Of a stretch of 64,000 nt of DNA, positions 1 through 64,000 are shown one piece after another. How positions within the stretch are numbered: the stretch's first letter is position 1; each line of letters starts with the position of its first letter. Origin of the DNA: Algisphaera agarilytica (GTDB lineage: Bacteria; Planctomycetota; Phycisphaerae; Phycisphaerales; Phycisphaeraceae); the NCBI RefSeq assembly GCF_014207595.1, contig NZ_JACHGY010000001.1, positions 1,116,001 to 1,180,000 of the forward strand, read 5' to 3'. Below the pieces are notes generated by a model. That model did no database searches and was not told where the DNA came from. It saw only the letters and a program-made list of their open reading frames with translations. The translations under genes were made by a program, and so were the position numbers.

Positions 1-1428
1 GTGCACCACCTGCCCGGGAGTCGGCCAGGCTTCGACGTGACGGATGGGGTCGTCGATCGCTTCGAGAAATTCGTCGAGTTGCCGAGAAAGAACAGCGAGG
101 GGTTCGCGGTATCCGGGCGTGTCGATAAGGTTTTTTAGTTCGTGCGGGTCTTGGGTGAGATCGTAAAACTCGTCAACCGCGTTTAAGTTACGAACATACT
201 TGTGTCGTGCGTCTCGGATAGCGCGGATACCGAACCAATGGCCGTTGTACATGTCGTACACGCCGTGGGCGTAGGTGCTGTCTTGTGGTTGCTGCTTGGT
301 TTTGCCAAGCTCATCTTCCAAGCGTAAACCCTCTGTGGGTTCGTTGGTCCCGCCAAAAAAGCGGTTGAAGTAGCGTCCCAGATCAATCAGTGAGGCAAAC
401 TCGGCGTTTTCGCATGGCGCGACGCCGGGCATCGAAATCAAGAGGGGCACCCGCCAGACCTCGTCGTAGAAATAAGGTCCTTTGTCGAAACGGTTGTGAG
501 CGCCGCACATGTCGCCGTGGTCCGAGGTGAACACGATGAGCGTGTCCTCCTCGAGTCCTGATTGCCGCAAGGCATCCAATAGCTTGCCGATCTGTGCGTC
601 GACGTATTCGCGGTGACGCAGGGCGTAATCGAAGATGTGCTTCCAGTCGTTATCCGTTAACGTGTCGGTGTCATGGCAGGGCCACCAGTGACCGTTCTGA
701 AACGCGGGCTTGTTGGAAAAATCATCATCGAAATTCGCGGGGTAAGGCAGGTCGAGCGAATCTCTCTGCGCCAATACATGCGAGGGTAGGTAATGCGGAA
801 AATGCGGGTCGGCGATGGAAACCGTTAGGAAAAAGGGTTGGTCGTTATGGCTGTCGCGCTGTTGTTGGAGGAACGACAACCCAGAATCGACAGCCATGCC
901 GCATTTCGAGGGGCCGGCGTCGGGACCGGTCTCGCCCCAAAACGGTGCGGTGCCCTGCTTGAGGATTTGTTGGCCGTGCTTGAGGTAATAGTCTTTGGTG
1001 TTTTCGTAGCTAAAGCCGGGGCGCTCGTCATAAGGCGTATGCACCTCGCCCGGATCATCGAATCCGTCTAAGCCGCGGTCTTTCAAGCCGTCCGTTCCCA
1101 GGTGCCATTTCCCGAAATAGCCGACGCGGTAACCCACTTCCTTGGCGTGGTCGAGCCAGGTGGCCGTTTCGTTGCGCATCCTGGGCTGATTGGAATAGCC
1201 GACGCCGCAGTTGTCGTAGACGCCGGTTTCGTGTGGCCAACGCCCGGTGAGCAAGGCGCCGCGTGCCGGCGTGCAGAGCGGGCAGGTTGTGAATGCGTTG
1301 ACGAAATCTGTGGACCGGGACTTCAGCTGGTCGAGGTTGGGGGTTGCGCAGGAGCTCCCCCTGAATCCAAACGAATCAGCAGGCCATTGATCGACCAGCA
1401 GGAATAGAACGTTTAAGGGTTGGCTCAT
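1..1428 (-). CDS. S1 sulfatase, no signal peptide, C-terminus cut by window edge
   Basis: The reading frame starts at the ATG at 1428 and stays open to base 1, so 476 residues are visible and the C-terminal end is missing. The N-terminus (MSQPLNVLFLLVDQW) goes straight into the alkaline-phosphatase fold with the metal-binding Asp and has no signal peptide, suggesting a cytoplasmic enzyme. The formylglycine motif C-T-P-A-R is at about residue 52, so this is a type I (Cys) sulfatase that would hydrolyse a sulfate ester on a sugar. A later FTSDHGD block supplies further metal ligands. It is the last gene of the minus-strand sulfated-galactan block. Substrate unknown. Confidence 0.93.
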   Translation of the reverse strand, partial: MSQPLNVLFLLVDQWPADSFGFRGSSCATPNLDQLKSRSTDFVNAFTTCPLCTPARGALLTGRWPHETGVYDNCGVGYSNQPRMRNETATWLDHAKEVGYRVGYFGKWHLGTDGLKDRGLDGFDDPGEVHTPYDERPGFSYENTKDYYLKHGQQILKQGTAPFWGETGPDAGPSKCGMAVDSGLSFLQQQRDSHNDQPFFLTVSIADPHFPHYLPSHVLAQRDSLDLPYPANFDDDFSNKPAFQNGHWWPCHDTDTLTDNDWKHIFDYALRHREYVDAQIGKLLDALRQSGLEEDTLIVFTSDHGDMCGAHNRFDKGPYFYDEVWRVPLLISMPGVAPCENAEFASLIDLGRYFNRFFGGTNEPTEGLRLEDELGKTKQQPQDSTYAHGVYDMYNGHWFGIRAIRDARHKYVRNLNAVDEFYDLTQDPHELKNLIDTPGYREPLAVLSRQLDEFLEAIDDPIRHVEAWPTPGQVVH

Positions 1429-1507
1429 GGGGGTGATCTAAAATCAAAATCAGATCATCGAATCCGTGTGGCATCGACCGTGTTCGGCCACTTCGGGCAA
1501 GTCCACA

Positions 1508-3379
1508 TCACTCGTGGTACCCGAATTGCACGATGCGGTCCACTTCATCGATGGTGATCGATTGCTGCTCGCCGTTGGTCCAGGTGACGGTCGCGCTATC
1601 GATCTGGTTGATCGGGCCCAGGCCGATATGCTGGTAGGTATTCAGGGGGTGAGAGAACGCCGCGGGTGTGGTGCCCACCGTTCGGGTGTAGGTGTGGCCG
1701 CCCGCTTCGACGACTATCTTGGCGCCCTGAGGTGTTGCTTCTTTCCTGGGCGACCACCCGATGTCGGCGATGAGGTAGTGGCGATCCGCCGCCGCTTCGA
1801 GATGGTTTTCGTAGAGGTACCACCGGCCCTTTTCGTTGTTGTAGACCAAGTCCAGGTCGCCGTCGAGGTCAAAGTCAAACACCTCCGCGCCGCCGCCGGT
1901 CGCCCCTAGTTCTTCGGAGACAATACCGTGGCCTTCAACACGCGTGAACGACTCGCCTTTCTGATTCATAAACAGGACCTGAGCCTGGGCCTTGGTCGGA
2001 TCACCGTAGCGGACGACAAAGATGTCCGACCAGCCGTCGTTGTCGAAGTCGCCGACCGCAGCGCTGGTGGTCTGCTCCGGAAGATCGATTCCGAACTCTG
2101 CGGTCACATCGACAAACTTGCCGTCGCGGTTCTCAAAGAGGAGTGCGGGCATGTCTTCTTCGAGGATGATTTCGGGGGCGGAGATTACGTTGTGCACCAC
2201 CGCGGAGGTACCCGCACGGGTTTCACCCGCGATACGCCAGCGCCCTTCGCCGGTGTGCCCGAGGTACAGGCCGGGGTCTGACCAATCCTCTGGGAAACCT
2301 TGGGCCTGGTCGGTTGTGAGGGTGAAGTCTTTATGGCCGTGTCGGTCGACATCGAACGTAATCAGGTCTTTTGCCTCACCCGAGAACACATCAAAGTGCG
2401 GATAGGCCATTTGGAGGTTTTCGACTTTCATATCGCCGTCGATCTCGATCCTCTCGACATCGAATTTCGCCCGGCGGAAATGGAAGTAGTAGGTGTGCTC
2501 TTCCCCGCAGTAGCAACGCTTTTCGGAGAACGGGTGCCCGGCTCGGGTCACAAACAGATCGAGATCGCCGTCGTTGTCGAAGTCGATCTCGGCCAAGCCT
2601 TTTACAAAGTTGGTGTGTTTCAGGTCGCCCAGGACACTGTCGGTTGCGTCGATGAAGGAGTGCGATTCTCCCCCTTGGGCCACCTTGATGTCATCCCCGC
2701 CATAGAGAAACACATCGACTTTCCCATCGCCGTTGAAATCGGTGGTGAGGATGCGGAACCCCATCCATTTGGTCTGCGGGAAACGGCTGGTCTGGAGGAA
2801 TTGCCCGGTGCCGTCGTTCGTGTAGAGGATGTCGGCACCGTCGGCCTGCGTCTTCAACGGAAACGCGGTGAGGACAAGGTCCAGAACACCGTTGTTGTCC
2901 GTGTCGATGAGTTTCGCGGCTCGGCCACGGGCGCGTTCGAAGTGTTCGAATTCATCGCCCCCTTCGATCGTGCGGTCGCGGTTGACGTGGTACCAAACCG
3001 GGTTGCGAGGGTTGGAGCCGTCGCCCCCTCCCCGGGAGACGACCAGGTCGATACGACCGTCCTGGTCGTAATCGCCCGCCGCGATGCCGTGCGTATCCCC
3101 ATTGACCAAGAGCTGCGGCTCTTCAGAGAACTGCCCTTCGTCATTCCAGTAAATCCGAGCGCGTTGGCTGTGCTCGGTGATGATGATGTCTTCCCACCCG
3201 TTCTGATCGAGGTCGGCGATCAACGCGCTGTCCCATTTCCGACGCGACCGGTCTTCAAACGTGATGTTGTCGGATTTGGCAAACTTCGGAGCCTTGTCCT
3301 CTTCACCCGCGACGGCGGCGGAAGGCGGCATCGCAAACGCCAAAGCAATCAGGCCCAGTGAACAGGTGGAGGTTTTCAT
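1508..3379 (-). CDS. Secreted FG-GAP/VCBS repeat protein with UnbV/ASPIC C-terminus
   Basis: 623 residues. A Sec signal peptide (about residues 1-24, ending in AAVAG) is followed by at least seven calcium-binding FG-GAP type repeats such as DYDQDGRIDLVV, DFNGDGKVDVFL and DFDNDGDLDLFV, which build a beta-propeller. The last about 90 residues resemble the UnbV/ASPIC domain (PQGAKIVVEAGG, then the tail to VQFGYHE). The start has a Shine-Dalgarno AGGAA. Such CRTAC1-like proteins are common in planctomycetes and marine Bacteroidetes, probably extracellular and possibly binding or adhesive; no enzymatic role can be assigned. It lies between a sulfatase and a PEP-CTERM protein gene. Confidence 0.85.
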   Translation of the reverse strand: MKTSTCSLGLIALAFAMPPSAAVAGEEDKAPKFAKSDNITFEDRSRRKWDSALIADLDQNGWEDIIITEHSQRARIYWNDEGQFSEEPQLLVNGDTHGIAAGDYDQDGRIDLVVSRGGGDGSNPRNPVWYHVNRDRTIEGGDEFEHFERARGRAAKLIDTDNNGVLDLVLTAFPLKTQADGADILYTNDGTGQFLQTSRFPQTKWMGFRILTTDFNGDGKVDVFLYGGDDIKVAQGGESHSFIDATDSVLGDLKHTNFVKGLAEIDFDNDGDLDLFVTRAGHPFSEKRCYCGEEHTYYFHFRRAKFDVERIEIDGDMKVENLQMAYPHFDVFSGEAKDLITFDVDRHGHKDFTLTTDQAQGFPEDWSDPGLYLGHTGEGRWRIAGETRAGTSAVVHNVISAPEIILEEDMPALLFENRDGKFVDVTAEFGIDLPEQTTSAAVGDFDNDGWSDIFVVRYGDPTKAQAQVLFMNQKGESFTRVEGHGIVSEELGATGGGAEVFDFDLDGDLDLVYNNEKGRWYLYENHLEAAADRHYLIADIGWSPRKEATPQGAKIVVEAGGHTYTRTVGTTPAAFSHPLNTYQHIGLGPINQIDSATVTWTNGEQQSITIDEVDRIVQFGYHE

Positions 3380-3494
3380 ATGAAGTTCCTGTATGAGTTT
3401 AATGGGAGTCGCTAGAGATTCGCCAGGAAATACAAGTGTGAATTGAGTCAGCGGGGCGTGGTTTCACAAGCCGAGCATCTTGGCTAGCAAAGAG

Positions 3495-3520
3495 GTGGCT
3501 CGGGAGTATTCCCGAGCCAC
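3495..3520 (-). terminator. Intrinsic terminator of the PEP-CTERM gene
   Basis: A perfect hairpin with an 11-bp GC-rich stem and 4-nt loop lies 52 bp beyond the stop of the PEP-CTERM gene on the minus strand. In that direction it is followed by CTCTTTGC, a weak U-tract. It separates that gene from the FG-GAP gene. Confidence 0.7.
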
Positions 3521-3572
3521 CCGCATCATTTAGTAAAGACGTTACCGGTTCGACCGGCAGGGGAACCGGACC

Positions 3573-4289
3573 TTACGAAGTACGACGGCGGCTCAGCATG
3601 GCCAGCGAGCCCAGGCCGAGGAGTGCCAGCGAAGCGGGTTCCGGCACGGGGTTGACTTCCCAGGTAATCACATCGATGCGGGGGAAGACGTCGTTGCCGG
3701 TCGCGTTATCGACCGAGAAGCCCAGGTAGATCGTGCTGCCGACATCGCCAGCCGTGGTGGTGTAGATGCCGTCCTGGGTGTACTGGTTCCAACCCGAATC
3801 AATCGAGAACGTGGTCGTGCTGAGCACGGTGATATCGCCTTCGGTGGTGGTATCATCGATCGTCGAGGGGCCGGAGAACAGGATGACTTCAAAGCTCTCG
3901 TCGCCGTTGTACCCACCGCCGAAGCGGTTGCCGTAGAAGTCGATGTCGAACACATCACCGGCCGCGCCCACCGCATAGCCGGTGTCGTTGGCGCTGATGC
4001 GGTTCTGGAACAGGAACGCGCCGCGCGAGTTGACTTCGGGGCTGGCACCAAAGCCAGCGTCTTGACCGAAGTTGATCGAATCAGCACCGCTGACGTTGAC
4101 CCAGTTGGCCATGCTGAGGTAGTTCAGGGCGCCGCTGGAGGCTTGCTCCGCCTCGAAGTTGCCGTTGCCCAGCGTCGGCGTACGGGGCGTCGTGTTAACC
4201 GCGGGTCCACCAACAATGATGGCAGCATCCACACCCACCGAGAAGCACGCGGCCAAACCAACCCCAAAAATACATTTAAACTTTGACAT
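3573..4289 (-). CDS. PEP-CTERM sorting domain protein
   Basis: 238 residues. A signal peptide (about 1-22, MSKFKCIFGVGLAACFSVGVDA) is followed by a beta-rich domain of about 190 residues and a C-terminal VPEPASLALLGLGSLAMLSRRR tail: the PEP motif, one membrane span and an Arg cluster, the classic exosortase-sorting signal. A strong Shine-Dalgarno GGAGGA precedes the ATG. The middle domain has many Asn/Gly/Thr residues and an internal GWNQYT segment, loosely like carbohydrate-binding jelly rolls, but I do not recognise the family. Likely exported and surface-associated. Confidence 0.85.
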   Translation of the reverse strand: MSKFKCIFGVGLAACFSVGVDAAIIVGGPAVNTTPRTPTLGNGNFEAEQASSGALNYLSMANWVNVSGADSINFGQDAGFGASPEVNSRGAFLFQNRISANDTGYAVGAAGDVFDIDFYGNRFGGGYNGDESFEVILFSGPSTIDDTTTEGDITVLSTTTFSIDSGWNQYTQDGIYTTTAGDVGSTIYLGFSVDNATGNDVFPRIDVITWEVNPVPEPASLALLGLGSLAMLSRRRTS

Positions 4290-4581
4290 GATATTCCTCC
4301 AATTTGAGAAGTCTTGCGATTCAGTCGGATTGGTGATGCGGCACGGCCAAATTGATGTGCAGAGAAACTTGAAAACAGCCGTACGTTGCAGCCAAACCTT
4401 AACGATGGAGTAAATTTACAACACATATCGCCAGATAAAATGGCTGATCAGATAAACAAGCGTGCAGATATTACTTTGCTTTAAGCGGCTTTGTTTTATT
4501 GGTTTAGATGTGTGTTCAGCCTCTTCCGGCAGCGCGAGAAGTTTGTATTTAAGCCAGAATTGGCCATGAGGCTTTGGGGGT

Positions 4582-5502
4582 TTAGGCTTGGCGACGATAG
4601 TCGCGAGGACTATGCCCGGTTACGGCTTTGAATCGTTTACTGAAATTCGAATAGTCGCTGTAGCCCACCTTGAAACAGATATCCAGCATGCTGTCGGAAG
4701 TGCTGCGCATCAGCGACTTTGCTAAGTCCATGCGGAGGCTGGTCAGATAGTTGACGAAGGACATGCCGGTGTATTGCTTGATCAAAAGGCTGAAGTAGCT
4801 CACCGAAACATTGGCGACTTCGGCGACCTCTTCAAGCGTAATCGGTTCCGCCAGGTGCTCGTGGATATAGGCCAGGGCCTTGAGAAGCCCCGCGCGGTGG
4901 CGGGTTGCGGCCACTTTAATCGAGCGTTGCGAGCTTTCGACCGATTCCTTTTGCGTTGAGCTGTGGTCTGAGATCCCGAGCAGCAGATTGAGGAAGACAC
5001 ATTTGGACTTAGCGGTCGAAGCGACATCGTCGTGAGTGGCCAAATCGGCGAGCTGGATGAACAATTGCTCGAGCAATTCGATACTGTCTTGGGGGACCGA
5101 GAGCCGAACGGCCGAGACGTCCTCTTCGGCAAGCGGGAGCATGGCGTTGAAGAAGTAGTAGTTCGGTGATTTTGACGTCACGATCTCCTCAAGCCCTGAA
5201 ACGCTTGAGTCGATCGCCCGGGGCAGGAAGCTGCAGGAATACGCTCGCGGGGCTGCTTTGGGCGACCACGTCTCGAGCTGGTGCTGGATAAACGGCTTGA
5301 GGATTAAGATGTCACCCGCCTCGAGCGACATCTCCATGTCGGCCAGCCGATTGTGCAGTGTTCCCTCGGCCACAAAAATGATCTCAAAGAACTCGTGTCG
5401 GTGGAGATCGCTCTGTGGCAGCGGACGTTCAGCGATGCGCGTTGCCGTAACGGGCAACACTTCGTTGTGGAACAACTCTTTTGCGAGAATGAGGAATGAC
5501 AC
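4582..5502 (-). CDS. AraC-family transcriptional regulator with cupin sensor domain
   Basis: 306 residues from a GTG start. The N-terminal half (about 1-120) has cupin features: an LHRHEFFEI histidine cluster and GDILILKPFIQHQLE. The C-terminal 100 residues are a double helix-turn-helix with the AraC signature: ITLEEVAEVANVSVSYFSLL, then DICFKVGYSDYSNFSKRFK and TGHSPRDYRR. Such regulators bind a sugar in the cupin domain. It sits 93 bp downstream of the GH127 gene on the same strand, so it is the probable activator of the block up to 16.8 kb; the target sites are not identified. Confidence 0.9.
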   Translation of the reverse strand: MSFLILAKELFHNEVLPVTATRIAERPLPQSDLHRHEFFEIIFVAEGTLHNRLADMEMSLEAGDILILKPFIQHQLETWSPKAAPRAYSCSFLPRAIDSSVSGLEEIVTSKSPNYYFFNAMLPLAEEDVSAVRLSVPQDSIELLEQLFIQLADLATHDDVASTAKSKCVFLNLLLGISDHSSTQKESVESSQRSIKVAATRHRAGLLKALAYIHEHLAEPITLEEVAEVANVSVSYFSLLIKQYTGMSFVNYLTSLRMDLAKSLMRSTSDSMLDICFKVGYSDYSNFSKRFKAVTGHSPRDYRRQA

Positions 5503-5595
5503 GTGTCAGCTCAGATAAAGATGGATACTCAGATTGAATTTGTGGTTAGCGAGTCTTAACTCATTATATCTCAGGCTCAAAATGGGCCGGGTATA

Positions 5596-7620
5596 TTATG
5601 ACCAGATGACCGGCATGAAGACCGTCATCTCGCTCTGTCCGCGGTTGGCCCAGGCGAAGTAAGGAACAAGCTGCGAAGAGTAATCCGACCAGTCGGTTTG
5701 GTTGACAGCCCGGTACATGCCTTCTGACTGATCGCGACGAAGCGTGAGGGTGCCATTCAGAACGGTCACGCCGCCGAGGAAATCAGGCCGGTATTCGGGA
5801 GCAAAATCATCACTCGCTTTGAGATAGACATCGAGAATACTGGTTTTTTCCGGTAGATCAGGCGATTCGATGCAGTACACGATCGGGCCGCGGGTCATCG
5901 CGATCTGGTTGCGCAGCTCTTCGATACGCGGGTGGCCTTCGATTTTTTGGACCGGCATCGGCAGTGTCAATTCGACAACGTCGCCCGCCTTCCAAGACCG
6001 GTTAAGGGTTAGGAATTGGCCCTGTGTGGTCTGCTCTGCCACGGCTTCGCCGTTGACGGTTGCCTGAGCGCCGTGGGCCCAGCCGGGGATCCGCAGCATC
6101 ACCGCAAACGGTTCGGTTTTGCATTCGTCCACGGTGAACCGGACCTGGCCGTCCCATGGATACTGAGTTTCTTGACGCAGCTTGAGTGCGGAACCGTCTT
6201 GCAGCTGCGTGCTGAGTTCGTTGCCGCCATACAAGTTCACGGCAATGCCATTCTCGGCGATGCTGTAAGCCCAGGACGATGCTTTGCCGATCGTGCGCAC
6301 CAGGTTGGGCGGGCAGCAGAAACACTCGATGTAGGGCAGGCGGCAGGGTTTCTCTGTCGGCGTGTGCGAGTAGTCGCGGCCGCCGTCCACCATCCGCAGC
6401 GGGTTGGCGTAGAAATATTCTTTCCCGCAAGTGCTGATGCCCGACAGGGAGCTGTTGAGCAGGGCGAGCTCCATGAAGTCGCCGTGCTTCGATTCGGAGT
6501 TAATCGACATCATCCGCCAGTTGAACATGGCGTTGGCGATGTTTGCGCACGTCTCGTTGTAAGCCATGCCGTTGTGCATCATGTATTCGGTGATGAAGGC
6601 TTCGTGTACAAAATCGACGCGCGGCGAGGAGCCGTGGTGGGTCTGGCCGATCGCGCCGGTCAGGTACATCTTCTTATCCACGACATCGGCCCAGATGCGG
6701 TCGAGCGCGTCGAGCAGCGCTTTCTCACCGGTCTCGGCGTAGACGTCGGCGACTCCGGCGTAGAGGTACATCGCCAACACGGCGTGGCCCACGGCTTGGG
6801 TTTCTTCGCGGATCGGCACCCGGTCTTGGCACATGTCACCGCGGAACGCAGCGTTCACGCCGGGCTCGGGCTCGTTCCATTCGTAGTCGCGGTTGGCCCC
6901 GCGCATATCGACGAAGATCTGGGCCAGCTCGAGATACTTCTGGTCCCGTGTTAAGCGGTAGAGTTCAACGAGCCCCATGATCTGCGATGGGTTGAAGCCG
7001 AAGCGGGCCAGCTTTGCCGGGCGGGGCTGGAAGACGGTGTAGATGTAGTCGGCGTTCTTGATCGCGATGTCGAGGAAGTTGGTCTTCCCGGTCAACCGGT
7101 TGTGGATGACCCCGCCGGTAAACAGGTGGCCTGCGTTGTAGAGCTCGTGCATCTGGCGATTATCAAACCGCTCGAACTTGTTGATGGTGACGTGTGTCGA
7201 GAGGTAGCCGTCGTCTTCCTGGGCCTGGCCGATGACTTCGATGATCTCATCCAACTCTTCGAGGATCTTTTCATCGCCGTTGAGGGCATACATGTAGACC
7301 GCGGCTTCCATCCATTTATAGAAGTCGCCGTCGTGCCACCATTCGCCTTTGTGCTCGCCTTCCTTAAGGCCCGCGGCGATCTTGAAGTTGTTGTATGCGT
7401 GGCCGATATCGCCTTTGAGGATGGTCCCCATGTGTGGCACCATCACATCCTCACAAAGCTTGACCTTGTCGGCCCAGAACCCTTCGGTCCAACGGCAATC
7501 GCGCACGCCGATCGAACGCAGCTTGACGTAGGGGCTCTCGCTATTGTCCATAACGGCGTGCTTCTGCGGAGGGGTTTGGCCCAGAGCGGTCGCAGTGGAG
7601 GATAGATTCGTAGAACTCAT
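5596..7620 (-). CDS. GH127 family glycoside hydrolase (beta-L-arabinofuranosidase-like)
   Basis: 674 residues, (alpha/alpha)6 barrel plus C-terminal beta domains. The zinc-thiolate active site of characterised GH127 (HypBA1: E338, C340, C417, C418) is present: N-E-T-C gives E356 and C358, and E-C-F-C-C gives C435 and C436. The 77-residue spacing between C358 and C435 equals that of HypBA1. No signal peptide is evident, so it probably acts on imported oligosaccharides. Shine-Dalgarno AGGAAA lies upstream of the ATG. Known activities include beta-L-arabinofuranosidase; GH127 members in carrageenan loci have been reported to remove 3,6-anhydro-D-galactose. The anhydrosugar genes nearby suggest the latter, while the intact zinc site also fits the former. 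Confidence 0.88.
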   Translation of the reverse strand: MSSTNLSSTATALGQTPPQKHAVMDNSESPYVKLRSIGVRDCRWTEGFWADKVKLCEDVMVPHMGTILKGDIGHAYNNFKIAAGLKEGEHKGEWWHDGDFYKWMEAAVYMYALNGDEKILEELDEIIEVIGQAQEDDGYLSTHVTINKFERFDNRQMHELYNAGHLFTGGVIHNRLTGKTNFLDIAIKNADYIYTVFQPRPAKLARFGFNPSQIMGLVELYRLTRDQKYLELAQIFVDMRGANRDYEWNEPEPGVNAAFRGDMCQDRVPIREETQAVGHAVLAMYLYAGVADVYAETGEKALLDALDRIWADVVDKKMYLTGAIGQTHHGSSPRVDFVHEAFITEYMMHNGMAYNETCANIANAMFNWRMMSINSESKHGDFMELALLNSSLSGISTCGKEYFYANPLRMVDGGRDYSHTPTEKPCRLPYIECFCCPPNLVRTIGKASSWAYSIAENGIAVNLYGGNELSTQLQDGSALKLRQETQYPWDGQVRFTVDECKTEPFAVMLRIPGWAHGAQATVNGEAVAEQTTQGQFLTLNRSWKAGDVVELTLPMPVQKIEGHPRIEELRNQIAMTRGPIVYCIESPDLPEKTSILDVYLKASDDFAPEYRPDFLGGVTVLNGTLTLRRDQSEGMYRAVNQTDWSDYSSQLVPYFAWANRGQSEMTVFMPVIWS

Positions 7621-7725
7621 GGTTTGTTTCCTGGCTCGATGAGCCGTTTTGGGTGTGGTTCAAATAGTGTTGGGTGTTTACGGTGAATTGCCGAATGGAC
7701 GCCGCTGGCCAGACATGAAAGTGAG

Positions 7726-10494
7726 TTACTGGCGCGGGCGTCGTCGGCCATAGGCCAAAGCCCCCGAAACGAGTATCGCCAAGGCGGTCGAGGGCTCGGG
7801 CACAACCCGAATGGTGCCCGAGGTCAAAAGGCTGTCCGCATCCCACGTTAAGCCTTGCCCAAGTTCTGGCAAGATCAAGACATCAAATTCACCTTGGGCC
7901 GAGTCGAAGCTTAACAAGTCAAAAACGTCGCCCAGATTTGCGTTGTATGAAGGGGCTGTTCTGACTTCAAGCGTACCTCCTGTCACCTGCAATTGCCCCA
8001 AAATTTCCAGTTGATCGTACGCGGTACCTGCCACACCCGATCCGTCGATTTCGAGGAGCAGTGTTGAGCCGTCTTCAAACGTCGTGTCGCCATCAATGGT
8101 CAAGCGGCCGGGGCTCGATCCGGGCTGCACGGTGGCACCCGATGAGATGGTTAGCTCGCCGACCAATGTTCCGGATCCGCCGATGGTTTGGCCGTCCATC
8201 AGCGTGAGTCCACCGGTATTCGTTGCCGAGGCGTCCAGCGTGGCCCCTTCAGAAATTTGGATCGAAGAAGTCTGATCCAGTGCCGCCCCACCGATGAGGG
8301 CCAAGGTGCCGCCCTCGACAAGCGTGGCGCCCGAGTGGATGGCTTGGCCGTTCAGGCTGACGGTGCTGGTGCCACGCTTGATGAGATCGCGAGACTCAAA
8401 ATACTCTCGGACGGTGCCGTTGACGTTGACCGTGACGTCGCCGTCGCCGGTGAACGCCAGGTTGTCGTAAAGGATCAGATCAAGGTCGAGATCGTAGGTG
8501 AAGCGTCCGGTCGAGGAGTGGGTGGCGTCGACCGCAATCTCGGCCTGTTGGCCGGTGAGGCTCTCGGTGAACAGCACGGACAGGCCGTCGATCGTCGCGC
8601 GGTGGTTGTCTGCCTCGGTGTAATCGCCGCTGAGGACCATTTGGTTGAGCATAAACTCGAGGCCGGTGCGGCGGAGCAAATCGTTCGTGGCGGTGTAGTC
8701 ACTGTCGTGTGTGCCAAACTCGAGCACAGCGCTCGCAAAGCCGTCGGCACGGAGCAGAAACTTTTCGTCGTTGGTCCCCGCTTCAAACCAGTTCAGCGTG
8801 CCGTTGGGATTGCCCGAAGCATCGAAATACGAGACGCCGTCGGCTTTCCCGCCCGACCAGGCGGTGCTCCCGGCATTGGGGTTGAACACGTGGTGGTCGA
8901 ACACGTTGAGCGGCTCTTCTTCGAGCGTACGAGCCAGAATCGAATACCGCGGCTTATCGAAGAATGCTTCGTAGTCCGTTAGGTCACGCTTGAGTTCTTC
9001 GATCAGGTCGGCGTGGACGGCGTTGCCGCTCAGGTCATTCGATTCGTCGATGTCGTCGGCTACGTTGTACAGGCGGAAGCGGTCTTCCCGAGCGTTGGTC
9101 GTGTTCGTATTGACCAGTTTCCATTGATCGTCGTCTTTATCCTTGATGACCGCGAAAGTCCCGCGCCACCGGTGGACCAAGACCTCATGCGGATCGTCGC
9201 TGGTCTGGCCGTTGATGAAGGGCAGGAGGTTGACGCCATCGATCTGTTCCTCCCCTTCAATCGGTTGAGCCCCGGAAAGCGAGAGAACGGTGGGGAGGAT
9301 ATCGATCCCGTGTACGGGCTTGTTGTAGATCGTGCCCTGGGCCGATTCATCGATGCCCGCACCCGCGATGAGCATCGGGACCCGGATGCCGCCCTCTTTG
9401 GGTGAGCCTTTTACATTGGGAAACAGGCCGTTATCCGTGCCGTCGCCGAACGCATCGGAGCCCGAGACGCCGCCGTTGTCGTTCACAAACACGATGGTTG
9501 TGTCGTCGGCGATGCTGTCGCTGGTGTTCCCGTCCCCGTTGGGGTCTTCCAGCCGATCGAGGATCCGGCCGATTTCTCTGTCCATCGTGATCATCATCGA
9601 CCCGACTTCCTTACGCACGCCTTGAAGGCCCGCAAGGCGGGGGTCGTTGAAGTCTGGTGAATCGTCGCTCCAGGGTTTGTGAGGAGCGGTGAACGACTGG
9701 TAGAGAACAAACGGGTCTTCGTTGGCGTGGTCTTCGATGAACTGAACACCATAATCGCCGAAAACATTGGTGATGTATTCGCCGCTGCGGGTGCCTTCGA
9801 CCACGGTATCGGTCACCGTGCCGTCCGATTGGCGTACGGTTTCGCGCATGTAGCGCGGCTGCAGAGCACTGTTGGGGTTGTTGATCTGGTTCAGGTTGTA
9901 GCTGCGCCCAAGGATGTAGTCGCGCGAACCGTGCCAGTGGCCGTAGAACTCATCGACACCCTGGTCTTGAGGTCGGTTGATCCCTTCGATCGAGCCGAGG
10001 TGCCATTTCCCGACGGCGCCCGTGGCGTAGCCTTCGGCTTTAAACCGATCCCAAAGGGTGGGGGTGGCGTCGGGGATGCCTTCGAATCCAAACTCAGCGA
10101 TCTGGCTCTGAAGAAACAGGTTGTTGCCGACACTCTCGTTGCCGATGCGTTGCTGGTACGCCCCGGTGATGATTGCCGCGCGGGTCGGTTGGCAGTTCGC
10201 GGCCACATAAGCGCGATCAAACGTCACGCCCCGGTTGGCCAACGCGTCGAGGTTGGGGGTGAGCGAAGTCGCAAATCCGGTTGTGGGGTCGGTCCCACTG
10301 ATCCCGTTGTTTTGCATAAAGCCGAAGTCGGCATATCCCGCATCATCCGCAACAATCACAATGACGTTCTTGGCGTTTTGGCCCTGAGCGGGCATGCCCG
10401 CAAGCGCAACACACAAGAAGATTGGGCAGGCCGCAAATCTCAATTTTGTATGCCACTGGCTAGGAAACAGGTTGCGAGAATTGAAGGGAATCAT
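7726..10494 (-). CDS. Secreted S1 sulfatase fused to autotransporter-type repeats and PEP-CTERM tail
   Basis: 922 residues, nearly twice the usual sulfatase length. Signal peptide about 1-39 (ending MPAQGQ); sulfatase domain about 42-510 with IVIVADDAGYADFG metal ligands and formylglycine motif C-Q-P-T-R at C101, and the FVNDNGG block. Residues about 530-690 form a beta-sandwich-like linker; about 690-880 are autotransporter-associated (PATR-like) repeats such as TLVEGGTLALIGGAAL and VQPGSSPGRLTIDGD; the protein ends in VPEPSTALAILVSGALAYGRRR, a PEP-CTERM signal. The enzyme would thus be displayed on or beyond the outer surface. It lies between the cycloisomerase and GH127 genes on the same strand. 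Substrate unknown. Confidence 0.9.
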   Translation of the reverse strand: MIPFNSRNLFPSQWHTKLRFAACPIFLCVALAGMPAQGQNAKNVIVIVADDAGYADFGFMQNNGISGTDPTTGFATSLTPNLDALANRGVTFDRAYVAANCQPTRAAIITGAYQQRIGNESVGNNLFLQSQIAEFGFEGIPDATPTLWDRFKAEGYATGAVGKWHLGSIEGINRPQDQGVDEFYGHWHGSRDYILGRSYNLNQINNPNSALQPRYMRETVRQSDGTVTDTVVEGTRSGEYITNVFGDYGVQFIEDHANEDPFVLYQSFTAPHKPWSDDSPDFNDPRLAGLQGVRKEVGSMMITMDREIGRILDRLEDPNGDGNTSDSIADDTTIVFVNDNGGVSGSDAFGDGTDNGLFPNVKGSPKEGGIRVPMLIAGAGIDESAQGTIYNKPVHGIDILPTVLSLSGAQPIEGEEQIDGVNLLPFINGQTSDDPHEVLVHRWRGTFAVIKDKDDDQWKLVNTNTTNAREDRFRLYNVADDIDESNDLSGNAVHADLIEELKRDLTDYEAFFDKPRYSILARTLEEEPLNVFDHHVFNPNAGSTAWSGGKADGVSYFDASGNPNGTLNWFEAGTNDEKFLLRADGFASAVLEFGTHDSDYTATNDLLRRTGLEFMLNQMVLSGDYTEADNHRATIDGLSVLFTESLTGQQAEIAVDATHSSTGRFTYDLDLDLILYDNLAFTGDGDVTVNVNGTVREYFESRDLIKRGTSTVSLNGQAIHSGATLVEGGTLALIGGAALDQTSSIQISEGATLDASATNTGGLTLMDGQTIGGSGTLVGELTISSGATVQPGSSPGRLTIDGDTTFEDGSTLLLEIDGSGVAGTAYDQLEILGQLQVTGGTLEVRTAPSYNANLGDVFDLLSFDSAQGEFDVLILPELGQGLTWDADSLLTSGTIRVVPEPSTALAILVSGALAYGRRRPRQ

Positions 10495-10701
10495 GGTGAT
10501 GCCAACTTTGAAACGAAAAGCGATGAATCAGTTGTGAGGTGTCTGCTTGCCGGAGAAGCACTCAAACCAGGCGACCACCTTAGCTTGAGAATCATTCTGA
10601 ATAATGGTTATTTCTCTACAATTCTCGGCACAATAACGAGGGTTTTACCTCCAATGCCTAGATACGCATTGATTGAGAATTTCGCAGCATCTCTAAAGTT
10701 G

Positions 10702-11919
10702 TCAGATTTTCGAAACGCGAGACTTGCTAGGCCAGCTTGATGTGGTCCCAATGCTTAGGGGTGTTTTGGGGGTTAGAGTCTCGGTATCTTGCACGCAGTA
10801 CTTGCGCAGCATGTCGAGGTCCGGCTCGACTCCGAGCCCGGGGCGGGTGGGTACCTGGATTTTCCCGTCGATCACGTCCAGGGGATTGATGTACATATCG
10901 TCCCGCATCGGGTTGGGGGTCCGGTCGACTTCCAGCAATAATTCGTTGGGGGTAAGTCGGCCCGGCTCTACATAACTTGAGGCCAGGAAGTGGGTGGCGG
11001 CCGCCAAGTTAAGCATGGTGCCCCAAACATGCGGGACCGCGCGGACCCCAAAAGAGGAGGCGATCGCTCTGATCTTCAAAGCTTCGGTGGGGCCGCCGCA
11101 GTAAGCCAGGTCGGGCTGAGCGATATGGACGCCGCCGTGATCCAGCAGGTCCTTGAAGCCCCATCGGGTTTGTTCGCATTCGCCGGTGGCGATGGGCACA
11201 TCGATTTTGTTGGCGAGCTTGCGGAACTGGTCGGGGTGTTGGGGCGAGAGCGGTTCTTCAAACCATGCAAACGCGTTCTCTTCGAGGGCTCGACCGATCT
11301 CAATCGCCTCGGGCAGGTCGTAGGCGTGATTCGAGTCCGCCATCAGTTGGGCCTTCGGCGCAAGCTTGCGGAGTTCATGGATCTGCCGTTTGTCGAAGTC
11401 CAGGTTCTTGCCCACCTTGATCTTCAGTGCTTTGAAACCCTGGCTCAGGTACTCGCTCGCCTCATTCAGAATGGTGTCGAGTAGTTGCGGCTCGGGCTGA
11501 TCTCGGAAGTACATGCCGGTGGCGTAACAACTCACGGTGTCTCGGAGCCGTCCGCCCATAAGTTCTGAGGCCGAGACGTGAAGCAGCTTGCCTTTCAGGT
11601 CCAGCATCGCCATATCCAGGCCCGAAATCGCCCCCATCATGATGCCCTTGCGGGCGAAGTCGAGAGAGGACCGCCAGCAGTGTTGCCAAGCGGCTTCATT
11701 ACGCAACGGATCCATGCCGATCAGTTTGTCGGCATAAAAGGTCGAGATCGCGGATTGCGTGACCGCGGCGGGCCCGTAGCACTCGCCCCACCCAATGGTT
11801 CCCGAGTCGTCGACGATCTCAACCAGAAGGCCGTGCCGCGTTTTATAGTTCCACTGAGAAAAACCAAATGGTTCGTCTAGCTCATGTTCAATTCGGTAGG
11901 TGCGGATGCATTCGATCAT
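10702..11919 (-). CDS. Enolase-superfamily (mandelate racemase/muconate lactonizing type) enzyme, candidate 3,6-anhydrogalactonate cycloisomerase
   Basis: 405 residues. Catalytic positions are easily read: K166-x-K168 (LKIKVG), metal ligands D195 (MADSNHA), E221 (WFEEP) and E247 (TGECEQ), and the D270/H297 dyad (AQPD and VPHVWG), matching mandelate racemase almost residue for residue. In agar and carrageenan degraders a member of this superfamily opens 3,6-anhydrogalactonate to 2-keto-3-deoxygalactonate. The neighbouring kinase, aldolase and dehydrogenase support that role; a galactarate or other sugar acid dehydratase is the alternative. The last about 25 residues (after YCVQDTETL) form an unusual Ser/Pro/Lys-rich tail. 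Confidence 0.85.
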   Translation of the reverse strand: MIECIRTYRIEHELDEPFGFSQWNYKTRHGLLVEIVDDSGTIGWGECYGPAAVTQSAISTFYADKLIGMDPLRNEAAWQHCWRSSLDFARKGIMMGAISGLDMAMLDLKGKLLHVSASELMGGRLRDTVSCYATGMYFRDQPEPQLLDTILNEASEYLSQGFKALKIKVGKNLDFDKRQIHELRKLAPKAQLMADSNHAYDLPEAIEIGRALEENAFAWFEEPLSPQHPDQFRKLANKIDVPIATGECEQTRWGFKDLLDHGGVHIAQPDLAYCGGPTEALKIRAIASSFGVRAVPHVWGTMLNLAAATHFLASSYVEPGRLTPNELLLEVDRTPNPMRDDMYINPLDVIDGKIQVPTRPGLGVEPDLDMLRKYCVQDTETLTPKTPLSIGTTSSWPSKSRVSKI

Positions 11920-11970
11920 GTTAAGAACTCAGGGAAAGATGAAAACAGAAAGGAATTGGCATGGGCCTCG

Positions 11971-13059
11971 TCAACGAACGACACGCCCTGAAGCAGCGCC
12001 GTGCATCAACGCTTCGACCTCGGGCCGGGTAGAGAAATTGAAATCGCCCTTGATCGAGTGTTTGAGGCAAGACGCCGCCACCGCGTAACGCACGGCATCA
12101 CCGGGCGCTTGTAACGCCGGGGTGTTTAGCGCGAAAATTAGGCCGCCCGCGAATGAGTCGCCACCCCCGACCCGGTCGACAATGTTCTTGATCTCGTAGG
12201 GCTGATAGTCGGCGTTATCGTTGAGCGGCGCGAAGTAAGGCTTATCCTCGGCGGAGTCGTAGAGCATCGCACCCCAGTTGTTGTGATTAGCCGAGAGGCT
12301 TTCTCTTAGAGTGATCGCTACTTTCTGCACATTGGGGAACTGTTCCACCACGCGCCGGGCGACCAACGGATACCCATCGATCTCCAGCGAACCCGCCTCA
12401 ACGTCGGTATCTCCCGCACGGATGTCCAGGACGTCCGCGCAGTCTTCTTCGTTGGCGATCACCACCGAGACTTGCGGCAGGATTCGCCCCATGACCTGGC
12501 GAGCCAATTCACGGCTTGGGAGATCGGGCGACCAGCCCCAAAGCTTCTTGCGAAAGTTCAGATCGATCGACACCGGGACGCCGGCTTGCTGGGCCGCCTT
12601 TGCCGCACGTTCGGTGGCATCCGCCGCAACTTCCGACAAGGCGGGGGTGATGCCGCTGAGGTGGAGCCAGCCGGCGCCTTCGAAGATGGCTTCCCAGTCG
12701 TACTGATCCGCGGGGGTGATGGCCACCGCGGCGTCGGCCCGGTCGTAGAGCACATTGCTGGGTCTCTGGTTGGCGCCCGTCTCTAAGAAGTACAGGCCCA
12801 TCCGGCCGTGTTCGGGGCGGACAATATGGCTGGCGTCGATCCCCACCGCCCGGATGGTGTCCATCGCGGCTTCGCCGAGGGCATTGTTGGGCAGCGCGGT
12901 GACGTACCGGGCCGAGCCTCCGAAATTACAGATCGAGGCGCAGACGCTCGCTTCTGCGCCGGCGTATGTCACGTCCAGAGCGCGTGTCTGACGTAGCCGG
13001 AGACGTTCCGGGCAAGCCAGGCGGCACATAATTTCACCAAAACCAACGACGGGCTTCAT
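11971..13059 (-). CDS. PfkB-family sugar kinase, 2-keto-3-deoxygluconate/galactonate kinase-like
   Basis: 362 residues, ribokinase fold. The N-terminal GFGEIMCRLACPERLRLRQ and glycine pair GG (about 47-48) match KDG kinases. The anion-hole and catalytic base motif GGGDSFAGG is at about 298-306 with Asp301 as base. Expected reaction: ATP-dependent phosphorylation of 2-keto-3-deoxy-gluconate or -galactonate at C6. It is 51 bp upstream of the cycloisomerase gene and downstream of the aldolase gene, one probable transcription unit. Confidence 0.9.
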   Translation of the reverse strand: MKPVVGFGEIMCRLACPERLRLRQTRALDVTYAGAEASVCASICNFGGSARYVTALPNNALGEAAMDTIRAVGIDASHIVRPEHGRMGLYFLETGANQRPSNVLYDRADAAVAITPADQYDWEAIFEGAGWLHLSGITPALSEVAADATERAAKAAQQAGVPVSIDLNFRKKLWGWSPDLPSRELARQVMGRILPQVSVVIANEEDCADVLDIRAGDTDVEAGSLEIDGYPLVARRVVEQFPNVQKVAITLRESLSANHNNWGAMLYDSAEDKPYFAPLNDNADYQPYEIKNIVDRVGGGDSFAGGLIFALNTPALQAPGDAVRYAVAASCLKHSIKGDFNFSTRPEVEALMHGAASGRVVR

Positions 13060-13185
13060 CGAACCAAAACTCCCAAAACAATGTGCAATTCACACATCAA
13101 CAAACAATCGTCACATACGGCTCGCTTGCCGTTGTTACGCGCTCCGTCTGTTATCCTGCCGCCGGGATCCATCACCGGGGCTTGG

Positions 13186-13208
13186 CTTGAGGTGGTCTTC
13201 ACCTCAAG
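13186..13208. other. Small hairpin overlapping the aldolase stop codon
   Basis: An inverted repeat CTTGAGGTG/CACCTCAAG with a 5-nt loop overlaps the last codon and stop of the aldolase gene. There is no U-tract on either side, so it is more likely an mRNA-stabilising or attenuating hairpin than a full terminator. Confidence 0.4.
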
Positions 13209-13875
13209 CAACTTCTGATAGCGCTAATCGCTCAACCGTGGCCCGCGCCTCCTCGGCCCGTCGCGTGATTCCCGCCCAATCACGCGCGGCAATCATCGAC
13301 GCCGGCGCGATCCACGTGCCCCCCACCGCTGCGACCGCCGGAAGGCTGAGATAGTCGGCGACGTTTTCGTTCTTCACGCCACCAAACGGGAAGTAGCGGA
13401 TGCCGTAAGAGGCAAACGGTGCCGCCAGGCTATTTAGATAGTCTTTGCCGCCTGCCGCCTCGGCGGGAAAGAGCTTGACGAAACGCAAGCCCAGTTCGAT
13501 CGCCTGGGTCAGGTCGCTGGGGGTCATGACCCCCGGAGCGAAAGGAAGCTCCGCGTCACGTGCGGCTTGGATCACCTGGGGGCTGAGACCCGGGGCGACC
13601 CCGAAGGCCGCTCCCGCATCTTTCACTTGGTGGACTTGGTCTGGTGTCAGGATCGTGCCGACTCCCACCAACATCTCGGGCCGCGCTTCGGCGATCGCGC
13701 GGATTCCGTCGATCGCCGCGGGGGTTCGCAACGTCACTTCCAACGCATCGATGCCCCCGTCGTACAACGCGTTGGCCGTGGCGACCGCGTCGTCGACTTC
13801 TTCTGTCGAGAAGCCCGCCACCACGCGGGTGGATTCAAGCCGTTCGATGAGATGGTTGGGGAAGGCGTTGTGCAT
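13204..13875 (-). CDS. KDPG/KDPGal aldolase (Eda-like)
   Basis: 223 residues, class I aldolase TIM barrel. The catalytic Glu46 (DALEVTLRTP) and Schiff-base Lys134 (RFVKLFPAE) align with E45 and K133 of E. coli Eda; the phosphate-binding YFPFGGV loop is also present. It would cleave 2-keto-3-deoxy-6-phosphogluconate (or -galactonate) to pyruvate and glyceraldehyde-3-phosphate. It stands between the aldehyde dehydrogenase (66 bp upstream) and the kinase (144 bp downstream), giving the complete lower branch of an anhydrogalactose or sugar-acid pathway. Confidence 0.93.
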   Translation of the reverse strand: MHNAFPNHLIERLESTRVVAGFSTEEVDDAVATANALYDGGIDALEVTLRTPAAIDGIRAIAEARPEMLVGVGTILTPDQVHQVKDAGAAFGVAPGLSPQVIQAARDAELPFAPGVMTPSDLTQAIELGLRFVKLFPAEAAGGKDYLNSLAAPFASYGIRYFPFGGVKNENVADYLSLPAVAAVGGTWIAPASMIAARDWAGITRRAEEARATVERLALSEVA

Positions 13876-13941
13876 GGTGTTGTCGTATCGAGTCCTGAAT
13901 CTCGGGTTGGTACTCCAACCGCTTGGGGCGAGCGAATAGGG

Positions 13942-15348
13942 TTACGTCGGATCGATCTGAATCGAAACACGCTTGAGCGTGAGGTATTCCTCAAGGCTGT
14001 ACTTCGAGCAGTCTTTTCCGACGCCGCTCTGCTTGAGGCCGCCGTGCGGGAGTTGCACGCTGTAGTGCGGCTCGTTGATGCAAACGCTCCCGGCTTTGAT
14101 CTCCCGTGCCGCACGCAACCCTTTGGTGAGGTTGGTGGTGAACACGTAGGCCGCGAGACCAAACTCGGTGTCGTTCGCCAATGCGATCTCGTTGTCGGTG
14201 TCGGAGAACGGCAGCACGGACAACACGGGGCCGAAGACCTCGCTGCAGGCCACCGACATCGAGCGATCGACATCGCGGAGGATGGTGGGAGGCATGAAAA
14301 AGCCCGGGCCGTCCTCCGCGTGGCCACCACAAAGCACCGTGGCTCCGCCCTCTTTGGCGGTTTCCACGAGGCCGAGTATGCGAGTGCGTGCCTCTGCGGA
14401 GACCAAGGGGCCGATCTTGTTCAGGCTGGTGGTGTGTTGAACCGCGGCGTCCAGAAATGCCTCGTAAATACTTTCGTGAACAAAGCAACGGTTGGGGGAC
14501 ACACAGACCTGGCCGGTGTTTGCGAACTTGAGGTCCACGATTTGCCGGGCCGCGTCTTCGATCGGGGCGTCGGGGTAGACGACGGCAGGCGAGTTGCCGC
14601 CCAATTCAACGGAGAATCGTTTCACGCTGGTGCACGAACGATCCATGACCTGCAGGCCGCCGCGTGTCGAGCCGATCATCGTCACCAGTGAGGGGATGTC
14701 GCTCTCGAGCAGGCCGCCCACGACGTCGTGGTCCGAACAGGTCACTATGTTGACGACCCCGTCGGGCAGCCCCGCCTTCTTGGCTAGGTAGCCAACTTCA
14801 AGCGAGGCCAGCGGGGTTTCCAGCGCTGGCTTGAGGATGACGCTACACCCCGCCGCGAGCGCGGGGCCCAGCTTGTATCCCAGGTTGAGGAGTGGGAAGT
14901 TCCAGGCCAAAACGCCGACGACAACCCCCAAGGGCTGACGCAGCGTGTAGTGAAGGAACCGGCCATCCGGATCGTGCAGAACGGGCTGATCCAGCCGCTC
15001 GGCCTCCTCCACGAAATACCGCAAGCACGTCGTGAGCATCCCGAAGTCGTACTCCGCGTTGTCACGCGGCTTGCCGGTTTCCGAGATCAAGAGATCAATC
15101 AGTCGATCTTTCTCGGCTTCGATGAGTTCGGCATACCGCAAGACGATTTCGCGCCTCGCCGCAGGCGACATCGTGGACCAGACCTGGAACCCCTTCTCTG
15201 CGGCAACGAGTGATTGCTGAATCAGCGCAGGGCTGATGTCGGGGACCTCGCCCGCCGGTTGCCCGGTGGCGGGGTTGATCACGGTTGCGGTGGCGTCGGC
15301 TTCGAGCTGTTCGCCGTTGATAAGAACAGGGTAAAGGGTGCTCAGCAT
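13942..15348 (-). CDS. NAD(P)-dependent aldehyde dehydrogenase, candidate 3,6-anhydrogalactose dehydrogenase
   Basis: 468 residues, normal for the ALDH superfamily. Catalytic residues: Asn150 (LAWNFPLL), Lys173 (LKPA), Glu248 (VELGGNSP) and nucleophile Cys282 (GQVCVSPNR). The family oxidises aldehydes to acids; succinate-semialdehyde dehydrogenases are the closest everyday type. In red-algal galactan degraders an ALDH of this kind oxidises 3,6-anhydrogalactose to the aldonate, and the presence of cycloisomerase, kinase and aldolase directly downstream supports that. It begins 29 bp after a sulfatase gene on the same strand. Confidence 0.9.
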   Translation of the reverse strand: MLSTLYPVLINGEQLEADATATVINPATGQPAGEVPDISPALIQQSLVAAEKGFQVWSTMSPAARREIVLRYAELIEAEKDRLIDLLISETGKPRDNAEYDFGMLTTCLRYFVEEAERLDQPVLHDPDGRFLHYTLRQPLGVVVGVLAWNFPLLNLGYKLGPALAAGCSVILKPALETPLASLEVGYLAKKAGLPDGVVNIVTCSDHDVVGGLLESDIPSLVTMIGSTRGGLQVMDRSCTSVKRFSVELGGNSPAVVYPDAPIEDAARQIVDLKFANTGQVCVSPNRCFVHESIYEAFLDAAVQHTTSLNKIGPLVSAEARTRILGLVETAKEGGATVLCGGHAEDGPGFFMPPTILRDVDRSMSVACSEVFGPVLSVLPFSDTDNEIALANDTEFGLAAYVFTTNLTKGLRAAREIKAGSVCINEPHYSVQLPHGGLKQSGVGKDCSKYSLEEYLTLKRVSIQIDPT

Positions 15349-15377
15349 GGTCTTCGGTTATCGCTTCCCAAGAGGTA

Positions 15378-16814
15378 TTAATCGAGATCGGTCGAGAAGG
15401 TCTTCTCGTACTTGGGCATATCTTCTTTGATCCAGCGTTCGCGTGCTTCGGGAGCATGGAACCAGCCGGGCTCGGTGTGCTGCTTGGCCAACTCACGCAT
15501 CTCGCCGACAATCTCTTTGATCTTTTCGGGATAGCGCTGACGCAGGTTGTTGTTCTCGCCGGGGTCTTCGGCCACGTTGTAGAGCAGCCACGGACGGTGG
15601 TTGAAACGCACCACCTTGAAGTCACCCATCCGGGCACCCACATCGCTGTAGCCGGCTTTGTGGTTCACGGTGTAGATAATCCGTGTGTCGCTGGGCGAGC
15701 TTCCATCTTGTACCGAGGCCATGATGTCCAGGCCGTCGAGTTCCTTGTCGCTGGGGATCTCGGCTTCCGCTAGCCCGGCGAACGTCGGGTAGAAGTCCAA
15801 CGCGGTGACCGGGTGGCGATACGTCCGTCCGCCCTCGATCCCCTTGGGCCAGTGCATGAACATCGGAACGCGGAAGCCACCCTCAAAGGTGCTGCCTTTA
15901 CCCGCACGGAGCGGTGCGTTGTTGCCGCCCTTATCCGTACGACCGCCGTTGTCGCTGAGGAAAACGATCAGGGTGTTCTCGAACTCGCCCTGGTCTTTCA
16001 GCGTGTCGACGATTTCGCCCACACCGCGGTCGACCGCGTACACCATGCCGGCGTATATCTTGCGTTGCTCGTCGGTGATGTCGGGGAACATGGCCATGTC
16101 TTCTTCTTTGGCCTGCAGCGGCGTGTGTGGTGCGTTGTAGGAAACAAAGAGGAAGAACGGTTGATCCTTGTCGCCGGCTTCACGGATAAACCGGCAAGCC
16201 TCGCGCGACAAACCGTCGGTCACGTATTCGGTTTCTCTGACTTCCTGGCCGTTGTGCTCCAGCGGATGGAGGTAGTCCCACGGGTTGTTGTTGCCGTTGG
16301 CGATCTGCAGATCGTACTGGGCGTGGAACCTGTCGGGGAAGTACTCCTTGCCGCCGCCCAGGAAGCCGTAGAAGTCGTCGAAGCCCCGCTTGTTGGGGTG
16401 GTACGGGGCCGTGCTGCCCAGGTGCCACTTACCGATCAGGCCGGTGTAATACCCCGCGTCTTGAAGGGTACTGCTCATGAGTTTTTCGGAGACGGGGATC
16501 CCCCAGTCGTTCGGGCCGTAGCGGTTCGGGGGCAGGTTGTAGGGGCCGCCGAATTCGTGGGGGTAACGCCCCGACAACATCCCCATACGCGACGGGCCGC
16601 AGAAAGGGTGGACCACGTAACCGGAGGTAAAGATCACGCCGTCGTGTGCGAGCTTGTCGAGTTCTGGGGTGATGATGTCGGGTGAGTCGTTAAAACCGAC
16701 ATCGGCGTAGCCCTGGTCGTCGGTGAGGATCAAGATGATGTTGGGACGGTCGTCTGCCCGCACTGCCGGGGAGATTGCGACAACAAGTAGGGTCAGTAGA
16801 AGTCGAAGATTCAT
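15378..16814 (-). CDS. Secreted S1 sulfatase
   Basis: 478 residues when started at the ATG at 16814, chosen because it begins a clean signal peptide (MNLRLLLTLLVVAISPAVRA); the frame is open 35 codons further upstream but those codons are not signal-like. ILTDDQGYADVGF gives metal ligands, and the formylglycine motif C-G-P-S-R is at C72. IGKWHLG and FLSDNGG follow, typical of arylsulfatase A-like families in marine galactan loci. It is the first gene of the probable unit sulfatase-ALDH-aldolase-kinase-cycloisomerase. Periplasmic or extracellular; exact sulfate position unknown. Confidence 0.92.
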   Translation of the reverse strand: MNLRLLLTLLVVAISPAVRADDRPNIILILTDDQGYADVGFNDSPDIITPELDKLAHDGVIFTSGYVVHPFCGPSRMGMLSGRYPHEFGGPYNLPPNRYGPNDWGIPVSEKLMSSTLQDAGYYTGLIGKWHLGSTAPYHPNKRGFDDFYGFLGGGKEYFPDRFHAQYDLQIANGNNNPWDYLHPLEHNGQEVRETEYVTDGLSREACRFIREAGDKDQPFFLFVSYNAPHTPLQAKEEDMAMFPDITDEQRKIYAGMVYAVDRGVGEIVDTLKDQGEFENTLIVFLSDNGGRTDKGGNNAPLRAGKGSTFEGGFRVPMFMHWPKGIEGGRTYRHPVTALDFYPTFAGLAEAEIPSDKELDGLDIMASVQDGSSPSDTRIIYTVNHKAGYSDVGARMGDFKVVRFNHRPWLLYNVAEDPGENNNLRQRYPEKIKEIVGEMRELAKQHTEPGWFHAPEARERWIKEDMPKYEKTFSTDLD

Positions 16815-17014
16815 GGGTATTTCCGCGATAACGGCCGAAGCCGGGTCAATAGCGATTACTAGATACGGATACGGAGCGATATTGCGATCAGCGAAATGCC
16901 TTGATGTGTCAACTAGCAATACCGGTGCGGGCGCTTATCTTGTCCGGGCGAGATTCAAGCCGACGTAAAGTGACTTCAAACTATGCCAGGTAGCCACCCG
17001 CTGTCCTGAAACCA

Positions 17015-17881
17015 TCAAGGGTTGGGGTCGTTACGAAAGTCTTCCTGGTTGTTGCTTGTGGCGCTTCCGAAGATCAGCACCACGTCTTCACCCTTGTCCA
17101 TACCGCCGTTGGCCGGAGCGGCCTGATTCGAGAAGATGTTGTCGGATTGGTTAACAGGCAGGTTTCCGAGTTTTGTATTTTCAACGATAGTCGTCGGCTG
17201 ATAAGAAGTACTGTTGTCATTCTTCACGATACCGCCGCCCCACTCGCCGGAATTTTCTTCGGTCCACCAAGAGCTGGCTTGATCCCCGACGTTGTTGCCG
17301 GTGTTGATATCGCCGACGACAACCGCCTGGCTGTTCAGGGTTTCCTGCCACTCGGCTTTACGGCCTTCTTGGTTGGCCGGCAATTCGAGGCTGGCCGCTT
17401 GAGCACCGCCCAGCGTGAGCATGCCGTAGGAGTAGTGCTGGCAGGTGAAGAAGTCGGTCGGACCAACACCCGGCGACGCTTCCTCTGCTCCCGGGTCAGC
17501 GGGATTCAGGATGTATTCAGGTGTAAACAGGTTTTCGTTCAGCATGATCGCGAAACGGACCTGGGGCAGCTTCCGCTTGTTACCGCCGGTGTAGTAGGGG
17601 TCGCCGCCGCCCGGGAAAGGGTTGTTGGCAACGGTGCCGTCGGGGTTGAGCCCCGGGAAGTAGCCGTCTCGCGTGCCCGATTTGTTGCTCTGAGCAAACA
17701 CAACCATCCCCTGCTGGATGCCGCGCAGCTGAGTGCTGCTAGCCAGTTGCCGCGCGGTTTTTCGCGCGGCCCCAAGGGCCGGAAGCAGGAGGCCGATGAG
17801 CAGGGCAATGATGCTGATGACAACCAGCAATTCAATGAGCGTGAAAGCATGCCGAGTACGACGGTTGGGAGTAGAAAGCAT
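17015..17881 (-). CDS. Type II secretion/type IV pseudopilin-like protein
   Basis: 288 residues from the ATG at 17881, chosen because it puts the prepilin peptidase site ([15 protein letters not shown]) about 14 residues in; the open frame extends 32 codons upstream. The leader is followed by the hydrophobic helix [18 protein letters not shown] and a soluble domain. Planctomycete genomes carry dozens of solitary pseudopilins of this kind; their role is not settled. Unlike the one at 52.5 kb I see no H-X9-DG motif near its C-terminus ([18 protein letters not shown]). It lies between two sulfatase genes. Confidence 0.85.
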
Positions 17882-18339
17882 GGTGAGAAGTCCTTGGCAG
17901 AAGACTGAAGTGACGGTGGTGATGACGAAAGAGTCCGGGGCGGAGCTTCGACAAGCCGAAGCCGATTTTCGGGACAACGAGCTATGTCGCTGCCGCCGAA
18001 ACGTGCATTCATAATCTAGGGAGGGTGCCCGATTCGATGAATAGCGGGATCACCAATCGACATGGTCGTTTCGACTTTTCGTCGCCATCACGAGCTCGTT
18101 CAGAAGCCCTGTGAACACATGGTTTCGGGCGTCGAAATTGGGCTACAACCCCCAGAAGGGGCGATTTTGTGGCACGCAGGGCTATTTCTTGGAAGAATTG
18201 CCATGTTGCGGCAATCGTGCCCCACCGGCGTGGCATTTGAGCCTAGGGATGGGGATTTGGACAATCCAGCGGGTTGTCACATGTGGGGGTTCTGGGTCAG
18301 CAGGCGCCTCCCAATGAGGCGTGGGCGCTTTGGCGTTGT
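17882..18339. other. Intergenic region, no gene recognised
   Basis: 458 bp between the pseudopilin start and the end of the next sulfatase. It must hold the pseudopilin promoter. A 6-bp stem CGCCTC/GAGGCG near 18305-18325 could be a weak terminator for the sulfatase. No convincing ORF or RNA. Confidence 0.4.
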
Positions 18340-19755
18340 TCAGATTTCAGGCGACGGCGGGTCGGATTGGTCGTTCCACGGTGCTTTGTGGCGAGGGCTG
18401 AGTCGCATGACTTCGTCGAGCAGCATGGCACGCATCGACTCGCGTTTTGCAAAGTGTTGTGGTGATGCCCATAGGTTGTTCTTTTCCCATGGGTCCGAGG
18501 CGAGATCGTAGAGTTCGCCGTAGTCTCGCTCGAAGTAATGGCTGATCTTCCAATCACCGACCCGTAACCCGCGGATCCGGCCGACTTCCATGTAGATCCG
18601 GTCGGGCTGTGCGGGCGGGCGGTCATCATTCGACGCGACATCCGCCAGATCGCGCCCCAGCCATTCCCCCGGCCGATCCAGTTTTGCCGCCGCCATACAC
18701 GTGGGGGCAATGTCAACGAGGTTGACGAAGGCCGAGTGATGAACACCTGCCGCAGTGGGGCCTGCGGGCTTATAGATCAACGGGATCCGAATTAACACCT
18801 CAGCAAGACACTGCGATTTGCCCAGCTTGCCGAAATCGCCGAGATAGTCGCCGTGATCGGAGATGAACAGAATGAGTGTCTGGTCATACAGGTCCTCGGC
18901 CTTGAGGTAATCGATCATTCGGCCGATTTGCTCATCAATCAGCGAGACGTTCGCGTGACTTGAAAGCCGGGCTTGGCGGATTTGTTCATCGGATAAAGCG
19001 CCAGGTTCCGTGGTGCCGTGGGCAACCATCTGGTGCGGCGGCTTATTTTTCAGGTCTTCAACCGTTGTTTGGGGCATGTCGATTTCTGTATCGTCATACC
19101 AACGTTCATGCGGAAGGCCCAGGCCATCGAAAGGCATATGCGGCCCCGAAAACGAACTGAACATGAACCAGGGTTTGTCGTGAGGGCGATCTTCGCGGAG
19201 CCATCGCAGGGTTTGCTGGCCGATATGCGTGTCTATATGAAAACCGGGGTCCGCCTTCCACCGCTGCACGAACGGAAACAAAGGCTCGGCCAAGTCGTTG
19301 AGTCCCGACACGCCGTTTGCTGCCAGGTAGTCGAACCAGCTGTTTTCGCCAAGGTGTTCCGCGAGATTGTCCGGGGCGAAGTGCGGATCGATGATCTCTT
19401 CGTAGTCGTAGCCCTTGTCGATGGCGGTTGGCCCAAAGTGTTGTTTGCCGACCACGGCCGTGGTGTATCCGCCGTCGCGCAGGCGAGTCATGAATGTCTT
19501 TTCATGGTCGGGTAGATAGGTGACGTAGGTGGGCACGCCGCACTGTGACGGGTACTGCCCCGTCATCAGCGATGCCCGTGCCGGCACACACGAAGGGTTG
19601 GTTGTGTATGTGTTCTCAAAGAGAACGCCGTCCGCCGCAAGCCGATCGAGATTGGGGGTATGCAGCGAGGGATTGATACAACCCAGCTGATCGAATCGCT
19701 GCTCATCGGTCATTAGTATCAGGATGTTCGGTCGTTGATCCCTCATAACTGCCAT
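18340..19755 (-). CDS. S1 sulfatase without signal peptide
   Basis: 471 residues from the ATG at 19755, preferred because AAGAAGGT lies about ten bases upstream; a GTG 21 bases earlier is also open. The protein starts MAVMRDQRPNILILMTDEQ, so the catalytic fold begins at once and there is no export signal, implying cytoplasmic action on imported sulfated oligosaccharides. Formylglycine motif C-V-P-A-R at C56; FISDHGDYLGD supplies the second metal site. It is the most upstream gene of the minus-strand block A. Confidence 0.92.
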   Translation of the reverse strand: MAVMRDQRPNILILMTDEQRFDQLGCINPSLHTPNLDRLAADGVLFENTYTTNPSCVPARASLMTGQYPSQCGVPTYVTYLPDHEKTFMTRLRDGGYTTAVVGKQHFGPTAIDKGYDYEEIIDPHFAPDNLAEHLGENSWFDYLAANGVSGLNDLAEPLFPFVQRWKADPGFHIDTHIGQQTLRWLREDRPHDKPWFMFSSFSGPHMPFDGLGLPHERWYDDTEIDMPQTTVEDLKNKPPHQMVAHGTTEPGALSDEQIRQARLSSHANVSLIDEQIGRMIDYLKAEDLYDQTLILFISDHGDYLGDFGKLGKSQCLAEVLIRIPLIYKPAGPTAAGVHHSAFVNLVDIAPTCMAAAKLDRPGEWLGRDLADVASNDDRPPAQPDRIYMEVGRIRGLRVGDWKISHYFERDYGELYDLASDPWEKNNLWASPQHFAKRESMRAMLLDEVMRLSPRHKAPWNDQSDPPSPEI

Positions 19756-20402
19756 GTGGCCAATACCTTCTTGCACCGAGCAATAATTAGGGGGATTCGA
19801 TTGCGTAGAAGTTAAAGCTTATTTATCTCGAACTCCTGAACGTATCCGGATTAACGCCAATAACCAGTATTTTTATTCTGAAATACATGGCATATCTCGT
19901 TCGGTCTACACCTATACGTCGCCGTACAACAAACTCTGCCAAATTTGCTGGGAGTAGCTCCGAATCCGCGATACACGCCAATGAAGAAATGACAATGCAC
20001 CGACTATTCGGAACACCTCGAAATGCTGTCCATACAAACCCAGATATCTCCCACCACTACCTCGGGCGGTTCGGTATCGAGGGATTCCACTGCTTACGAT
20101 CAACGTGCCAGTGGCAACCGGGACGGCATCACTCAACCTCAATTGAAGGAGTTGCTTATTGAAAACAACTTTCTCTGACACCTGACCGAGCAGACATCAC
20201 TTAGCCGCATTCGGCTGGCGATGGAGATACCGCATAGGACTTACTCTGCCGACCCAGAGACGGTATGTACTTAAGAAAACACTCCGCTTCGATCCGGCAC
20301 ACGACGGACCGATCCGCAGCGTGCAGATAAACCAACACATCTGATCTCGGTGCTCCAAGTCGCCCCAAACTAAGCGAATTGCTTACCGCTTTGTTGTGCT
20401 TT
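19756..20402. other. Intergenic region between blocks A and B
   Basis: About 650 bp with lower GC than its surroundings. It holds the upstream region of the sulfatase at 19755 and the downstream flank of the permease remnant. Short frames on both strands between 19.9 and 20.2 kb have no family resemblance, signal or Shine-Dalgarno and look spurious. Confidence 0.4.
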
Positions 20403-21543
20403 TTATCCCTTAACGGCGCCGGCGGTGAGTCCGGCGATGAAGTCTTTTTGGAGTAAGAGGAACAGGGCCAGGACCGGGCCGATGGCGACGAGGGTGCCGG
20501 CCATGATCATGCCGTACTCGATGCTGAACGGGCCGCGGAGTTGGGCGACCGCAACCGCCAGCGGGTACTTCTCGGGGGTCTGGATGATGATCTGCGGGCC
20601 GATGAAGTTGGTCCACGTGCCGAGATAAGTGATCAGCACGAACGCCCCCACCATCGGCTTGACCATCGGCAGGCCCATCTGGAAGAACATCCGCCACTCG
20701 CCACAACCGTCGATCCGCCCCGCCTCCATCATCTCGTGCGGCAGCGACGAGATGAACGCCTGGCGGAACAGGTACACCCCGAACGCCGGGGCCACCCCCG
20801 GAAGGATCAGGCCCGCGTAGCTGTCGAGCAAGCCCAGCTGGAACAAGAGGAAGTAGCCCGGCGCGATCAGCAAAGCGCCGGGGATGACCAACGCGCCGAG
20901 CACGACCGTCGTGATGAACTCCCGGCCCTTGAACTTGAACATCGCCAGGCCGTAGCCCCCCATCGCCGCGCCCAGCGTGCCGACCACGCTCATGACCGAG
21001 GCGAAGAAGAACGAGTTCAGCACCGCCCGCATGAACGACGCCTCGCCGATCTTCACCTCGCTCCACAGCCGGGTGAAGTTCGTGAACGTGAAGCCCGACC
21101 AGTCCACCGCCCACCAACCGCCGTCTTCTTCCACCGGCCAGAACGGCCCGCTGAAGAACGCCTCCTTGGTCTTGAACGCCGAGAACATCAGGTACGCGAA
21201 CGGCCAACCGATCGCGCTGGCGTACCCCAGGTCCCCCGCGTCGAAGCCCTTGCTGAACAGGTGCATCACCGGCGTCAGCCCCTTCTTGCCCGGCCCGCCG
21301 TCGGGGCCCACCAGCAGGTACGGCAGCTCGAACAGCTGCACGCTGCCGATGAACGACAGCAGCACCACGAACGTTCCCACCGGACGGATCGCCGGCACCG
21401 TCACGTTCAGGAACCGCTGCCACGGCCCCGCCCCGTCGACCTCGGCCGCCTCCATCAGGTCCTTGCTCACGTTCTGCAACGCCGCCAGGAAGTAGATCAT
21501 GTTGAACCCCACGTACATCCAGAACGACGCGATGATCATCGCG
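20403..21543 (-). pseudogene. Truncated, in-frame fused MalF/MalG-like sugar ABC transporter permease
   Basis: Two sugar-permease cores lie in one reading frame. The first (about 21543-21207) starts abruptly at AMIIASFWMYVGFNMIYF, includes the EAA loop EAAEVDGAGPWQRF and ends at GYASAIGW, as in MalF. The second follows directly at about 21203 (PFAYLMFSAFKTKEAFF), lacks the first membrane span of MalG, contains its own EAA loop (MEAGRIDGCGEWRMFF) and ends normally with DFIAGLTAGAVKG. So the MalF N-terminus, MalF C-terminus and MalG N-terminus are all missing. The 5' end stops at a 16-bp palindrome where a sulfatase fragment begins on the other strand. Either a degraded operon or an assembly/amplification artefact. 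No ATPase or binding protein gene is nearby. Confidence 0.8.
21528..21543. other. 16-bp perfect palindrome at the permease/sulfatase junction
   Basis: CGCGATGATCATCGCG is its own reverse complement. On the minus strand it encodes Ala-Met-Ile-Ile-Ala of the permease, and on the plus strand Ala-Met-Ile-Ile-Ala of the sulfatase; both genes lose their upstream part exactly here. Confidence 0.9.
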
Positions 21544-22164
21544 ATGGACCGCGCGGTGGGCCGGATGCACGAAAGCCTCGAAGCCCACGGCCTGGTGGAC
21601 AACACGCTCATCATCTTCCTCAGCGACCACGGCGGCGTCGTGCAGAAAAAGAACAAGCCGGCGTGGGCGGACAACGGCCCGGTCCGCGCGGGCAAGGGCA
21701 CGCTCTGGGAAGGTGGCCTGCGTACGCCCCTGTTCTTCCGCTGGCCTAACGGCCTGCCCGCCGGCGAAACCCTTGAGGGCACCGTGTCGAGCCTCGACCT
21801 CGTGCCGACGCTCGTGAGCGTTGCGGGCGGCGAAGTTCAATCCGATTGGGAACTCGACGGCATCAACCTGCTGCCCTACCTCACCGGCGAACGAAACGCA
21901 GAACCCCTGGCGGAACGCACCCTGTTCTGGCGACAAAACGCGATGTGGGCGGTGCGGTCCGGCTCGTGGAAACTCATCCAGGACCGCGGCAACAACCCGC
22001 CCCAGCTGTACAACCTGGATGATGATCCCCGGGAGGCCACCGATGTGGTCAACGCCTACCCCGAGGAAGCGGCCCGCCTGCAAGAAACCTTTGACGCCTG
22101 GCAAGGCACCGTCGAATCCCCGCGTTTCGGCTGGTGGTCGGAGATCGGGCCCAAGGTCGAGTAG
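21529..22164 (+). pseudogene. C-terminal fragment of an S1 sulfatase
   Basis: About 210 residues beginning AMIIAMDRAVGRMHES and running through FLSDHGGVVQ, GPVRAGKGTLWEGGLRTPLF, LDLVPTLVSVAGG and a normal C-terminus. This is the second half of a sulfatase; the formylglycine motif and first metal site are absent. The frame continues leftward only through the antisense of the permease, so the real coding part begins at the palindrome. Not expected to be active. Confidence 0.88.
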
Positions 22165-22312
22165 CCGCCAACGATCAACTCATCCCGGCCGGCTTGGAGA
22201 AGTGGGCCCGCTTGGCTCACCGCCGGGTCCTGTCGCGGTGCACCATTGATATGATCGCAAGGCAGAAGGTTGTTGCGATCTCACTGAATCATTGTCCGGA
22301 GTTTTTTCACCG

Positions 22313-23842
22313 ATGACCCGCATTCTTTATCTCGACCTCGATGCCCTCAACCCGACGCATCTGGGCTGCTATGGCTATCACCGCAACACCTCGCCCAACA
22401 TCGACGCGATCGCGCAGCAGGGCATCCGTTTCGACAACGTCTACTGCTCCGACGCCCCCTGCCTGCCGTCGCGGACCGCGTTGTATCAGTGCCGCTTCGG
22501 GATCCGCACCGGCGTGGTCGGGCACGGCGGCACCGCGGCCGATCCCAAACGGCAGGGCGAGACGCGCGGCTTCCGCTCCGTCCTCGAAGAGCACAGCTTC
22601 CCCCGCATGCTGCAGAAGCGCGGCTACCACACCGCGATGATCTCGCCGTTCGGCCAACGCCATGCGGCCCACCAGTACTACGCGGGTTTCAACGAGATGC
22701 ACAACACCGGCGAGGGCGGGCAGGAACCTGTCGAAACCGTGCAGCCCGTGGTCGAGCGCTGGCTAGACGCCCACGCTGCTGAGCCGTCCTGGTACCTGCA
22801 CCTGAACTACTGGGACATCCACACGCCCTACCGCACACCGCTCGATTACGGCAACCCGTTCGACGATGTCCCGATCGCGGACTGGTACACGGATGAGTTG
22901 ATCGCAGAACACGTCGCCCGCGGCGGGCCGCACTCGGCGCAAGACCTCGACATGTATCACGACGCCGATTCCGATCGGTACCCGCGCTTGCCGCGGCGGA
23001 TCACCGACCGTGCGTCCCTGAAACAATGGATCGACGGCTACGACGTGGCCATCCGCTACGTGGACGAGGCGGTCGGCAAACTCGTCGACCAGCTCAAGCG
23101 GGCCGGCGTGTACGACGACACCGCGATCATCATCTCCGCGGACCACGGCGAGAACCAGGGCGAACTAGAGATCTACGGCGAACACGGCACCGCCGACCAC
23201 GCCACCTGCCACATCCCCTTCATCTTGAAATGGCCCGGCGGCCAGGCCGGCGCCACCGACGACGGCCTGCACTACCACCTCGACTGGCCCGCGACCTGCC
23301 TCGAGCTGCTGGGCGAGTCGGATGAACACGAACCGACCCCCGCGGGTTGGGACGGGCGCAGCTTTACCCCGACCGTTACCGAAGGCAAAGCCCAGGGGCG
23401 CGACGAGCTGGTCCTGTCGCAATGTGCTCACGTGTGTCAGCGCTCGGTCCGGTTCGACGAAGGCGATCACCGCTGGCTCTACATCCGGACCTACCACGAT
23501 GGGTTCCACCCCTTCCCCGATCACATGTTGTTCGACCTGGCCAGCGATCCGCAGGAGCAGCACAACCTAGCCGATGCGCATCCCGAGGTGCTGCGTGAGG
23601 CGAACTGGCGTTTGTCGGGGTGGCACGACGAGGCGATGTCCAAGATCGCCCGCGATTCTGCCGACGTGACCGATCCGATGCGCACGGTGCTCCGCGAAGG
23701 CGGCCCGTACCACGCGTGCTCGTACATCCACGGCCGACGATCGGAAGAACTGACGCGGTACCTTCAGAAGCTCCGGGACTCGGGCCGAGCAGCCGCCGCC
23801 GAGAATTTAGAACGCCGCTATCCGCTGGTGAAGGGGGCCTAG
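22313..23842 (+). CDS. S1 sulfatase without signal peptide
   Basis: 509 residues from the ATG at 22313 (MTRILYLDLDALNPTHLG); an upstream in-frame start 21 bases earlier adds only non-conserved residues. Formylglycine motif C-L-P-S-R at C50; IISADHGENQGE holds metal ligands; LHLNYWDIHTPYRTP is typical of the family. No export signal, so probably cytoplasmic. Codons are GC-rich like the RND operon downstream and richer than block A. It is on the same strand as the sulfatase fragment, about 150 bp after it. Confidence 0.92.
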   Translation: MTRILYLDLDALNPTHLGCYGYHRNTSPNIDAIAQQGIRFDNVYCSDAPCLPSRTALYQCRFGIRTGVVGHGGTAADPKRQGETRGFRSVLEEHSFPRMLQKRGYHTAMISPFGQRHAAHQYYAGFNEMHNTGEGGQEPVETVQPVVERWLDAHAAEPSWYLHLNYWDIHTPYRTPLDYGNPFDDVPIADWYTDELIAEHVARGGPHSAQDLDMYHDADSDRYPRLPRRITDRASLKQWIDGYDVAIRYVDEAVGKLVDQLKRAGVYDDTAIIISADHGENQGELEIYGEHGTADHATCHIPFILKWPGGQAGATDDGLHYHLDWPATCLELLGESDEHEPTPAGWDGRSFTPTVTEGKAQGRDELVLSQCAHVCQRSVRFDEGDHRWLYIRTYHDGFHPFPDHMLFDLASDPQEQHNLADAHPEVLREANWRLSGWHDEAMSKIARDSADVTDPMRTVLREGGPYHACSYIHGRRSEELTRYLQKLRDSGRAAAAENLERRYPLVKGA

Positions 23843-24059
23843 GACTCCACGACTCGCCGACGGCAGATTCACCGCTCACCTCACGCTTCACGGCGCGTGG
23901 ATCGCGATTCATTTCGGCCACGCATCCATTCCTATCCCCCGCCCTAACCGACTCGTCACCAACGGTTTGGCGTCGCGGCCCACGTGACCCAAATACCGTA
24001 AAAAATACGACAAAGAGATAAAAAACCGCGTTTTCTCGGCAAAGATGTGGCCGAATCAA

Positions 24060-24079
24060 AATATGATGACTATCATATT
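24060..24079. promoter_or_regulatory. Probable TetR operator
   Basis: An inverted repeat AATATGAT/ATCATATT (8-bp perfect arms, 4-bp centre) ends 5 bp before the ATG of the TetR gene. Size and position fit autoregulation by the adjacent TetR repressor. Confidence 0.7.
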
Positions 24080-24084
24080 CAGCC

Positions 24085-24708
24085 ATGCCCTACCCCGCCG
24101 AACACAAACTCGAAACGCGCGAACGCATCCTGCGGGCCGCCGCCCGCCAGTTCCGGGAGAAGGGGTTCGCGGCGGCGTCGCTCTCGGCGATCATGAAGGA
24201 AGCCGGGCTCACGCACGGGGGGTTCTACGCCCACTTCGAGAATAAAGACGCGCTGGTCGCCGAGGTGATCCGCTCGGGGTTTGACCACGTCAGCGAGAAG
24301 TTTGAATCGCAGTTTGCCCAACTCGACGGCGAGGACTGGCTCCACGCCTGGGTCCGCGGCTACCTCGGCGACGCCCACCTCTCCCACGCCGACCAAGGCT
24401 GCCCCCTGCCCACGATGTCTTCCGAGATCGCCCGCATCGGCGAACAGGCGGTCGCCGCGTTCACCACTTTGTTTTACGAACGCCTGGCTCACACCTCGAG
24501 CATGGTGCAAGCGCCCCCCGAGGAAGCGCGTCGGCGTGTGCTGGCGGCGTTCTCACAGATGGTGGGCGGACTCATGCTGGCGCGTGCGGTCGAGCCCGAA
24601 CTTGCCCGCGAGATCCTCGAATCGGTTGAAGCCCAGGCGATCGAAACGCTCTGCCCCCAAACCCACGACACCCCCGCAACCAAAGCCGTAAGGACCGGCC
24701 AACTATGA
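24085..24708 (+). CDS. TetR-family transcriptional repressor
   Basis: 207 residues. N-terminal HTH: KLETRERILRAAARQFREKG, then SLSAIMKEAGLTHGGFYAHF, a textbook TetR DNA-binding domain. The C-terminal ligand domain contains GCPLPTMSSEIAR, as in a subgroup linked to efflux control. There is no Shine-Dalgarno because the palindrome at 24060-24079 sits there, so the mRNA may be leaderless or nearly so. Its stop overlaps the ATG of the next gene (ATGA), showing translational coupling with the RND pair it probably represses. Confidence 0.93.
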   Translation: MPYPAEHKLETRERILRAAARQFREKGFAAASLSAIMKEAGLTHGGFYAHFENKDALVAEVIRSGFDHVSEKFESQFAQLDGEDWLHAWVRGYLGDAHLSHADQGCPLPTMSSEIARIGEQAVAAFTTLFYERLAHTSSMVQAPPEEARRRVLAAFSQMVGGLMLARAVEPELAREILESVEAQAIETLCPQTHDTPATKAVRTGQL

Positions 24709-25856
24709 AACGCTCCGCTCTCATCACAAACCCGCGCGTGGTTTCGCTGGCCACGATCACCACGGTGCTCCTCGGCGTCACCGCGTTGGCGATCTTTGCG
24801 CAGAAAGACGACACCGCCGTCGCCGACGGGCCCGGCTCCCAAGCGCTCACGGTGCGTTGGCAAAGCATCCAACCCGAGCCGGGCTATTCGATCACCCGGG
24901 CTTTCGTGGGCCGGGTGGAAGCGCAGCAGGAAAGTCAACTCGGCTTCGAGGTTCCGGGGAAGGTCAAACAGCTCCTGTACCGCGAAGGCGATCGGGTCAC
25001 CGCCGGCCAGATCTTGGCCCGGCTGGATACGCAACTGCTCGAAGCCCGCCGGGAAGAGCTGCGGGCGGCGCGTGATCAGGCCCAGGCCGAGCTCGACCTC
25101 GCGGATATCCGCCTGGAGCGCATCACACGGGCGCACAAACGAAAAGCCGCCACCGACGATGAGCTCGACGAAGCCCAGCAGTCGCGCCTCGCCGCCGCGG
25201 CCAACCTGGCGCGGGCCAGCGCGGGCATCCAAACCCTGGAGGTTGAACTCGAGAAAAGCGAATTGGTCGCCCCGTACGACGCGGTGGTGGCCGCCAAACA
25301 CATCGACGCCGGCCAAGTGGTCTCGGCGGGGACCACCGTGATCGAGCTCTACGACATCGAGCGCCCCGAGGTACGCCTGGGCGTCGGCGGCGGGTTGCTT
25401 GAAGACCTCGCCATCGATCAAACCCACGAAGTCTCGGTCAACGGCCAAACCCTCACCGGCACCATCCGCCAAATCCTTCCGGCCCGCGAGCGCGTCGGCC
25501 GGGACGTCGATGTCATCCTCGAATTCGACGCCCAACTCGACGGCATCCGCCGCGGCGACCTTGCTCGGGTGCAGATCGAGCAAGCCATCGAGCAGCCCGG
25601 CGTGTGGCTGCCGATCCAGGCACTCACCGAAGGGGTACGCGGGCTGTGGTCGGTCTACACGATCGAGCGCGGGCCCGACGACAACGGCACCGCGGTGATC
25701 CGGCGGTCGGACGTGGAAGTCCTGCACCCCGAATCCAACCGGGTCTTCGTGCGTAGCGCGTTGCCCGCGGGGACCGAGGTGGTGGTGGGCGGCCTCCACC
25801 GACTGGCGCCCGGCATGGAAGTTCGCCCGGCCGACACGGAGATCGACGCGCCGTGA
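24705..25856 (+). CDS. RND efflux periplasmic adaptor (membrane fusion protein)
   Basis: 383 residues. One N-terminal membrane anchor (about 14-32), then barrel-sandwich/lipoyl halves (FEVPGKVKQLLYREGDRV and VAPYDAVVAAKHIDAGQVV) flanking an alpha-helical hairpin rich in Ala/Glu/Arg (about 110-180), then beta-barrel and membrane-proximal domains. It overlaps TetR at its start and the pump gene at its end (GTGA), so the three form one operon. It would link the inner-membrane pump to an outer-membrane channel; no TolC-like gene is in the window. Confidence 0.93.
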   Translation: MKRSALITNPRVVSLATITTVLLGVTALAIFAQKDDTAVADGPGSQALTVRWQSIQPEPGYSITRAFVGRVEAQQESQLGFEVPGKVKQLLYREGDRVTAGQILARLDTQLLEARREELRAARDQAQAELDLADIRLERITRAHKRKAATDDELDEAQQSRLAAAANLARASAGIQTLEVELEKSELVAPYDAVVAAKHIDAGQVVSAGTTVIELYDIERPEVRLGVGGGLLEDLAIDQTHEVSVNGQTLTGTIRQILPARERVGRDVDVILEFDAQLDGIRRGDLARVQIEQAIEQPGVWLPIQALTEGVRGLWSVYTIERGPDDNGTAVIRRSDVEVLHPESNRVFVRSALPAGTEVVVGGLHRLAPGMEVRPADTEIDAP

Positions 25857-28800
25857 ACACCGACGCCCCTCAACCAACCCAACCAACCGAAGAACCCGCC
25901 CGCGGCATCGCCACCCTCTTCTTCCGCAACCGCTACCTCTTATGGCTGAGCATCGCGGTGATCGGCGTGGCGGGGCTCTCAGCAATCCTCAATCTGCCGC
26001 GCCTCGAAGACCCGCGCATCGTGAACCGGGGGCCGTTGATCGTGACCGCGGTCCCCGGAGCGAACGCCGAGCGTGTCGAGGCGCTGGTGACCGAGGTGCT
26101 CGAAGAAGCGCTCGACGAGATCGAGACGATCAAACACATCAGTTCGACTTCGCGGGCGGGGGTTTCCGTGGTTTCGATCGAACTCGCCGACGACGTCCAC
26201 GCGGGGAACAACGAGCAGATCTTCGCCGAGGTCCGCGACAAGGTACGCAGCGCCACGCCGCTGCTCCCCCCTGAAGCGCAGACCCCGGTGGTGGACGACA
26301 AGCGCGAGGCGGTGGCCTTTACGCTGCTGCTTGGGGTGACCTGGGACGGCCCCGGCGATCCGCAGCTGGGCGTCATGGCCCGACTCGCCGACGAACTGGG
26401 CGATCAACTCCGCAACCTCCCGGGGACCGAACTCGTCCGCGTGTACGGCGAACCCCAAGAAGAGATCGTGGTCGAGGTGGACCGCGACGAACTCGCCGAA
26501 GCGGGCATCGACGTCCGCAGCCTGGCCCAGCAGATCGGCAACGCCGACGCCAAGCGCCCCGCCGGCACGCTCCGCGGCGCGACCTCGGACCTCATCATCG
26601 AGGTGGATGGCGAACTCGACACGCTCCGCCGGGTGGCCTCGCTCCCTATCGCCACTGGGCTGGGCGATTCGCTGCTCACGGTCGGCGACCTCGCGACCGT
26701 CGAGCGCGGCTGGCAGTCTCCCGAGGGAGAGATCGGCCTGTACAACGGGCAGCGCACCGTCTTCGTCGCCGCGCGGGTCGGGGCCGCGGTCCAGGTGACC
26801 GACTGGGCCGCCGCCGCCTACGAACTCACCGACCGCTTCGCCGCCGAGCGTGGCCCGAGCATCCGCATCGACCGCATCTTCGAGCAAGAGCCGTACACCA
26901 CGACCCGTCTGCGCGAACTGGTGTTCAACCTGTTGGCGGGTGCGGTGGTCATCATCCTCGCGGTCATGATCATCATGGGTTTGCGTTCGGCCGTGATCGT
27001 TTGCGCCGCCCTGCCGTTGACCGTGGCGCTGGTGATGTTCGGCTGGCAGCTGCTGGGCGTTCCGATCCACCAGATGTCGGTGTTCGGCCTGATCATCGCG
27101 CTGGGGCTGCTCATCGACAACGCGATCGTGATGACCGACGAGGTGTTTTCACGCAAAGCGCAGGGCGATTCGTCGCTGGCCGCGGTCGGCTACGCGGTCG
27201 GCCATTTGTTCCTGCCCCTGCTCGCGTCGACGATCACCACCGTGCTCGCGTTCGCTCCAATCCTGCTGCTGCCCGGCGGCGCGGGTGACTTTGTGGGAAC
27301 GATCGGGCTCAGCGTGATCCTGGCGATCTGCGCCTCGTTCCTCGTGGCCATGACCATCACGGCCTCTCTCGCGGGGCTTTTCACCAAGCCGACCCCGGCG
27401 GATGAGAAGCGGCGGTGGTACCGGGACGGTGCAACGCTGGGGCCGGTGAGCCGGGCGTATCCGAAGCTCTTGCGCCGGTTGTACGCGATGCCGATCGCCG
27501 CGATCTTCGTCGCTGCGGCACTGCCCTTCGCGGGGTTTGCCGTCGCCCCGACCTTGGGCAGCCAGTTCTTCCCGCCGGTGGACCGCAACATGTTCGAGCT
27601 GCGGCTGTGGATGCCCAGCGACACCGCGATCCACGCCACACTGGACGAAGCCCGGGCGGTGGAGCAGACCCTGCGCACGCTCGACGGAGTCGAAGAGGTC
27701 TCCTGGCTAGTGGGCGGCAGCCACCCCACGGTGTACTACAACTTGGTCATGGACCAGGACCGGTCGGCCAACTACGCCCAGGCCGCGGTCACCACCACGT
27801 CCGCCGCCGCGACACGCCGGCTAGTGGAAGAAGCGCAGCAACTGCTCGACGAGAAACACCCCGGGGCGCAGATCCTCACGCGGAACTTCGGCCAGGGCCC
27901 GCCGGTGGTCGCCGACCTCGAATACCGCATCTACGGCCCCGACATCACCCGCCTGCAACAACTGGGGGACGACCTGCGTGTCGTGCTGCAAAAACACCCG
28001 CAGGTGCTGCACACGCAGGCCGCGATGCCGCGTGGTGAACCGAAGCTGTTTTTCAATGCCGACGAAGACGCCGCCCGACTCGCGGGGTTGTCGCTGGCCG
28101 ACATCGGCAACCAACTCGAAGCCGGCCTCGAGGGCGGGGTCTCGGGAAGCATCCTCGAAAGCCCGGAAGCGATGCCGGTGCGCGTGCGCTTCCCCGAATC
28201 CCAACGCGCAGAGCTTGACGATATCGCCAGCTCACCTTTGGTGGTGCCCGCCTCGAACCAGTGGGTCAACGCCGCGTCGCTGGGGCGTTTCGAACTCCGC
28301 CCGGAGCTGGGCGGGATCGCGCGCTTCGACGGCCGACGCACCAACACCGTCTCGGCCTACACCCGCAGCGGCTCGCTGCCCATCGACATCAGCAACGAGG
28401 TGATGAGCAACCTGAGCGACCGGGGCTTTGTCCTGCCCGCGGGCTACCGCCTGTCGCTCGGCGGCGCGTCCGAGCAGAGCTCCGAGGCCAACGCCAACCT
28501 CGCGCGCTACGCCCCGATCCTCGTGGTCATGATGGTCGCCACGCTGATCCTGACCTTCCGCAGCATCCGCATGGCCCTTATCCTGGGCGGCGTCGCGTTC
28601 TCCGCGGTGGGCCTCGCGCTCCTCGCGACGTGGTGCTACTCGTTCCCGGTGAGTTTCAACATGATCCTGGGCACGCTGGGGCTCATCGGCGTCGCGCTCA
28701 ACGACAGCATCGTCGTCCTGGCGGCACTCAAGGCCGACCCGCGCATCGCTCAACGCGACCTCGACGCAACGGTCCAGACCGTGGTGGGATGCACCCGGCA

Positions 28801-29002
28801 CATCATCTCGACCACCGCCACGACCGTCGGCGGGTTCCTGCCGCTGCTCGTCCTGGTCGGCGGAGCGTTCTGGCCCCAACTCGCCATCGTGCTGGTGGGT
28901 GGCATCATCGGCGCCACGCTGGTCGCCTTGATCTTCGTGCCCGCCGCGTTCCTGCTGCTTCAGCCGGGCGCTAAGCGAACGACACCAAGCCCCGCGGCGT
29001 GA
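25853..29002 (+). CDS. RND-family efflux transporter (AcrB/MexF-like inner membrane pump)
   Basis: 1049 residues from a GTG overlapping the adaptor stop; the usual HAE1-RND length. Twelve membrane segments in the 1+5+1+5 pattern with two large periplasmic loops. In TM4 the proton-relay motif reads GLLIDNAIVM, so the AcrB Asp407 equivalent is kept but Asp408 is Asn; in TM10 the Lys940 position reads GVALNDSIVV. Similar variants occur in distant RND branches, so this is probably still functional but with an altered relay. Substrate unknown; likely a lipophilic compound or antibiotic sensed by the TetR protein. Confidence 0.93.
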   Translation: MNTDAPQPTQPTEEPARGIATLFFRNRYLLWLSIAVIGVAGLSAILNLPRLEDPRIVNRGPLIVTAVPGANAERVEALVTEVLEEALDEIETIKHISSTSRAGVSVVSIELADDVHAGNNEQIFAEVRDKVRSATPLLPPEAQTPVVDDKREAVAFTLLLGVTWDGPGDPQLGVMARLADELGDQLRNLPGTELVRVYGEPQEEIVVEVDRDELAEAGIDVRSLAQQIGNADAKRPAGTLRGATSDLIIEVDGELDTLRRVASLPIATGLGDSLLTVGDLATVERGWQSPEGEIGLYNGQRTVFVAARVGAAVQVTDWAAAAYELTDRFAAERGPSIRIDRIFEQEPYTTTRLRELVFNLLAGAVVIILAVMIIMGLRSAVIVCAALPLTVALVMFGWQLLGVPIHQMSVFGLIIALGLLIDNAIVMTDEVFSRKAQGDSSLAAVGYAVGHLFLPLLASTITTVLAFAPILLLPGGAGDFVGTIGLSVILAICASFLVAMTITASLAGLFTKPTPADEKRRWYRDGATLGPVSRAYPKLLRRLYAMPIAAIFVAAALPFAGFAVAPTLGSQFFPPVDRNMFELRLWMPSDTAIHATLDEARAVEQTLRTLDGVEEVSWLVGGSHPTVYYNLVMDQDRSANYAQAAVTTTSAAATRRLVEEAQQLLDEKHPGAQILTRNFGQGPPVVADLEYRIYGPDITRLQQLGDDLRVVLQKHPQVLHTQAAMPRGEPKLFFNADEDAARLAGLSLADIGNQLEAGLEGGVSGSILESPEAMPVRVRFPESQRAELDDIASSPLVVPASNQWVNAASLGRFELRPELGGIARFDGRRTNTVSAYTRSGSLPIDISNEVMSNLSDRGFVLPAGYRLSLGGASEQSSEANANLARYAPILVVMMVATLILTFRSIRMALILGGVAFSAVGLALLATWCYSFPVSFNMILGTLGLIGVALNDSIVVLAALKADPRIAQRDLDATVQTVVGCTRHIISTTATTVGGFLPLLVLVGGAFWPQLAIVLVGGIIGATLVALIFVPAAFLLLQPGAKRTTPSPAA

Positions 29003-29056
29003 TCCAACGTATACCGCTCAGATTCGGCCAACCGTTTTCTTCGACAAGCAGATTTC

Positions 29057-30640
29057 TCAACGCGCCCGCGATTCGGGAGACGCCATCCACTCCGGCAGTT
29101 CGCCCAGCCGCTGCAGGACTTGATACTCGAACAACGACTCCGGCTCGACCGGTTTGCCGTGGCAGTGGATGTGCGAACAGCTCTCGGGCTTGAAGGTGGT
29201 GCGGATGCCGTGGTAACCGACGATGCGTGGGTAGACGACTTTGGTGCCCGAGTACTTCTGGTCGCCACGGCGGGCAGACCACCAGTCGTAGTTGTCGTAG
29301 CGCTTGTCGTGGGTCTGCTTGAAGTTCCAGAACGTGAGGTCGTGGAGGTGGTTGGGCAGGTTTTTGTAGTTGCCGCCGCTTCCGAAGATCCCGCCGGTGT
29401 TGACGTCGATGAGCGTGGCGTAAGCGATGGCCGTGCCCGAGTGGTGGTCGAAGCCGCGCTTGGAATTGACGTTGCGATAGATGACCGTTCCGACCGCGCC
29501 GTGGCTGGAGCCGAAGCCGTGCCACTGGCCTTCTTTGGTGAGGTCCTTGTTGAACGCGATCAGGGTGCCGTAGCTACCGCCGCCGGAGCTGATCGAATAG
29601 TGGCCACGCCGCCCCAGGACGACGTTGTCGATCGCGGTCCCGCCGTAGCTGCCGTTGATGAACGCGCCGGTGGACACACTGACAAACTTGCACCGGCGGA
29701 TCACCGGCGCGAAGCCGCGATTGAAGCCGATCATGGTCCAGCCGCTGTCGTGGTCGGCGTTTTTGTGGTGGACCCAGGGCGTGGGCACTTCACCGACAAA
29801 CGTGATGTCCTCGACCACCCAGCCTTCGGCCATCGGGCAGGACCTCACCTCCCAGCCGTGCTCGGCAAAGACATCAATCATCATCGGCTCGTGGAAGGTG
29901 ACCGTCGATCCGTCGATGGCCACGATGCGGTGGCGTTCGCCGTGGACGATCGGGCCGTTCTCGATGGTGTTGGTCCAGATCGACCAGGGCTCCAGCCCCG
30001 CGAGCAGCGTGCTGGTCGCGGCGGGGTTGCGCATGTAGAGCGTGACGTACTGCCCGACCTTCAGCTTGCCGGGGTCTTTGACGCTGATCTCGAAACCGCC
30101 CTTCTCCGAGTCCGACACGATCGAGGTCAGCTTCTTGCCCTTGGTGGGGTGCTGGAACTTCAGGAGCGGCGGGCAGGAGTACATCTTCTTCGGGTCCGCC
30201 GGGGCCAGCGAGTGACGCATGTACAACACCGTGCCCTTAGGCGCGCTGGCGGTGGGCTCGGCGCCGCGGATGACGATGTTGGGGCTGGTGATGAAAAAGC
30301 CTTGTTTTTCCTGCTTTTTCTCGCCGACCCAGTACTCCCCGGCTTCGAACTGAATAATCGCCCCGCCCTTCTCTTCGCCCGCACGGATCGCTGCGGCGAT
30401 CGCCGCCTTGTCGCTCTTGCGGTCGTTGGGCTTCGCGCCGTGATCACCCACATGCACCACGGGCAGGTCTTTCGGCTCGATCGATTCGGGCACCAGCGCG
30501 TAGCCCGCGTATGAGTAGTTGGGCAGCTCCAGCGCCTCCATCCACTCGGGCACGTCGTCGGCGCCTTGCGCCAACGCGGTGGATGACACCGCGGCAATCG
30601 CCAACACCGACATTCGACCAAGCAAACTACTGAAACCCAT
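29057..30640 (-). CDS. Secreted parallel beta-helix protein (pectate-lyase-superfamily fold)
   Basis: 527 residues from the ATG at 30640, chosen for its signal peptide (MGFSSLLGRMSVLAIAAVSSTALAQ) and the upstream AAGGAT. The mature start VVHVGDHGAKPNDRKSDKAAIAAAI is the common N-terminal cap of pectate-lyase-like beta-helices, followed by repeated short strands (e.g. VVLGRRGHYSISSGGGSYGTL). It may be a polysaccharide lyase or epimerase, but catalytic residues cannot be fixed by eye. It follows a sulfatase gene by 59 bp on the same strand, an operon likely under the motif at 32179. Confidence 0.8.
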   Translation of the reverse strand: MGFSSLLGRMSVLAIAAVSSTALAQGADDVPEWMEALELPNYSYAGYALVPESIEPKDLPVVHVGDHGAKPNDRKSDKAAIAAAIRAGEEKGGAIIQFEAGEYWVGEKKQEKQGFFITSPNIVIRGAEPTASAPKGTVLYMRHSLAPADPKKMYSCPPLLKFQHPTKGKKLTSIVSDSEKGGFEISVKDPGKLKVGQYVTLYMRNPAATSTLLAGLEPWSIWTNTIENGPIVHGERHRIVAIDGSTVTFHEPMMIDVFAEHGWEVRSCPMAEGWVVEDITFVGEVPTPWVHHKNADHDSGWTMIGFNRGFAPVIRRCKFVSVSTGAFINGSYGGTAIDNVVLGRRGHYSISSGGGSYGTLIAFNKDLTKEGQWHGFGSSHGAVGTVIYRNVNSKRGFDHHSGTAIAYATLIDVNTGGIFGSGGNYKNLPNHLHDLTFWNFKQTHDKRYDNYDWWSARRGDQKYSGTKVVYPRIVGYHGIRTTFKPESCSHIHCHGKPVEPESLFEYQVLQRLGELPEWMASPESRAR

Positions 30641-30699
30641 GGGTCGAGATCCTTTCTGAACGTTCGCCGAGTGGGCGAACCGAAGCATAAACCAGTTCA

Positions 30700-32118
30700 C
30701 TACTCCGCCGCGGACGAGTGGTCGCGTGGCGCTTTCCATCCCTTCGGGGCCGAGGTGCAGTACTCCTTCGCGGAGACCACTTCCGGGCCGCGTGCCTTGA
30801 GCTTGCCCCAGAGTTCATCGACGAGCTCGGGGCGTTGCTTGGCCAGGTTCTTGGTTTCGTTGGGGTCCTCGGCGATGTTGAACAGCAACCCGTGCAGCTT
30901 GCCGCCAGGGAGCGGGACGCTGTCCTTCGGGGCTTTGGCTTTCTTGATCGCCATGAACTTCCAGTCGCCGCTGCGGACCGAACCTCGGCCGGAGGTGTCG
31001 GCGACGTTGTGGTAAATAACGCGTTCGGGCAGCGTTTCGCCGGTGGACAGGGCCGGCCAGAAATCCAGGCCGTCCAACGGCTGGCCCAGCGTCGTGTCCC
31101 CGCCCGCCAGGCCCACGAACGTGGGAAACAGGTCGACCACGTGCAACGGCGTTGAGAAGCGTTGCCCCGGCTTGAGTGTGCCCGGCCAAGTCACCGCGGC
31201 GGGAACCCGCACGCCGCCCTCGTACTGCGATCCCTTGCCGCCCCGCAGCGGCTCGTTGCTCGAGGCGTTGCTGCCCGCCCCGCCGTTGTCGCTGAAGAAG
31301 ATGACCAGCGTGTTGTCATCCACCCCGCGCTTCTCCAGGGCATCGAGCACCCGGCCGACCTGAACATCCGTCGCGTGCATCATCGCGGAGTAGGTCCTCC
31401 GCCGGGAGTCTTTCACGTGGTTGAAGCGTTTGACGTCCTCGGGCTTGGCCTGCATCGGGGTGTGCGGCGCGTTGAAGGAAAGGTAGAGAAACAAGGGCCT
31501 TTGGTCGAAATCATGCTCGCCGATCAGCTTCACCGCCCGCTGCCCGAGCAGGTCGGTGGTGTAGCCCTTTTCACGCAGCGGCTGCTTCCACACCGAGCGG
31601 TCGGCGTGGAGTTCCTGCCAATCGAGCGTAACCTTGTCGTTGATGTGCGTGAAGTAGTCGAGCCCGCCGCTGAGCAGGCCGTAGTGCATCTCGAACCCGC
31701 GCGACGTCGGCCAATACGCCTGGCGGTACATACCCAGGTGCCACTTACCCAGCACCGCGGTGTAGTAGCCCACCTCCTGCATCGCTTCAGACATAAACCG
31801 TTCGTCGAGCGATGCGCCGTGCGTGTGGTGCGAGCGCAGGTTACAGATGTGGGCGCCATACCGATAGGGGTACCGCCCGGTCATCAGGGCGTGCCGCGTG
31901 GGCGAGCAGGTCGGCTGAACGTAGAACTGTTCGAGGATCACGCCGGTGGACGCGATGCGGTCGATGTTGGGCGTGGGGATGTCCCCGCCATGAAAACCGA
32001 CGTCCGCCCAGCCCATGTCGTCGGTCAGGATCACCAACACATTGGGCTGGGATGCCTGCACCCGAAAACAAGCCAACAGAACCGTCACGAGAATCAGTAG
32101 GAGCGGGGTACGGCGCAA
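30700..32118 (-). CDS. Secreted S1 sulfatase (arylsulfatase B-like)
   Basis: 472 residues. Signal peptide about 1-22 (MRRTPLLLILVTVLLACFRVQA); LTDDMGWADVGFHGG metal site; formylglycine motif C-S-P-T-R at C71; GKWHLG and FFSDNGGAGSNASSNEPLRGGK follow. The order of motifs resembles N-acetylgalactosamine-4-sulfatase/arylsulfatase B types, which would suit the chondroitinase-like gene nearby. First gene of a two-gene operon with the beta-helix protein. A regulatory motif lies 61 bp upstream of its ATG. Confidence 0.92.
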   Translation of the reverse strand: MRRTPLLLILVTVLLACFRVQASQPNVLVILTDDMGWADVGFHGGDIPTPNIDRIASTGVILEQFYVQPTCSPTRHALMTGRYPYRYGAHICNLRSHHTHGASLDERFMSEAMQEVGYYTAVLGKWHLGMYRQAYWPTSRGFEMHYGLLSGGLDYFTHINDKVTLDWQELHADRSVWKQPLREKGYTTDLLGQRAVKLIGEHDFDQRPLFLYLSFNAPHTPMQAKPEDVKRFNHVKDSRRRTYSAMMHATDVQVGRVLDALEKRGVDDNTLVIFFSDNGGAGSNASSNEPLRGGKGSQYEGGVRVPAAVTWPGTLKPGQRFSTPLHVVDLFPTFVGLAGGDTTLGQPLDGLDFWPALSTGETLPERVIYHNVADTSGRGSVRSGDWKFMAIKKAKAPKDSVPLPGGKLHGLLFNIAEDPNETKNLAKQRPELVDELWGKLKARGPEVVSAKEYCTSAPKGWKAPRDHSSAAE

Positions 32119-32178
32119 GAGATGCCCTCAAAGATGGATACGAAGGGATGACGACGGACGACAGGAGCACGGATAATC

Positions 32179-32189
32179 TGAACCTCACA
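32179..32189 (-). promoter_or_regulatory. Shared block-D motif, copy 1
   Basis: TGTGAGGTTCA read on the minus strand, 61 bp upstream of the sulfatase at 32118. Same 11-mer as copies at 32360, 38214 and 41395. Confidence 0.65.
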
Positions 32190-32359
32190 GTTTATCGGCC
32201 CGCCGATTGAAATCAAGCCTCAATCCATTTTCTTCGACCCCGCTGGCCGAATCAAGCAATTTGCATTGACTAGACAATGCCTAGGTGATCAAGCCTGGCA
32301 AGGATTTGCTCTCGACCGCGAACGGGGCGTATAAATTCTGATCAAAAGCCTTGCCGTTT

Positions 32360-32370
32360 TGTGAGGTTCA
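32360..32370 (+). promoter_or_regulatory. Shared block-D motif, copy 2
   Basis: TGTGAGGTTCA followed by GTTT, 65 bp upstream of the Tat-type sulfatase ATG. Confidence 0.65.
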
Positions 32371-32434
32371 GTTTAAAGTCACTTCCCCGGGCGTGAATCC
32401 CAGCTCCACCCCCTCCTTTCCCAAGACTCCAATC

Positions 32435-34003
32435 ATGAAGCGTCGAGAGTTCAACAAAGCCATGGGGTTCTACGCCGCCGCCGGCCTGGCCACCCCCTCA
32501 GTCCATGCCGCCAACAGCAGCCCCGCCGCCGCACCAGGCGATCGGCCCAACCTCCTCTACATCTTCCCCGACCAATACCGCCTCCACGCCCTGAGCCTGT
32601 GGCGCGACCCCGCGTTCCGGGACGCGATCCGCGGCGTGTCCGACCCGGTCGAGACCCCCAACCTCGATGCCCTGGCCCGCGAAAGCGTCGTGCTCAACCA
32701 GGCCTGCAGCACCCACCCCGTGTGCAGCCCCCACCGGGCCATGCTCATGTCCGGCATGTACCCCAGCCAGAACGGCGTCATGCACATGAACTGCAAGGCC
32801 GGCCGAACCCTGGGACTCAAGCACAGCATCACCTGCTTCACCGACGTCCTCGCCGCCGAGGGATACGAAACCGCGTACGTCGGCAAGACCCACTGGGAAC
32901 GCACCGAACCCTTGTTTGACACGGAAAATCGCTACGTCGGCACCCCGGAAGACCCCGGCGGACACTACGCCAACCCCTTCGACACCTACATCCCCCCGGG
33001 CCCCGGGCGGCGCGGCAACCGTTATTGGTTCCAGAACATTGGAGATAACCACAAAAACCCGCTGTCGTACTCCAACCGCCCCGAGCTGGTCAACGGCAAG
33101 CCGGACGGCCACCCCCACCGCCACCGCCGATTCACCCCCGAGCAAGAAGCCGACATCGTCGTCGACTACCTGAAGAATGAGTCCGGCCAACGCGACGAGA
33201 GCAAACCCTTCAGCCTGATCTGGTCGCCCAACCCGCCGCACAACCCCTACTCCGACGTCGATCGCGACTGCGACCGCGCGGTGTACGAACAGTTCTACGC
33301 CGACATGCCCCTGGACGAGGCGCTGAACCGCCCCAATGTCGCCCCGACCAAGGACAACCTGGCCGAGCGTGCGGCGCGGATCTACTTCGCCCTAGTGACC
33401 AGTATCGACCAGCAGGTCGGCCGCGTGCTGCAGGCCCTGGAAGATGCCGGGCAGGCCGACAACACGCTGGTCGTGTTCACATCCGACCACGGCGAATTGC
33501 TCGGAAGTCACGGGAAAATGGGCAAAAACCTCATTTACGACGAGTCGTTCCTTGTGCCCTACCTCATCCGTTTCCCCGGCGTGCTGCAGCCGCGCGTGGA
33601 CGACCTCCTGCTCGGCACCGTCGACATTATGCCGACCATGCTCAGCCTGCTGGGGCTCAGCCAATCGATCCCGAGCTCGGTCCAGGGCTACGACTACGCC
33701 AGCGGCCTGCGCGACGGCGTTTACGACCAAACCCCCAAGCCGCAGTCGGCGTTGTACCTCAACGGCCGAACCAAAAAAGGCGTTCGCACCAACCAATACA
33801 CCTACCTCGTCCACGAGGACGATCTGCCCGAGCTCTACGACAACACGACCGACCCGTATCAGATGACGCCGATCGCGCTGGACGCGATCGATCGTTCGGA
33901 CCTCGACATGCTCCAGGGCGAGCTCGGCCGCTGGCTGGTGCGCGCCACGGATGATTGGGTCAAGACCAAAAAGTGTGCCGAGCTCATCCAATACCCCGCT
34001 TAG
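32435..34003 (+). CDS. S1 sulfatase with Tat signal peptide
   Basis: 522 residues from the ATG at 32435. The N-terminus MKRREFNKAMGFYAAAGLATP has the twin-arginine pattern R-R-E-F-N-K and a weakly hydrophobic stretch ending in VHA, so export is probably by Tat, in folded form, after formylglycine formation in the cytoplasm. Formylglycine motif C-S-P-H-R at C97; FTSDHGELLGSHGKMGK second metal site. It heads a plus-strand run with the PL8 lyase (77 bp downstream) and DUF1961-like genes, so a chondroitin-type sulfate ester is a reasonable guess for its substrate. Confidence 0.92.
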   Translation: MKRREFNKAMGFYAAAGLATPSVHAANSSPAAAPGDRPNLLYIFPDQYRLHALSLWRDPAFRDAIRGVSDPVETPNLDALARESVVLNQACSTHPVCSPHRAMLMSGMYPSQNGVMHMNCKAGRTLGLKHSITCFTDVLAAEGYETAYVGKTHWERTEPLFDTENRYVGTPEDPGGHYANPFDTYIPPGPGRRGNRYWFQNIGDNHKNPLSYSNRPELVNGKPDGHPHRHRRFTPEQEADIVVDYLKNESGQRDESKPFSLIWSPNPPHNPYSDVDRDCDRAVYEQFYADMPLDEALNRPNVAPTKDNLAERAARIYFALVTSIDQQVGRVLQALEDAGQADNTLVVFTSDHGELLGSHGKMGKNLIYDESFLVPYLIRFPGVLQPRVDDLLLGTVDIMPTMLSLLGLSQSIPSSVQGYDYASGLRDGVYDQTPKPQSALYLNGRTKKGVRTNQYTYLVHEDDLPELYDNTTDPYQMTPIALDAIDRSDLDMLQGELGRWLVRATDDWVKTKKCAELIQYPA

Positions 34004-34080
34004 CCCTCACGAATCGATTTCTGCATCCCTACGATCCCATACCCGCTGCAGTTACGGCCGGGCCGATGGGACCGCTCACC

Positions 34081-37000
34081 ATGGACCCACGCATGCGCAT
34101 CCTTTCTTTGTTCACACCCGCCCTGCTACTCGCCATGAGCACCGCCCACACCCAAGCAGCCGCCACCACTTCCGACCCGTCTCCCCGAAAGATCATGGAG
34201 AGCTTCGAAGACGGCATCCCCGCGCACGTCACCAGCGCAGGCGGCACACTCTCGATCAACCAGGACCGGATGAAGCACGGCAACCAATCCCTGAAGTGGG
34301 ACTGGCAGGGCAACGCCACGCTGGTGTACGACGGGCACCTGGGCTACCGCAAGCAGCAACCCATGAAGCCCGGCGACGACCCCGAAGTCCTGATGTCACG
34401 GGCCGACCCCAGCCAGGGGGTGCTCGAACCGCCCCGCGCGTTTTTTGCCTGGATTTACAACGAAAAACCACGCCAACAACGCCTCCGCATCCAGTTCGGT
34501 CGGGGCGATCAGGCCGACTGCGAATTCGACTACAACCTGAGCTTCAAGGGCTGGCGCACCATCGTCGTGGGCTACGACCGCGGCGACATGCGCGGCACGC
34601 CGCACCCGGACATGGACCGCATGACCATCAACGCGCCCGCCACCGGCTCCGGCACGTTCTACCTCGACATGCTCGGCACCTCGGTGCCCTCCAACCCCCG
34701 CACCGTCAACGCCAACCCCCAGCTCCCCGAGATCGATCGCCACCCCCGATTGGTCGGCCAGTACCCGCACCTGCTCTTCGAGTTCAGCAAGCAAACCCCC
34801 ACGTTCGACCTGCTGCCGCTCGACGAGCAATCGCTCCGCGACATCCGCACGCTCGAGCAGCGCGTGGAAGCGATCTGGCTGCCCGATTCGACCCGCGCGG
34901 CATGGAACCCCTCCAAGATCGAAGGCATCCGCAAAGCGTTCGCAAAATTTGAGATCCGCCGCGATGGCGACCAGATCTTCGGCCGACCGCTGATGAACAA
35001 GAACGTGTTCGGCGACCACTTCTCCGAACTCGGCTTATCGCAAGACGAATGGCGAGAAGACGTCCTCACTTGGCGATGGGACTTCAACGCGATGCTGCTA
35101 CGCGTCGCCCGCGCCTGGCAGTTCAGCGAAGACCAAGCGATCCGCCTGGAACTCGAGCAGATGTTCATCGACCTTTTCGACTACGGCGTCGACCAGGGTT
35201 TTGCCGAGGGCGCCGGCCTCGGCTGGATCCACCACTATTCCTACGTGATCCGCGAATACGCCCCGTCGATGTTTTTCATGCGATCCGTGCTAAAAAAACA
35301 CGATCGGCTCGACGAGGCGATCGCCGTTTCGAAGTACCTGCACGGGTTTAACCGGATCTACCGGGAAGACGTGGTTTACGACGTGCCCGGCCGAATTTCC
35401 GCCAACGCCGACGACCTGCAGGGCCTGCTCACGCAACGCCTGCTCTGCGCCCTGCTCATGGACGACTCGCCGGAGAAGCTGCGCGACCTGCGCCACTACA
35501 GCTCCTACCTGTCCAACATCAGCACGGGCTACACCAACGCGCTCGACGAAACCTTCAAGCCGGATGGCAGCCTGTTCCACCACGCCGGGCACGCCTTCGG
35601 CTACGGCGGACGGGCGTTGTATTCCACGGTCCGCACGCTCTACCTCCTCCGCGACACGTCGTTCGCCGCCTCGCCGGAATCGGTCGCGCGGATCAAGAAA
35701 TGCGTGGATTCTTATGAGCAAAGCTTGTTCGGCCCCGCAAAGGTTGCCTCAAAAGCGTTTGCGACCTGCCGATTCAGCAACTACGAATCTCCGAAGAACT
35801 TCGCAGACATGGCCGACATGATGGAGGCGGTTCTGGGCGGCGATGTGGTTCACGGCCCCGACTACGAGGGCTTCCGGATGATGTCGTACAACAGCGTCGG
35901 CCTGAAGCGAAGCGGGGACGAATGGATGACCACCGTGCGCGGCCACGGCAAGTACGTCTACCCCTACGAGAGTTGGGGCACGCACTTCTTCGCCTACCCG
36001 CTGTTCATCGCCAACGGCTACCTCGACGTGACTTACCCCGATAGCATCGACAGCCTGACCCCCGAGAAAGGCATCTGGCACCCCGGGCTCGACTGGCGAC
36101 GCTACCCCGGCACGACCGCGGTGCGGCTCGACTACGACCAGATCATCTGCCGACTCAACCAGGTCCGCGACGAGGGCGGCGAGTACCTGTTCAGCGACCA
36201 GCCGTTCGTCGGCGGCGTCGAAACCTCCTATGGCGCAGGCGTTTTCGTGTTCCCCTTCCGCGGCCACGACAAGTACGGCCTCGAGTCGTTCGCCGGCAAG
36301 AAGACCTATTTCTTTATGGACAACATGGTCGTCAGCCTCGGCTCGGAGATCACCAGCGACATCGCCGGCCACGCGGTCGAAACCACACTGTTCCAGAACG
36401 CCCTGACCGAAGGCCACCGCCCCGTCGTGCTCAACGGCCAAGCCATCACGGCCTACCCGCACCAACAAGACCTCAACACCGAGCAGGCGAACTGGATGAT
36501 CGACGCGCGGGGCACCGGCTTCTGGACCCCGCCGAGCCGCGACGACGCCACGCTCAAGCTGAGCCTGGGCGATCAAGAAAACCCCGGACCCCACGGCAAG
36601 GAGATGACCACCGGGAGCTTTGCCACCGCGTGGCTGGACCACGGCGAAGTGCCGTCTAACGCCAGCTACCAGTTCGTCATGCTCGCCGACACGGACGCGC
36701 AGGCGATGACGCGCTTCGCCCAAGCGATGGCGTCTGACTCAGCTCCCGCACAAGTCCTCCAAGCCGATGCGAACGCCCACGTCGTTGCGTTTCCCAAAGC
36801 CAAGGCCACCGCCTACGCCGTCTACGCAACCGAGGGCGCCACACTCGACCTCGGCGTCGTTCGCCAGGTCAGCAAACAAGCCACGCTGATGACCAAAGCC
36901 GAGGGCAAGCAGCTGCGGCTGTCGCTGGCCGACCCCGACCTGAACATCTACGACGGCCAAGAGGACCGCCTGCCCGATGGTTCCCGCATCGAGCTTTCGG

Positions 37001-37212
37001 TGTATGAGCGCGAATGGTTCTTCTGGCCCAGCCGACCCAGCGCTGTGCGGGTCACCCTCCAAGGCGAGTGGGACATCCAGAGCCTGGCCCAACCGATGGA
37101 AACCGCGACGACACAACCCCGCATTATCCTTGCAGAGCAAGGGAAAACGGTCGTTGAGTTCACCTGCCGAGACGGGCTGAGTGCCGAGCTCGTGCTGACC
37201 CCCAAAGACTAA
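34081..37212 (+). CDS. PL8-family lyase, chondroitinase ABC-like
   Basis: 1043 residues from the ATG at 34081 (ATGs at 34066 and 34093 are alternatives), close to the about 1020 of chondroitinase ABC I. Order: signal peptide (MRILSLFTPALLLAMSTAHTQA), an N-terminal jelly-roll domain (about 35-220) with SLKWDWQGNATL as in ABC lyases, an (alpha/alpha) toroid with HHYSYVIREYAPSMFF and the catalytic pair in FHHAGHAFGYGG (His501 and Tyr508 in this numbering, the numbers used for Proteus ABC I), Arg in ATCRFSNYES (about 564), then C-terminal beta-sandwiches. It would eliminate hexosaminyl-uronic acid bonds in chondroitin or dermatan sulfate or a related glycan, outside the cytoplasm. Confidence 0.88.
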   Translation: MDPRMRILSLFTPALLLAMSTAHTQAAATTSDPSPRKIMESFEDGIPAHVTSAGGTLSINQDRMKHGNQSLKWDWQGNATLVYDGHLGYRKQQPMKPGDDPEVLMSRADPSQGVLEPPRAFFAWIYNEKPRQQRLRIQFGRGDQADCEFDYNLSFKGWRTIVVGYDRGDMRGTPHPDMDRMTINAPATGSGTFYLDMLGTSVPSNPRTVNANPQLPEIDRHPRLVGQYPHLLFEFSKQTPTFDLLPLDEQSLRDIRTLEQRVEAIWLPDSTRAAWNPSKIEGIRKAFAKFEIRRDGDQIFGRPLMNKNVFGDHFSELGLSQDEWREDVLTWRWDFNAMLLRVARAWQFSEDQAIRLELEQMFIDLFDYGVDQGFAEGAGLGWIHHYSYVIREYAPSMFFMRSVLKKHDRLDEAIAVSKYLHGFNRIYREDVVYDVPGRISANADDLQGLLTQRLLCALLMDDSPEKLRDLRHYSSYLSNISTGYTNALDETFKPDGSLFHHAGHAFGYGGRALYSTVRTLYLLRDTSFAASPESVARIKKCVDSYEQSLFGPAKVASKAFATCRFSNYESPKNFADMADMMEAVLGGDVVHGPDYEGFRMMSYNSVGLKRSGDEWMTTVRGHGKYVYPYESWGTHFFAYPLFIANGYLDVTYPDSIDSLTPEKGIWHPGLDWRRYPGTTAVRLDYDQIICRLNQVRDEGGEYLFSDQPFVGGVETSYGAGVFVFPFRGHDKYGLESFAGKKTYFFMDNMVVSLGSEITSDIAGHAVETTLFQNALTEGHRPVVLNGQAITAYPHQQDLNTEQANWMIDARGTGFWTPPSRDDATLKLSLGDQENPGPHGKEMTTGSFATAWLDHGEVPSNASYQFVMLADTDAQAMTRFAQAMASDSAPAQVLQADANAHVVAFPKAKATAYAVYATEGATLDLGVVRQVSKQATLMTKAEGKQLRLSLADPDLNIYDGQEDRLPDGSRIELSVYEREWFFWPSRPSAVRVTLQGEWDIQSLAQPMETATTQPRIILAEQGKTVVEFTCRDGLSAELVLTPKD

Positions 37213-37249
37213 ACGCAATACCCGCACCACCGAGCCGAGCAACCCGACC

Positions 37250-38095
37250 ATGCCGTTCAATTCACGGCCCCAACTCCTAGCGTTAGCCCTAAGCTTGGTC
37301 GCAACCATATTTGCCGACCGCCCCGCAATGGGCGAGCCGCCCCTTTCGTCAGAGTCCCCCATGGATATCTTTCAAGAACTCGACTCAATGGATTGGCAAC
37401 CCGTTTTCTTCGACCCTTGCACCGAAGACTGGACCGAGCATTGGTCGCTCGACGGGCTGAAGGCCACGATCACCCATGACGCCCAAGGCATGTCGTTTTC
37501 GGCTGGGCCGGTGGAGGGCGAAGACGCCAGCCACGCGGTGCTTTGGACCAAGCCCAGCTTCGAGGGCAGCATCAAAGTCGAGTACGAATACACCCGGCTC
37601 GACGACGCCGTCTCCGCGGTCAACATCATCTACCTCTTGGCCAGCGGAAGCGGAGTGGGCCCTCACGACGAAGACATCGCCGAGTGGGCGGACGAACGCG
37701 GTGTGCCAAGCATGCGGTTGTACTTCAACCACATGCACACGTACCACATCAGCTACGCCGCCTTTAATTTGGACAACGACGACCGAAGTCAGGACTACGT
37801 CCGCGCTCGCCGCTACCTGCCCGAACGCCCCGAAGGACTCAAAGGCACGGACCTCCCCCCCGACCACTTCTCGACCGGCCTCTTCCAGACCGGCGTGCCC
37901 CACCAGATCACGCTCATCAAACACGGGGACGAGCTGGTCATGCACGCCACCAACGCGGAGCAGGAGCAGACGTTCCGCTGGGACACCTCGATCTACCCCC
38001 CCATCACGGCCGGCCGCATCGGCCTCCGGCACATGTGGACCCGGTCCTCGCGGTACCAGGATTTCAAAGTCTCGGTCCTGACCGTGGACGACTAA
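37250..38095 (+). CDS. DUF1961-like secreted protein (concanavalin-type fold)
   Basis: 281 residues, 37 bp after the lyase stop, same strand. A probable signal region (about 1-28, LLALALSLVATIFADRPAMG) precedes a jelly-roll like domain with DPCTEDWTEHW, HMHTYHISYAAFN and ITAGRIGLRHMWTRSSRYQDFKV; the last is the usual end of glucanase/lectin-like domains. The family (DUF1961) is known from polysaccharide-use loci but has no fixed activity known to me. Likely works with the PL8 lyase. Confidence 0.75.
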   Translation: MPFNSRPQLLALALSLVATIFADRPAMGEPPLSSESPMDIFQELDSMDWQPVFFDPCTEDWTEHWSLDGLKATITHDAQGMSFSAGPVEGEDASHAVLWTKPSFEGSIKVEYEYTRLDDAVSAVNIIYLLASGSGVGPHDEDIAEWADERGVPSMRLYFNHMHTYHISYAAFNLDNDDRSQDYVRARRYLPERPEGLKGTDLPPDHFSTGLFQTGVPHQITLIKHGDELVMHATNAEQEQTFRWDTSIYPPITAGRIGLRHMWTRSSRYQDFKVSVLTVDD

Positions 38096-38213
38096 GCCCG
38101 ACAAGCATCACGAATGGCAAGCCCCCGTTTCGCCACATCGGCAGGCGGTCGCTGCCTCACGCCCCAACCCTCCACACGACACGGAGAGGGACGCCATATC
38201 TACAAAAATATTT

Positions 38214-38224
38214 TGAACCTCACA
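38214..38224 (-). promoter_or_regulatory. Shared block-D motif, copy 3
   Basis: TGTGAGGTTCA on the minus strand, preceded by TTTT. 120 bp past the DUF1961 stop; no leftward gene follows. Confidence 0.55.
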
Positions 38225-38413
38225 AAACAAATTTACCTACAGCTCCCCATGAATACCCAATTAAAACCGACCACACATGAACAACCTAAACGCAATTAAA
38301 TTGTAAACATATCAATTTAAGCCATTTAAATCTATTTATCAGCTTCGAACATCAAAAAACACCCCCTCCGCACACATATTTTCACTTGGCGCACCCCAAC
38401 CCTCGATCTATAC

Positions 38414-38424
38414 TGTGAGGTATA
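38414..38424 (+). promoter_or_regulatory. Shared block-D motif, copy 4 (TATA variant)
   Basis: TGTGAGGTATA followed by GTTTT, 179 bp upstream of the PEP-CTERM gene. The 16-base stretch TGTGAGGTATAGTTTT is identical to copy 6 at 41589. Also embedded in an inverted repeat CTATAC/GTATAG. Confidence 0.65.
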
Positions 38425-38592
38425 GTTTTGGCGGGGCGTCCGCCATACGATTCGCGACCGACAGGCCCTATCTCATCTTCAGCCTGCACCGCTGCTTCAC
38501 GCCACCCGCGTCCACACCTGAACCCGAGGGGCTCGAATCCTGGCCCAACCAAGCAGCGGCCGAATCCACGTCATGTCCATAAGGAGGAACCC

Positions 38593-39342
38593 ATGTTTTC
38601 GAAATTCAGAACCGCATCTCAACAAGGAACACCCGCCGCTATGAAACGCATCTCATCCCGATTCGGCACCGCCGCCCTGCTCGCCGCGCTCTGCGCCGCA
38701 CCCACCACCCACGCCGCCCTGATCGACTCCACCGTCGATACGTTCAGCAACGACGGCACCACCGGCGTGGTCCCCGCGGCCTACTCCGCCAGCGGCACCG
38801 TGCAACGCAACGAAACCACCTCGGCCGCATTCACCAGCGTGCAGTCCCTGGTTAACCCCGGCAGCGACGGCGACAGCCTCGACGCCGCCAACGACGGCTA
38901 CCTGCTCATCGTGCGGGACGGCAGCTCCACCTCCGGCTTCACCCGTGACCTGGGCACCATCGAAGCGGGCGACGTCGGCAAGACCATCACCATCGACTTC
39001 GACATCCTCAAACCCGGCAGCAGCGGCGTGAACTCGTTCTACATGCTGCAGCTGGTCAACCCCGACACCACCCTCGAGAGCGCCGTCGCCGAGGTCGCGG
39101 TCGGCTTCAACGACACCGGCCTGTTCTCGACCCTCACCGGCAGCAGCCTGTCGTACACCGTCGAAGCAGGCGACGTCGGCAAGACCGCCCAATTCGCCGG
39201 CCGGGCCTTCGTCAGCAGCAACCCGCAACGCCAACTGGGTATCGACGCGGTCTCCATCAGCGTGATCCCCGAGCCCGGATCCCTGGGGCTCGCCGCTTGC
39301 GGCCTGGGCCTGCTGCTCGGCCGAAAGCGTCGCGAAGCCTAA
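38593..39342 (+). CDS. PEP-CTERM sorting domain protein
   Basis: 249 residues from the ATG at 38593, chosen because AAGGAGGA stands just upstream. Signal peptide region ends in PTTHA (about residue 40), then a beta-rich domain containing a repeated phrase EAGDVGKT (twice, about 60 residues apart), and a C-terminal IPEPGSLGLAACGLGLLLGRKRR signal for exosortase sorting. Function unknown; likely a surface or matrix protein expressed with the PL8 block. A strong terminator follows. Confidence 0.85.
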   Translation: MFSKFRTASQQGTPAAMKRISSRFGTAALLAALCAAPTTHAALIDSTVDTFSNDGTTGVVPAAYSASGTVQRNETTSAAFTSVQSLVNPGSDGDSLDAANDGYLLIVRDGSSTSGFTRDLGTIEAGDVGKTITIDFDILKPGSSGVNSFYMLQLVNPDTTLESAVAEVAVGFNDTGLFSTLTGSSLSYTVEAGDVGKTAQFAGRAFVSSNPQRQLGIDAVSISVIPEPGSLGLAACGLGLLLGRKRREA

Positions 39343-39372
39343 GCCCTTTCCATCCAACGCTATTACCTCCAG

Positions 39373-39407
39373 AAATCGCGGCCCCTCGTGGACCGCGATT
39401 TCTTTTT
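39373..39407 (+). terminator. Intrinsic terminator of the 38.6 kb PEP-CTERM gene
   Basis: Nine-bp perfect stem AAATCGCGG/CCGCGATTT with an 11-nt loop, followed by CTTTTTG, 30 bp past the stop. Confidence 0.85.
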
Positions 39408-39665
39408 GCGCGCCCAAGCTGGCCGCACAGACCTACAGCAAGCTCCGCTACCAAACTCAAGAGATTGAGACACGAAGCCACGCAAACACGAAGCCCCCGA
39501 TGGTCTTCACATACCAGCATCCACACAGCGAGACCATGCCACCGCAAATGGCCATCACCCTGACATCCCGGACCACACCCAAGCCCACGAACCCCAACGC
39601 CCCAACCCTAAGCCCCAACCCCACCACACGATCGAACCCCAAGCCAAAGAACACCTCACCCCCCT

Positions 39666-39699
39666 AAGAAAAGCCTGGGTAAAAGAAAAGCCTGGGTAA
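39666..39699. repeat. Tandem duplication of 17 bp
   Basis: AAGAAAAGCCTGGGTAA occurs twice back to back (39666-39682 and 39683-39699). The second copy forms one arm and the tail of the minus-strand terminator, so the terminator end has been duplicated. Confidence 0.85.
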
Positions 39700-39722
39700 C
39701 GGCACTTCACGCCATTACCCAG
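39692..39722 (-). terminator. Terminator of the small membrane-anchored protein gene
   Basis: Arms CTGGGTAA/TTACCCAG extended by GGC/GCC with one mismatch and a 7-nt loop. In the minus-strand direction it is followed by GGCTTTTCTTTT. Lies 34 bp past the stop at 39756. Confidence 0.75.
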
Positions 39723-39755
39723 ACTTCCCCCACACTGCATTTGATGGAGACGCGA

Positions 39756-40286
39756 CTAGTAGAGAATCATTCTTCCACGCTCGCCGTCACAGAGCGTCGA
39801 AATGGCGCCGAAGATCGCCTCGCCCTGGCTTGAACCCTCCCAGACCCATTCCTCGCCGGTAGCGTCAGAATACAGGACCGGCGGCTCGGGCATCGCCTCG
39901 TAACCCTTGGCCTCGAGCTCAGGCAACACCGAATCGGGGTGTCTCGAAAGAAAGACGATGCGCACACCTTTATCGCCCATGGATTCAAGAGACATCCCGT
40001 CCTTCAGCTTTGGCGTGCCCCCACACGCGTAGAGCCCGACATCAACAACCGCACCCGCCTCGCCCATGCCTTTGAACTCATAAACCCCCGAATCCATGAC
40101 CAGGGGCGATATCGAAGACCGGGGGGCCTGGACGAGGACCTGCCGATTGAGGTCGTACATCCACTTGTAATCTGGCAACTCGGTCGAGCCTTGACTCATG
40201 ATGCGCCAGCCAGCCAGAACCAGCATCAGCATCGAGACCACCAAGACTACCGCTGAGTTTTCTTGTATCAGTTTTTTCAGGCCCAT
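39756..40286 (-). CDS. Small membrane-anchored hypothetical protein
   Basis: 176 residues from the ATG at 40286; an in-frame ATG at 40301 is also possible and neither has a clear Shine-Dalgarno. One N-terminal membrane helix (about 10-28, NSAVVLVVSMLMLVLAGWRIM), then a soluble domain with VDVGLYACGGTPKLKDGMSLE. I do not recognise the family. It follows the pseudopilin gene by about 100 bp on the same strand and has its own terminator, so the pair probably form one transcription unit; a pilin-associated role is only a guess. Confidence 0.65.
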   Translation of the reverse strand: MGLKKLIQENSAVVLVVSMLMLVLAGWRIMSQGSTELPDYKWMYDLNRQVLVQAPRSSISPLVMDSGVYEFKGMGEAGAVVDVGLYACGGTPKLKDGMSLESMGDKGVRIVFLSRHPDSVLPELEAKGYEAMPEPPVLYSDATGEEWVWEGSSQGEAIFGAISTLCDGERGRMILY

Positions 40287-40385
40287 CGCGGGCACCACCA
40301 TTTCGATACTGAAGACACGACAAGCCAGAAACAAATCAAGGCAGCCAGGCAGGCTTGATTTAAACCAAACCCCGGGTACACCCAG

Positions 40386-41300
40386 TCATTTTTTCATGGG
40401 GTCCCAGTGCGTCTCGTACTGGTTATTGGAATTGAGCGTGCCATCATCTTTCCGATAGGTTTCGATTGGATCCAGATTCTCGACGTGGCCATCGGTATAG
40501 GCATAGTTGGGGCGGAACTCCGCACGCGACAACTCGCCAACCAGGTGGTGACGGATGCTTCGGATCTGCCGGTCAGCCCGATCGGGGTGATGCATGCCGC
40601 AGAACGTTGTCGACCCCGTGTGGTGACCCAGGCCGTTAGAAGAGATCACACCTCCGCCACCCGGTAAAGCTACGTCCTCAACAAACAAAAGCGTGGCTGC
40701 TGTCTGAAAAACATCGGTATCACGACGGCTAATACTTACGCCTGTGTCGCTGTTTATCCCGGTAATCCCGATGTAGTTGCCCGAGCGGTCCGCTCCACCC
40801 CGGATCTCCCACCTAGTCAAACCATAAGACCTTTTCGCAAACTCAACCCCATCCACAGGGACATCAATGCGTTGAAAATCATCGAGCGGACACGCATATA
40901 TATCACCGCCGGTCTCTTCGTCGACCGAAAACCCGCCCGGCTGGTAAGTCAGAGCATTTCTTGTTGTCCCACCTGGAAGCGAACGCCCGTCGTAGCCCCC
41001 GATCATGAATTGGTCGTCGTAGCTCATGTAAGCCCCGGGGTTATTCGGTCGCTCCAAGCCGATGACATGGAAACCGTCATAGTCGTTTCGGTAGGTCGCC
41101 TCCGCCCGGGTGAGTTGCTGGAGCTGCGTCGCACACTTAATGGTCCGCGCCGCCTGCCTCGCACTACCCAACGCGGGGAGAAGGATGCTAATCAGCAGCG
41201 CGATGATGCTGATGACCACAAGCAACTCAATCAGCGTGAAGCCGTACAAACGAGCGGGGCGGACGACAGAAGACTTGGACGAAGAAGGAAAGTTATTCAT
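40386..41300 (-). CDS. Type II/IV pseudopilin-like protein
   Basis: 304 residues from the ATG at 41300, preferred over an upstream TTG. Prepilin site [13 protein letters not shown], hydrophobic helix [18 protein letters not shown], then a soluble domain ending PNYAYTDGHVENLDP, which recalls the H-X9-DG tail of planctomycete pseudopilins although the leading His is not at the expected place. Motif copy 5 lies 95 bp upstream of its ATG, so it appears to be part of the block-D regulon. Confidence 0.87.
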   Translation of the reverse strand: MNNFPSSSKSSVVRPARLYGFTLIELLVVISIIALLISILLPALGSARQAARTIKCATQLQQLTRAEATYRNDYDGFHVIGLERPNNPGAYMSYDDQFMIGGYDGRSLPGGTTRNALTYQPGGFSVDEETGGDIYACPLDDFQRIDVPVDGVEFAKRSYGLTRWEIRGGADRSGNYIGITGINSDTGVSISRRDTDVFQTAATLLFVEDVALPGGGGVISSNGLGHHTGSTTFCGMHHPDRADRQIRSIRHHLVGELSRAEFRPNYAYTDGHVENLDPIETYRKDDGTLNSNNQYETHWDPMKK

Positions 41301-41394
41301 TTGAAAACGAGCTTTCAAAAACAATAGAGATGACGAGAAGGGATTGATGGAGCCAAGACCACGAAATCATTGAGCAAGCCAAACCGGCCCAATG

Positions 41395-41405
41395 TGAACC
41401 TCACA
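41395..41405 (-). promoter_or_regulatory. Shared block-D motif, copy 5
   Basis: TGTGAGGTTCA on the minus strand; with two more bases it is a perfect inverted repeat TGTGA-N3-TCACA (41393-41405), the clearest sign that a dimeric regulator binds it. Confidence 0.7.
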
Positions 41406-41588
41406 GATAAATGCTATATCCCCGCCGCCCTCAATGCAAGACCTTTGTTGAGAAAAATTCTGACGGACACTGACGCCAAAGAAAAAGCAGCCAATACACC
41501 ATAAAACACGACACAGACCATCGCTCCGAGCCCCATACCGCCGAATATCTGGCCGGTATTCGTAAGAAATGGATTGACGGTCTTGATT

Positions 41589-41599
41589 TGTGAGGTATA
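41589..41599 (+). promoter_or_regulatory. Shared block-D motif, copy 6 (TATA variant)
   Basis: TGTGAGGTATA then GTTTT, 129 bp upstream of the symporter ATG; 16 bases identical to copy 4. Confidence 0.65.
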
Positions 41600-41717
41600 G
41601 TTTTACCTGTCGTTCGAGCATCTCGGAATCGCCATCCCCTCCCCCGTGGCCCCGAAACTCGTCTCTCCCGCCGGGCCCCGCCCCGGCGGCCCACTCCGTA
41701 CACCCTCGGCTCTCCAC

Positions 41718-43601
41718 ATGGTCAATCACTGGGACTGGACTGTCATCGGGGTCTACTTCGCGTTCATGATCGCGATCGGGGTGGCGTGCAAACGGCTCAA
41801 CAGCAACAGCAGCGATTACTTCCGCGGCGGCGGGCAGATGCTCTGGTGGATGAGCGGCACCTCGATGTGCATCTCCAGTATCTCGCTGTGGACCTTCTCC
41901 GCCGCGGGCGTCCGGGTCTACGAGACCGGCTTCTACCAGGTCATCGCGTACCTGGTCGCGATCCTCGGCATCCCGCCGCTGTACTTCTACTTCGCCAAAC
42001 GCTTCCGGCGGATGCGGGTCATCACCTCGGCCGACGCGGTCCGTCGGCGGTACGGCCGGGCCTCGGAACAGGTGTGGGTCTGGATCACGGTGCCCATCAA
42101 CGTGTTCTACTCGGGCGTGGGCCTTCACATCATCGCGCTGTTCGTGGCGGCAGCGCTGAACATCGAGGTGCACTACACCGCGATCGGCCTGGGTGTGGTC
42201 ATCACGTTCATGGCGATCCTCGGCGGGGCTTGGGCGGTTTCGGCCAGCGACTTTATTCAAGGCCTGGTCACGATGGTGGTTGCCACGCTGGTCTGCATCA
42301 AGACCATGCTCCTGCCCGAAGTCGGCGGCCTTGGGGGGTTCGCCGACAAGCTCCCCGAGGAATTCGTCAACTTCAACCTGTGGAGCCGTGAGATCATCTG
42401 GGTGCCCTGGCTGATCACCCAGGCGATCACCACGATCTTCCGCGTCGCGAATATCAACGACACCGGCTCCTACTTCCTGAAAGTCAAAAACGACCGCCAC
42501 GCCCAGTGGCAGGTGATTCTTTACGCTTTCACGCCCGTGCTCCCGCTGCTGGTGTTCCTACCGATCATGGCCTCGGCGTGGGTGATCCCGAACATGGAGG
42601 CACTCTTCCCGACGCTCAACCGGGCGGAGGAAGGCGCGTATGTCGCCATCGCCACCAAGGTCTTGCCGCAGGGCATGGTCGGCCTGCTGGTGTGCACGAT
42701 CTTCGCCGTGCAGATGTCCAGCCTCGACACCGGGCTCAACAAGAGCGCGGGCTTTGTGGTCTGCAACTTCTACCGCGACATCCTCCGGCCCAAGGCCTCA
42801 GAGAAAGAACTGCTCTGGGTGGGCATGCTGTTTACCTGCTTTTTCGGGGTGCTCATCATCGCGATCGCGTTGCTGGTTACCGCGCAGCGCGACGCCAACA
42901 TCTTCGAGTTCACGCTGCTGCTTGCTCCGATCCTGCAGCTGCCGATGGTCATCCCGATGATCATGACGGTGGTTATGAAAAAGACGCCGGGCTGGAGTGC
43001 GTGGAGCAGCGCACTGGTCGGCATCCTCGCGGGGGTCCTGGTCAACCTGGTGTGGCTCGACAGCGACCAGAAGGTCTCGGACTTCGCCGGCATGCTCGGG
43101 CTGGCCACGCCGTTGTCACGCATCGAGGCGGCGGACTTCCGGTTCATCATCGCCTACACCTCGGTCATCTCGAGCACGCTCGTGTGGTTTGTCGCGACCC
43201 GGTTCTTCTGGAATCTCACCACCGAGGCGTTCAAGCTCGAGGTCGATCGCTTCTTCGCGGACATGAACATCCCGATCGGCGAACACCCCGAAGACGCCCC
43301 CGCCGAGGCGCCCGGGGCCGACCTCGCCCTGGTCACGGAAGACCGCGACCGCGATCAATACACCCTGATCGGCTGGATGACCGTCGCCTACGGCGTGATC
43401 ATCACCGCGGGCATCGTCATCCCCAACGATCTGAACGACCGGCTGTTGTTTGCCCTTTCCGGAGGCATCATCACGCTGGTGGGCGCGGCGCTGCTTTGGC
43501 AGCGCAAGCGCCGCACCGGCGAAGAGATTTCTGCTCCCCCCACCACACAACCTCTCCCCGCGGTTGCCACGCAACGGCTGAGTGAAAGCGAGAACGTATG
43601 A
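41718..43601 (+). CDS. Sodium:solute symporter (SSS family)
   Basis: 627 residues from the ATG at 41718 (MVNHWDWTVIGVYFAFM); an upstream GTG adds a Pro-rich stretch unlike the family. About 13-14 membrane helices; the SSS core is seen in SSDYFRGGGQMLWWMSGTSM and in the later IFAVQMSSLDTGLNKSAGF segment. It ends in a long hydrophilic insertion (about 520-565) and two further helices. It would import a sugar or uronate product with Na+. It overlaps the next gene by 4 bases and is preceded by motif copy 6, so uptake is co-regulated with the lyase block. Confidence 0.92.
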   Translation: MVNHWDWTVIGVYFAFMIAIGVACKRLNSNSSDYFRGGGQMLWWMSGTSMCISSISLWTFSAAGVRVYETGFYQVIAYLVAILGIPPLYFYFAKRFRRMRVITSADAVRRRYGRASEQVWVWITVPINVFYSGVGLHIIALFVAAALNIEVHYTAIGLGVVITFMAILGGAWAVSASDFIQGLVTMVVATLVCIKTMLLPEVGGLGGFADKLPEEFVNFNLWSREIIWVPWLITQAITTIFRVANINDTGSYFLKVKNDRHAQWQVILYAFTPVLPLLVFLPIMASAWVIPNMEALFPTLNRAEEGAYVAIATKVLPQGMVGLLVCTIFAVQMSSLDTGLNKSAGFVVCNFYRDILRPKASEKELLWVGMLFTCFFGVLIIAIALLVTAQRDANIFEFTLLLAPILQLPMVIPMIMTVVMKKTPGWSAWSSALVGILAGVLVNLVWLDSDQKVSDFAGMLGLATPLSRIEAADFRFIIAYTSVISSTLVWFVATRFFWNLTTEAFKLEVDRFFADMNIPIGEHPEDAPAEAPGADLALVTEDRDRDQYTLIGWMTVAYGVIITAGIVIPNDLNDRLLFALSGGIITLVGAALLWQRKRRTGEEISAPPTTQPLPAVATQRLSESENV

Positions 43602-44371
43602 ATGTGTTACTGACCGGTGCCGCTGGATTCCTCGGCCAAAAACTCCACCTGCCATTTTTGAACCGCGGGCACCAGGTACTGCGGACCGACATCGTGCCGA
43701 TCGATTGCGACGAGCCGTTCGTGCAAGCCGACCTGTCCGACCCGCAGGCCGCCAAAAGTCTGACGCAGGGCGTCGACGCAATGGTGATCGCGCACATGAG
43801 CCCGAAGAACGAGCAAGACCCTTCGCGGGTGTTTACCACCATGGGCGTGGGGACGATCAATCTGTTCCAAGCCGCCGCGGACGCGGGCATCCGCAAGGTC
43901 TGCCTGATCTCGAGTGTGGATGCGGTGCGTGGCTACCCCAAAGACACACGCCGGATGCGCAGCTTCCCGCCCAAGGCCGACGAACTCTACGGCCTGGGCA
44001 AGGCGTCGCAAGAACACATCGCCGAGTACTACGCCCGCCTGCACGGCCTGGAAGTGACCGTGCTGCGCATCGGCTACGTCATCGACGCGACCACCCTGAC
44101 CAACAAATACGACGTGGTCGAGAAGTCCTTCGCCCCCAACATGGTCGACCGCCTCGACGTCGGCGAGGCCTGCGCCCGGTGCCTGCAACGCAAGGGCAAA
44201 GGCTACGAAGTCTTTTACGTGCTCGGCATCCGAGAGAACGGCAGGTTCGAGGTCGAACCCACGTGGGAAGCCCTGGACTGGCACCCCCAACACCTCGCCA
44301 AACCAACGCCCATGCCGCAGATCAGGGTCAAGGCCAAGAACCCGAAAGGATTCGCACAACCCGCGACCTGA
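43598..44371 (+). CDS. NAD(P)-dependent epimerase/dehydrogenase (extended SDR)
   Basis: 257 residues. Rossmann motif GAAGFLG at about 7-13 and catalytic Y-G-L-G-K (about 131-135) with Ser in LISSVDAV. Start overlaps the symporter stop (ATGA), so the two are translationally coupled. By size and context it could be a uronate dehydrogenase or sugar epimerase acting on the imported product; the exact reaction is open. It ends 22 bp before the convergent regulator gene. Confidence 0.85.
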   Translation: MNVLLTGAAGFLGQKLHLPFLNRGHQVLRTDIVPIDCDEPFVQADLSDPQAAKSLTQGVDAMVIAHMSPKNEQDPSRVFTTMGVGTINLFQAAADAGIRKVCLISSVDAVRGYPKDTRRMRSFPPKADELYGLGKASQEHIAEYYARLHGLEVTVLRIGYVIDATTLTNKYDVVEKSFAPNMVDRLDVGEACARCLQRKGKGYEVFYVLGIRENGRFEVEPTWEALDWHPQHLAKPTPMPQIRVKAKNPKGFAQPAT

Positions 44372-44393
44372 TCGTTTTACGTTTGGACGCGTG

Positions 44394-45467
44394 TTAAGCC
44401 TTGGGCGAGAAATCGCTGGACGCACGCACCAGGAGCTCGGGGCGGATGGTTTCCGAAGTGGGGTCATCGCCCGCCTCTAGCTGCTCGAGGATCTTGATCA
44501 CCAGATCAACGCCCTCGTAGGCCGAGACGCGAACGCTGGACAAAGGCGGGTCCATGTACTCACACCACACCATGCCGTTGACGCTGACCAGGGCGAGGTC
44601 TTTGCCGACCTCCAGGCCGTTATTTTTGATCGCGTCGTAGACGTGTTTCCCCTGCCGGTCGCCCGACAACACGATGGCGGTAGGGCGATCATCCGTGGCG
44701 AGCACCTCGTCCACCGCCCCGGCGATCAACTCCGAGCTGTGCCCCACGTAACGCATCCACTCGGGCCGAAGGCTGACCCCGAGGCGCACCGCCTCTTCGT
44801 GGAACGCGACCCAACGCATGTGTTCGGCACGGACCCATCTCGCCTCGTCGTAGCGGTGGAGGTAGGCGATGCGCGTGTGGCCTTGCTCAACCAGGTGCTG
44901 GAGCTGCAGGCGGATGATCTCGCGGTCGTCGATATTCACCGAAGCGGGGATCTGCCCGATCATATCGGGCAAGACGTGGACCACGGTGTAGTTCACACGA
45001 TCGCGGTTCTGGGTGTATTCGAGGTCGCTCGACTTGATGCCGAAGGTGAGGATGCGCGAGTTGGTGCTGCCGATGTTGCCCAGCAGATCGACAAACTCGT
45101 CGCGGTCCGCGACCGCGTGGAGGCGGACCGCGTGGCCGTGCTCGGAGAGCCCGAGGATGAGCTGGCTGATGAACTCGCCGTAGAACCCTCGGCCGCGGAG
45201 GTCTTTGGTCTTGTGGCGATACACGACGTAGATCGGCAGCTCGTGCGGCTCGGAGCGATAGCTGCCGGACTTGGGCTTGACGACGATCAAGCCTTCATCG
45301 CGGAGCTTGGTCAGGATACGCACCACCGTGGCCTGCCCCAGGCTGAAGCGGTCACGGAACTCGCGGATCGAAGGCAATCGCCCCCCCACGGGAACCGAGC
45401 GAACGGTCTTGCGTATCGCCTGCTCGGGGTCTACAGGACGTTGTGACGCGGCACGATCTTCATTCAT
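44394..45467 (-). CDS. GntR-type HTH with LacI/PBP-like sensor domain, candidate regulator of block D
   Basis: 357 residues from the ATG at 45467 (a TTG lies four codons earlier). The N-terminal winged helix is GntR-like (about 15-72): VGGRLPSIREFRDRFSLGQATVVRIL then EGLIVVKPKSGSY. The rest (about 75-350) is a periplasmic-binding-protein fold as in LacI/AraR, with HLVEQGHTRIAYLHR and DLALVSVNGM. Such hybrids (AraR type) sense sugars and bind inverted repeats. It is adjacent to the symporter pair, and a motif copy lies 141 bp upstream of its start, so it is the best candidate for binding TGTGA-N3-TCACA. Confidence 0.9.
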   Translation of the reverse strand: MNEDRAASQRPVDPEQAIRKTVRSVPVGGRLPSIREFRDRFSLGQATVVRILTKLRDEGLIVVKPKSGSYRSEPHELPIYVVYRHKTKDLRGRGFYGEFISQLILGLSEHGHAVRLHAVADRDEFVDLLGNIGSTNSRILTFGIKSSDLEYTQNRDRVNYTVVHVLPDMIGQIPASVNIDDREIIRLQLQHLVEQGHTRIAYLHRYDEARWVRAEHMRWVAFHEEAVRLGVSLRPEWMRYVGHSSELIAGAVDEVLATDDRPTAIVLSGDRQGKHVYDAIKNNGLEVGKDLALVSVNGMVWCEYMDPPLSSVRVSAYEGVDLVIKILEQLEAGDDPTSETIRPELLVRASSDFSPKA

Positions 45468-45850
45468 AGTCACGGCCAAGCATACACTCCAATCTGCATC
45501 ACTTCACACCGCCCAAACCACGCCGTCCCGAATTCCTCAGGCCGCCGGCAGCTTGCCCGAGGGGACGCGTCGCGGGTATTCCGAAACAAAAGCCTTGAAT
45601 CACAAACTGAACCTCATAAAATAAGAGCCCCGCCGATCGATTCAATATACCCTCGAATCAAAATAAACCCTATATCTAATTGCAAACAATATATTTTCGG
45701 CTGTTTTTTCACTTTCGTTTATCAGCTTCCGGACACCGGTTCTTTTGTCGGGTTCAATTCAATTACCCGCCTTTACGGCTCAAATCGGCCGCCCCATCGT
45801 AACCCGCACGGGACCCGGCCCCCAGGTTTCATTTAACAGTAAGGATTCAT
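45468..45850. other. Divergent intergenic region, regulator and beta-helix gene
   Basis: 383 bp, AT-rich in the middle. Contains motif copy 7 at 45608 and a weaker match TGTCGGGTTCA at 45746 facing the right-hand gene; also TTGCAAACAATATA at 45680 and TTTATCAGCTTC at 45718, shared with the 38.3 kb region. No gene. Confidence 0.5.
45608..45618 (-). promoter_or_regulatory. Shared block-D motif, copy 7
   Basis: TATGAGGTTCA then GTTTG on the minus strand, one mismatch to the consensus, 141 bp upstream of the GntR/LacI-type regulator: possible autoregulation. Confidence 0.6.
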
Positions 45851-48166
45851 ATGTTCGAATCTCGGTCCATGGTCTGCGGCCTGCTGGCGTGCGGTGTGTC
45901 GGTTTCTGCGATGGGCCAGTCGCAGTGGGTCAGTCAGGGCCAAACCGGACTCCTGTATCAGATGGATAGCCGGGGCGACCGCGTCCTCGACTACAGCGCC
46001 GCGGGCTACATGGGCGGGGTCGCGTTGCCCGACCCGTTGTCGCTGGTCGATGCTTCACGCATCGTCGACCTCACGCCCATCAGCGGAGACAACCTCGCAC
46101 AGATCCGTGCCGCGATCCAACAGGTCTCGGGTATGTCGCAGCAGGCCAACGGCTATCGCGGCATCGTCCGTTTCGCGCCGGGACAGTACGACATCTCCAA
46201 CTCCCTGCGGATCGAAAGCAGCGGTGTCGTCCTGCTGGGCGCGGGCGACGGGGCTAACCCCGCAAGCAACACCATCCTCCGATCGACGTCGACCAACGAC
46301 ATCGACATCATCGACGTCGGCGACCGCGACGCGTCCAACGACATCAGCCGTGTGGGTTCGCCGATCAACATCCTCGACAAGGTCGTGCCCGCCGGAGCGA
46401 CGAGCCTGCGTGTTGCCGACGCCTCGGGCTTCTCGGCGGGCGACTGGGTCAACGTCAAGCACACGCCCACGCAGGCCTGGTTCGATGCCGTAGGCGTGAA
46501 CGATCCGGAGTGGAACACTTCGAACGATCGCTTCACCACCCAGCACGAACGCCGGATCACCCGCGTGGAGGGCGACCGCGTCTTCTTCCACGCCCCGATC
46601 TCCCACAGCATCGACAGCCGACTCGCACAGGGCACGGTCGAGTTCTACTCCGACGACCGCGTGGACCACGTGGGCATCGCCAACATCCGCGGGACGTCGG
46701 TGTACAACGCCGCCGAGACGGGCACCGCCAGCGGTCGGCCGATCTTCACCGACGAAGACCACGCCCGCACCTTCATCGCCTTCAACCACGCCGAGGAGAG
46801 CTGGGCCACCGGCGTGACGGGCCAGCACCTGATCTCCTCGGCGGTTTCCGTCGGGGTGGTGTCGCGTTCGATCACCGTGGAAGACGCGACGTACATCGAC
46901 CCGGTGTCGCAGGTCACCGGCGGGCGGCGCTACGCGTTCAACACCCAGGGCGGCCTGGTGCTTATGAAAGACCTCGAGGCCGACTCCGCCCGGCGGGCGT
47001 TCATCAACAACTCCACCTTCAACGGCTTCAACCGCGGGCCCAACGTGTTTCTCGACGGCGAGGGCACCAACTCGTTTGTCCGCAGCGGGCCCCACGCCGG
47101 CTACTCCACCGGCGCGCTCTACGACAACATCTCCGACGACGGCGGCTTCGAAGCCCGCAAAGCCTCCAGCCCCAGCGTGCACGGCTGGCGCGGCGCACAC
47201 ACCGTCGTCTGGAACTCGGCCGCCAGCGAGTTCCAGATCGCCAACCCGCCCTTCGCCCGCAACTTCCTCATCGGCAGCGAGGGCGCTCTGTCCAGCAGCA
47301 CCACCGCGAGCGGCGCCACCCTCGACTCCCACGGCCAACGCATCGCGTTCAACGACCCCGACAACCCGCTCGACAGCCTCTACGTCCAGCAGTTGCTCGA
47401 ACAACAGCGCAACCCCAACATCGAAAAACGCGAGTACTGGCTCGGCGATTTCGATCAGTTCGAGGTGGACGGCCCGGGCAGCGCTGACGACCTCTACGTC
47501 GATGCGGATTGGCGCACCCAGGTCGAGAACATCACCGGGTGGCGCAGCGGCATGCCGCTGGTCGGGACGGACGACGAGGGCATCAACCGCCTGATCCCCT
47601 TCTCGTTCCAATACGAACTCGCACCCGACGAAGAAGTCGTGTCCGCAGTACTCACCCTCGCCACCCGTCGGCTGGGCTCCCACAGCGACAACGACACCCT
47701 CTTCCTCGACGGCCTGACCGAATCCCACCAACTGCTCTTCGGCAGCCAAGAAGCCTGGGGCATGATGTTCGACGACGACATCCAGGTCGTCTCCATCGAA
47801 CTCCTCGGCGACATCGACTTCATGCAAGACGGGCTGTTCAACGTGCTGGTCAGCGACGACCGCCCGGTCGACTGGGCCCACCTCCAATTGAGTGTCGCCA
47901 CGATCACCGACATCCTGCTGGGGGACTACAACGGCAACGGGATCGTCGATGCGGCCGACTACACCGTCTGGCAAGACTCGTTCGGCAGCACCACCGATCT
48001 GGCCGCCGACGGCAACGGCAACGGCGTCATCGACGCCGCCGACTTCACCATCTGGCAGGACAACTTCGGCAACACCCAAGCCGCCCCCACCAGCAACATC
48101 CCCGAACCGACCAGCGCGGCGACGATCATCGCCGTGTTCGCGCTCGCCGGCTACCGTCAGCGGTAG
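45851..48166 (+). CDS. Large secreted beta-helix protein with dockerin-like repeats and PEP-CTERM tail
   Basis: 771 residues. Signal peptide about 1-23 (MFESRSMVCGLLACGVSVSAMG). Residues about 75-480 form a right-handed beta-helix: a pectate-lyase type start (IRAAIQQVSG, then GIVRFAPGQYDIS) and later SVHGWRGAHTVVWNSAAS. About 690-745 hold two calcium-binding dockerin-like repeats (DYNGNGIVDAADYTVWQ and DGNGNGVIDAADFTIWQ), then IPEPTSAATIIAVFALAGYRQR, a degenerate PEP-CTERM. Probably a surface-sorted polysaccharide lyase or hydrolase; catalytic residues not identified. Its fold resembles the 29.1 kb protein. Confidence 0.82.
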   Translation: MFESRSMVCGLLACGVSVSAMGQSQWVSQGQTGLLYQMDSRGDRVLDYSAAGYMGGVALPDPLSLVDASRIVDLTPISGDNLAQIRAAIQQVSGMSQQANGYRGIVRFAPGQYDISNSLRIESSGVVLLGAGDGANPASNTILRSTSTNDIDIIDVGDRDASNDISRVGSPINILDKVVPAGATSLRVADASGFSAGDWVNVKHTPTQAWFDAVGVNDPEWNTSNDRFTTQHERRITRVEGDRVFFHAPISHSIDSRLAQGTVEFYSDDRVDHVGIANIRGTSVYNAAETGTASGRPIFTDEDHARTFIAFNHAEESWATGVTGQHLISSAVSVGVVSRSITVEDATYIDPVSQVTGGRRYAFNTQGGLVLMKDLEADSARRAFINNSTFNGFNRGPNVFLDGEGTNSFVRSGPHAGYSTGALYDNISDDGGFEARKASSPSVHGWRGAHTVVWNSAASEFQIANPPFARNFLIGSEGALSSSTTASGATLDSHGQRIAFNDPDNPLDSLYVQQLLEQQRNPNIEKREYWLGDFDQFEVDGPGSADDLYVDADWRTQVENITGWRSGMPLVGTDDEGINRLIPFSFQYELAPDEEVVSAVLTLATRRLGSHSDNDTLFLDGLTESHQLLFGSQEAWGMMFDDDIQVVSIELLGDIDFMQDGLFNVLVSDDRPVDWAHLQLSVATITDILLGDYNGNGIVDAADYTVWQDSFGSTTDLAADGNGNGVIDAADFTIWQDNFGNTQAAPTSNIPEPTSAATIIAVFALAGYRQR

Positions 48167-48204
48167 ACCATTCGCTCGACCAGCAATCTCTTACGACCAT
48201 CACA

Positions 48205-50697
48205 TCAAGGCTTCGTCACAGGCACCAGAACCGCCGCGCGGTACTTGCCCAACGACAGCGTCAGGGCTTGATCTTCCCCAGCGACAAGCACCTCGGCACC
48301 TTCCTTGATCGCCAGGGTCAGCCGATCTTCGGGACGCTCGGGCTCGACGATCTCGGTATTGCCGGGGGTCAGCACATCGACGTATTGCCCCTCGGCCAAC
48401 GGCAGAGAGACCTTCCGGGAACGGTCGCTGTTATTGAGCACGACGTAGATGCGTTCATCGCCGAGCACGCGTTCGTAGGCCAGCACACCCCGCGCGTCGT
48501 CGGTGTAGACCGGGTGGAACGCGCCGAGGCGCAGGGCTTCGTAGGTGTGGCGCATCGCCATGAGGTGGCGCACGTCATCGAACATGCCCTGGTCGAACGT
48601 GACCTGCGGGTTGTCGTACGGCTCGAGGTCGGGCCAGGTCATCGGCTGGCGGTTGCTCGGGTCGTCGGGCGACCACATGCCCGCCTCGGTGCCGTAGTAG
48701 ATCATCGGGGCGCCGACGAACGTGAACTGGCAGACCATCGCAAGCTTCATCCGCTGCTTCTCGACCTTGTTGGGCTGCCGCGGATCGTAGTTCGGGCCGG
48801 TGTCCTGGAGGCGGTTCTGCCCGTCGTACGATCGGCCGGGGTTGACGAACATCGAGGCCAGGCGATCGGTGTCGTGACTGTCGAAGAGATTCATCTGCGC
48901 GAGGCTCACCTGCATCGGGTAGCTATACGCCACGCGGTTGAGCCGCTGGGCGAATTCCGACGGCGTGAGCTGCTTGTCGACGAAGAAGTCGACCGCGGGC
49001 ATCGCGAACTGGTAGTTCATCACCGCATCAAACTGATCGCCCTTGAGCCAGGGGTGGGCCCACGGCCAGATCTCGCCGGTGATGTACGCGTCGGGGTTGA
49101 TGCCCTTCACGAGCTCCCGCCATTCGATCCAGAACGGGTGGGCGATATCGCCGGGCACGTCGAGCCGCCAGCCATCGACGCCGTCGGACGGGTCGCCGTC
49201 GCCGTTGGGATCGAGCCAGCGTTCGGTGATGGCGAAGATGTGCTGACGCGGGCCGTCGCCCAGCCCTGTCTCGTGGTCGTTCTTGAACACGGGCAGTGCG
49301 CCATTGGGCCCGTCCCAGGCCACGTAGCCGATGCCGTGGGGGTTCCACGCGTTTCGGAATTGGTCGTTGTCCCAATCCGTGATCTCGAACCAGTGGACGT
49401 ACCGGGATTCTTTGCCGTTTTTCAGGACGTCCTGGAAGAACGGGTGCGACGTGCCGACGTGGTTGAACACGCCATCGATCACGACCTTGAACCCCATCGC
49501 CTTGGCTTCCTGCAGGAAGTCGAGGAACACCTTGTCGGACTCAGACCAGCCCCAGGTCGCGGGGTCGTCGGTTTCGCCGGCCACCTGATCGAAACGCTTC
49601 TTCGCTTTCACCCCGAGGTTGTCGTCGACATGCCGGAAGTCGGCGGTGTCGTACTTGTGCATCGAGTCGGCCTCGAAGATCGGGTTGAAGTAGATCGCGT
49701 TGACCCCGAGCTTGCGCAGGTAAGGCAGGGCTTCGCGCACGCCCTGGATGTCGCCGCCGTAGCGCCGCCGCCAGACGTTGCCGTGGCCGGTGTAGAAGTT
49801 GTCGTCGCCACGTACCTCGCCGACATCCGTGCGGACCTTCCACCAGTCGGACGTCCAGGGCAGCAGGGTTTCGAACTCAGCCTCCCCGGGATCGTTGGAC
49901 GGGTCGCCGTTACGGAAGCGCTCGGGGAAGATCTGGTACCACGTGGCGTGCTTGGCCCAGTCGGGCGTAGTGAAGGTCGGGGTTAGCGAAACCGTGAAAT
50001 AGCTCGCTTCCTCTGAGTCCATATCCGGAGCAAGCACCGCCTCGGCATCGCCATCCGATATCAGGAAGTGATAGTTGATGTGTTGATTCTTATGCCGCGA
50101 TACCGGGACCAGGCCCACCCAGAAATCGCGCCCAAGCTCGGTTTTTTCGTGCTGCAGGGGATAAGTCACCTCGGTGCCTTGCCAGAAATACACTAAGACC
50201 TCTTCGACATCGTCGGCCTGAGTTGTCAGACCAAACAAGACCAGGTTCTCATTCACAACGCTGAGGTGCGTGAAGTCGTCGGGGTTGTGGCTCAGCGCTT
50301 CGACGCGGATGTGGTTGGGCTCGGGCGCGGGAAGTTTGCGGGCGTCTTCGCCGATGAGCACGGCCGAGTTCATCCCGCCGTGGCCGTCGGGCTCTTCGAG
50401 TTCGGGGTCGGAGTGGACCTTGTCGTTGATCCAGTTGCTGCCGTTGACGACAAACTTGTAGAGATAGATGCCCGGGTCGAGATCGACCGTGGCGGTGTAG
50501 AGGCCGTCGCCGTTGCGCTCCATGGGGTGGGTGGTCATGCTCCAGCCGTTGAACGTTCCGGCCACCGCGACACTCTGCGGGACCTCGTGCCAACCCGTCG
50601 GGTCGAGCTCGAAAGTGTGCTCCACCGCAACGGCAGAGAAGGCGAAAAGCAGGCATGCAGACAGCAGCAACCGATGGAGGAGAGGGCGTGGATTCAC
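48205..50697 (-). CDS. Secreted GH13 alpha-amylase-type enzyme with N-terminal E-set domain
   Basis: 830 residues from a GTG at 50697, chosen because it begins a signal peptide (PLLHRLLLSACLLFAFSAVAVE); no ATG is available and the frame further upstream runs into the LacI gene. Residues about 25-110 are a CBM48-like E-set domain (VAGTFNGWSMTTHPM); the barrel starts near WYQIFPERFRNGDP. GH13 regions: DGVFNHVG, GWRLDVPGD (nucleophile Asp), TGEIWPWA (acid/base Glu), DSHDTDR (transition-state Asp). This pattern fits neopullulanase/cyclomaltodextrinase types. It follows the LacI regulator on the same strand, which probably controls it. Confidence 0.9.
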   Translation of the reverse strand: MNPRPLLHRLLLSACLLFAFSAVAVEHTFELDPTGWHEVPQSVAVAGTFNGWSMTTHPMERNGDGLYTATVDLDPGIYLYKFVVNGSNWINDKVHSDPELEEPDGHGGMNSAVLIGEDARKLPAPEPNHIRVEALSHNPDDFTHLSVVNENLVLFGLTTQADDVEEVLVYFWQGTEVTYPLQHEKTELGRDFWVGLVPVSRHKNQHINYHFLISDGDAEAVLAPDMDSEEASYFTVSLTPTFTTPDWAKHATWYQIFPERFRNGDPSNDPGEAEFETLLPWTSDWWKVRTDVGEVRGDDNFYTGHGNVWRRRYGGDIQGVREALPYLRKLGVNAIYFNPIFEADSMHKYDTADFRHVDDNLGVKAKKRFDQVAGETDDPATWGWSESDKVFLDFLQEAKAMGFKVVIDGVFNHVGTSHPFFQDVLKNGKESRYVHWFEITDWDNDQFRNAWNPHGIGYVAWDGPNGALPVFKNDHETGLGDGPRQHIFAITERWLDPNGDGDPSDGVDGWRLDVPGDIAHPFWIEWRELVKGINPDAYITGEIWPWAHPWLKGDQFDAVMNYQFAMPAVDFFVDKQLTPSEFAQRLNRVAYSYPMQVSLAQMNLFDSHDTDRLASMFVNPGRSYDGQNRLQDTGPNYDPRQPNKVEKQRMKLAMVCQFTFVGAPMIYYGTEAGMWSPDDPSNRQPMTWPDLEPYDNPQVTFDQGMFDDVRHLMAMRHTYEALRLGAFHPVYTDDARGVLAYERVLGDERIYVVLNNSDRSRKVSLPLAEGQYVDVLTPGNTEIVEPERPEDRLTLAIKEGAEVLVAGEDQALTLSLGKYRAAVLVPVTKP

Positions 50698-50851
50698 GGG
50701 AAAACTCGCAGAACAGGCGTTAAGGGAAGGGACGTTGAAGCGGCCGGCCCCGAGGGGCCCCGCGTTGAGCTGGATCGAAAAATAGAGTCGGCACGGGCAC
50801 GTGGTGGCCCGCTTGATGGAATAACGATGGCAGCGCAAAACGCGCTGAAGG

Positions 50852-51973
50852 TCAGGCCCGCGGGACAATGCCGGTGGATTCGCGGAGGACCAGGTGGGTC
50901 GAGAGCGTTTCGTTGATGCGGTCGTTCTTGCCGCGGATGCGTTGGATGAGCCGTTCACACGCCAGGTCGCCCGCCTCGTAGAACGGCAGGTGCACCGTGG
51001 TCAGGGCCGGCGTCACGAATTTGGAATACGGGATGTCGTCGAAGCCCACGACCGAGATCTGCTCGGGCACCTTGATGCCGCGCAGGCTCAGGGCACGCAT
51101 GGCACCGAGCGCCATCTTGTCGTTGCCCGCGAAGATGGCGGTGAGGTCGGGGTGACGTTCGAGTAGTGCGTGGGTCGCAGCGATGCCGTGCTCTTCGGTG
51201 AAGTGGCCGTCTTCGAGGAAGGTGTCGTCGAGTTCGGGCGTGCGGTGTTTGAACACATCGATGATGACCCGCGAGGTAAACACGTCCGGCGAGCCGTGGA
51301 TCAAACCGATCTTGGTGTGGCCCAGCTGCTGGAGATAGGTCATGACCTGGTCCGTGCCCGAGCGGTAGTCGCACACCACCTGATCAACGCCCCAGGAGTC
51401 GAACTGGTTATTCACCACAACCATCGGGTGGCCGGCCTTGGCGAAGTCTTTCAGAAAGACGTGGCGGTCGTTGAAGCCGATGCACAACACGCCGTCGACG
51501 AATCGCCGGTCGAATAATTCGAGGTGCTTCTTCTCACGGATGAAGTCGGGCTTGGCGGATTCGAGCGTGACCTTGTGGCCCAGGCGTGCGGCGCGGTCGC
51601 AGATGCCCGAGATCAGCTCGCCGAAGTACGGGTCGGCCAGGGCGTGGCGGAGCGTCGGCAGCAACACGCCCAGCACCCGGGTGTACTTGCCCGAGAGCGA
51701 CTGCGCGATGCGGTTGGGCTGATACCCGGCCCGGTCGATGACCTTGCGCACCTTCTCGCGGGTGGCCTGGGTGATCTTGGGGTTGTCGTTCAGGACCATC
51801 GAGACCGTCGCGGTGGAGACGCCGGCCTGGCGGGCGATCTCGCGGATGCTCACGCGCTTGGCGGGCTTGGCGCGGGTGATCGGCTCGGAGGGTGCGGCCA
51901 CCGAAGCACGGGGCGACGCGGGATTTTGGCCGTTGGTAAAGGCTGAGGATGGAGAGGTTGGAGACTTGGCCAA
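50852..51973 (-). CDS. LacI-family transcriptional regulator
   Basis: 373 residues from a TTG at 51973; no in-frame ATG precedes the HTH, so the start is uncertain. HTH at about 41-66 ([23 protein letters not shown]), hinge with [12 protein letters not shown], then a sugar-binding domain ([41 protein letters not shown]). Located between two alpha-amylase-type genes, so a maltodextrin-responsive repressor is likely. Inverted repeats rich in GTTTAAC/GGTTAAC upstream of it and in the 52 kb leader are candidate operators. Confidence 0.92.
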
Positions 51974-51995
51974 GGCGGGGGCTCACGGGAATCGG

Positions 51996-52010
51996 TAAAC
52001 AGGTCGTTTA
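51996..52010. promoter_or_regulatory. Inverted repeat upstream of the LacI gene
   Basis: TAAAC-N5-GTTTA, 23-37 bp upstream of the LacI start; possible autoregulatory operator. Confidence 0.45.
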
Positions 52011-52166
52011 ACAAAAACTTAGGTCAAACCAGCGGTAAATCGAGGGCGGATCGGCCATTAAGGCTTAAAAATTCTCGATCCAAGAGGTCAAAAAATGCTC
52101 TATTTCACCTATTTTGACAGAAATGGACTTCAGAAGGGTCGGTATTCAAGAAAAAAACGAAAGGGG

Positions 52167-52204
52167 TTGACATTTCATTTAAACAGTTTACCATCATGGT
52201 TAAC
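52167..52204 (+). promoter_or_regulatory. Possible promoter overlapped by a 19-bp imperfect palindrome
   Basis: TTGACA (52167-52172), 16-bp spacer, TACCAT (52189-52194). The -10 lies inside GTTTACCATCATGGTTAAC (52186-52204), a palindrome with one mismatch pair, as expected for repressor control, perhaps by the LacI protein next door. Confidence 0.5.
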
Positions 52205-52310
52205 AGATTCAAGGTGTTGTTTGAAATTTCTGTGCCCGTCTCATCGAGACCTTTCCGAACGACACCCTTCTTTAAATGGAAGCAAGCGACCTGGATTCGG
52301 CAAAAATCTT

Positions 52311-52338
52311 TTGACTCACCCGTGAGTCCGCCTATAAT
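52311..52338 (+). promoter_or_regulatory. Sigma70-type promoter with inverted repeat in the spacer
   Basis: TTGACT (52311-52316), 16-bp spacer, TATAAT (52333-52338). GACTCAC-CC-GTGAGTC (52313-52328) is a perfect 7-bp inverted repeat covering the spacer, suggesting control by a dimeric regulator. Faces the pseudopilin gene. Confidence 0.7.
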
Positions 52339-52470
52339 TCACATACGCTTGGCAACGAATCACTTTCTTTTCTTTTTTGCGTATCTCTGTTCCCTGTTTT
52401 TTCATCTTCTGTTGCTAACCGCCCCGCCTCCTCAAACCCACCGTGACACGAACTTTTATCTTCGGCATGC

Positions 52471-52482
52471 ACGGTTAACCGT
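52471..52482. promoter_or_regulatory. 12-bp palindrome in the pseudopilin leader
   Basis: ACGGTTAACCGT, followed by TTAAA, 20 bp before the ATG. LacI-type operators are palindromes of this size; it shares GGTTAAC with the 52186 site. Confidence 0.45.
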
Positions 52483-52502
52483 TTAAATCACTGGACGACA
52501 CC

Positions 52503-53450
52503 ATGATCACTTCTCCCCCCGCCGCACGTCACATCACCTCGAAGGCATTCACCCTCATCGAACTCCTCGTGGTCATCTCGATCATCGCCCTGCTCATCGG
52601 TATCCTCCTGCCGGCACTCGGCGCAGCGCGTAACTCAGCTCGCGATTTAAAGTGTTTGTCCAACGTACGTCAGCTTGGAATCTCTGGCTTTACGTTCGCC
52701 ACAGAACACAAACAACGCTTTCAGGCGACCAGCGAAGATTATGTGGTCCGCAACACCTCGTTCTACAAATACCAAGACATCAGCCCGACGACCGGCATTA
52801 TGAAAGACTGGGCCTCGGCGTTAGTTCCCTACCTCGGCGGCAGCCCAAGCTTAGCTTTCGATCAACTCGACCCGGATATGGCTGATTTTTATCTCTGCCC
52901 CAATGACCCAACACTCAATGATCAGTTTCCGGGTTACGAGGTGATCATCAATATCGGTTTTAATTACAAGCCGATTTCCTACGGTGTCAATGCGGACCTG
53001 TGTTCAATCCCAATGCCGGGCTCAAGCACCGAAGGCAGCTTCGCTGGCGGTGCGGGAATCGGCGTTCGGAAGGCCGACAATTCCGCGACGTTTCCCTCGC
53101 TGGGAGGAAACCTCGATCAAGTGGCCAAGCCTTCAGAGACCCTTCTCTACGCCGACGTTGGAACCCGTCCTGCAGGCTTTACACCTGGCGGAAGCGTACA
53201 AGACCGTAACGACACCACTTACTACACCACCAACTATGGAAATGGCGGATCATTGGGAGATGTCTACGACACCCCTTGGCTCCGCGGTCGAATCCCTGTG
53301 GATCGCCCGGGCATCACGGTTAATGGCGGAGAGCTTGTTGGAGTCGAACGCCACAAAGAATCGATCAATATCGCCTTCGCCGATGGTCACGGTGCAAACG
53401 TGAAAGTTGACGAATTTGACGAAGTCCGTGTCTCGCCCCTGAATTACTAA
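52503..53450 (+). CDS. Type II/IV pseudopilin-like protein with H-X9-DG motif
   Basis: 315 residues. Prepilin site [14 protein letters not shown], hydrophobic helix [18 protein letters not shown], soluble domain, and near the C-terminus VERHKESINIAFADGHGAN, where His plus nine residues plus Asp-Gly gives the H-X9-DG signature of planctomycete pseudopilins. Preceded by a long regulated leader and followed by a PEP-CTERM gene. Its codon use is less GC-rich than the neighbours. Confidence 0.9.
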   Translation: MITSPPAARHITSKAFTLIELLVVISIIALLIGILLPALGAARNSARDLKCLSNVRQLGISGFTFATEHKQRFQATSEDYVVRNTSFYKYQDISPTTGIMKDWASALVPYLGGSPSLAFDQLDPDMADFYLCPNDPTLNDQFPGYEVIINIGFNYKPISYGVNADLCSIPMPGSSTEGSFAGGAGIGVRKADNSATFPSLGGNLDQVAKPSETLLYADVGTRPAGFTPGGSVQDRNDTTYYTTNYGNGGSLGDVYDTPWLRGRIPVDRPGITVNGGELVGVERHKESINIAFADGHGANVKVDEFDEVRVSPLNY

Positions 53451-53457
53451 ACCATTC

Positions 53458-53482
53458 ACCAATTCCGCTGTGATGATCGCAG
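53458..53482 (+). terminator. Hairpin after the pseudopilin gene
   Basis: ACCAATTCCGCTG pairs with CAGCGGATTGGT with one bulged T, just past the stop. The following bases are not a clean U-tract, so termination may be partial. Confidence 0.5.
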
Positions 53483-53559
53483 CGGATTGGTTAACCCTTC
53501 CGTACCGTGTTTCTAGTTTCGACTCATTCCCATCGTTTTCACCTAGGAGGATTCTCATC

Positions 53560-54405
53560 ATGAAACAAGCTTTGTTTAGTCTCACCGCGGCCGCGTCGGT
53601 CGCCTTGACCGGGGCCGCGTCGGCGGCCATCACCGTGGACGGCTCCCTCGGCGGGGGCGAATACGGCCCGGCACTGTCCGTGCAAACCATCAACACCCAG
53701 TTCGGCGACAACGAAACCGAACTGAACGCCGCGTTCGGCCAGGTTGCGAGTGGCGCGCTTGAGTTGCTGGTCACCGGCAACGTTCAACAGAACGGCAACC
53801 GCATCTACCTGTTCCTGGACACCGCCGCGGGCGGATCGTCGACCCTGGCTGCCGCCGGTGGCGACTTCGACCTGGACCAGATTCAGGGCAACGTCCTGGA
53901 TATCGCTCCCGAATTCATGTTCGTGATCAATGAACAGTTCGGCAGCGTCAACGCACGGCTCATCGATCTGTCCGACGGTTCGCAGGTGTTTGCCTCGGAC
54001 CTGACCGGTGACGTCAACGCCGGTGCGGGCACCGCCAGCGGTGCGGGCTTCTCGGTTGCGCTGAACAACACCAACTCCGCTGGGGTGGGTGGCGGCAGCG
54101 GCGAACCCGATGCCAACGCGCTGACCGCGACGACCGGCCTCGAGCTGTCGATCGACCTGACCTCGCTGGGCAGCCCCACTCAGGACATCAACATCACCGC
54201 GGCCTCGGGCAGCTTCGACGGCTTCTTCTCCAACCAGGTTCTTGGTTCGCTTCCGGATAACACCGGCAACCTCGGCAATGGTGGCTTCGACCTGAGCACC
54301 ATCGCGGGCGACCAGTTCTTCACGGTTGCGATCCCCGAGCCCGCCAGCCTCGCGCTGGTCGGCATGGGTGCCTTGGCGATGCTTGGCCGTCGCCGCTCGG
54401 CCTGA
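53560..54405 (+). CDS. PEP-CTERM sorting domain protein
   Basis: 281 residues from the ATG at 53560 with AGGAGG ten bases upstream. Signal peptide MKQALFSLTAAASVALTGAASA, then a domain starting ITVDGSLGGGEYGPALSVQT, rich in Asn and Gly, and the C-terminal IPEPASLALVGMGALAMLGRRR exosortase signal. Starts of this kind (TVDGSLGGGEYG) are seen in secreted planctomycete proteins, possibly beta-sandwich binding domains. Strong terminator follows. Between the pseudopilin and amylase genes. Confidence 0.87.
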   Translation: MKQALFSLTAAASVALTGAASAAITVDGSLGGGEYGPALSVQTINTQFGDNETELNAAFGQVASGALELLVTGNVQQNGNRIYLFLDTAAGGSSTLAAAGGDFDLDQIQGNVLDIAPEFMFVINEQFGSVNARLIDLSDGSQVFASDLTGDVNAGAGTASGAGFSVALNNTNSAGVGGGSGEPDANALTATTGLELSIDLTSLGSPTQDINITAASGSFDGFFSNQVLGSLPDNTGNLGNGGFDLSTIAGDQFFTVAIPEPASLALVGMGALAMLGRRRSA

Positions 54406-54483
54406 TCGGTCCTCCTCACTTGGTCGACCCGTCGCGTCATCCGGACCGACGGGGCCGACCAATTCGGATTCTCAACCTCCGGT

Positions 54484-54522
54484 AGCGGGGTGGCGTGGCG
54501 ACGCCGCTCCACCCCGCTTTTT
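54484..54522 (+). terminator. Strong intrinsic terminator
   Basis: Ten-bp stem AGCGGGGTGG/CCACCCCGCT with a further small inner stem GGC/GCC, then TTTTT. 79 bp past the PEP-CTERM stop. Confidence 0.88.
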
Positions 54523-54638
54523 CCGCTCTTTTCCAGCTGACTCCCCCTTGATTTCAGGGATCCGGCCAACCGCGTCGGAACACCCACCAGTGTTTCTGCG
54601 CCTTCTCACTCGACACTTATTTCTCCGCCGAGGCCTGT

Positions 54639-57600
54639 GTGATGATTGTCTTCTCCGCCCCACTCCGTACCGCCCGACGCGTCGTGACCTTTTCGACCGC
54701 GGCCCTGCTCACCGCCGTTGGCCTGAGCTCGACATCGCTCGCGCAAGACGCCTCGGCCCCGGCGATCCTGCAATACTTCGAATCACGTTGGGACACCATC
54801 GAAGACCGCACCATCGACAGCTTCTACGCCGGCTACGGCGGGATGTGGGTGCCCCCGCCCGGCCGGGCCGACTCCGGCGGGTTCTCCGTGGGCTACGACG
54901 TCTTCGATCGCTTCGATTTGGGCAGCGCCAACAACGAAACACTCTACGGCACGCAGCGCTCGTTCAAAGCCATGACCGCCCAATCCAAGAAGGCCGGCGT
55001 CGCGGTGTACGCCGACTTCATCCTCAACCACAACGGCTTCAGCGACAACAACCGCCCCGGCTTTATCGAAGCGGGCGACTACCCCGGCTTCGTGCTTGAA
55101 CTGCCCGACGATCCTTACGGCGATTTCCACCCGCCCATCTTCGACGGCAACGACGTCAAACGCTTCCGCCTCTCGGGCCTTATCGACCTCGACCAATCCA
55201 AGAACTACCAGTTCATCCGCCACCCCGTCGATCCGAACGACCCGCGCAACATCCCGGGCGGCACGTTCACCGATCAGGCCGACCCCAACAACGCCCGCTT
55301 CTACACCGACATCGACCTCGGTGGACAGACCGTGTGGGACCCGGACCTGAATCAGAACGTCACGATCTACGACTTCAACCTCGACAACCCCCTCGCGGGC
55401 GACGCGGTGACCGAGAACGCACTGGGGCTGATCCTGCGTAACGCCCGCTGGATGATCCAGGAAGCCGGTGTGGATGGGTTCCGCCTCGACGCGGTGAAGC
55501 ACTTCGACCCGTTCGTGCTTGAGTTCTTCGACCAGGCGGTGCACGACGCGGCCCCGCGGAACCTCGACGGCTCGCAACGCCGGGTGTTCGCGTTCAGCGA
55601 AGTGTTCGACGGCGACTTCGGGCTGATCCAGTCCTACGTGCAAGACATCGATCGCGGCGACAATCAGGTCGGCGGCAACCGCGATGCGCTGGACCTGCCC
55701 TTGTTCTTCGCGCTCCGCAACAACCTGACCGGCAATGGCCAGGCGAACGACTGGCGCAACATCAAGAACGCCAGCTTCGATATCAACGACGACGGCTTGG
55801 CCAACAACGGCTCGCAAGGCGTCGGCCACGTGTCGAGCCACGACGAACCCGGAGCCGAGCTGTCCAACGTCGCCCACGCCTTCATCCTGATGCGGCCCGG
55901 CAACGCCAACGTGTACTTCAACGCCAAGCAGTTCGGCGAAGGCCGCGACTTCCCCAAAGACGGCCGGGGCGATGCGCTGGGCGGGCAGTTTGGCGACGCG
56001 ATCACCACGCTCGTGGACATCCGCAACACCCACGGCCGAGGCAACTACCTCGACCGTACCCCCGGCGGCGATGAGAAAGAAATCCTGATCTACGAACGTG
56101 AGAAATCGGCGCTCGTGGTGCTTAGCAACCGCGTGGACGCAGGCTTCGACAGCCGGACGGTGCAGACCTCGTTTGCCCCCGGGACCTACCTCGTGGAACT
56201 CACCGGCAACGCTTCGGACAACAACATCGACCCGTTCGACGACTTCCCCGAAGTGCTTCAGGTGAAAGCCGACGGCACGGTCGACCTCCGCGTGCTCCGC
56301 AACGTCGCGCCTGACGGCGATCGCCACGACTCGGGCTACCTGATCTACGGCCTCGCCGGCCCGCAAGGCACGATGAGTCTGAGCAACGTCGATTCGGTCC
56401 TCGCCGGTGGCACGGGTACCACGCTCGAAGAAAACGCCACCGTCCGCATCAACGATGTCGACGTGATCACCGCCGACTCGTTCAACCTGACGCTCAACAC
56501 CAATGCGGTCAACCTCTTGGGCAGCATCCGCGACCGCGACGCCGACGGCGATGCTGCTTTTTTCAAGATCGACGGCGGCATCGACGCCAACGGCAACGGC
56601 GGGGTCGATTTCGTCACCCCCAACTCCGTGCTCTACGGCTTCGAAAACTTCACCGACGTCAACGACGCGGGATTCTTCAACGAAGACGGCAACGGCACCT
56701 TCCAGCAAAATATCGACACCACCCAACTTGAAGAGGGCTACCACTTCATCACCACCCGCGCCTTCCGTCACCGCAACCCCGGCACAGGCGGCGACGGCGG
56801 CCCCGCGGTCTTTGAAGACTTCCGCCGAGCGATCTATGTCGACCGTCTCGCCCCCGAAGCCCAAATCGAAGCGTTGGTCGCCTTCAACGAATCGGGCAGC
56901 AACCTCGACTTCCAGGTCGCCAGTGTTGATCAGACCGCCACCGAGATGTTCACCTTCCTGAACCTCGGCGCCGCCATCGACGACGAGACGATCCTGGGCT
57001 TCGTCGAAGACGACCCCAACGGCAGCCAGACCACGCAGATCGATCGCGACCTCTTCCAACGCGGCTACTTCGACGTGCAAGACGGCCACAACGTCCTCAC
57101 CGTCGTCACCCGTGAAATCACCGGCAACACCAATATCCAACGCCTGATCATCGACATCGAAAACGGCAACGGCGCGGGTATCGGCGACGTCAACAAGGAC
57201 GGCGTGATCGACTCCGACGACCTGACCAACAGCCCAAACAACTTCGAGACGTTCCTCTACTCACGCAACGCGCTGTTCAACCCCGCGGCCGACACAAACG
57301 CCGACGGAATGGTCGACACCTTCGACCTGCTCGGGCTCGAGATGGTGCTATCCGATGCGGGGGTTAGCCAAGCCACGAACGACACCTACCAGGTCATCAA
57401 GAACCGCCGGGGCAACCTCAACGGCAACGGTAATGTGGATTCGTTCGACCTGCTGTTCATGCGGGACAACCGCTTCACCGCGGATGAAGACCTGCTGTGG
57501 AACCTCGATATCAACCCCGACGGGACCATCGACGGCGATGACGCCGAGCTCTTCGTCACCGCGTTCCTCGGCGAGATCACCGGCGACCTCACTCGCGACG

Positions 57601-57881
57601 GCGACATCAACCTCGACGACGCCAACGCCTTCGTCCTCGCCCTGGAAGACGTCAACGCCTACCAGACCCAGTACGCGATCGACGCGCTCGTCACCGCCGA
57701 CGTGAACCGCGACTGGGTGTTCGATGTCAACGACATCGAAGCATTCCTCGGCCTGTTCGACGATCCGAGCGCCGCGGCGCAGATCTTCCTGGACGCGGGC
57801 CTGCCGATCCCCGAGCCGGGCACCGCGGCGTTGCTGGTCACGGTACTCATGGGCCTGCGGCGGGTGGATCGCCGGCGGTAA
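54639..57881 (+). CDS. Secreted GH13 amylase with dockerin-like repeats and PEP-CTERM tail
   Basis: 1080 residues. Signal peptide about 1-36. GH13 barrel about 45-480: YADFILNHNGF (region I), GFRLDAVKHFD (nucleophile Asp), FAFSEVFDGD (acid/base Glu), HVSSHDEPG (transition-state Asp). A beta-rich middle follows. From about residue 850 there are several EF-hand/dockerin-like loops: DVNKDGVIDSDDL, DTNADGMVDTFDL, NLNGNGNVDSFDL, DINPDGTIDGDDA and DLTRDGDINLDDA. It ends IPEPGTAALLVTVLMGLRRVDRRR, a PEP-CTERM signal. A cell-surface starch or maltodextrin hydrolase is likely. It complements the other GH13 enzyme at 48.2 kb. Confidence 0.9.
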   Translation: MMIVFSAPLRTARRVVTFSTAALLTAVGLSSTSLAQDASAPAILQYFESRWDTIEDRTIDSFYAGYGGMWVPPPGRADSGGFSVGYDVFDRFDLGSANNETLYGTQRSFKAMTAQSKKAGVAVYADFILNHNGFSDNNRPGFIEAGDYPGFVLELPDDPYGDFHPPIFDGNDVKRFRLSGLIDLDQSKNYQFIRHPVDPNDPRNIPGGTFTDQADPNNARFYTDIDLGGQTVWDPDLNQNVTIYDFNLDNPLAGDAVTENALGLILRNARWMIQEAGVDGFRLDAVKHFDPFVLEFFDQAVHDAAPRNLDGSQRRVFAFSEVFDGDFGLIQSYVQDIDRGDNQVGGNRDALDLPLFFALRNNLTGNGQANDWRNIKNASFDINDDGLANNGSQGVGHVSSHDEPGAELSNVAHAFILMRPGNANVYFNAKQFGEGRDFPKDGRGDALGGQFGDAITTLVDIRNTHGRGNYLDRTPGGDEKEILIYEREKSALVVLSNRVDAGFDSRTVQTSFAPGTYLVELTGNASDNNIDPFDDFPEVLQVKADGTVDLRVLRNVAPDGDRHDSGYLIYGLAGPQGTMSLSNVDSVLAGGTGTTLEENATVRINDVDVITADSFNLTLNTNAVNLLGSIRDRDADGDAAFFKIDGGIDANGNGGVDFVTPNSVLYGFENFTDVNDAGFFNEDGNGTFQQNIDTTQLEEGYHFITTRAFRHRNPGTGGDGGPAVFEDFRRAIYVDRLAPEAQIEALVAFNESGSNLDFQVASVDQTATEMFTFLNLGAAIDDETILGFVEDDPNGSQTTQIDRDLFQRGYFDVQDGHNVLTVVTREITGNTNIQRLIIDIENGNGAGIGDVNKDGVIDSDDLTNSPNNFETFLYSRNALFNPAADTNADGMVDTFDLLGLEMVLSDAGVSQATNDTYQVIKNRRGNLNGNGNVDSFDLLFMRDNRFTADEDLLWNLDINPDGTIDGDDAELFVTAFLGEITGDLTRDGDINLDDANAFVLALEDVNAYQTQYAIDALVTADVNRDWVFDVNDIEAFLGLFDDPSAAAQIFLDAGLPIPEPGTAALLVTVLMGLRRVDRRR

Positions 57882-57896
57882 GGTTCACGTAAGCGG

Positions 57897-58289
57897 TCAC
57901 TGGCTCTGCGCGAGCCCGATGATTTCGCCGTTCGGGCCGACAAAGAACGTGTACTTGTCCTGTGCATAGTTTTCGTTCTCGAGCTCGTACCCCTCCTGCT
58001 TCAATTGATCGCCGATGGTCGTGATGTCGTCGACGTAGAGCATGAAGTGGTTGTGGTTCGTGTTGCCGATCGGGCCGATGGTGTCGAGGTACTCCGGCGC
58101 GGTCAGCGAGAGATGGATCCGGCAGTCGTTGGCCTCGAGGCCCATGACGAGCATGCCTTCGATCCCCTCGCCGTGCAGCACCTCGGCATCAACCAGCGTG
58201 AACCCAAGGATCTCGCGGTAGAGCCGAAGCGTCTTCTCCAGCTCGAGGATATGCACACAGATGTATTTCAAACCCACAACTTTAGCCAT
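57897..58289 (-). CDS. VOC-superfamily protein (glyoxalase/bleomycin-resistance fold)
   Basis: 130 residues, one glyoxalase I-type domain: paired beta-alpha-beta-beta-beta modules beginning LKYICVHILELEKTLRLYREILGF and ending FFVGPNGEIIGLAQ, with likely metal ligands His in the first strand and Glu in PNGEII. Substrate unknown; such proteins act in isomerisation, dioxygenation or sequestration. Convergent with the amylase gene (15 bp) and 63 bp downstream of the GH50 gene start region's strand partner, so it may be in one unit with another minus-strand gene. Confidence 0.85.
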   Translation of the reverse strand: MAKVVGLKYICVHILELEKTLRLYREILGFTLVDAEVLHGEGIEGMLVMGLEANDCRIHLSLTAPEYLDTIGPIGNTNHNHFMLYVDDITTIGDQLKQEGYELENENYAQDKYTFFVGPNGEIIGLAQSQ

Positions 58290-58352
58290 GACACTTTGCT
58301 CGCTTTGATTATTCTTCAGAGTTGATTTCGATCGCCCGCCACGGTGCGGCGG

Positions 58353-60506
58353 TCAGTCCTGTAGCCCCGCGCGGACATCGTACATGCGGTAGCCGATGTC
58401 ACGCATGCCTTCGATGAGGCCGGCGTGGGGGTAGTCGGTGAGGCTGACGATGCCGACGTTCCAGTTCTCCCCGTCGGGTCGGCCGGCGGGGGACTGGTCG
58501 ATGTACTGGAACCAGTGGGCTCCGACGATCTGCGGGTTTTCCAAGCCGCTGCGGATGTATTCAACGAACCGTTCGCCGCGGTGCGTCTGGTCGGTGGCGC
58601 TGATCATGAGTCCGCCGAAGCCGCGGGCGTCGGCCGCGGAGAACGTGAACTCGCCGATCATCAGCGGGCGGTCGATGCCTTCGGGGAGTTTCAGGTCGCC
58701 GATGGTGCCCTGGTACGCGTTGTAGCTGACCACGTCGCAGTACTTGGCCGAGGCCTTCACGACGATGTCGTTCCGCCAGGCAAACCGCACGCCGAGGTAG
58801 AGCTTGTCGGGGGCCTGCTTCTTGAGCTCTTCCTTGATCGTGCGGAAGTAGGTCTCGCACAGCTTGCGGTAGAACGGCTCGAGGTCGGGCCGGGCACGGT
58901 CCAACTCCGGCGGCGCATCCTGACGTTGGACCATGTCGTCCCACGATTCGTAATCACTGCCCCACGCGGCGTTGAGCGCTTCGATGTTGCGGTGGTTCAC
59001 CTTCAGGTCTTCGATCAACGCGAGCTTGGCGGCCTGATCGGCGGGGCTGGTGAGCGCCGCCACCGCGAGGTCGGTGGTGTTGCCCCAGCTCATCTCGTTG
59101 TCGATGTAGTAACCGATGTTCCACGGGTCGGTGCGCTCCTGCTCGTACTCCGCGATGGAGTCACGGGCCGCGTCACGGAAGCCCGGGTCGAACACATCGG
59201 GGAACTGGCCCCAGTAGCCGCTCGAGCCCTCGATCGGCCGCGAGCCGCGGACCCAGACGTGGGTGGTGTACGCGGTTTTCTGTTGGCGGTAGATCAGCGG
59301 GTCGCCCCAGGCCGCGATCGTGTTCATGCCCCAGCTGCGGATGCGCTGGTGAGCGAGGTCGGCGAACGACTCACGCCACGTCTCGCCGTACTTCCGCTGA
59401 AGGTTGGCGTTGTGGAAGTCGTACATCATGAACGGCAGCTTGTCTTTGTAGAAGCCGTGCGGCGCCCAGCCGGCGTTCTCCATGTAGTGCTGGGACAGCG
59501 GATCGCCTTCCTGCGGCGGCAGCCAGGCGAAGTAGTCTTCGCGGTATTGCACACCCGTGTACCCGCCGAAGCGGACGTCGATGCAGTCGGGACCGTTGGA
59601 CCAGAACAGCCGGCCATCCGGATCGACCAGCCACCATTTGCCCTCGTGTTTGGTGACGCGGAAGTGGCCGGTGGCCTCGAGCTGCGGGCCGTCGGCCCAA
59701 CCGCCGTACTTGTTGAAATTCGACGGGCCGGGGTTGGAGGCGAGGTCCTGCGCTTCGGACTCGATCTGCGCGATCAGGTCTTCGTCCGTATGGGCTTTGC
59801 CGTCCCACTCGGCGTGGACGTACTGGCCGAACTTATCGATGAACGGCAGGAACTCCGATAGCTCGAGCTTCTTCACTTCGCCCACCGCCCGGAGGTTGCT
59901 GACCACCAACGACTCTTCTTGATAGGGCCGAACCGAGAACAGGATGATCTTCACCACCTCGCTCGGATCGATCTTGCACTGCCCCGGCGTGTCGCGCATC
60001 CCCACGAGCTCAACCGAACGATCGAGCGCCCAATTGGTGGAGTAGATCGGCAGAGAGATTGTCTGCTTTTGGCCGGCGTTGACATCGATGATCACGTGCA
60101 TGCGTCGCTTGTCATCGTCGTCCGCCCCGGGGTTGTCCGCCCGCAGCCCGAGCCGCACGTTCTTCGCCCCGGTGTTCTCGACATCCAAACGTATCCAACG
60201 CCAAGACGACAAGTCCCACGCCCCATCGGGTGCATGGAGCTTGATCCCCGGATACCCATTACGTGCTGCGGGCCACCCGGCTTTGAGCGCCCCGTCCTCG
60301 GCCAACAAGGACACCGTCGTGTTCTCCCCCGCGACCCCGTCCAGCGAGAAGTCGGCATCGAAGGCGATCATCGGCATCGACTTGGCGGAGTCGTCCACGT
60401 TCTCAGCCAACCCCATCTCCAGGAGTTGTTGGGCTTGGGTTTTGGGAGCGGCGAGAAAGGCGAAGACGAACAAGCCGAGCAGTCCGATCAGTGGCTGAAT
60501 GTTCAT
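58353..60506 (-). CDS. Secreted GH50-family beta-agarase-like enzyme
   Basis: 717 residues from the ATG at 60506, chosen for the signal peptide (MNIQPLIGLLGLFVFAFLAA) and an upstream AAGGA; the frame runs 59 codons further with no signal-like sequence. N-terminal CBM-like domain (about 40-230), then a (beta/alpha)8 barrel with the GH50 signatures GYYIDNEMSWG (acid/base Glu) and MIGEFTFSAADARGFG (nucleophile Glu). GH50 enzymes cleave agarose or neoagarooligosaccharides, mostly releasing neoagarobiose. This would supply anhydrogalactose for the block-A pathway, though it lies 43 kb away. Closely related substrates cannot be excluded. Confidence 0.85.
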   Translation of the reverse strand: MNIQPLIGLLGLFVFAFLAAPKTQAQQLLEMGLAENVDDSAKSMPMIAFDADFSLDGVAGENTTVSLLAEDGALKAGWPAARNGYPGIKLHAPDGAWDLSSWRWIRLDVENTGAKNVRLGLRADNPGADDDDKRRMHVIIDVNAGQKQTISLPIYSTNWALDRSVELVGMRDTPGQCKIDPSEVVKIILFSVRPYQEESLVVSNLRAVGEVKKLELSEFLPFIDKFGQYVHAEWDGKAHTDEDLIAQIESEAQDLASNPGPSNFNKYGGWADGPQLEATGHFRVTKHEGKWWLVDPDGRLFWSNGPDCIDVRFGGYTGVQYREDYFAWLPPQEGDPLSQHYMENAGWAPHGFYKDKLPFMMYDFHNANLQRKYGETWRESFADLAHQRIRSWGMNTIAAWGDPLIYRQQKTAYTTHVWVRGSRPIEGSSGYWGQFPDVFDPGFRDAARDSIAEYEQERTDPWNIGYYIDNEMSWGNTTDLAVAALTSPADQAAKLALIEDLKVNHRNIEALNAAWGSDYESWDDMVQRQDAPPELDRARPDLEPFYRKLCETYFRTIKEELKKQAPDKLYLGVRFAWRNDIVVKASAKYCDVVSYNAYQGTIGDLKLPEGIDRPLMIGEFTFSAADARGFGGLMISATDQTHRGERFVEYIRSGLENPQIVGAHWFQYIDQSPAGRPDGENWNVGIVSLTDYPHAGLIEGMRDIGYRMYDVRAGLQD

Positions 60507-61603
60507 GATGGCGGGGGTCCTTGGTGGAGGAGAGGACGTGGCGAGGGTTGTGGTGGTCTGGTGGATCGACCGCGATGAATCTGTTTGGGAGTCGATTCGA
60601 ATGAAAATGGATTCAGAAGTCTGAGAGGACCTTCGCGGCAATTTGTAAACAATATACATAATTTTGGTGCGGTCAAGCTTCATCTGAGGTTTGACTAAAT
60701 TGTCTTATTTCAATTAATTGCAAGTAGATACGGGCAAGAAACTCTCAAATCGACCACCCCTCAACAGACCCCTGTTATTCGTCCAATCCGTAGGTCAGGT
60801 CTTCGACCTGACATTCTCATAAGTCAAAGATGCACGCGTCAGGTCGAAGACCTGACCTACAAAACGACCCGCGTTGCGAAGCAACGTCGCTACCTCAGAA
60901 AACGTTCGGCGCGCAGCCCAAGCCCCTAAGCCCCCAACACCCATTTCCCAACTTGCCAAAGAGCGAACGCCCGGCTCAACCCCGCCACACGCATCGGCCC
61001 GTGTCGCGCAGTTCACTTCAAGCCAACGTCCTCGACCCGCGTGCTGGGGGTGGCCGCGCGATTACGCCACGGTCCATCGTGTCTGTTGCCGGCAAGGTAG
61101 CTCACCGACGAACGCCGAAACCCCCACGCTTTACAACGCGAGCCCGGCCTTCCCCACGCATCTCACGGAACGGTCCTTGCCTGAAACCGTCCCGCCGCCG
61201 CAGGGTTGTACCCCCCTAAGCAATATGGCAATCGGCGGCGAAGCACGGCAAGAAACGGCGAGCGGCCGAATCTCCTATGAATCCAAGGGCTTAGCGATCT
61301 GAGGCCCAGTCACGGGCCTTGCGTGCGCTCCAAATCAAAATGGCAACGCCTCGCCGATCGCTCAATCGAGTGACGGCGATATGGCAAATTGATCCCGCTT
61401 CACGGCCCCGTTAAACGGGTTTCGAGCGGCCGCTCCCTGTGCGCTGTGCGCGCAGCGTGCGCAGAGGTGACCAATCTGTAACCACGGAGTTTCCGACATT
61501 CTTAGCCCAGGTCCACGAAAACAAGCCCACACGTTGGAGGGCTTTTCCGAGGGTGAAGATGTCGCCGGGTCGTTCGGCTCGCTGCCGACCCGGTTTGGTT
61601 CAG
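60507..61603. other. Gene-poor region with an inverted repeat
   Basis: About 1.1 kb. The first 200 bp hold the GH50 promoter region, including TTGTAAACAATATA at 60643. A 71-bp inverted repeat lies at 60790-60860. The rest, to 61.6 kb, is GC-rich with short frames lacking any family likeness; no tRNA cloverleaf was found on reading through. Possibly decayed genes. Confidence 0.45.
60790..60860. repeat. Long inverted repeat, REP-like
   Basis: Two perfect 23-bp arms (60790-60812 and 60838-60860) around a 25-bp loop. Each arm itself contains CAGGTCTTCGACCTG, a short palindrome around TTC. This looks like a dispersed REP/BIME-type element of the genome. Confidence 0.8.
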
Positions 61604-61987
61604 TCAGAACAGGCTGCGCTGACCGGCCGCCTCCTTGCTCGCCGACGATCGGCGGGAACGCGACCGGCTCGCCAGGTGGGTCAGGCCCATCCGGCGGAGC
61701 ATGTCTTGGTAACGGGTAAAGTCTTCGGGGACCTTGGCGATCCAATAGCCGCTGAAGTCTGAGCTGATCGGCACCCCCTTGTCGCGCATCGATCGCACCA
61801 ATATGCGGACCCCCTTCTTGCGGGAGTCGTCGGAGCCATTTACGCGGACCTTCAGAGCCTTGGCAAGCATCAGCGCATTGGCCTTACGCGCTCCGCGGCG
61901 GTGACGTCGGTCCTCCAAGAAGCGCAGCAGGTCGTGCTCCTGGTCCGTGAGGTCGTGATGTCTGCCGTCGCGTCCTTGCTCGGGCAT
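61604..61987 (-). CDS. Small winged-helix-like protein, possible phage or mobile-element origin
   Basis: 127 residues. The central part (KANALMLAKALKVRVNG through KGVRILVRSMRDKGVPISSDFSGYWIAK) resembles small winged-helix proteins common in phages, with the sequence of two helices and a GYWIA wing. The C-terminus is Arg/Ser-rich (SRSRSRRSSASKEA). Start supported by AGGAG that overlaps the stop of the upstream gene, 10 bp away, so translation is coupled. DNA binding is likely; partner unknown. Confidence 0.65.
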   Translation of the reverse strand: MPEQGRDGRHHDLTDQEHDLLRFLEDRRHRRGARKANALMLAKALKVRVNGSDDSRKKGVRILVRSMRDKGVPISSDFSGYWIAKVPEDFTRYQDMLRRMGLTHLASRSRSRRSSASKEAAGQRSLF

Positions 61988-61997
61988 TGGGCGTCTC

Positions 61998-62309
61998 CTA
62001 GATCACGAGTTCTTCCGGGGCGAGTCGTTCGGCAAGCCGGACCTTGAGCAGCTCTAGCTCCCCGCCCATGTGTTTCAGGCGGCGGGCGTTCTTGACCAGG
62101 TCCATCACGGTGCTGTGGCTGTCGAGTTCCAGCTCGACGGCGATTTCCTGGTAGGTGAGGTCTAGCTCTTCGTACATGAGCACCGCGGCGTAGGTCCGGC
62201 AGCGGACGAATGAGCTGCCCTGGCTATTGCTGGTGATGATCTTCCGGGGCCACGTCGTGAAGCCCTGGATTACCGCGAAAACGCACGTAATCTGCTCTTC
62301 CCGGATCAT
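61998..62309 (-). CDS. Stand-alone DnaA domain IV-like protein
   Basis: 103 residues from the ATG at 62309; an upstream extension of 30 codons is open but less likely. The central part RTYAAVLMYEELDLTYQEIAVELELDSHSTV (positions about 38-68) matches the DnaA C-terminal DNA-binding domain, whose hallmark is the D-H-S-T-V helix that reads the DnaA box. No AAA+ domain is present. So it could bind DnaA-box-like DNA and control replication or transcription of a mobile element. It is coupled to the winged-helix gene. Confidence 0.7.
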   Translation of the reverse strand: MIREEQITCVFAVIQGFTTWPRKIITSNSQGSSFVRCRTYAAVLMYEELDLTYQEIAVELELDSHSTVMDLVKNARRLKHMGGELELLKVRLAERLAPEELVI

Positions 62310-62422
62310 GCAGCCACCAGTCTGGTCGTCGAACGAATCCCATTCCCGATTGTTTTCTGCGTCTCCGATCCGCTGTATAAAACAGGGGATAATCTCCAAA
62401 TTTTTCTGGGATCAAATTCAAA

Positions 62423-63802
62423 ATGCCTAAAGACGAATCCGAACACACCCAAGACAAGTACATCATCAAGGTCCCAGGGGAGGGTGAGAATAGAGAGTAC
62501 GTTGTCGATGGAATCGATGAGCTTAAAGAGTTCCTGGTAGCACAGAAGGAATTCGTTCGCCTCATTACTGAGAGTAATCCTCAAGACGGCCGAGATCGGG
62601 GCTATGTCAGCCACCCCCTGGTAAACCAGGTCGTCCGGAGGATGCAGTGGATACAACGGTTCGATCGCGACGAGTTCGAGCAAATGCAGGACAAAGGCGA
62701 CGGAGACGCCCTGAGCACATACGTCAAGCGTACTCTTATCGAACTTAACTCCTGGCTTAGTGAAACCAAGATGCCAACTAGGGACTCGCTGCTGGGTGAG
62801 ACCCTCATCGATATACATGATCGGGCAGGCTTGCCGGGAACGATCAACGCGCTGGCTTATCTTTTGAACGAATCGACTACGCCAATGGTTGCCCACGGAA
62901 GACCGTTGGCCGCCTCTGAGATGACTCAGTGGGCTGCTGATGGCGTCGCTTCCATCAAACTTGCACAAATGGGGCTGTCTGAGTCGCTGACTTTGGAGCG
63001 TATGCTCCATCAAAAGCTTGATGATTTTGCGAAGAGAAGCGATGAAGCACTTGGCTCCATTGAGCAGAGCAAAGACACATTTAACGATTTCTATGCCACC
63101 TCGGTGGAGCAGATGAAAGACTTCGGCCGAAACGTTGGCACGGCTTTGAATAATTTCAACAGCGTTTTCGAGGACGAAAAGAAGGCCAGGGCCGATGAAT
63201 TTCAGGCAGCGTCTTCCAATTGGCAAGTGGTTCTCGAAGATATGCAAAAGACACAACAAACTGCCATTAATGACCTCGATGCCTTCATGAGGCTGAGCCC
63301 GGCTACACGGTTTTGGAATCGCCGAGACAAAGAGGCCAGGAAGATTGCGAAGAAGATGTGGAGGGTCTTCTTCGGGTGGCTGGGTGGTGGTGGCTTCATC
63401 GTCCTGAGCGTGGTCATCCTCCTGATGATCGAACACACCATTGCCGACTGGGGTCTCCACATGCTCTCGGGCAGGACCCATACCGAAGTTCCCGAGAGTA
63501 GCTACACCACGGCTCAGCTGATCCAACGCCTCGGCGTGGTCGGTGTTTTTGTGACCGTGTATGTGTTTGGGCTCAGAGTCTTCTCTAAGTTGGCGATGAG
63601 CGCTGAGCACGCAGCGGTTGATGCCCGGGAGCGGGTGTCGCTGATCCGCACCTATCAGGCGCTCGTTCACAAAAACACCGGGTTCAGCGAGGCCTCGTTC
63701 GATGCGGTCGTTAAGCGTCTCACGCGGCCCGTGCCAACAGGCTTGGTGAAGGCCGATCCGATTTCGCCGATCAGCTTCTCGGGCTTCGGCGGCAAGCCGT
63801 AG
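62423..63802 (+). CDS. Membrane protein with coiled coil and two C-terminal membrane helices (DUF6161-like)
   Basis: 459 residues. A soluble N-terminal half is followed by a long helical part (about 195-290, heptad-like, QKLDDFAKRSDEALGSIEQ), two membrane helices (about 315-340 and 370-395), and a conserved-looking cytosolic end FSKLAMSAEHAAVDARERVSLIRTY. The last stretch resembles DUF6161 proteins, which I recall only as a family of unknown function. Divergent from the DnaA-like gene, 113 bp between starts, without a clear Shine-Dalgarno. Role unknown. Confidence 0.7.
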   Translation: MPKDESEHTQDKYIIKVPGEGENREYVVDGIDELKEFLVAQKEFVRLITESNPQDGRDRGYVSHPLVNQVVRRMQWIQRFDRDEFEQMQDKGDGDALSTYVKRTLIELNSWLSETKMPTRDSLLGETLIDIHDRAGLPGTINALAYLLNESTTPMVAHGRPLAASEMTQWAADGVASIKLAQMGLSESLTLERMLHQKLDDFAKRSDEALGSIEQSKDTFNDFYATSVEQMKDFGRNVGTALNNFNSVFEDEKKARADEFQAASSNWQVVLEDMQKTQQTAINDLDAFMRLSPATRFWNRRDKEARKIAKKMWRVFFGWLGGGGFIVLSVVILLMIEHTIADWGLHMLSGRTHTEVPESSYTTAQLIQRLGVVGVFVTVYVFGLRVFSKLAMSAEHAAVDARERVSLIRTYQALVHKNTGFSEASFDAVVKRLTRPVPTGLVKADPISPISFSGFGGKP

Positions 63803-63983
63803 GCGGTTTTGAATTCTTAAAGGCATCCGTGCCTCTGTTTTCTCGGTCTTGGGGAAGTTGCTGAGTGTTTGTGTAACGCGGGCTGTGCGTAACCTGGGGT
63901 TCTCGGTCGGCCGTGGGGGTTAATTCCTATCAAGCGGCGAGATTTCCCTTGTGGCCGACGCCACGCTGGGCTATGGTCGAGTT

Positions 63984-64000
63984 ATGGACCTCTGGACCCT
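63984..64000 (+). CDS. Possible gene start running off the window
   Basis: An ATG followed by Asp-Leu-Trp-Thr with the frame open to the window end. Only five codons are visible and there is no Shine-Dalgarno, so this is only a hint. Confidence 0.15.

Follow-up and report, generated by a model that had tools for sequence, protein, structure and literature searches.

The 64,000-nucleotide stretch of Algisphaera agarilytica DNA analysed here (the window) very likely carries the core of a locus for using carrageenan, a sugar polymer of red-seaweed cell walls, by way of the 3,6-anhydro-D-galactose (D-AHG), or Dau, route, with each enzymatic step in this organism read from the genes. An unrelated kinase of the PfkB/KdgK type very probably stands in for the usual DgoK-type DauC, as it does in similar clusters of several phyla.

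In the route we propose, one or more S1_19 sulfatases would strip galactose-4-sulfate from kappa/iota-type chains, and GH16_13-type enzymes, whose genes lie just outside the left edge of the window, would cleave the resulting beta-type stretches. GH127 (DagA) would release D-AHG from the non-reducing end and GH2 would release galactose. D-AHG would be oxidised by DauA to 3,6-anhydro-D-galactonate, whose ring DauB would open to give 2-keto-3-deoxy-D-galactonate. The PfkB/KdgK-type kinase, replacing a DgoK-type DauC, would phosphorylate this acid, and an Eda-type aldolase in the DauD role would cleave the phosphorylated product to pyruvate and glyceraldehyde-3-phosphate.

Organisation of the cluster and its carrageenan-type genes

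The original prediction had placed an aldehyde dehydrogenase (ALDH), an enolase-superfamily cycloisomerase, a KDG-type kinase and a KDPG-type aldolase together on one strand, and ORF calls with Pfam confirm this: the four genes are intact ORFs on the minus strand at 10702-15348 (Table 1). An S1_19 carrageenan sulfatase lies on one side of the block; the second sulfatase, GH127 and the AraC regulator are its downstream neighbours on the other. The gaps among the five genes of 10702-16814 measure 29-144 bases. We start the S1_19 sulfatase at the ATG at 16814; the mechanical ORF extends to 16919 from a TTG. The arrangement is more than chance, because these genes have the same neighbours in loci from several phyla. 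The five-gene span is only part of the locus, which continues about 11 kb beyond the left edge of the window.

Table 1. Genes of the cluster inside the window, with the basis of each assignment
Coordinates	Strand	Assignment	Basis
1508..3379	-	CRTAC1/FG-GAP-ASPIC-UnbV protein, probable accessory locus member	homologues in P. carrageenovora locus and dauA+dauB loci
4582..5502	-	AraC-family regulator, CgrA-like by position	Pfam HTH_18, AraC_binding
5596..7620	-	GH127, probable alpha-1,3-(3,6-anhydro)-D-galactosidase (DagA)	Pfam GH127 domains, locus identities
7726..10494	-	S1 sulfatase extended at its C-terminal end, possible exo-G4S carrageenan sulfatase	6prm match, CQPTR
10702..11919	-	DauB, 3,6-anhydro-D-galactonate cycloisomerase	5olc match, residues, tree; Pfam MR_MLE_C 198.5 bits
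11971..13059	-	PfkB/KdgK-type kinase, DauC role	Pfam PfkB, 2afb match
13204..13875	-	KDPG/KHG-type aldolase, DauD role	Pfam Aldolase (PF01081) 203 bits
13942..15348	-	DauA, 3,6-anhydro-D-galactose dehydrogenase	6pnu match, tree
15378..16814	-	S1_19 carrageenan G4S sulfatase, probably secreted	9hh3/6bia/6b0j matches

The genes around the block support a carrageenan substrate, to which GH127, S1_19 and, outside the window, the GH16_13-type genes all point. The S1_19 carrageenan sulfatase of the locus scores 591 bits against 9hh3 (S1_19), 568 against 6bia and 559 against the iota-carrageenan sulfatase 6b0j. The best solved match of the second S1 sulfatase is 6prm, an exo-4S-kappa-carrageenan sulfatase (216.5 bits), and the sulfatase motifs CGPSR and CQPTR are both present, CQPTR in this second enzyme. 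An endo-carrageenase, which lies outside the reported core, is represented left of the window by two GH16 genes that are 65-66% identical (62-64% with the pair as query) to a Pseudoalteromonas carrageenovora GH16. By position this is PCAR9_p0029, an endo-beta-carrageenase homologue; the other P. carrageenovora GH16 is matched weakly (23-28%). For GH82, the query L011:2688-4322, equated with PCAR9_p0028 by gene order alone and run without a positive control, gave no match. The CRTAC1-family protein is 47% identical to its counterpart in the P. carrageenovora carrageenan locus.

GH127 is 59% and 57% identical to the GH127s of two dauABCD plasmid loci (next plasmid match, 43%), and by identity and neighbourhood it is probably of the carrageenan (DagA) type. 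We count against the carrageenan reading that aceric acid hydrolase leads its NCBIfam models (734 bits, short of the cut-off of 950) and that its best solved match, 5mqo (542 bits), is named beta-L-arabinofuranosidase. The same holds for the empty GH82 result, for GH2, left of the window, which among solved structures matches the agarose-active BuGH2C best (1019 bits), and for a sugar transporter, none being recognised among the scanned ORFs.

We compared the cluster with the best 80 of at least 586 confirmed matches plus three plasmid loci, 64 of these loci having dauA and dauB and 19 dauB only. In this best-match set, GH127s at 54-62% identity occur in 23 of the 64 dauA+dauB loci and none of the 19 others, which bears out the original view that GH127 fits carrageenan loci. 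The S1_19 sulfatase is found at 45% or more in 16/64 and 1/19, the GH16, searched with the first gene of the pair, at 45% or more in 15/64 and 0/19, and CRTAC1 homologues at 30% or more in 10/64 and 0/19. AraC genes at 35% or more are present in two of the 64 (L012, 44%; L013, 38%), and GH2 at 40% or more in one, from Persicobacter (69.5% over 407 residues in the available stretch).

A scan for promoters and terminators returned fewer sites than in shuffled sequences. Third-position GC averages 0.763 in 15 cluster genes and 0.797 in 22 hand-picked other ORFs (p 0.023); these values are very scattered, and composition is not relied on as evidence on the cluster.

DauA and DauB

For DauA, the best solved match is 6pnu (370 bits), from a paper that reports an assayed Pseudoalteromonas DauA; a succinate-semialdehyde dehydrogenase (SSADH) follows at 323 bits. 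The catalytic residues E248 and C282 are present (ELGG, GQVC). In the tree the enzyme falls with 63 ALDHs adjoining dauB-like genes, P. carrageenovora DauA included, and apart from two SSADH-annotated ALDHs, subject to a long-branch warning. An SSADH assignment was rejected, as the best NCBIfam model, of the SSADH subfamily, scores below its cut-off and the tree separates the enzyme from the SSADH-annotated ALDHs.

DauB is best read as a cycloisomerase related to 5olc, the assayed Zobellia DauB (PMC5698469), which is its best solved match at 344 bits; the D-galactaro-1,4-lactone cycloisomerase (GCI) 4ggb scores 293 and the L-type cycloisomerase 5xd7 99.8. The expected catalytic residues D87, K166, D195, E221, E247, H297 and W299 are in place. 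At S21, Q22, W23, Y25 and E249 the enzyme is like 5olc; the GCI residues at these positions are A, S, M, F and W. These positions bear on the idea that the protein is itself a GCI of the uronate pathway, which we regard as a negligible prospect: 4ggb is the second-best solved match and the metal and acid/base residues are common to both, but the protein also groups away from GCI in the tree and its neighbours are carrageenan-type genes. The best NCBIfam model, arabinonate dehydratase, scores below its cut-off and the name was not used.

The tree also sets DauB apart from the genome's galactonate dehydratase, which sits on long branches in the chosen outgroup. It places 5olc in a different clade from the window DauB and clusters P. 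carrageenovora DauB with GCI. We know of no assayed member of the window enzyme's clade, and the assignment of function therefore leans on context and residues too. Both trees were quick ones with SH-aLRT support alone. We chose the DauB outgroup ourselves, made up of galactonate dehydratases plus two paralogues, and its branches are very long. Rows longer than 430 aa (L072, L085) were left out of the DauB tree and three short fragments out of the ALDH tree; duplicates of the window genes were removed from these and from the kinase/aldolase trees. Phylogeny, the check proposed with the original prediction, thus separates the cycloisomerase from the galactonate dehydratases tested and the ALDH from SSADH-annotated ALDHs, and gives no ground for refutation.

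The enolase-superfamily enzyme could instead be a D-galactonate dehydratase of the De Ley-Doudoroff route, with the kinase and aldolase serving galactose. That route would involve identical kinase and aldolase steps, and the genome has a galactonate dehydratase (L004, ~C1:541.6 kb; PRK14017 464 bits, cut-off 311) and no DgoK match. We nevertheless consider this extremely unlikely, given that the window enzyme scores only 176 bits on PRK14017, lies far in the tree from the genome's galactonate dehydratase and from P. carrageenovora Gdh, and neighbours an ALDH of the DauA kind. A weaker form, with one kinase and aldolase shared by the two routes, would agree with carrageenan use.

An agar route is another candidate. 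Here the four genes would process 3,6-anhydro-L-galactose (L-AHG), with PfkB and Eda acting on D-KDG after redox steps encoded elsewhere; this kinase/aldolase pair is indeed also used in the agar route, after the L-AHG redox steps. GH2 resembles the agarose-specific BuGH2C, an SDR gene on the opposite strand (L100:7870-8847) adjoins the left end of the cluster, and a Catenovulum protein that Pfam makes only GH43-like, and that is perhaps a GH117, has 12 matches in the genome. These matches lie elsewhere in the genome; a Pfam scan of cluster ORFs showed no GH43-like gene. The original prediction had taken a GH50 enzyme at 58 kb as pointing to agar, but this GH50-like gene (58353-60683) is a weak match, 30% to an annotated beta-galactosidase (Agarase_CBM domain) and 32% to an annotated beta-agarase, and at 42 kb away it says little. 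GH2, although outside the window, is the more relevant agar-leaning fact. Against the agar route, the scores of DauB favour D-type 5olc over L-type 5xd7 and do not make it an L-type cycloisomerase, the best match of DauA is D-type 6pnu, carrageenan-type S1_19 and GH127 flank the four genes, and the GH16 matches fall in dauA+dauB loci and in none of the dauB-only loci of the best-match set. We judge it very unlikely. The D-anhydrogalactose (carrageenan) route, as originally predicted, is the one supported.

A proposed exchangeable lower arm

The claim that the cluster holds exactly the four enzymes of the D-anhydrogalactose route was right as to reaction types but not as to the kinase, which is PfkB/KdgK-type (Pfam PfkB) and not the Zobellia-type DauC. 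Its best solved match is the KDG kinase 2afb (274 bits); the top NCBIfam model, an aldolase/kinase fusion protein, was rejected (440 bits, cut-off 700). DgoK (PF05035), to which the Flammeovirga and P. carrageenovora locus kinases belong, has no match in this genome, which is 99.75% complete, and so no DgoK-type DauC was found; two of 14 control genomes gave matches. DauC is reported missing from some known carrageenan loci, and a DgoK-type DauC is therefore not required of all members. The aldolase, a class I KDPG/KDPGal aldolase as expected of DauD, falls in the Eda branch, apart from the branch of the DgoK loci.

Among the 64 dauA+dauB loci (best 80 of at least 586 matches plus three plasmid loci), 28 have DgoK, 14 PfkB, none both and 22 neither, where neither means that none was seen in flanks of up to 10 kb for the 80 loci, often ended by contig ends. 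Two DgoK genes were confirmed by PF05035 and two PfkB genes by PF00294, the rest being classed by tblastn. The aldolases divide along the same lines. Eleven of the 14 PfkB kinases are 56-74% identical to that of the window and three (L050, L079, L088) 24-29%. Eight kinase changes were counted across this set, without a shuffle control, and the Fisher p of 1e-4 ignores relatedness.

The genome has a second such pair: a kinase paralogue (C1:1942705-1943790) is 74% identical, and the aldolase groups with its own paralogue (C1:1942033-1942623; support 100/99). The idea that the pair in the locus was copied from this resident pair is weakened, because a kinase this close is rare in the order (2/81 genomes at E 1e-100, one of them this genome) and a Saprospiraceae kinase (L067) is equally similar to the window's, at 74%, and slightly nearer by path in the tree.

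These observations lead us to favour, with some reserve, a model in which the D-anhydrogalactose lower arm is an exchangeable two-gene cassette, either DgoK with a DgoA-type aldolase or a gluconate-type KdgK (PfkB) with an Eda-type aldolase, redirected to the galacto epimer, that has been repeatedly replaced across phyla. A. agarilytica would have the second form, in a probably horizontally gained locus, with both genes grouping with the genome's second pair, and a 'missing dauC' would often be an unrecognised kinase and not a non-phosphorylative route. That the kinase and aldolase use the galacto epimer is what we infer. A PfkB-type kinase may be a simpler explanation of the reported lack of dauC than a non-phosphorylative route, and it gives a direct, testable account of loci with dauAB and no recognised dauC. 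If the pair does accept the galacto epimer, carrageenan users in several phyla will be overlooked by pathway predictions in which DgoK is obligatory.

Distribution and comparison with known loci

Close DauB relatives were found in one of 294 sampled genomes of the phylum and one of 397 of the class, each time this genome itself; their absence from the other sampled genomes makes horizontal gain of the locus likely. A complete-looking carrageenan locus thus stands in a lineage where no other sampled genome passed the limit for the marker gene.

The carrageenan locus of Zobellia galactanivorans (ZGAL_3145-3159; dauABCD, dagA, cgsA, cgrA) likewise brings together DauA, DauB, an aldolase, S1_19, GH127 and a regulator of the AraC family, and the same reaction sequence would be expected. 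Its kinase is a 2-dehydro-3-deoxygalactonokinase, whereas ours is PfkB/KdgK-type; unlike in Zobellia, the aldolase is of the Eda branch, and GH16_13-type enzymes and GH2 belong to the cluster. With P. carrageenovora PUL 7 and the PS47 CarPUL the window locus has in common S1_19-type sulfatases, a beta-carrageenase-type GH16, DauA, DauB and the CRTAC1 protein. P. carrageenovora has DgoK, a distant DauB and reportedly no GH127, whereas our genome has GH127 and PfkB. The planctomycete Rhodopirellula sp. SWK7 is reported to have dauAB as well, but no other dau genes, which was read as gene loss; in the window all four genes adjoin one another and the lower arm is substituted.

Among the best 80 of at least 586 matches, the named relatives nearest to DauB (54-69%) and to DauA are in loci L012-L023 and L026, from Verrucomicrobiota, Kiritimatiellota, gammaproteobacteria and a Planctomycetaceae MAG. 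No kinase of either type was seen in the available stretch of L012, L014, L015, L019, L020 and L021. DgoK takes the place of PfkB in L016, L017, L018, L022 and L023, and L013 and L026 have PfkB with an Eda-type aldolase, as in A. agarilytica.

Layout and gene content of the locus

The locus is a diverged example of an already known type of carrageenan locus in which the lower arm, the kinase and aldolase, is substituted. The original prediction of four pathway genes on one strand with a sulfatase and GH127 is borne out by the minus-strand genes at 5596-16814, and the first sulfatase and the four pathway genes are spaced 29-144 bases apart. The carrageenan locus extends beyond the left edge of the window; of 14 GH16 matches found in the genome, three lie directly left of this edge. 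The surrounding genome (4.17 Mb) is 99.75% complete. A CRTAC1-type protein gene (1508-3379) is probably a further member. An integrase-core (rve_3) gene lies at L100:4632-5729, a few kb past the left end of the locus.

Genes of the carrageenan locus (L100, C1:1096001-1116000, the 20 kb directly left of the window; other coordinates, window positions)
Feature	Coordinates	Strand	Position
S1 sulfatase	15378-16814	minus	first in transcription order
ALDH (DauA)	13942-15348	minus	second
KDPG-type aldolase (DauD role)	13204-13875	minus	third
PfkB kinase (DauC role)	11971-13059	minus	fourth
Enolase-superfamily enzyme (DauB)	10702-11919	minus	fifth
Second S1 sulfatase	7726-10494	minus	sixth
GH127	5596-7620	minus	seventh
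AraC regulator	4582-5502	minus	eighth
GH4	L100:9128-10678	minus	left of window
GH16	L100:10764-12275	minus	left of window
GH2	L100:12223-14697	minus	left of window
GH16	L100:14716-15750	minus	left of window; one of pair resembling P. carrageenovora GH16
GH16	L100:15862-16875	minus	left of window; one of same pair
FAD oxidoreductase	L100:18001-19878	minus	left of window

The GH16 pair shares 65% and 66% identity with one P. carrageenovora GH16 (62-64% with the pair as query), which gene order, matched against the locus tags in PMC6262041, identifies as PCAR9_p0029. That protein is reportedly 76% identical to the Paraglaciecola endo-beta-carrageenase (PMC6262041), and the GH16_13 group that holds it is described as active on furcellaran (PMC5943477, PMC6952198). 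A point against the carrageenan reading is the GH2, which scores 1019 bits against the agarose-specific BuGH2C (PMC5849685). Because a relative at 69.5%, cut by the end of its stretch, lies inside a Persicobacter dauABCD locus, this GH2 family may serve carrageenan use besides agarose.

The first sulfatase scores 591 bits against 9hh3 (S1_19) and 559 against an iota-carrageenan sulfatase, and the nearest solved match of the second is an exo-4S-kappa-carrageenan sulfatase (216 bits). Two plasmid loci with dauABCD have GH127s that share 59% and 57% identity with the window's, the next plasmid match being 43%. Among 83 loci (the best 80 of at least 586 confirmed DauB matches plus three plasmid loci), GH127 counterparts occur at 54-62% in 23 of the 64 dauA+dauB loci, at 39% in one further such locus, and in none of the 19 dauB-only loci. 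In the same survey, the CRTAC1/FG-GAP-ASPIC-UnbV protein has counterparts in 10 of 64 and 0 of 19, respectively. Database matches name the GH127 an aceric acid hydrolase (below cut-off) or a beta-L-arabinofuranosidase, which is misleading if taken alone. A further point against the carrageenan reading is that no transporter was recognised among the Pfam-scanned ORFs of the window and L100; queries of the RhaT and MFS types found nothing in the window.

The cycloisomerase and aldehyde dehydrogenase

The predicted carrageenan substrate and 3,6-anhydro-D-galactose (D-AHG) route likewise held, with S1_19 and GH127 of the dauABCD-locus type and with 5olc and 6pnu as the best solved matches of DauB and the ALDH; the enzymatic activities of the locus are all predicted. 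The structure 5olc is Zobellia DauB, assayed as a 3,6-anhydro-D-galactonate cycloisomerase (PMC5698469). The window DauB scores 344 bits against it, 293 against the second match, galactaro-1,4-lactone cycloisomerase (GCI, 4ggb), and 99.8 against the L-type cycloisomerase 5xd7. Catalytic residues common to 5olc and GCI are retained. In addition, S21, Q22, W23, Y25 and E249 are as in 5olc, the corresponding GCI residues being A, S, M, F and W. These residues occur in 65, 65, 63, 64 and 63 of the 65 DauB-like proteins with a DauA-kind ALDH in the same stretch, and in 19, 17, 10, 10 and 18 of the 19 without one, counts by which they mark the group off from GCI but are no proof of function.

In the DauB tree (89 rows, quick method, SH-aLRT support only), the window sequence groups (92, not starred) with sequences from Verrucomicrobiota and Kiritimatiellota, within a 14-row set (97) that includes gammaproteobacteria and one Planctomycetaceae MAG. 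The 62-row clade (99) that contains 5olc is a different one, and P. carrageenovora DauB is placed together with GCI (97). With both placed elsewhere, we know of no assayed enzyme in the window's clade. On a Roseibium aggregatum plasmid (L125:2971-5594), an ALDH and DauB-like pair that groups with the P. carrageenovora pair adjoins TRAP transporter genes; the 7.4 kb stretch around it holds no carrageenan gene annotations.

The ALDH scores 370 bits against 6pnu, from a study of Pseudoalteromonas PS47 DauA (PMC6923384), and 323 against the next match, an SSADH. Grouping with SSADHs, which the original prediction had raised as a check, was not seen: in a 70-row tree carrying a long-branch warning, the window ALDH and 63 others that adjoin dauB-like genes lie together, separate from two ALDHs annotated as SSADH and from three paralogues in its own genome. 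One dauB-locus ALDH (L060_5247) grouped with the SSADH-annotated rows.

The substituted lower arm

The sole point of wider interest is the lower arm. In Zobellia, P. carrageenovora and Flammeovirga, the gene in the DauC position is annotated as 2-dehydro-3-deoxygalactonokinase (DgoK), whereas the window has a PfkB kinase there. The P. carrageenovora and Flammeovirga genes match PF05035 (DgoK), which has no match in the Algisphaera genome in a search positive in 2 of 14 control genomes. The nearest solved match of the window kinase is a KDG kinase. Its second NCBIfam model, below cut-off, is a haloarchaeal bifunctional KDG/KDGal kinase, which makes it plausible that the enzyme could take the galacto epimer.

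The 64 dauA+dauB loci, from the same best 80 of at least 586 matches plus three plasmid loci, carry DgoK in 28 cases, PfkB in 14, both in none, and neither within the stretch in 22. Of these 14 PfkB kinases, eleven share 56-74% identity with the window's and three only 24-29%. The aldolases divide the same way: a branch (96/90) separates the 29 from DgoK loci from the 15 of PfkB loci, the window's among them. On the DauB tree, kinase type changes at least eight times over 44 rows, with 5olc labelled from its published description. For loci reported to lack dauC, replacement of DgoK is a simpler reading than a non-phosphorylative route where a PfkB kinase is present. We did not find it stated in the carrageenan-pathway literature examined; the Fig. 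9 legend of the paper reporting that lack lists a ‘sugar kinase’ of unspecified kind, so its authors may have noticed such genes.

Origin of the genes and other observations

The locus was likely gained horizontally, judging from sequence comparison. At E 1e-80, a limit that 5olc (1e-101) and GCI (3e-86) would pass, DauB was found only in the own genome in samples of the phylum (1 of 294) and class (1 of 397), overlapping draws from larger groups. Among the matches listed, the closest named relatives are from Verrucomicrobiota, Kiritimatiellota, gammaproteobacteria and one Planctomycetaceae MAG. Both lower-arm genes of the window, kinase (95/91) and aldolase (100/99), cluster with a further such pair elsewhere in the own genome. 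The paralogous kinase is 74% identical to the window's, but one from Saprospiraceae is just as close, and kinases this similar are rare in the order (2 of 81 genomes, the own genome included). The further pair, an Eda-type aldolase with a PfkB/KdgK kinase, lies at L126:7988-9793 (C1 about 1941988-1943793); an SDR gene and one that is GH43-like are nearby.

Elsewhere in the window, a divergent GH50-like protein (58353-60683) is 30-32% identical to proteins annotated beta-galactosidase or beta-agarase and has no match in Pfam or NCBIfam. A PL8-type lyase (33955-37212) lies near S1 sulfatases at 22292-23842 and 30700-32118, which suggests a separate sulfated-polysaccharide cluster, perhaps glycosaminoglycan-like.
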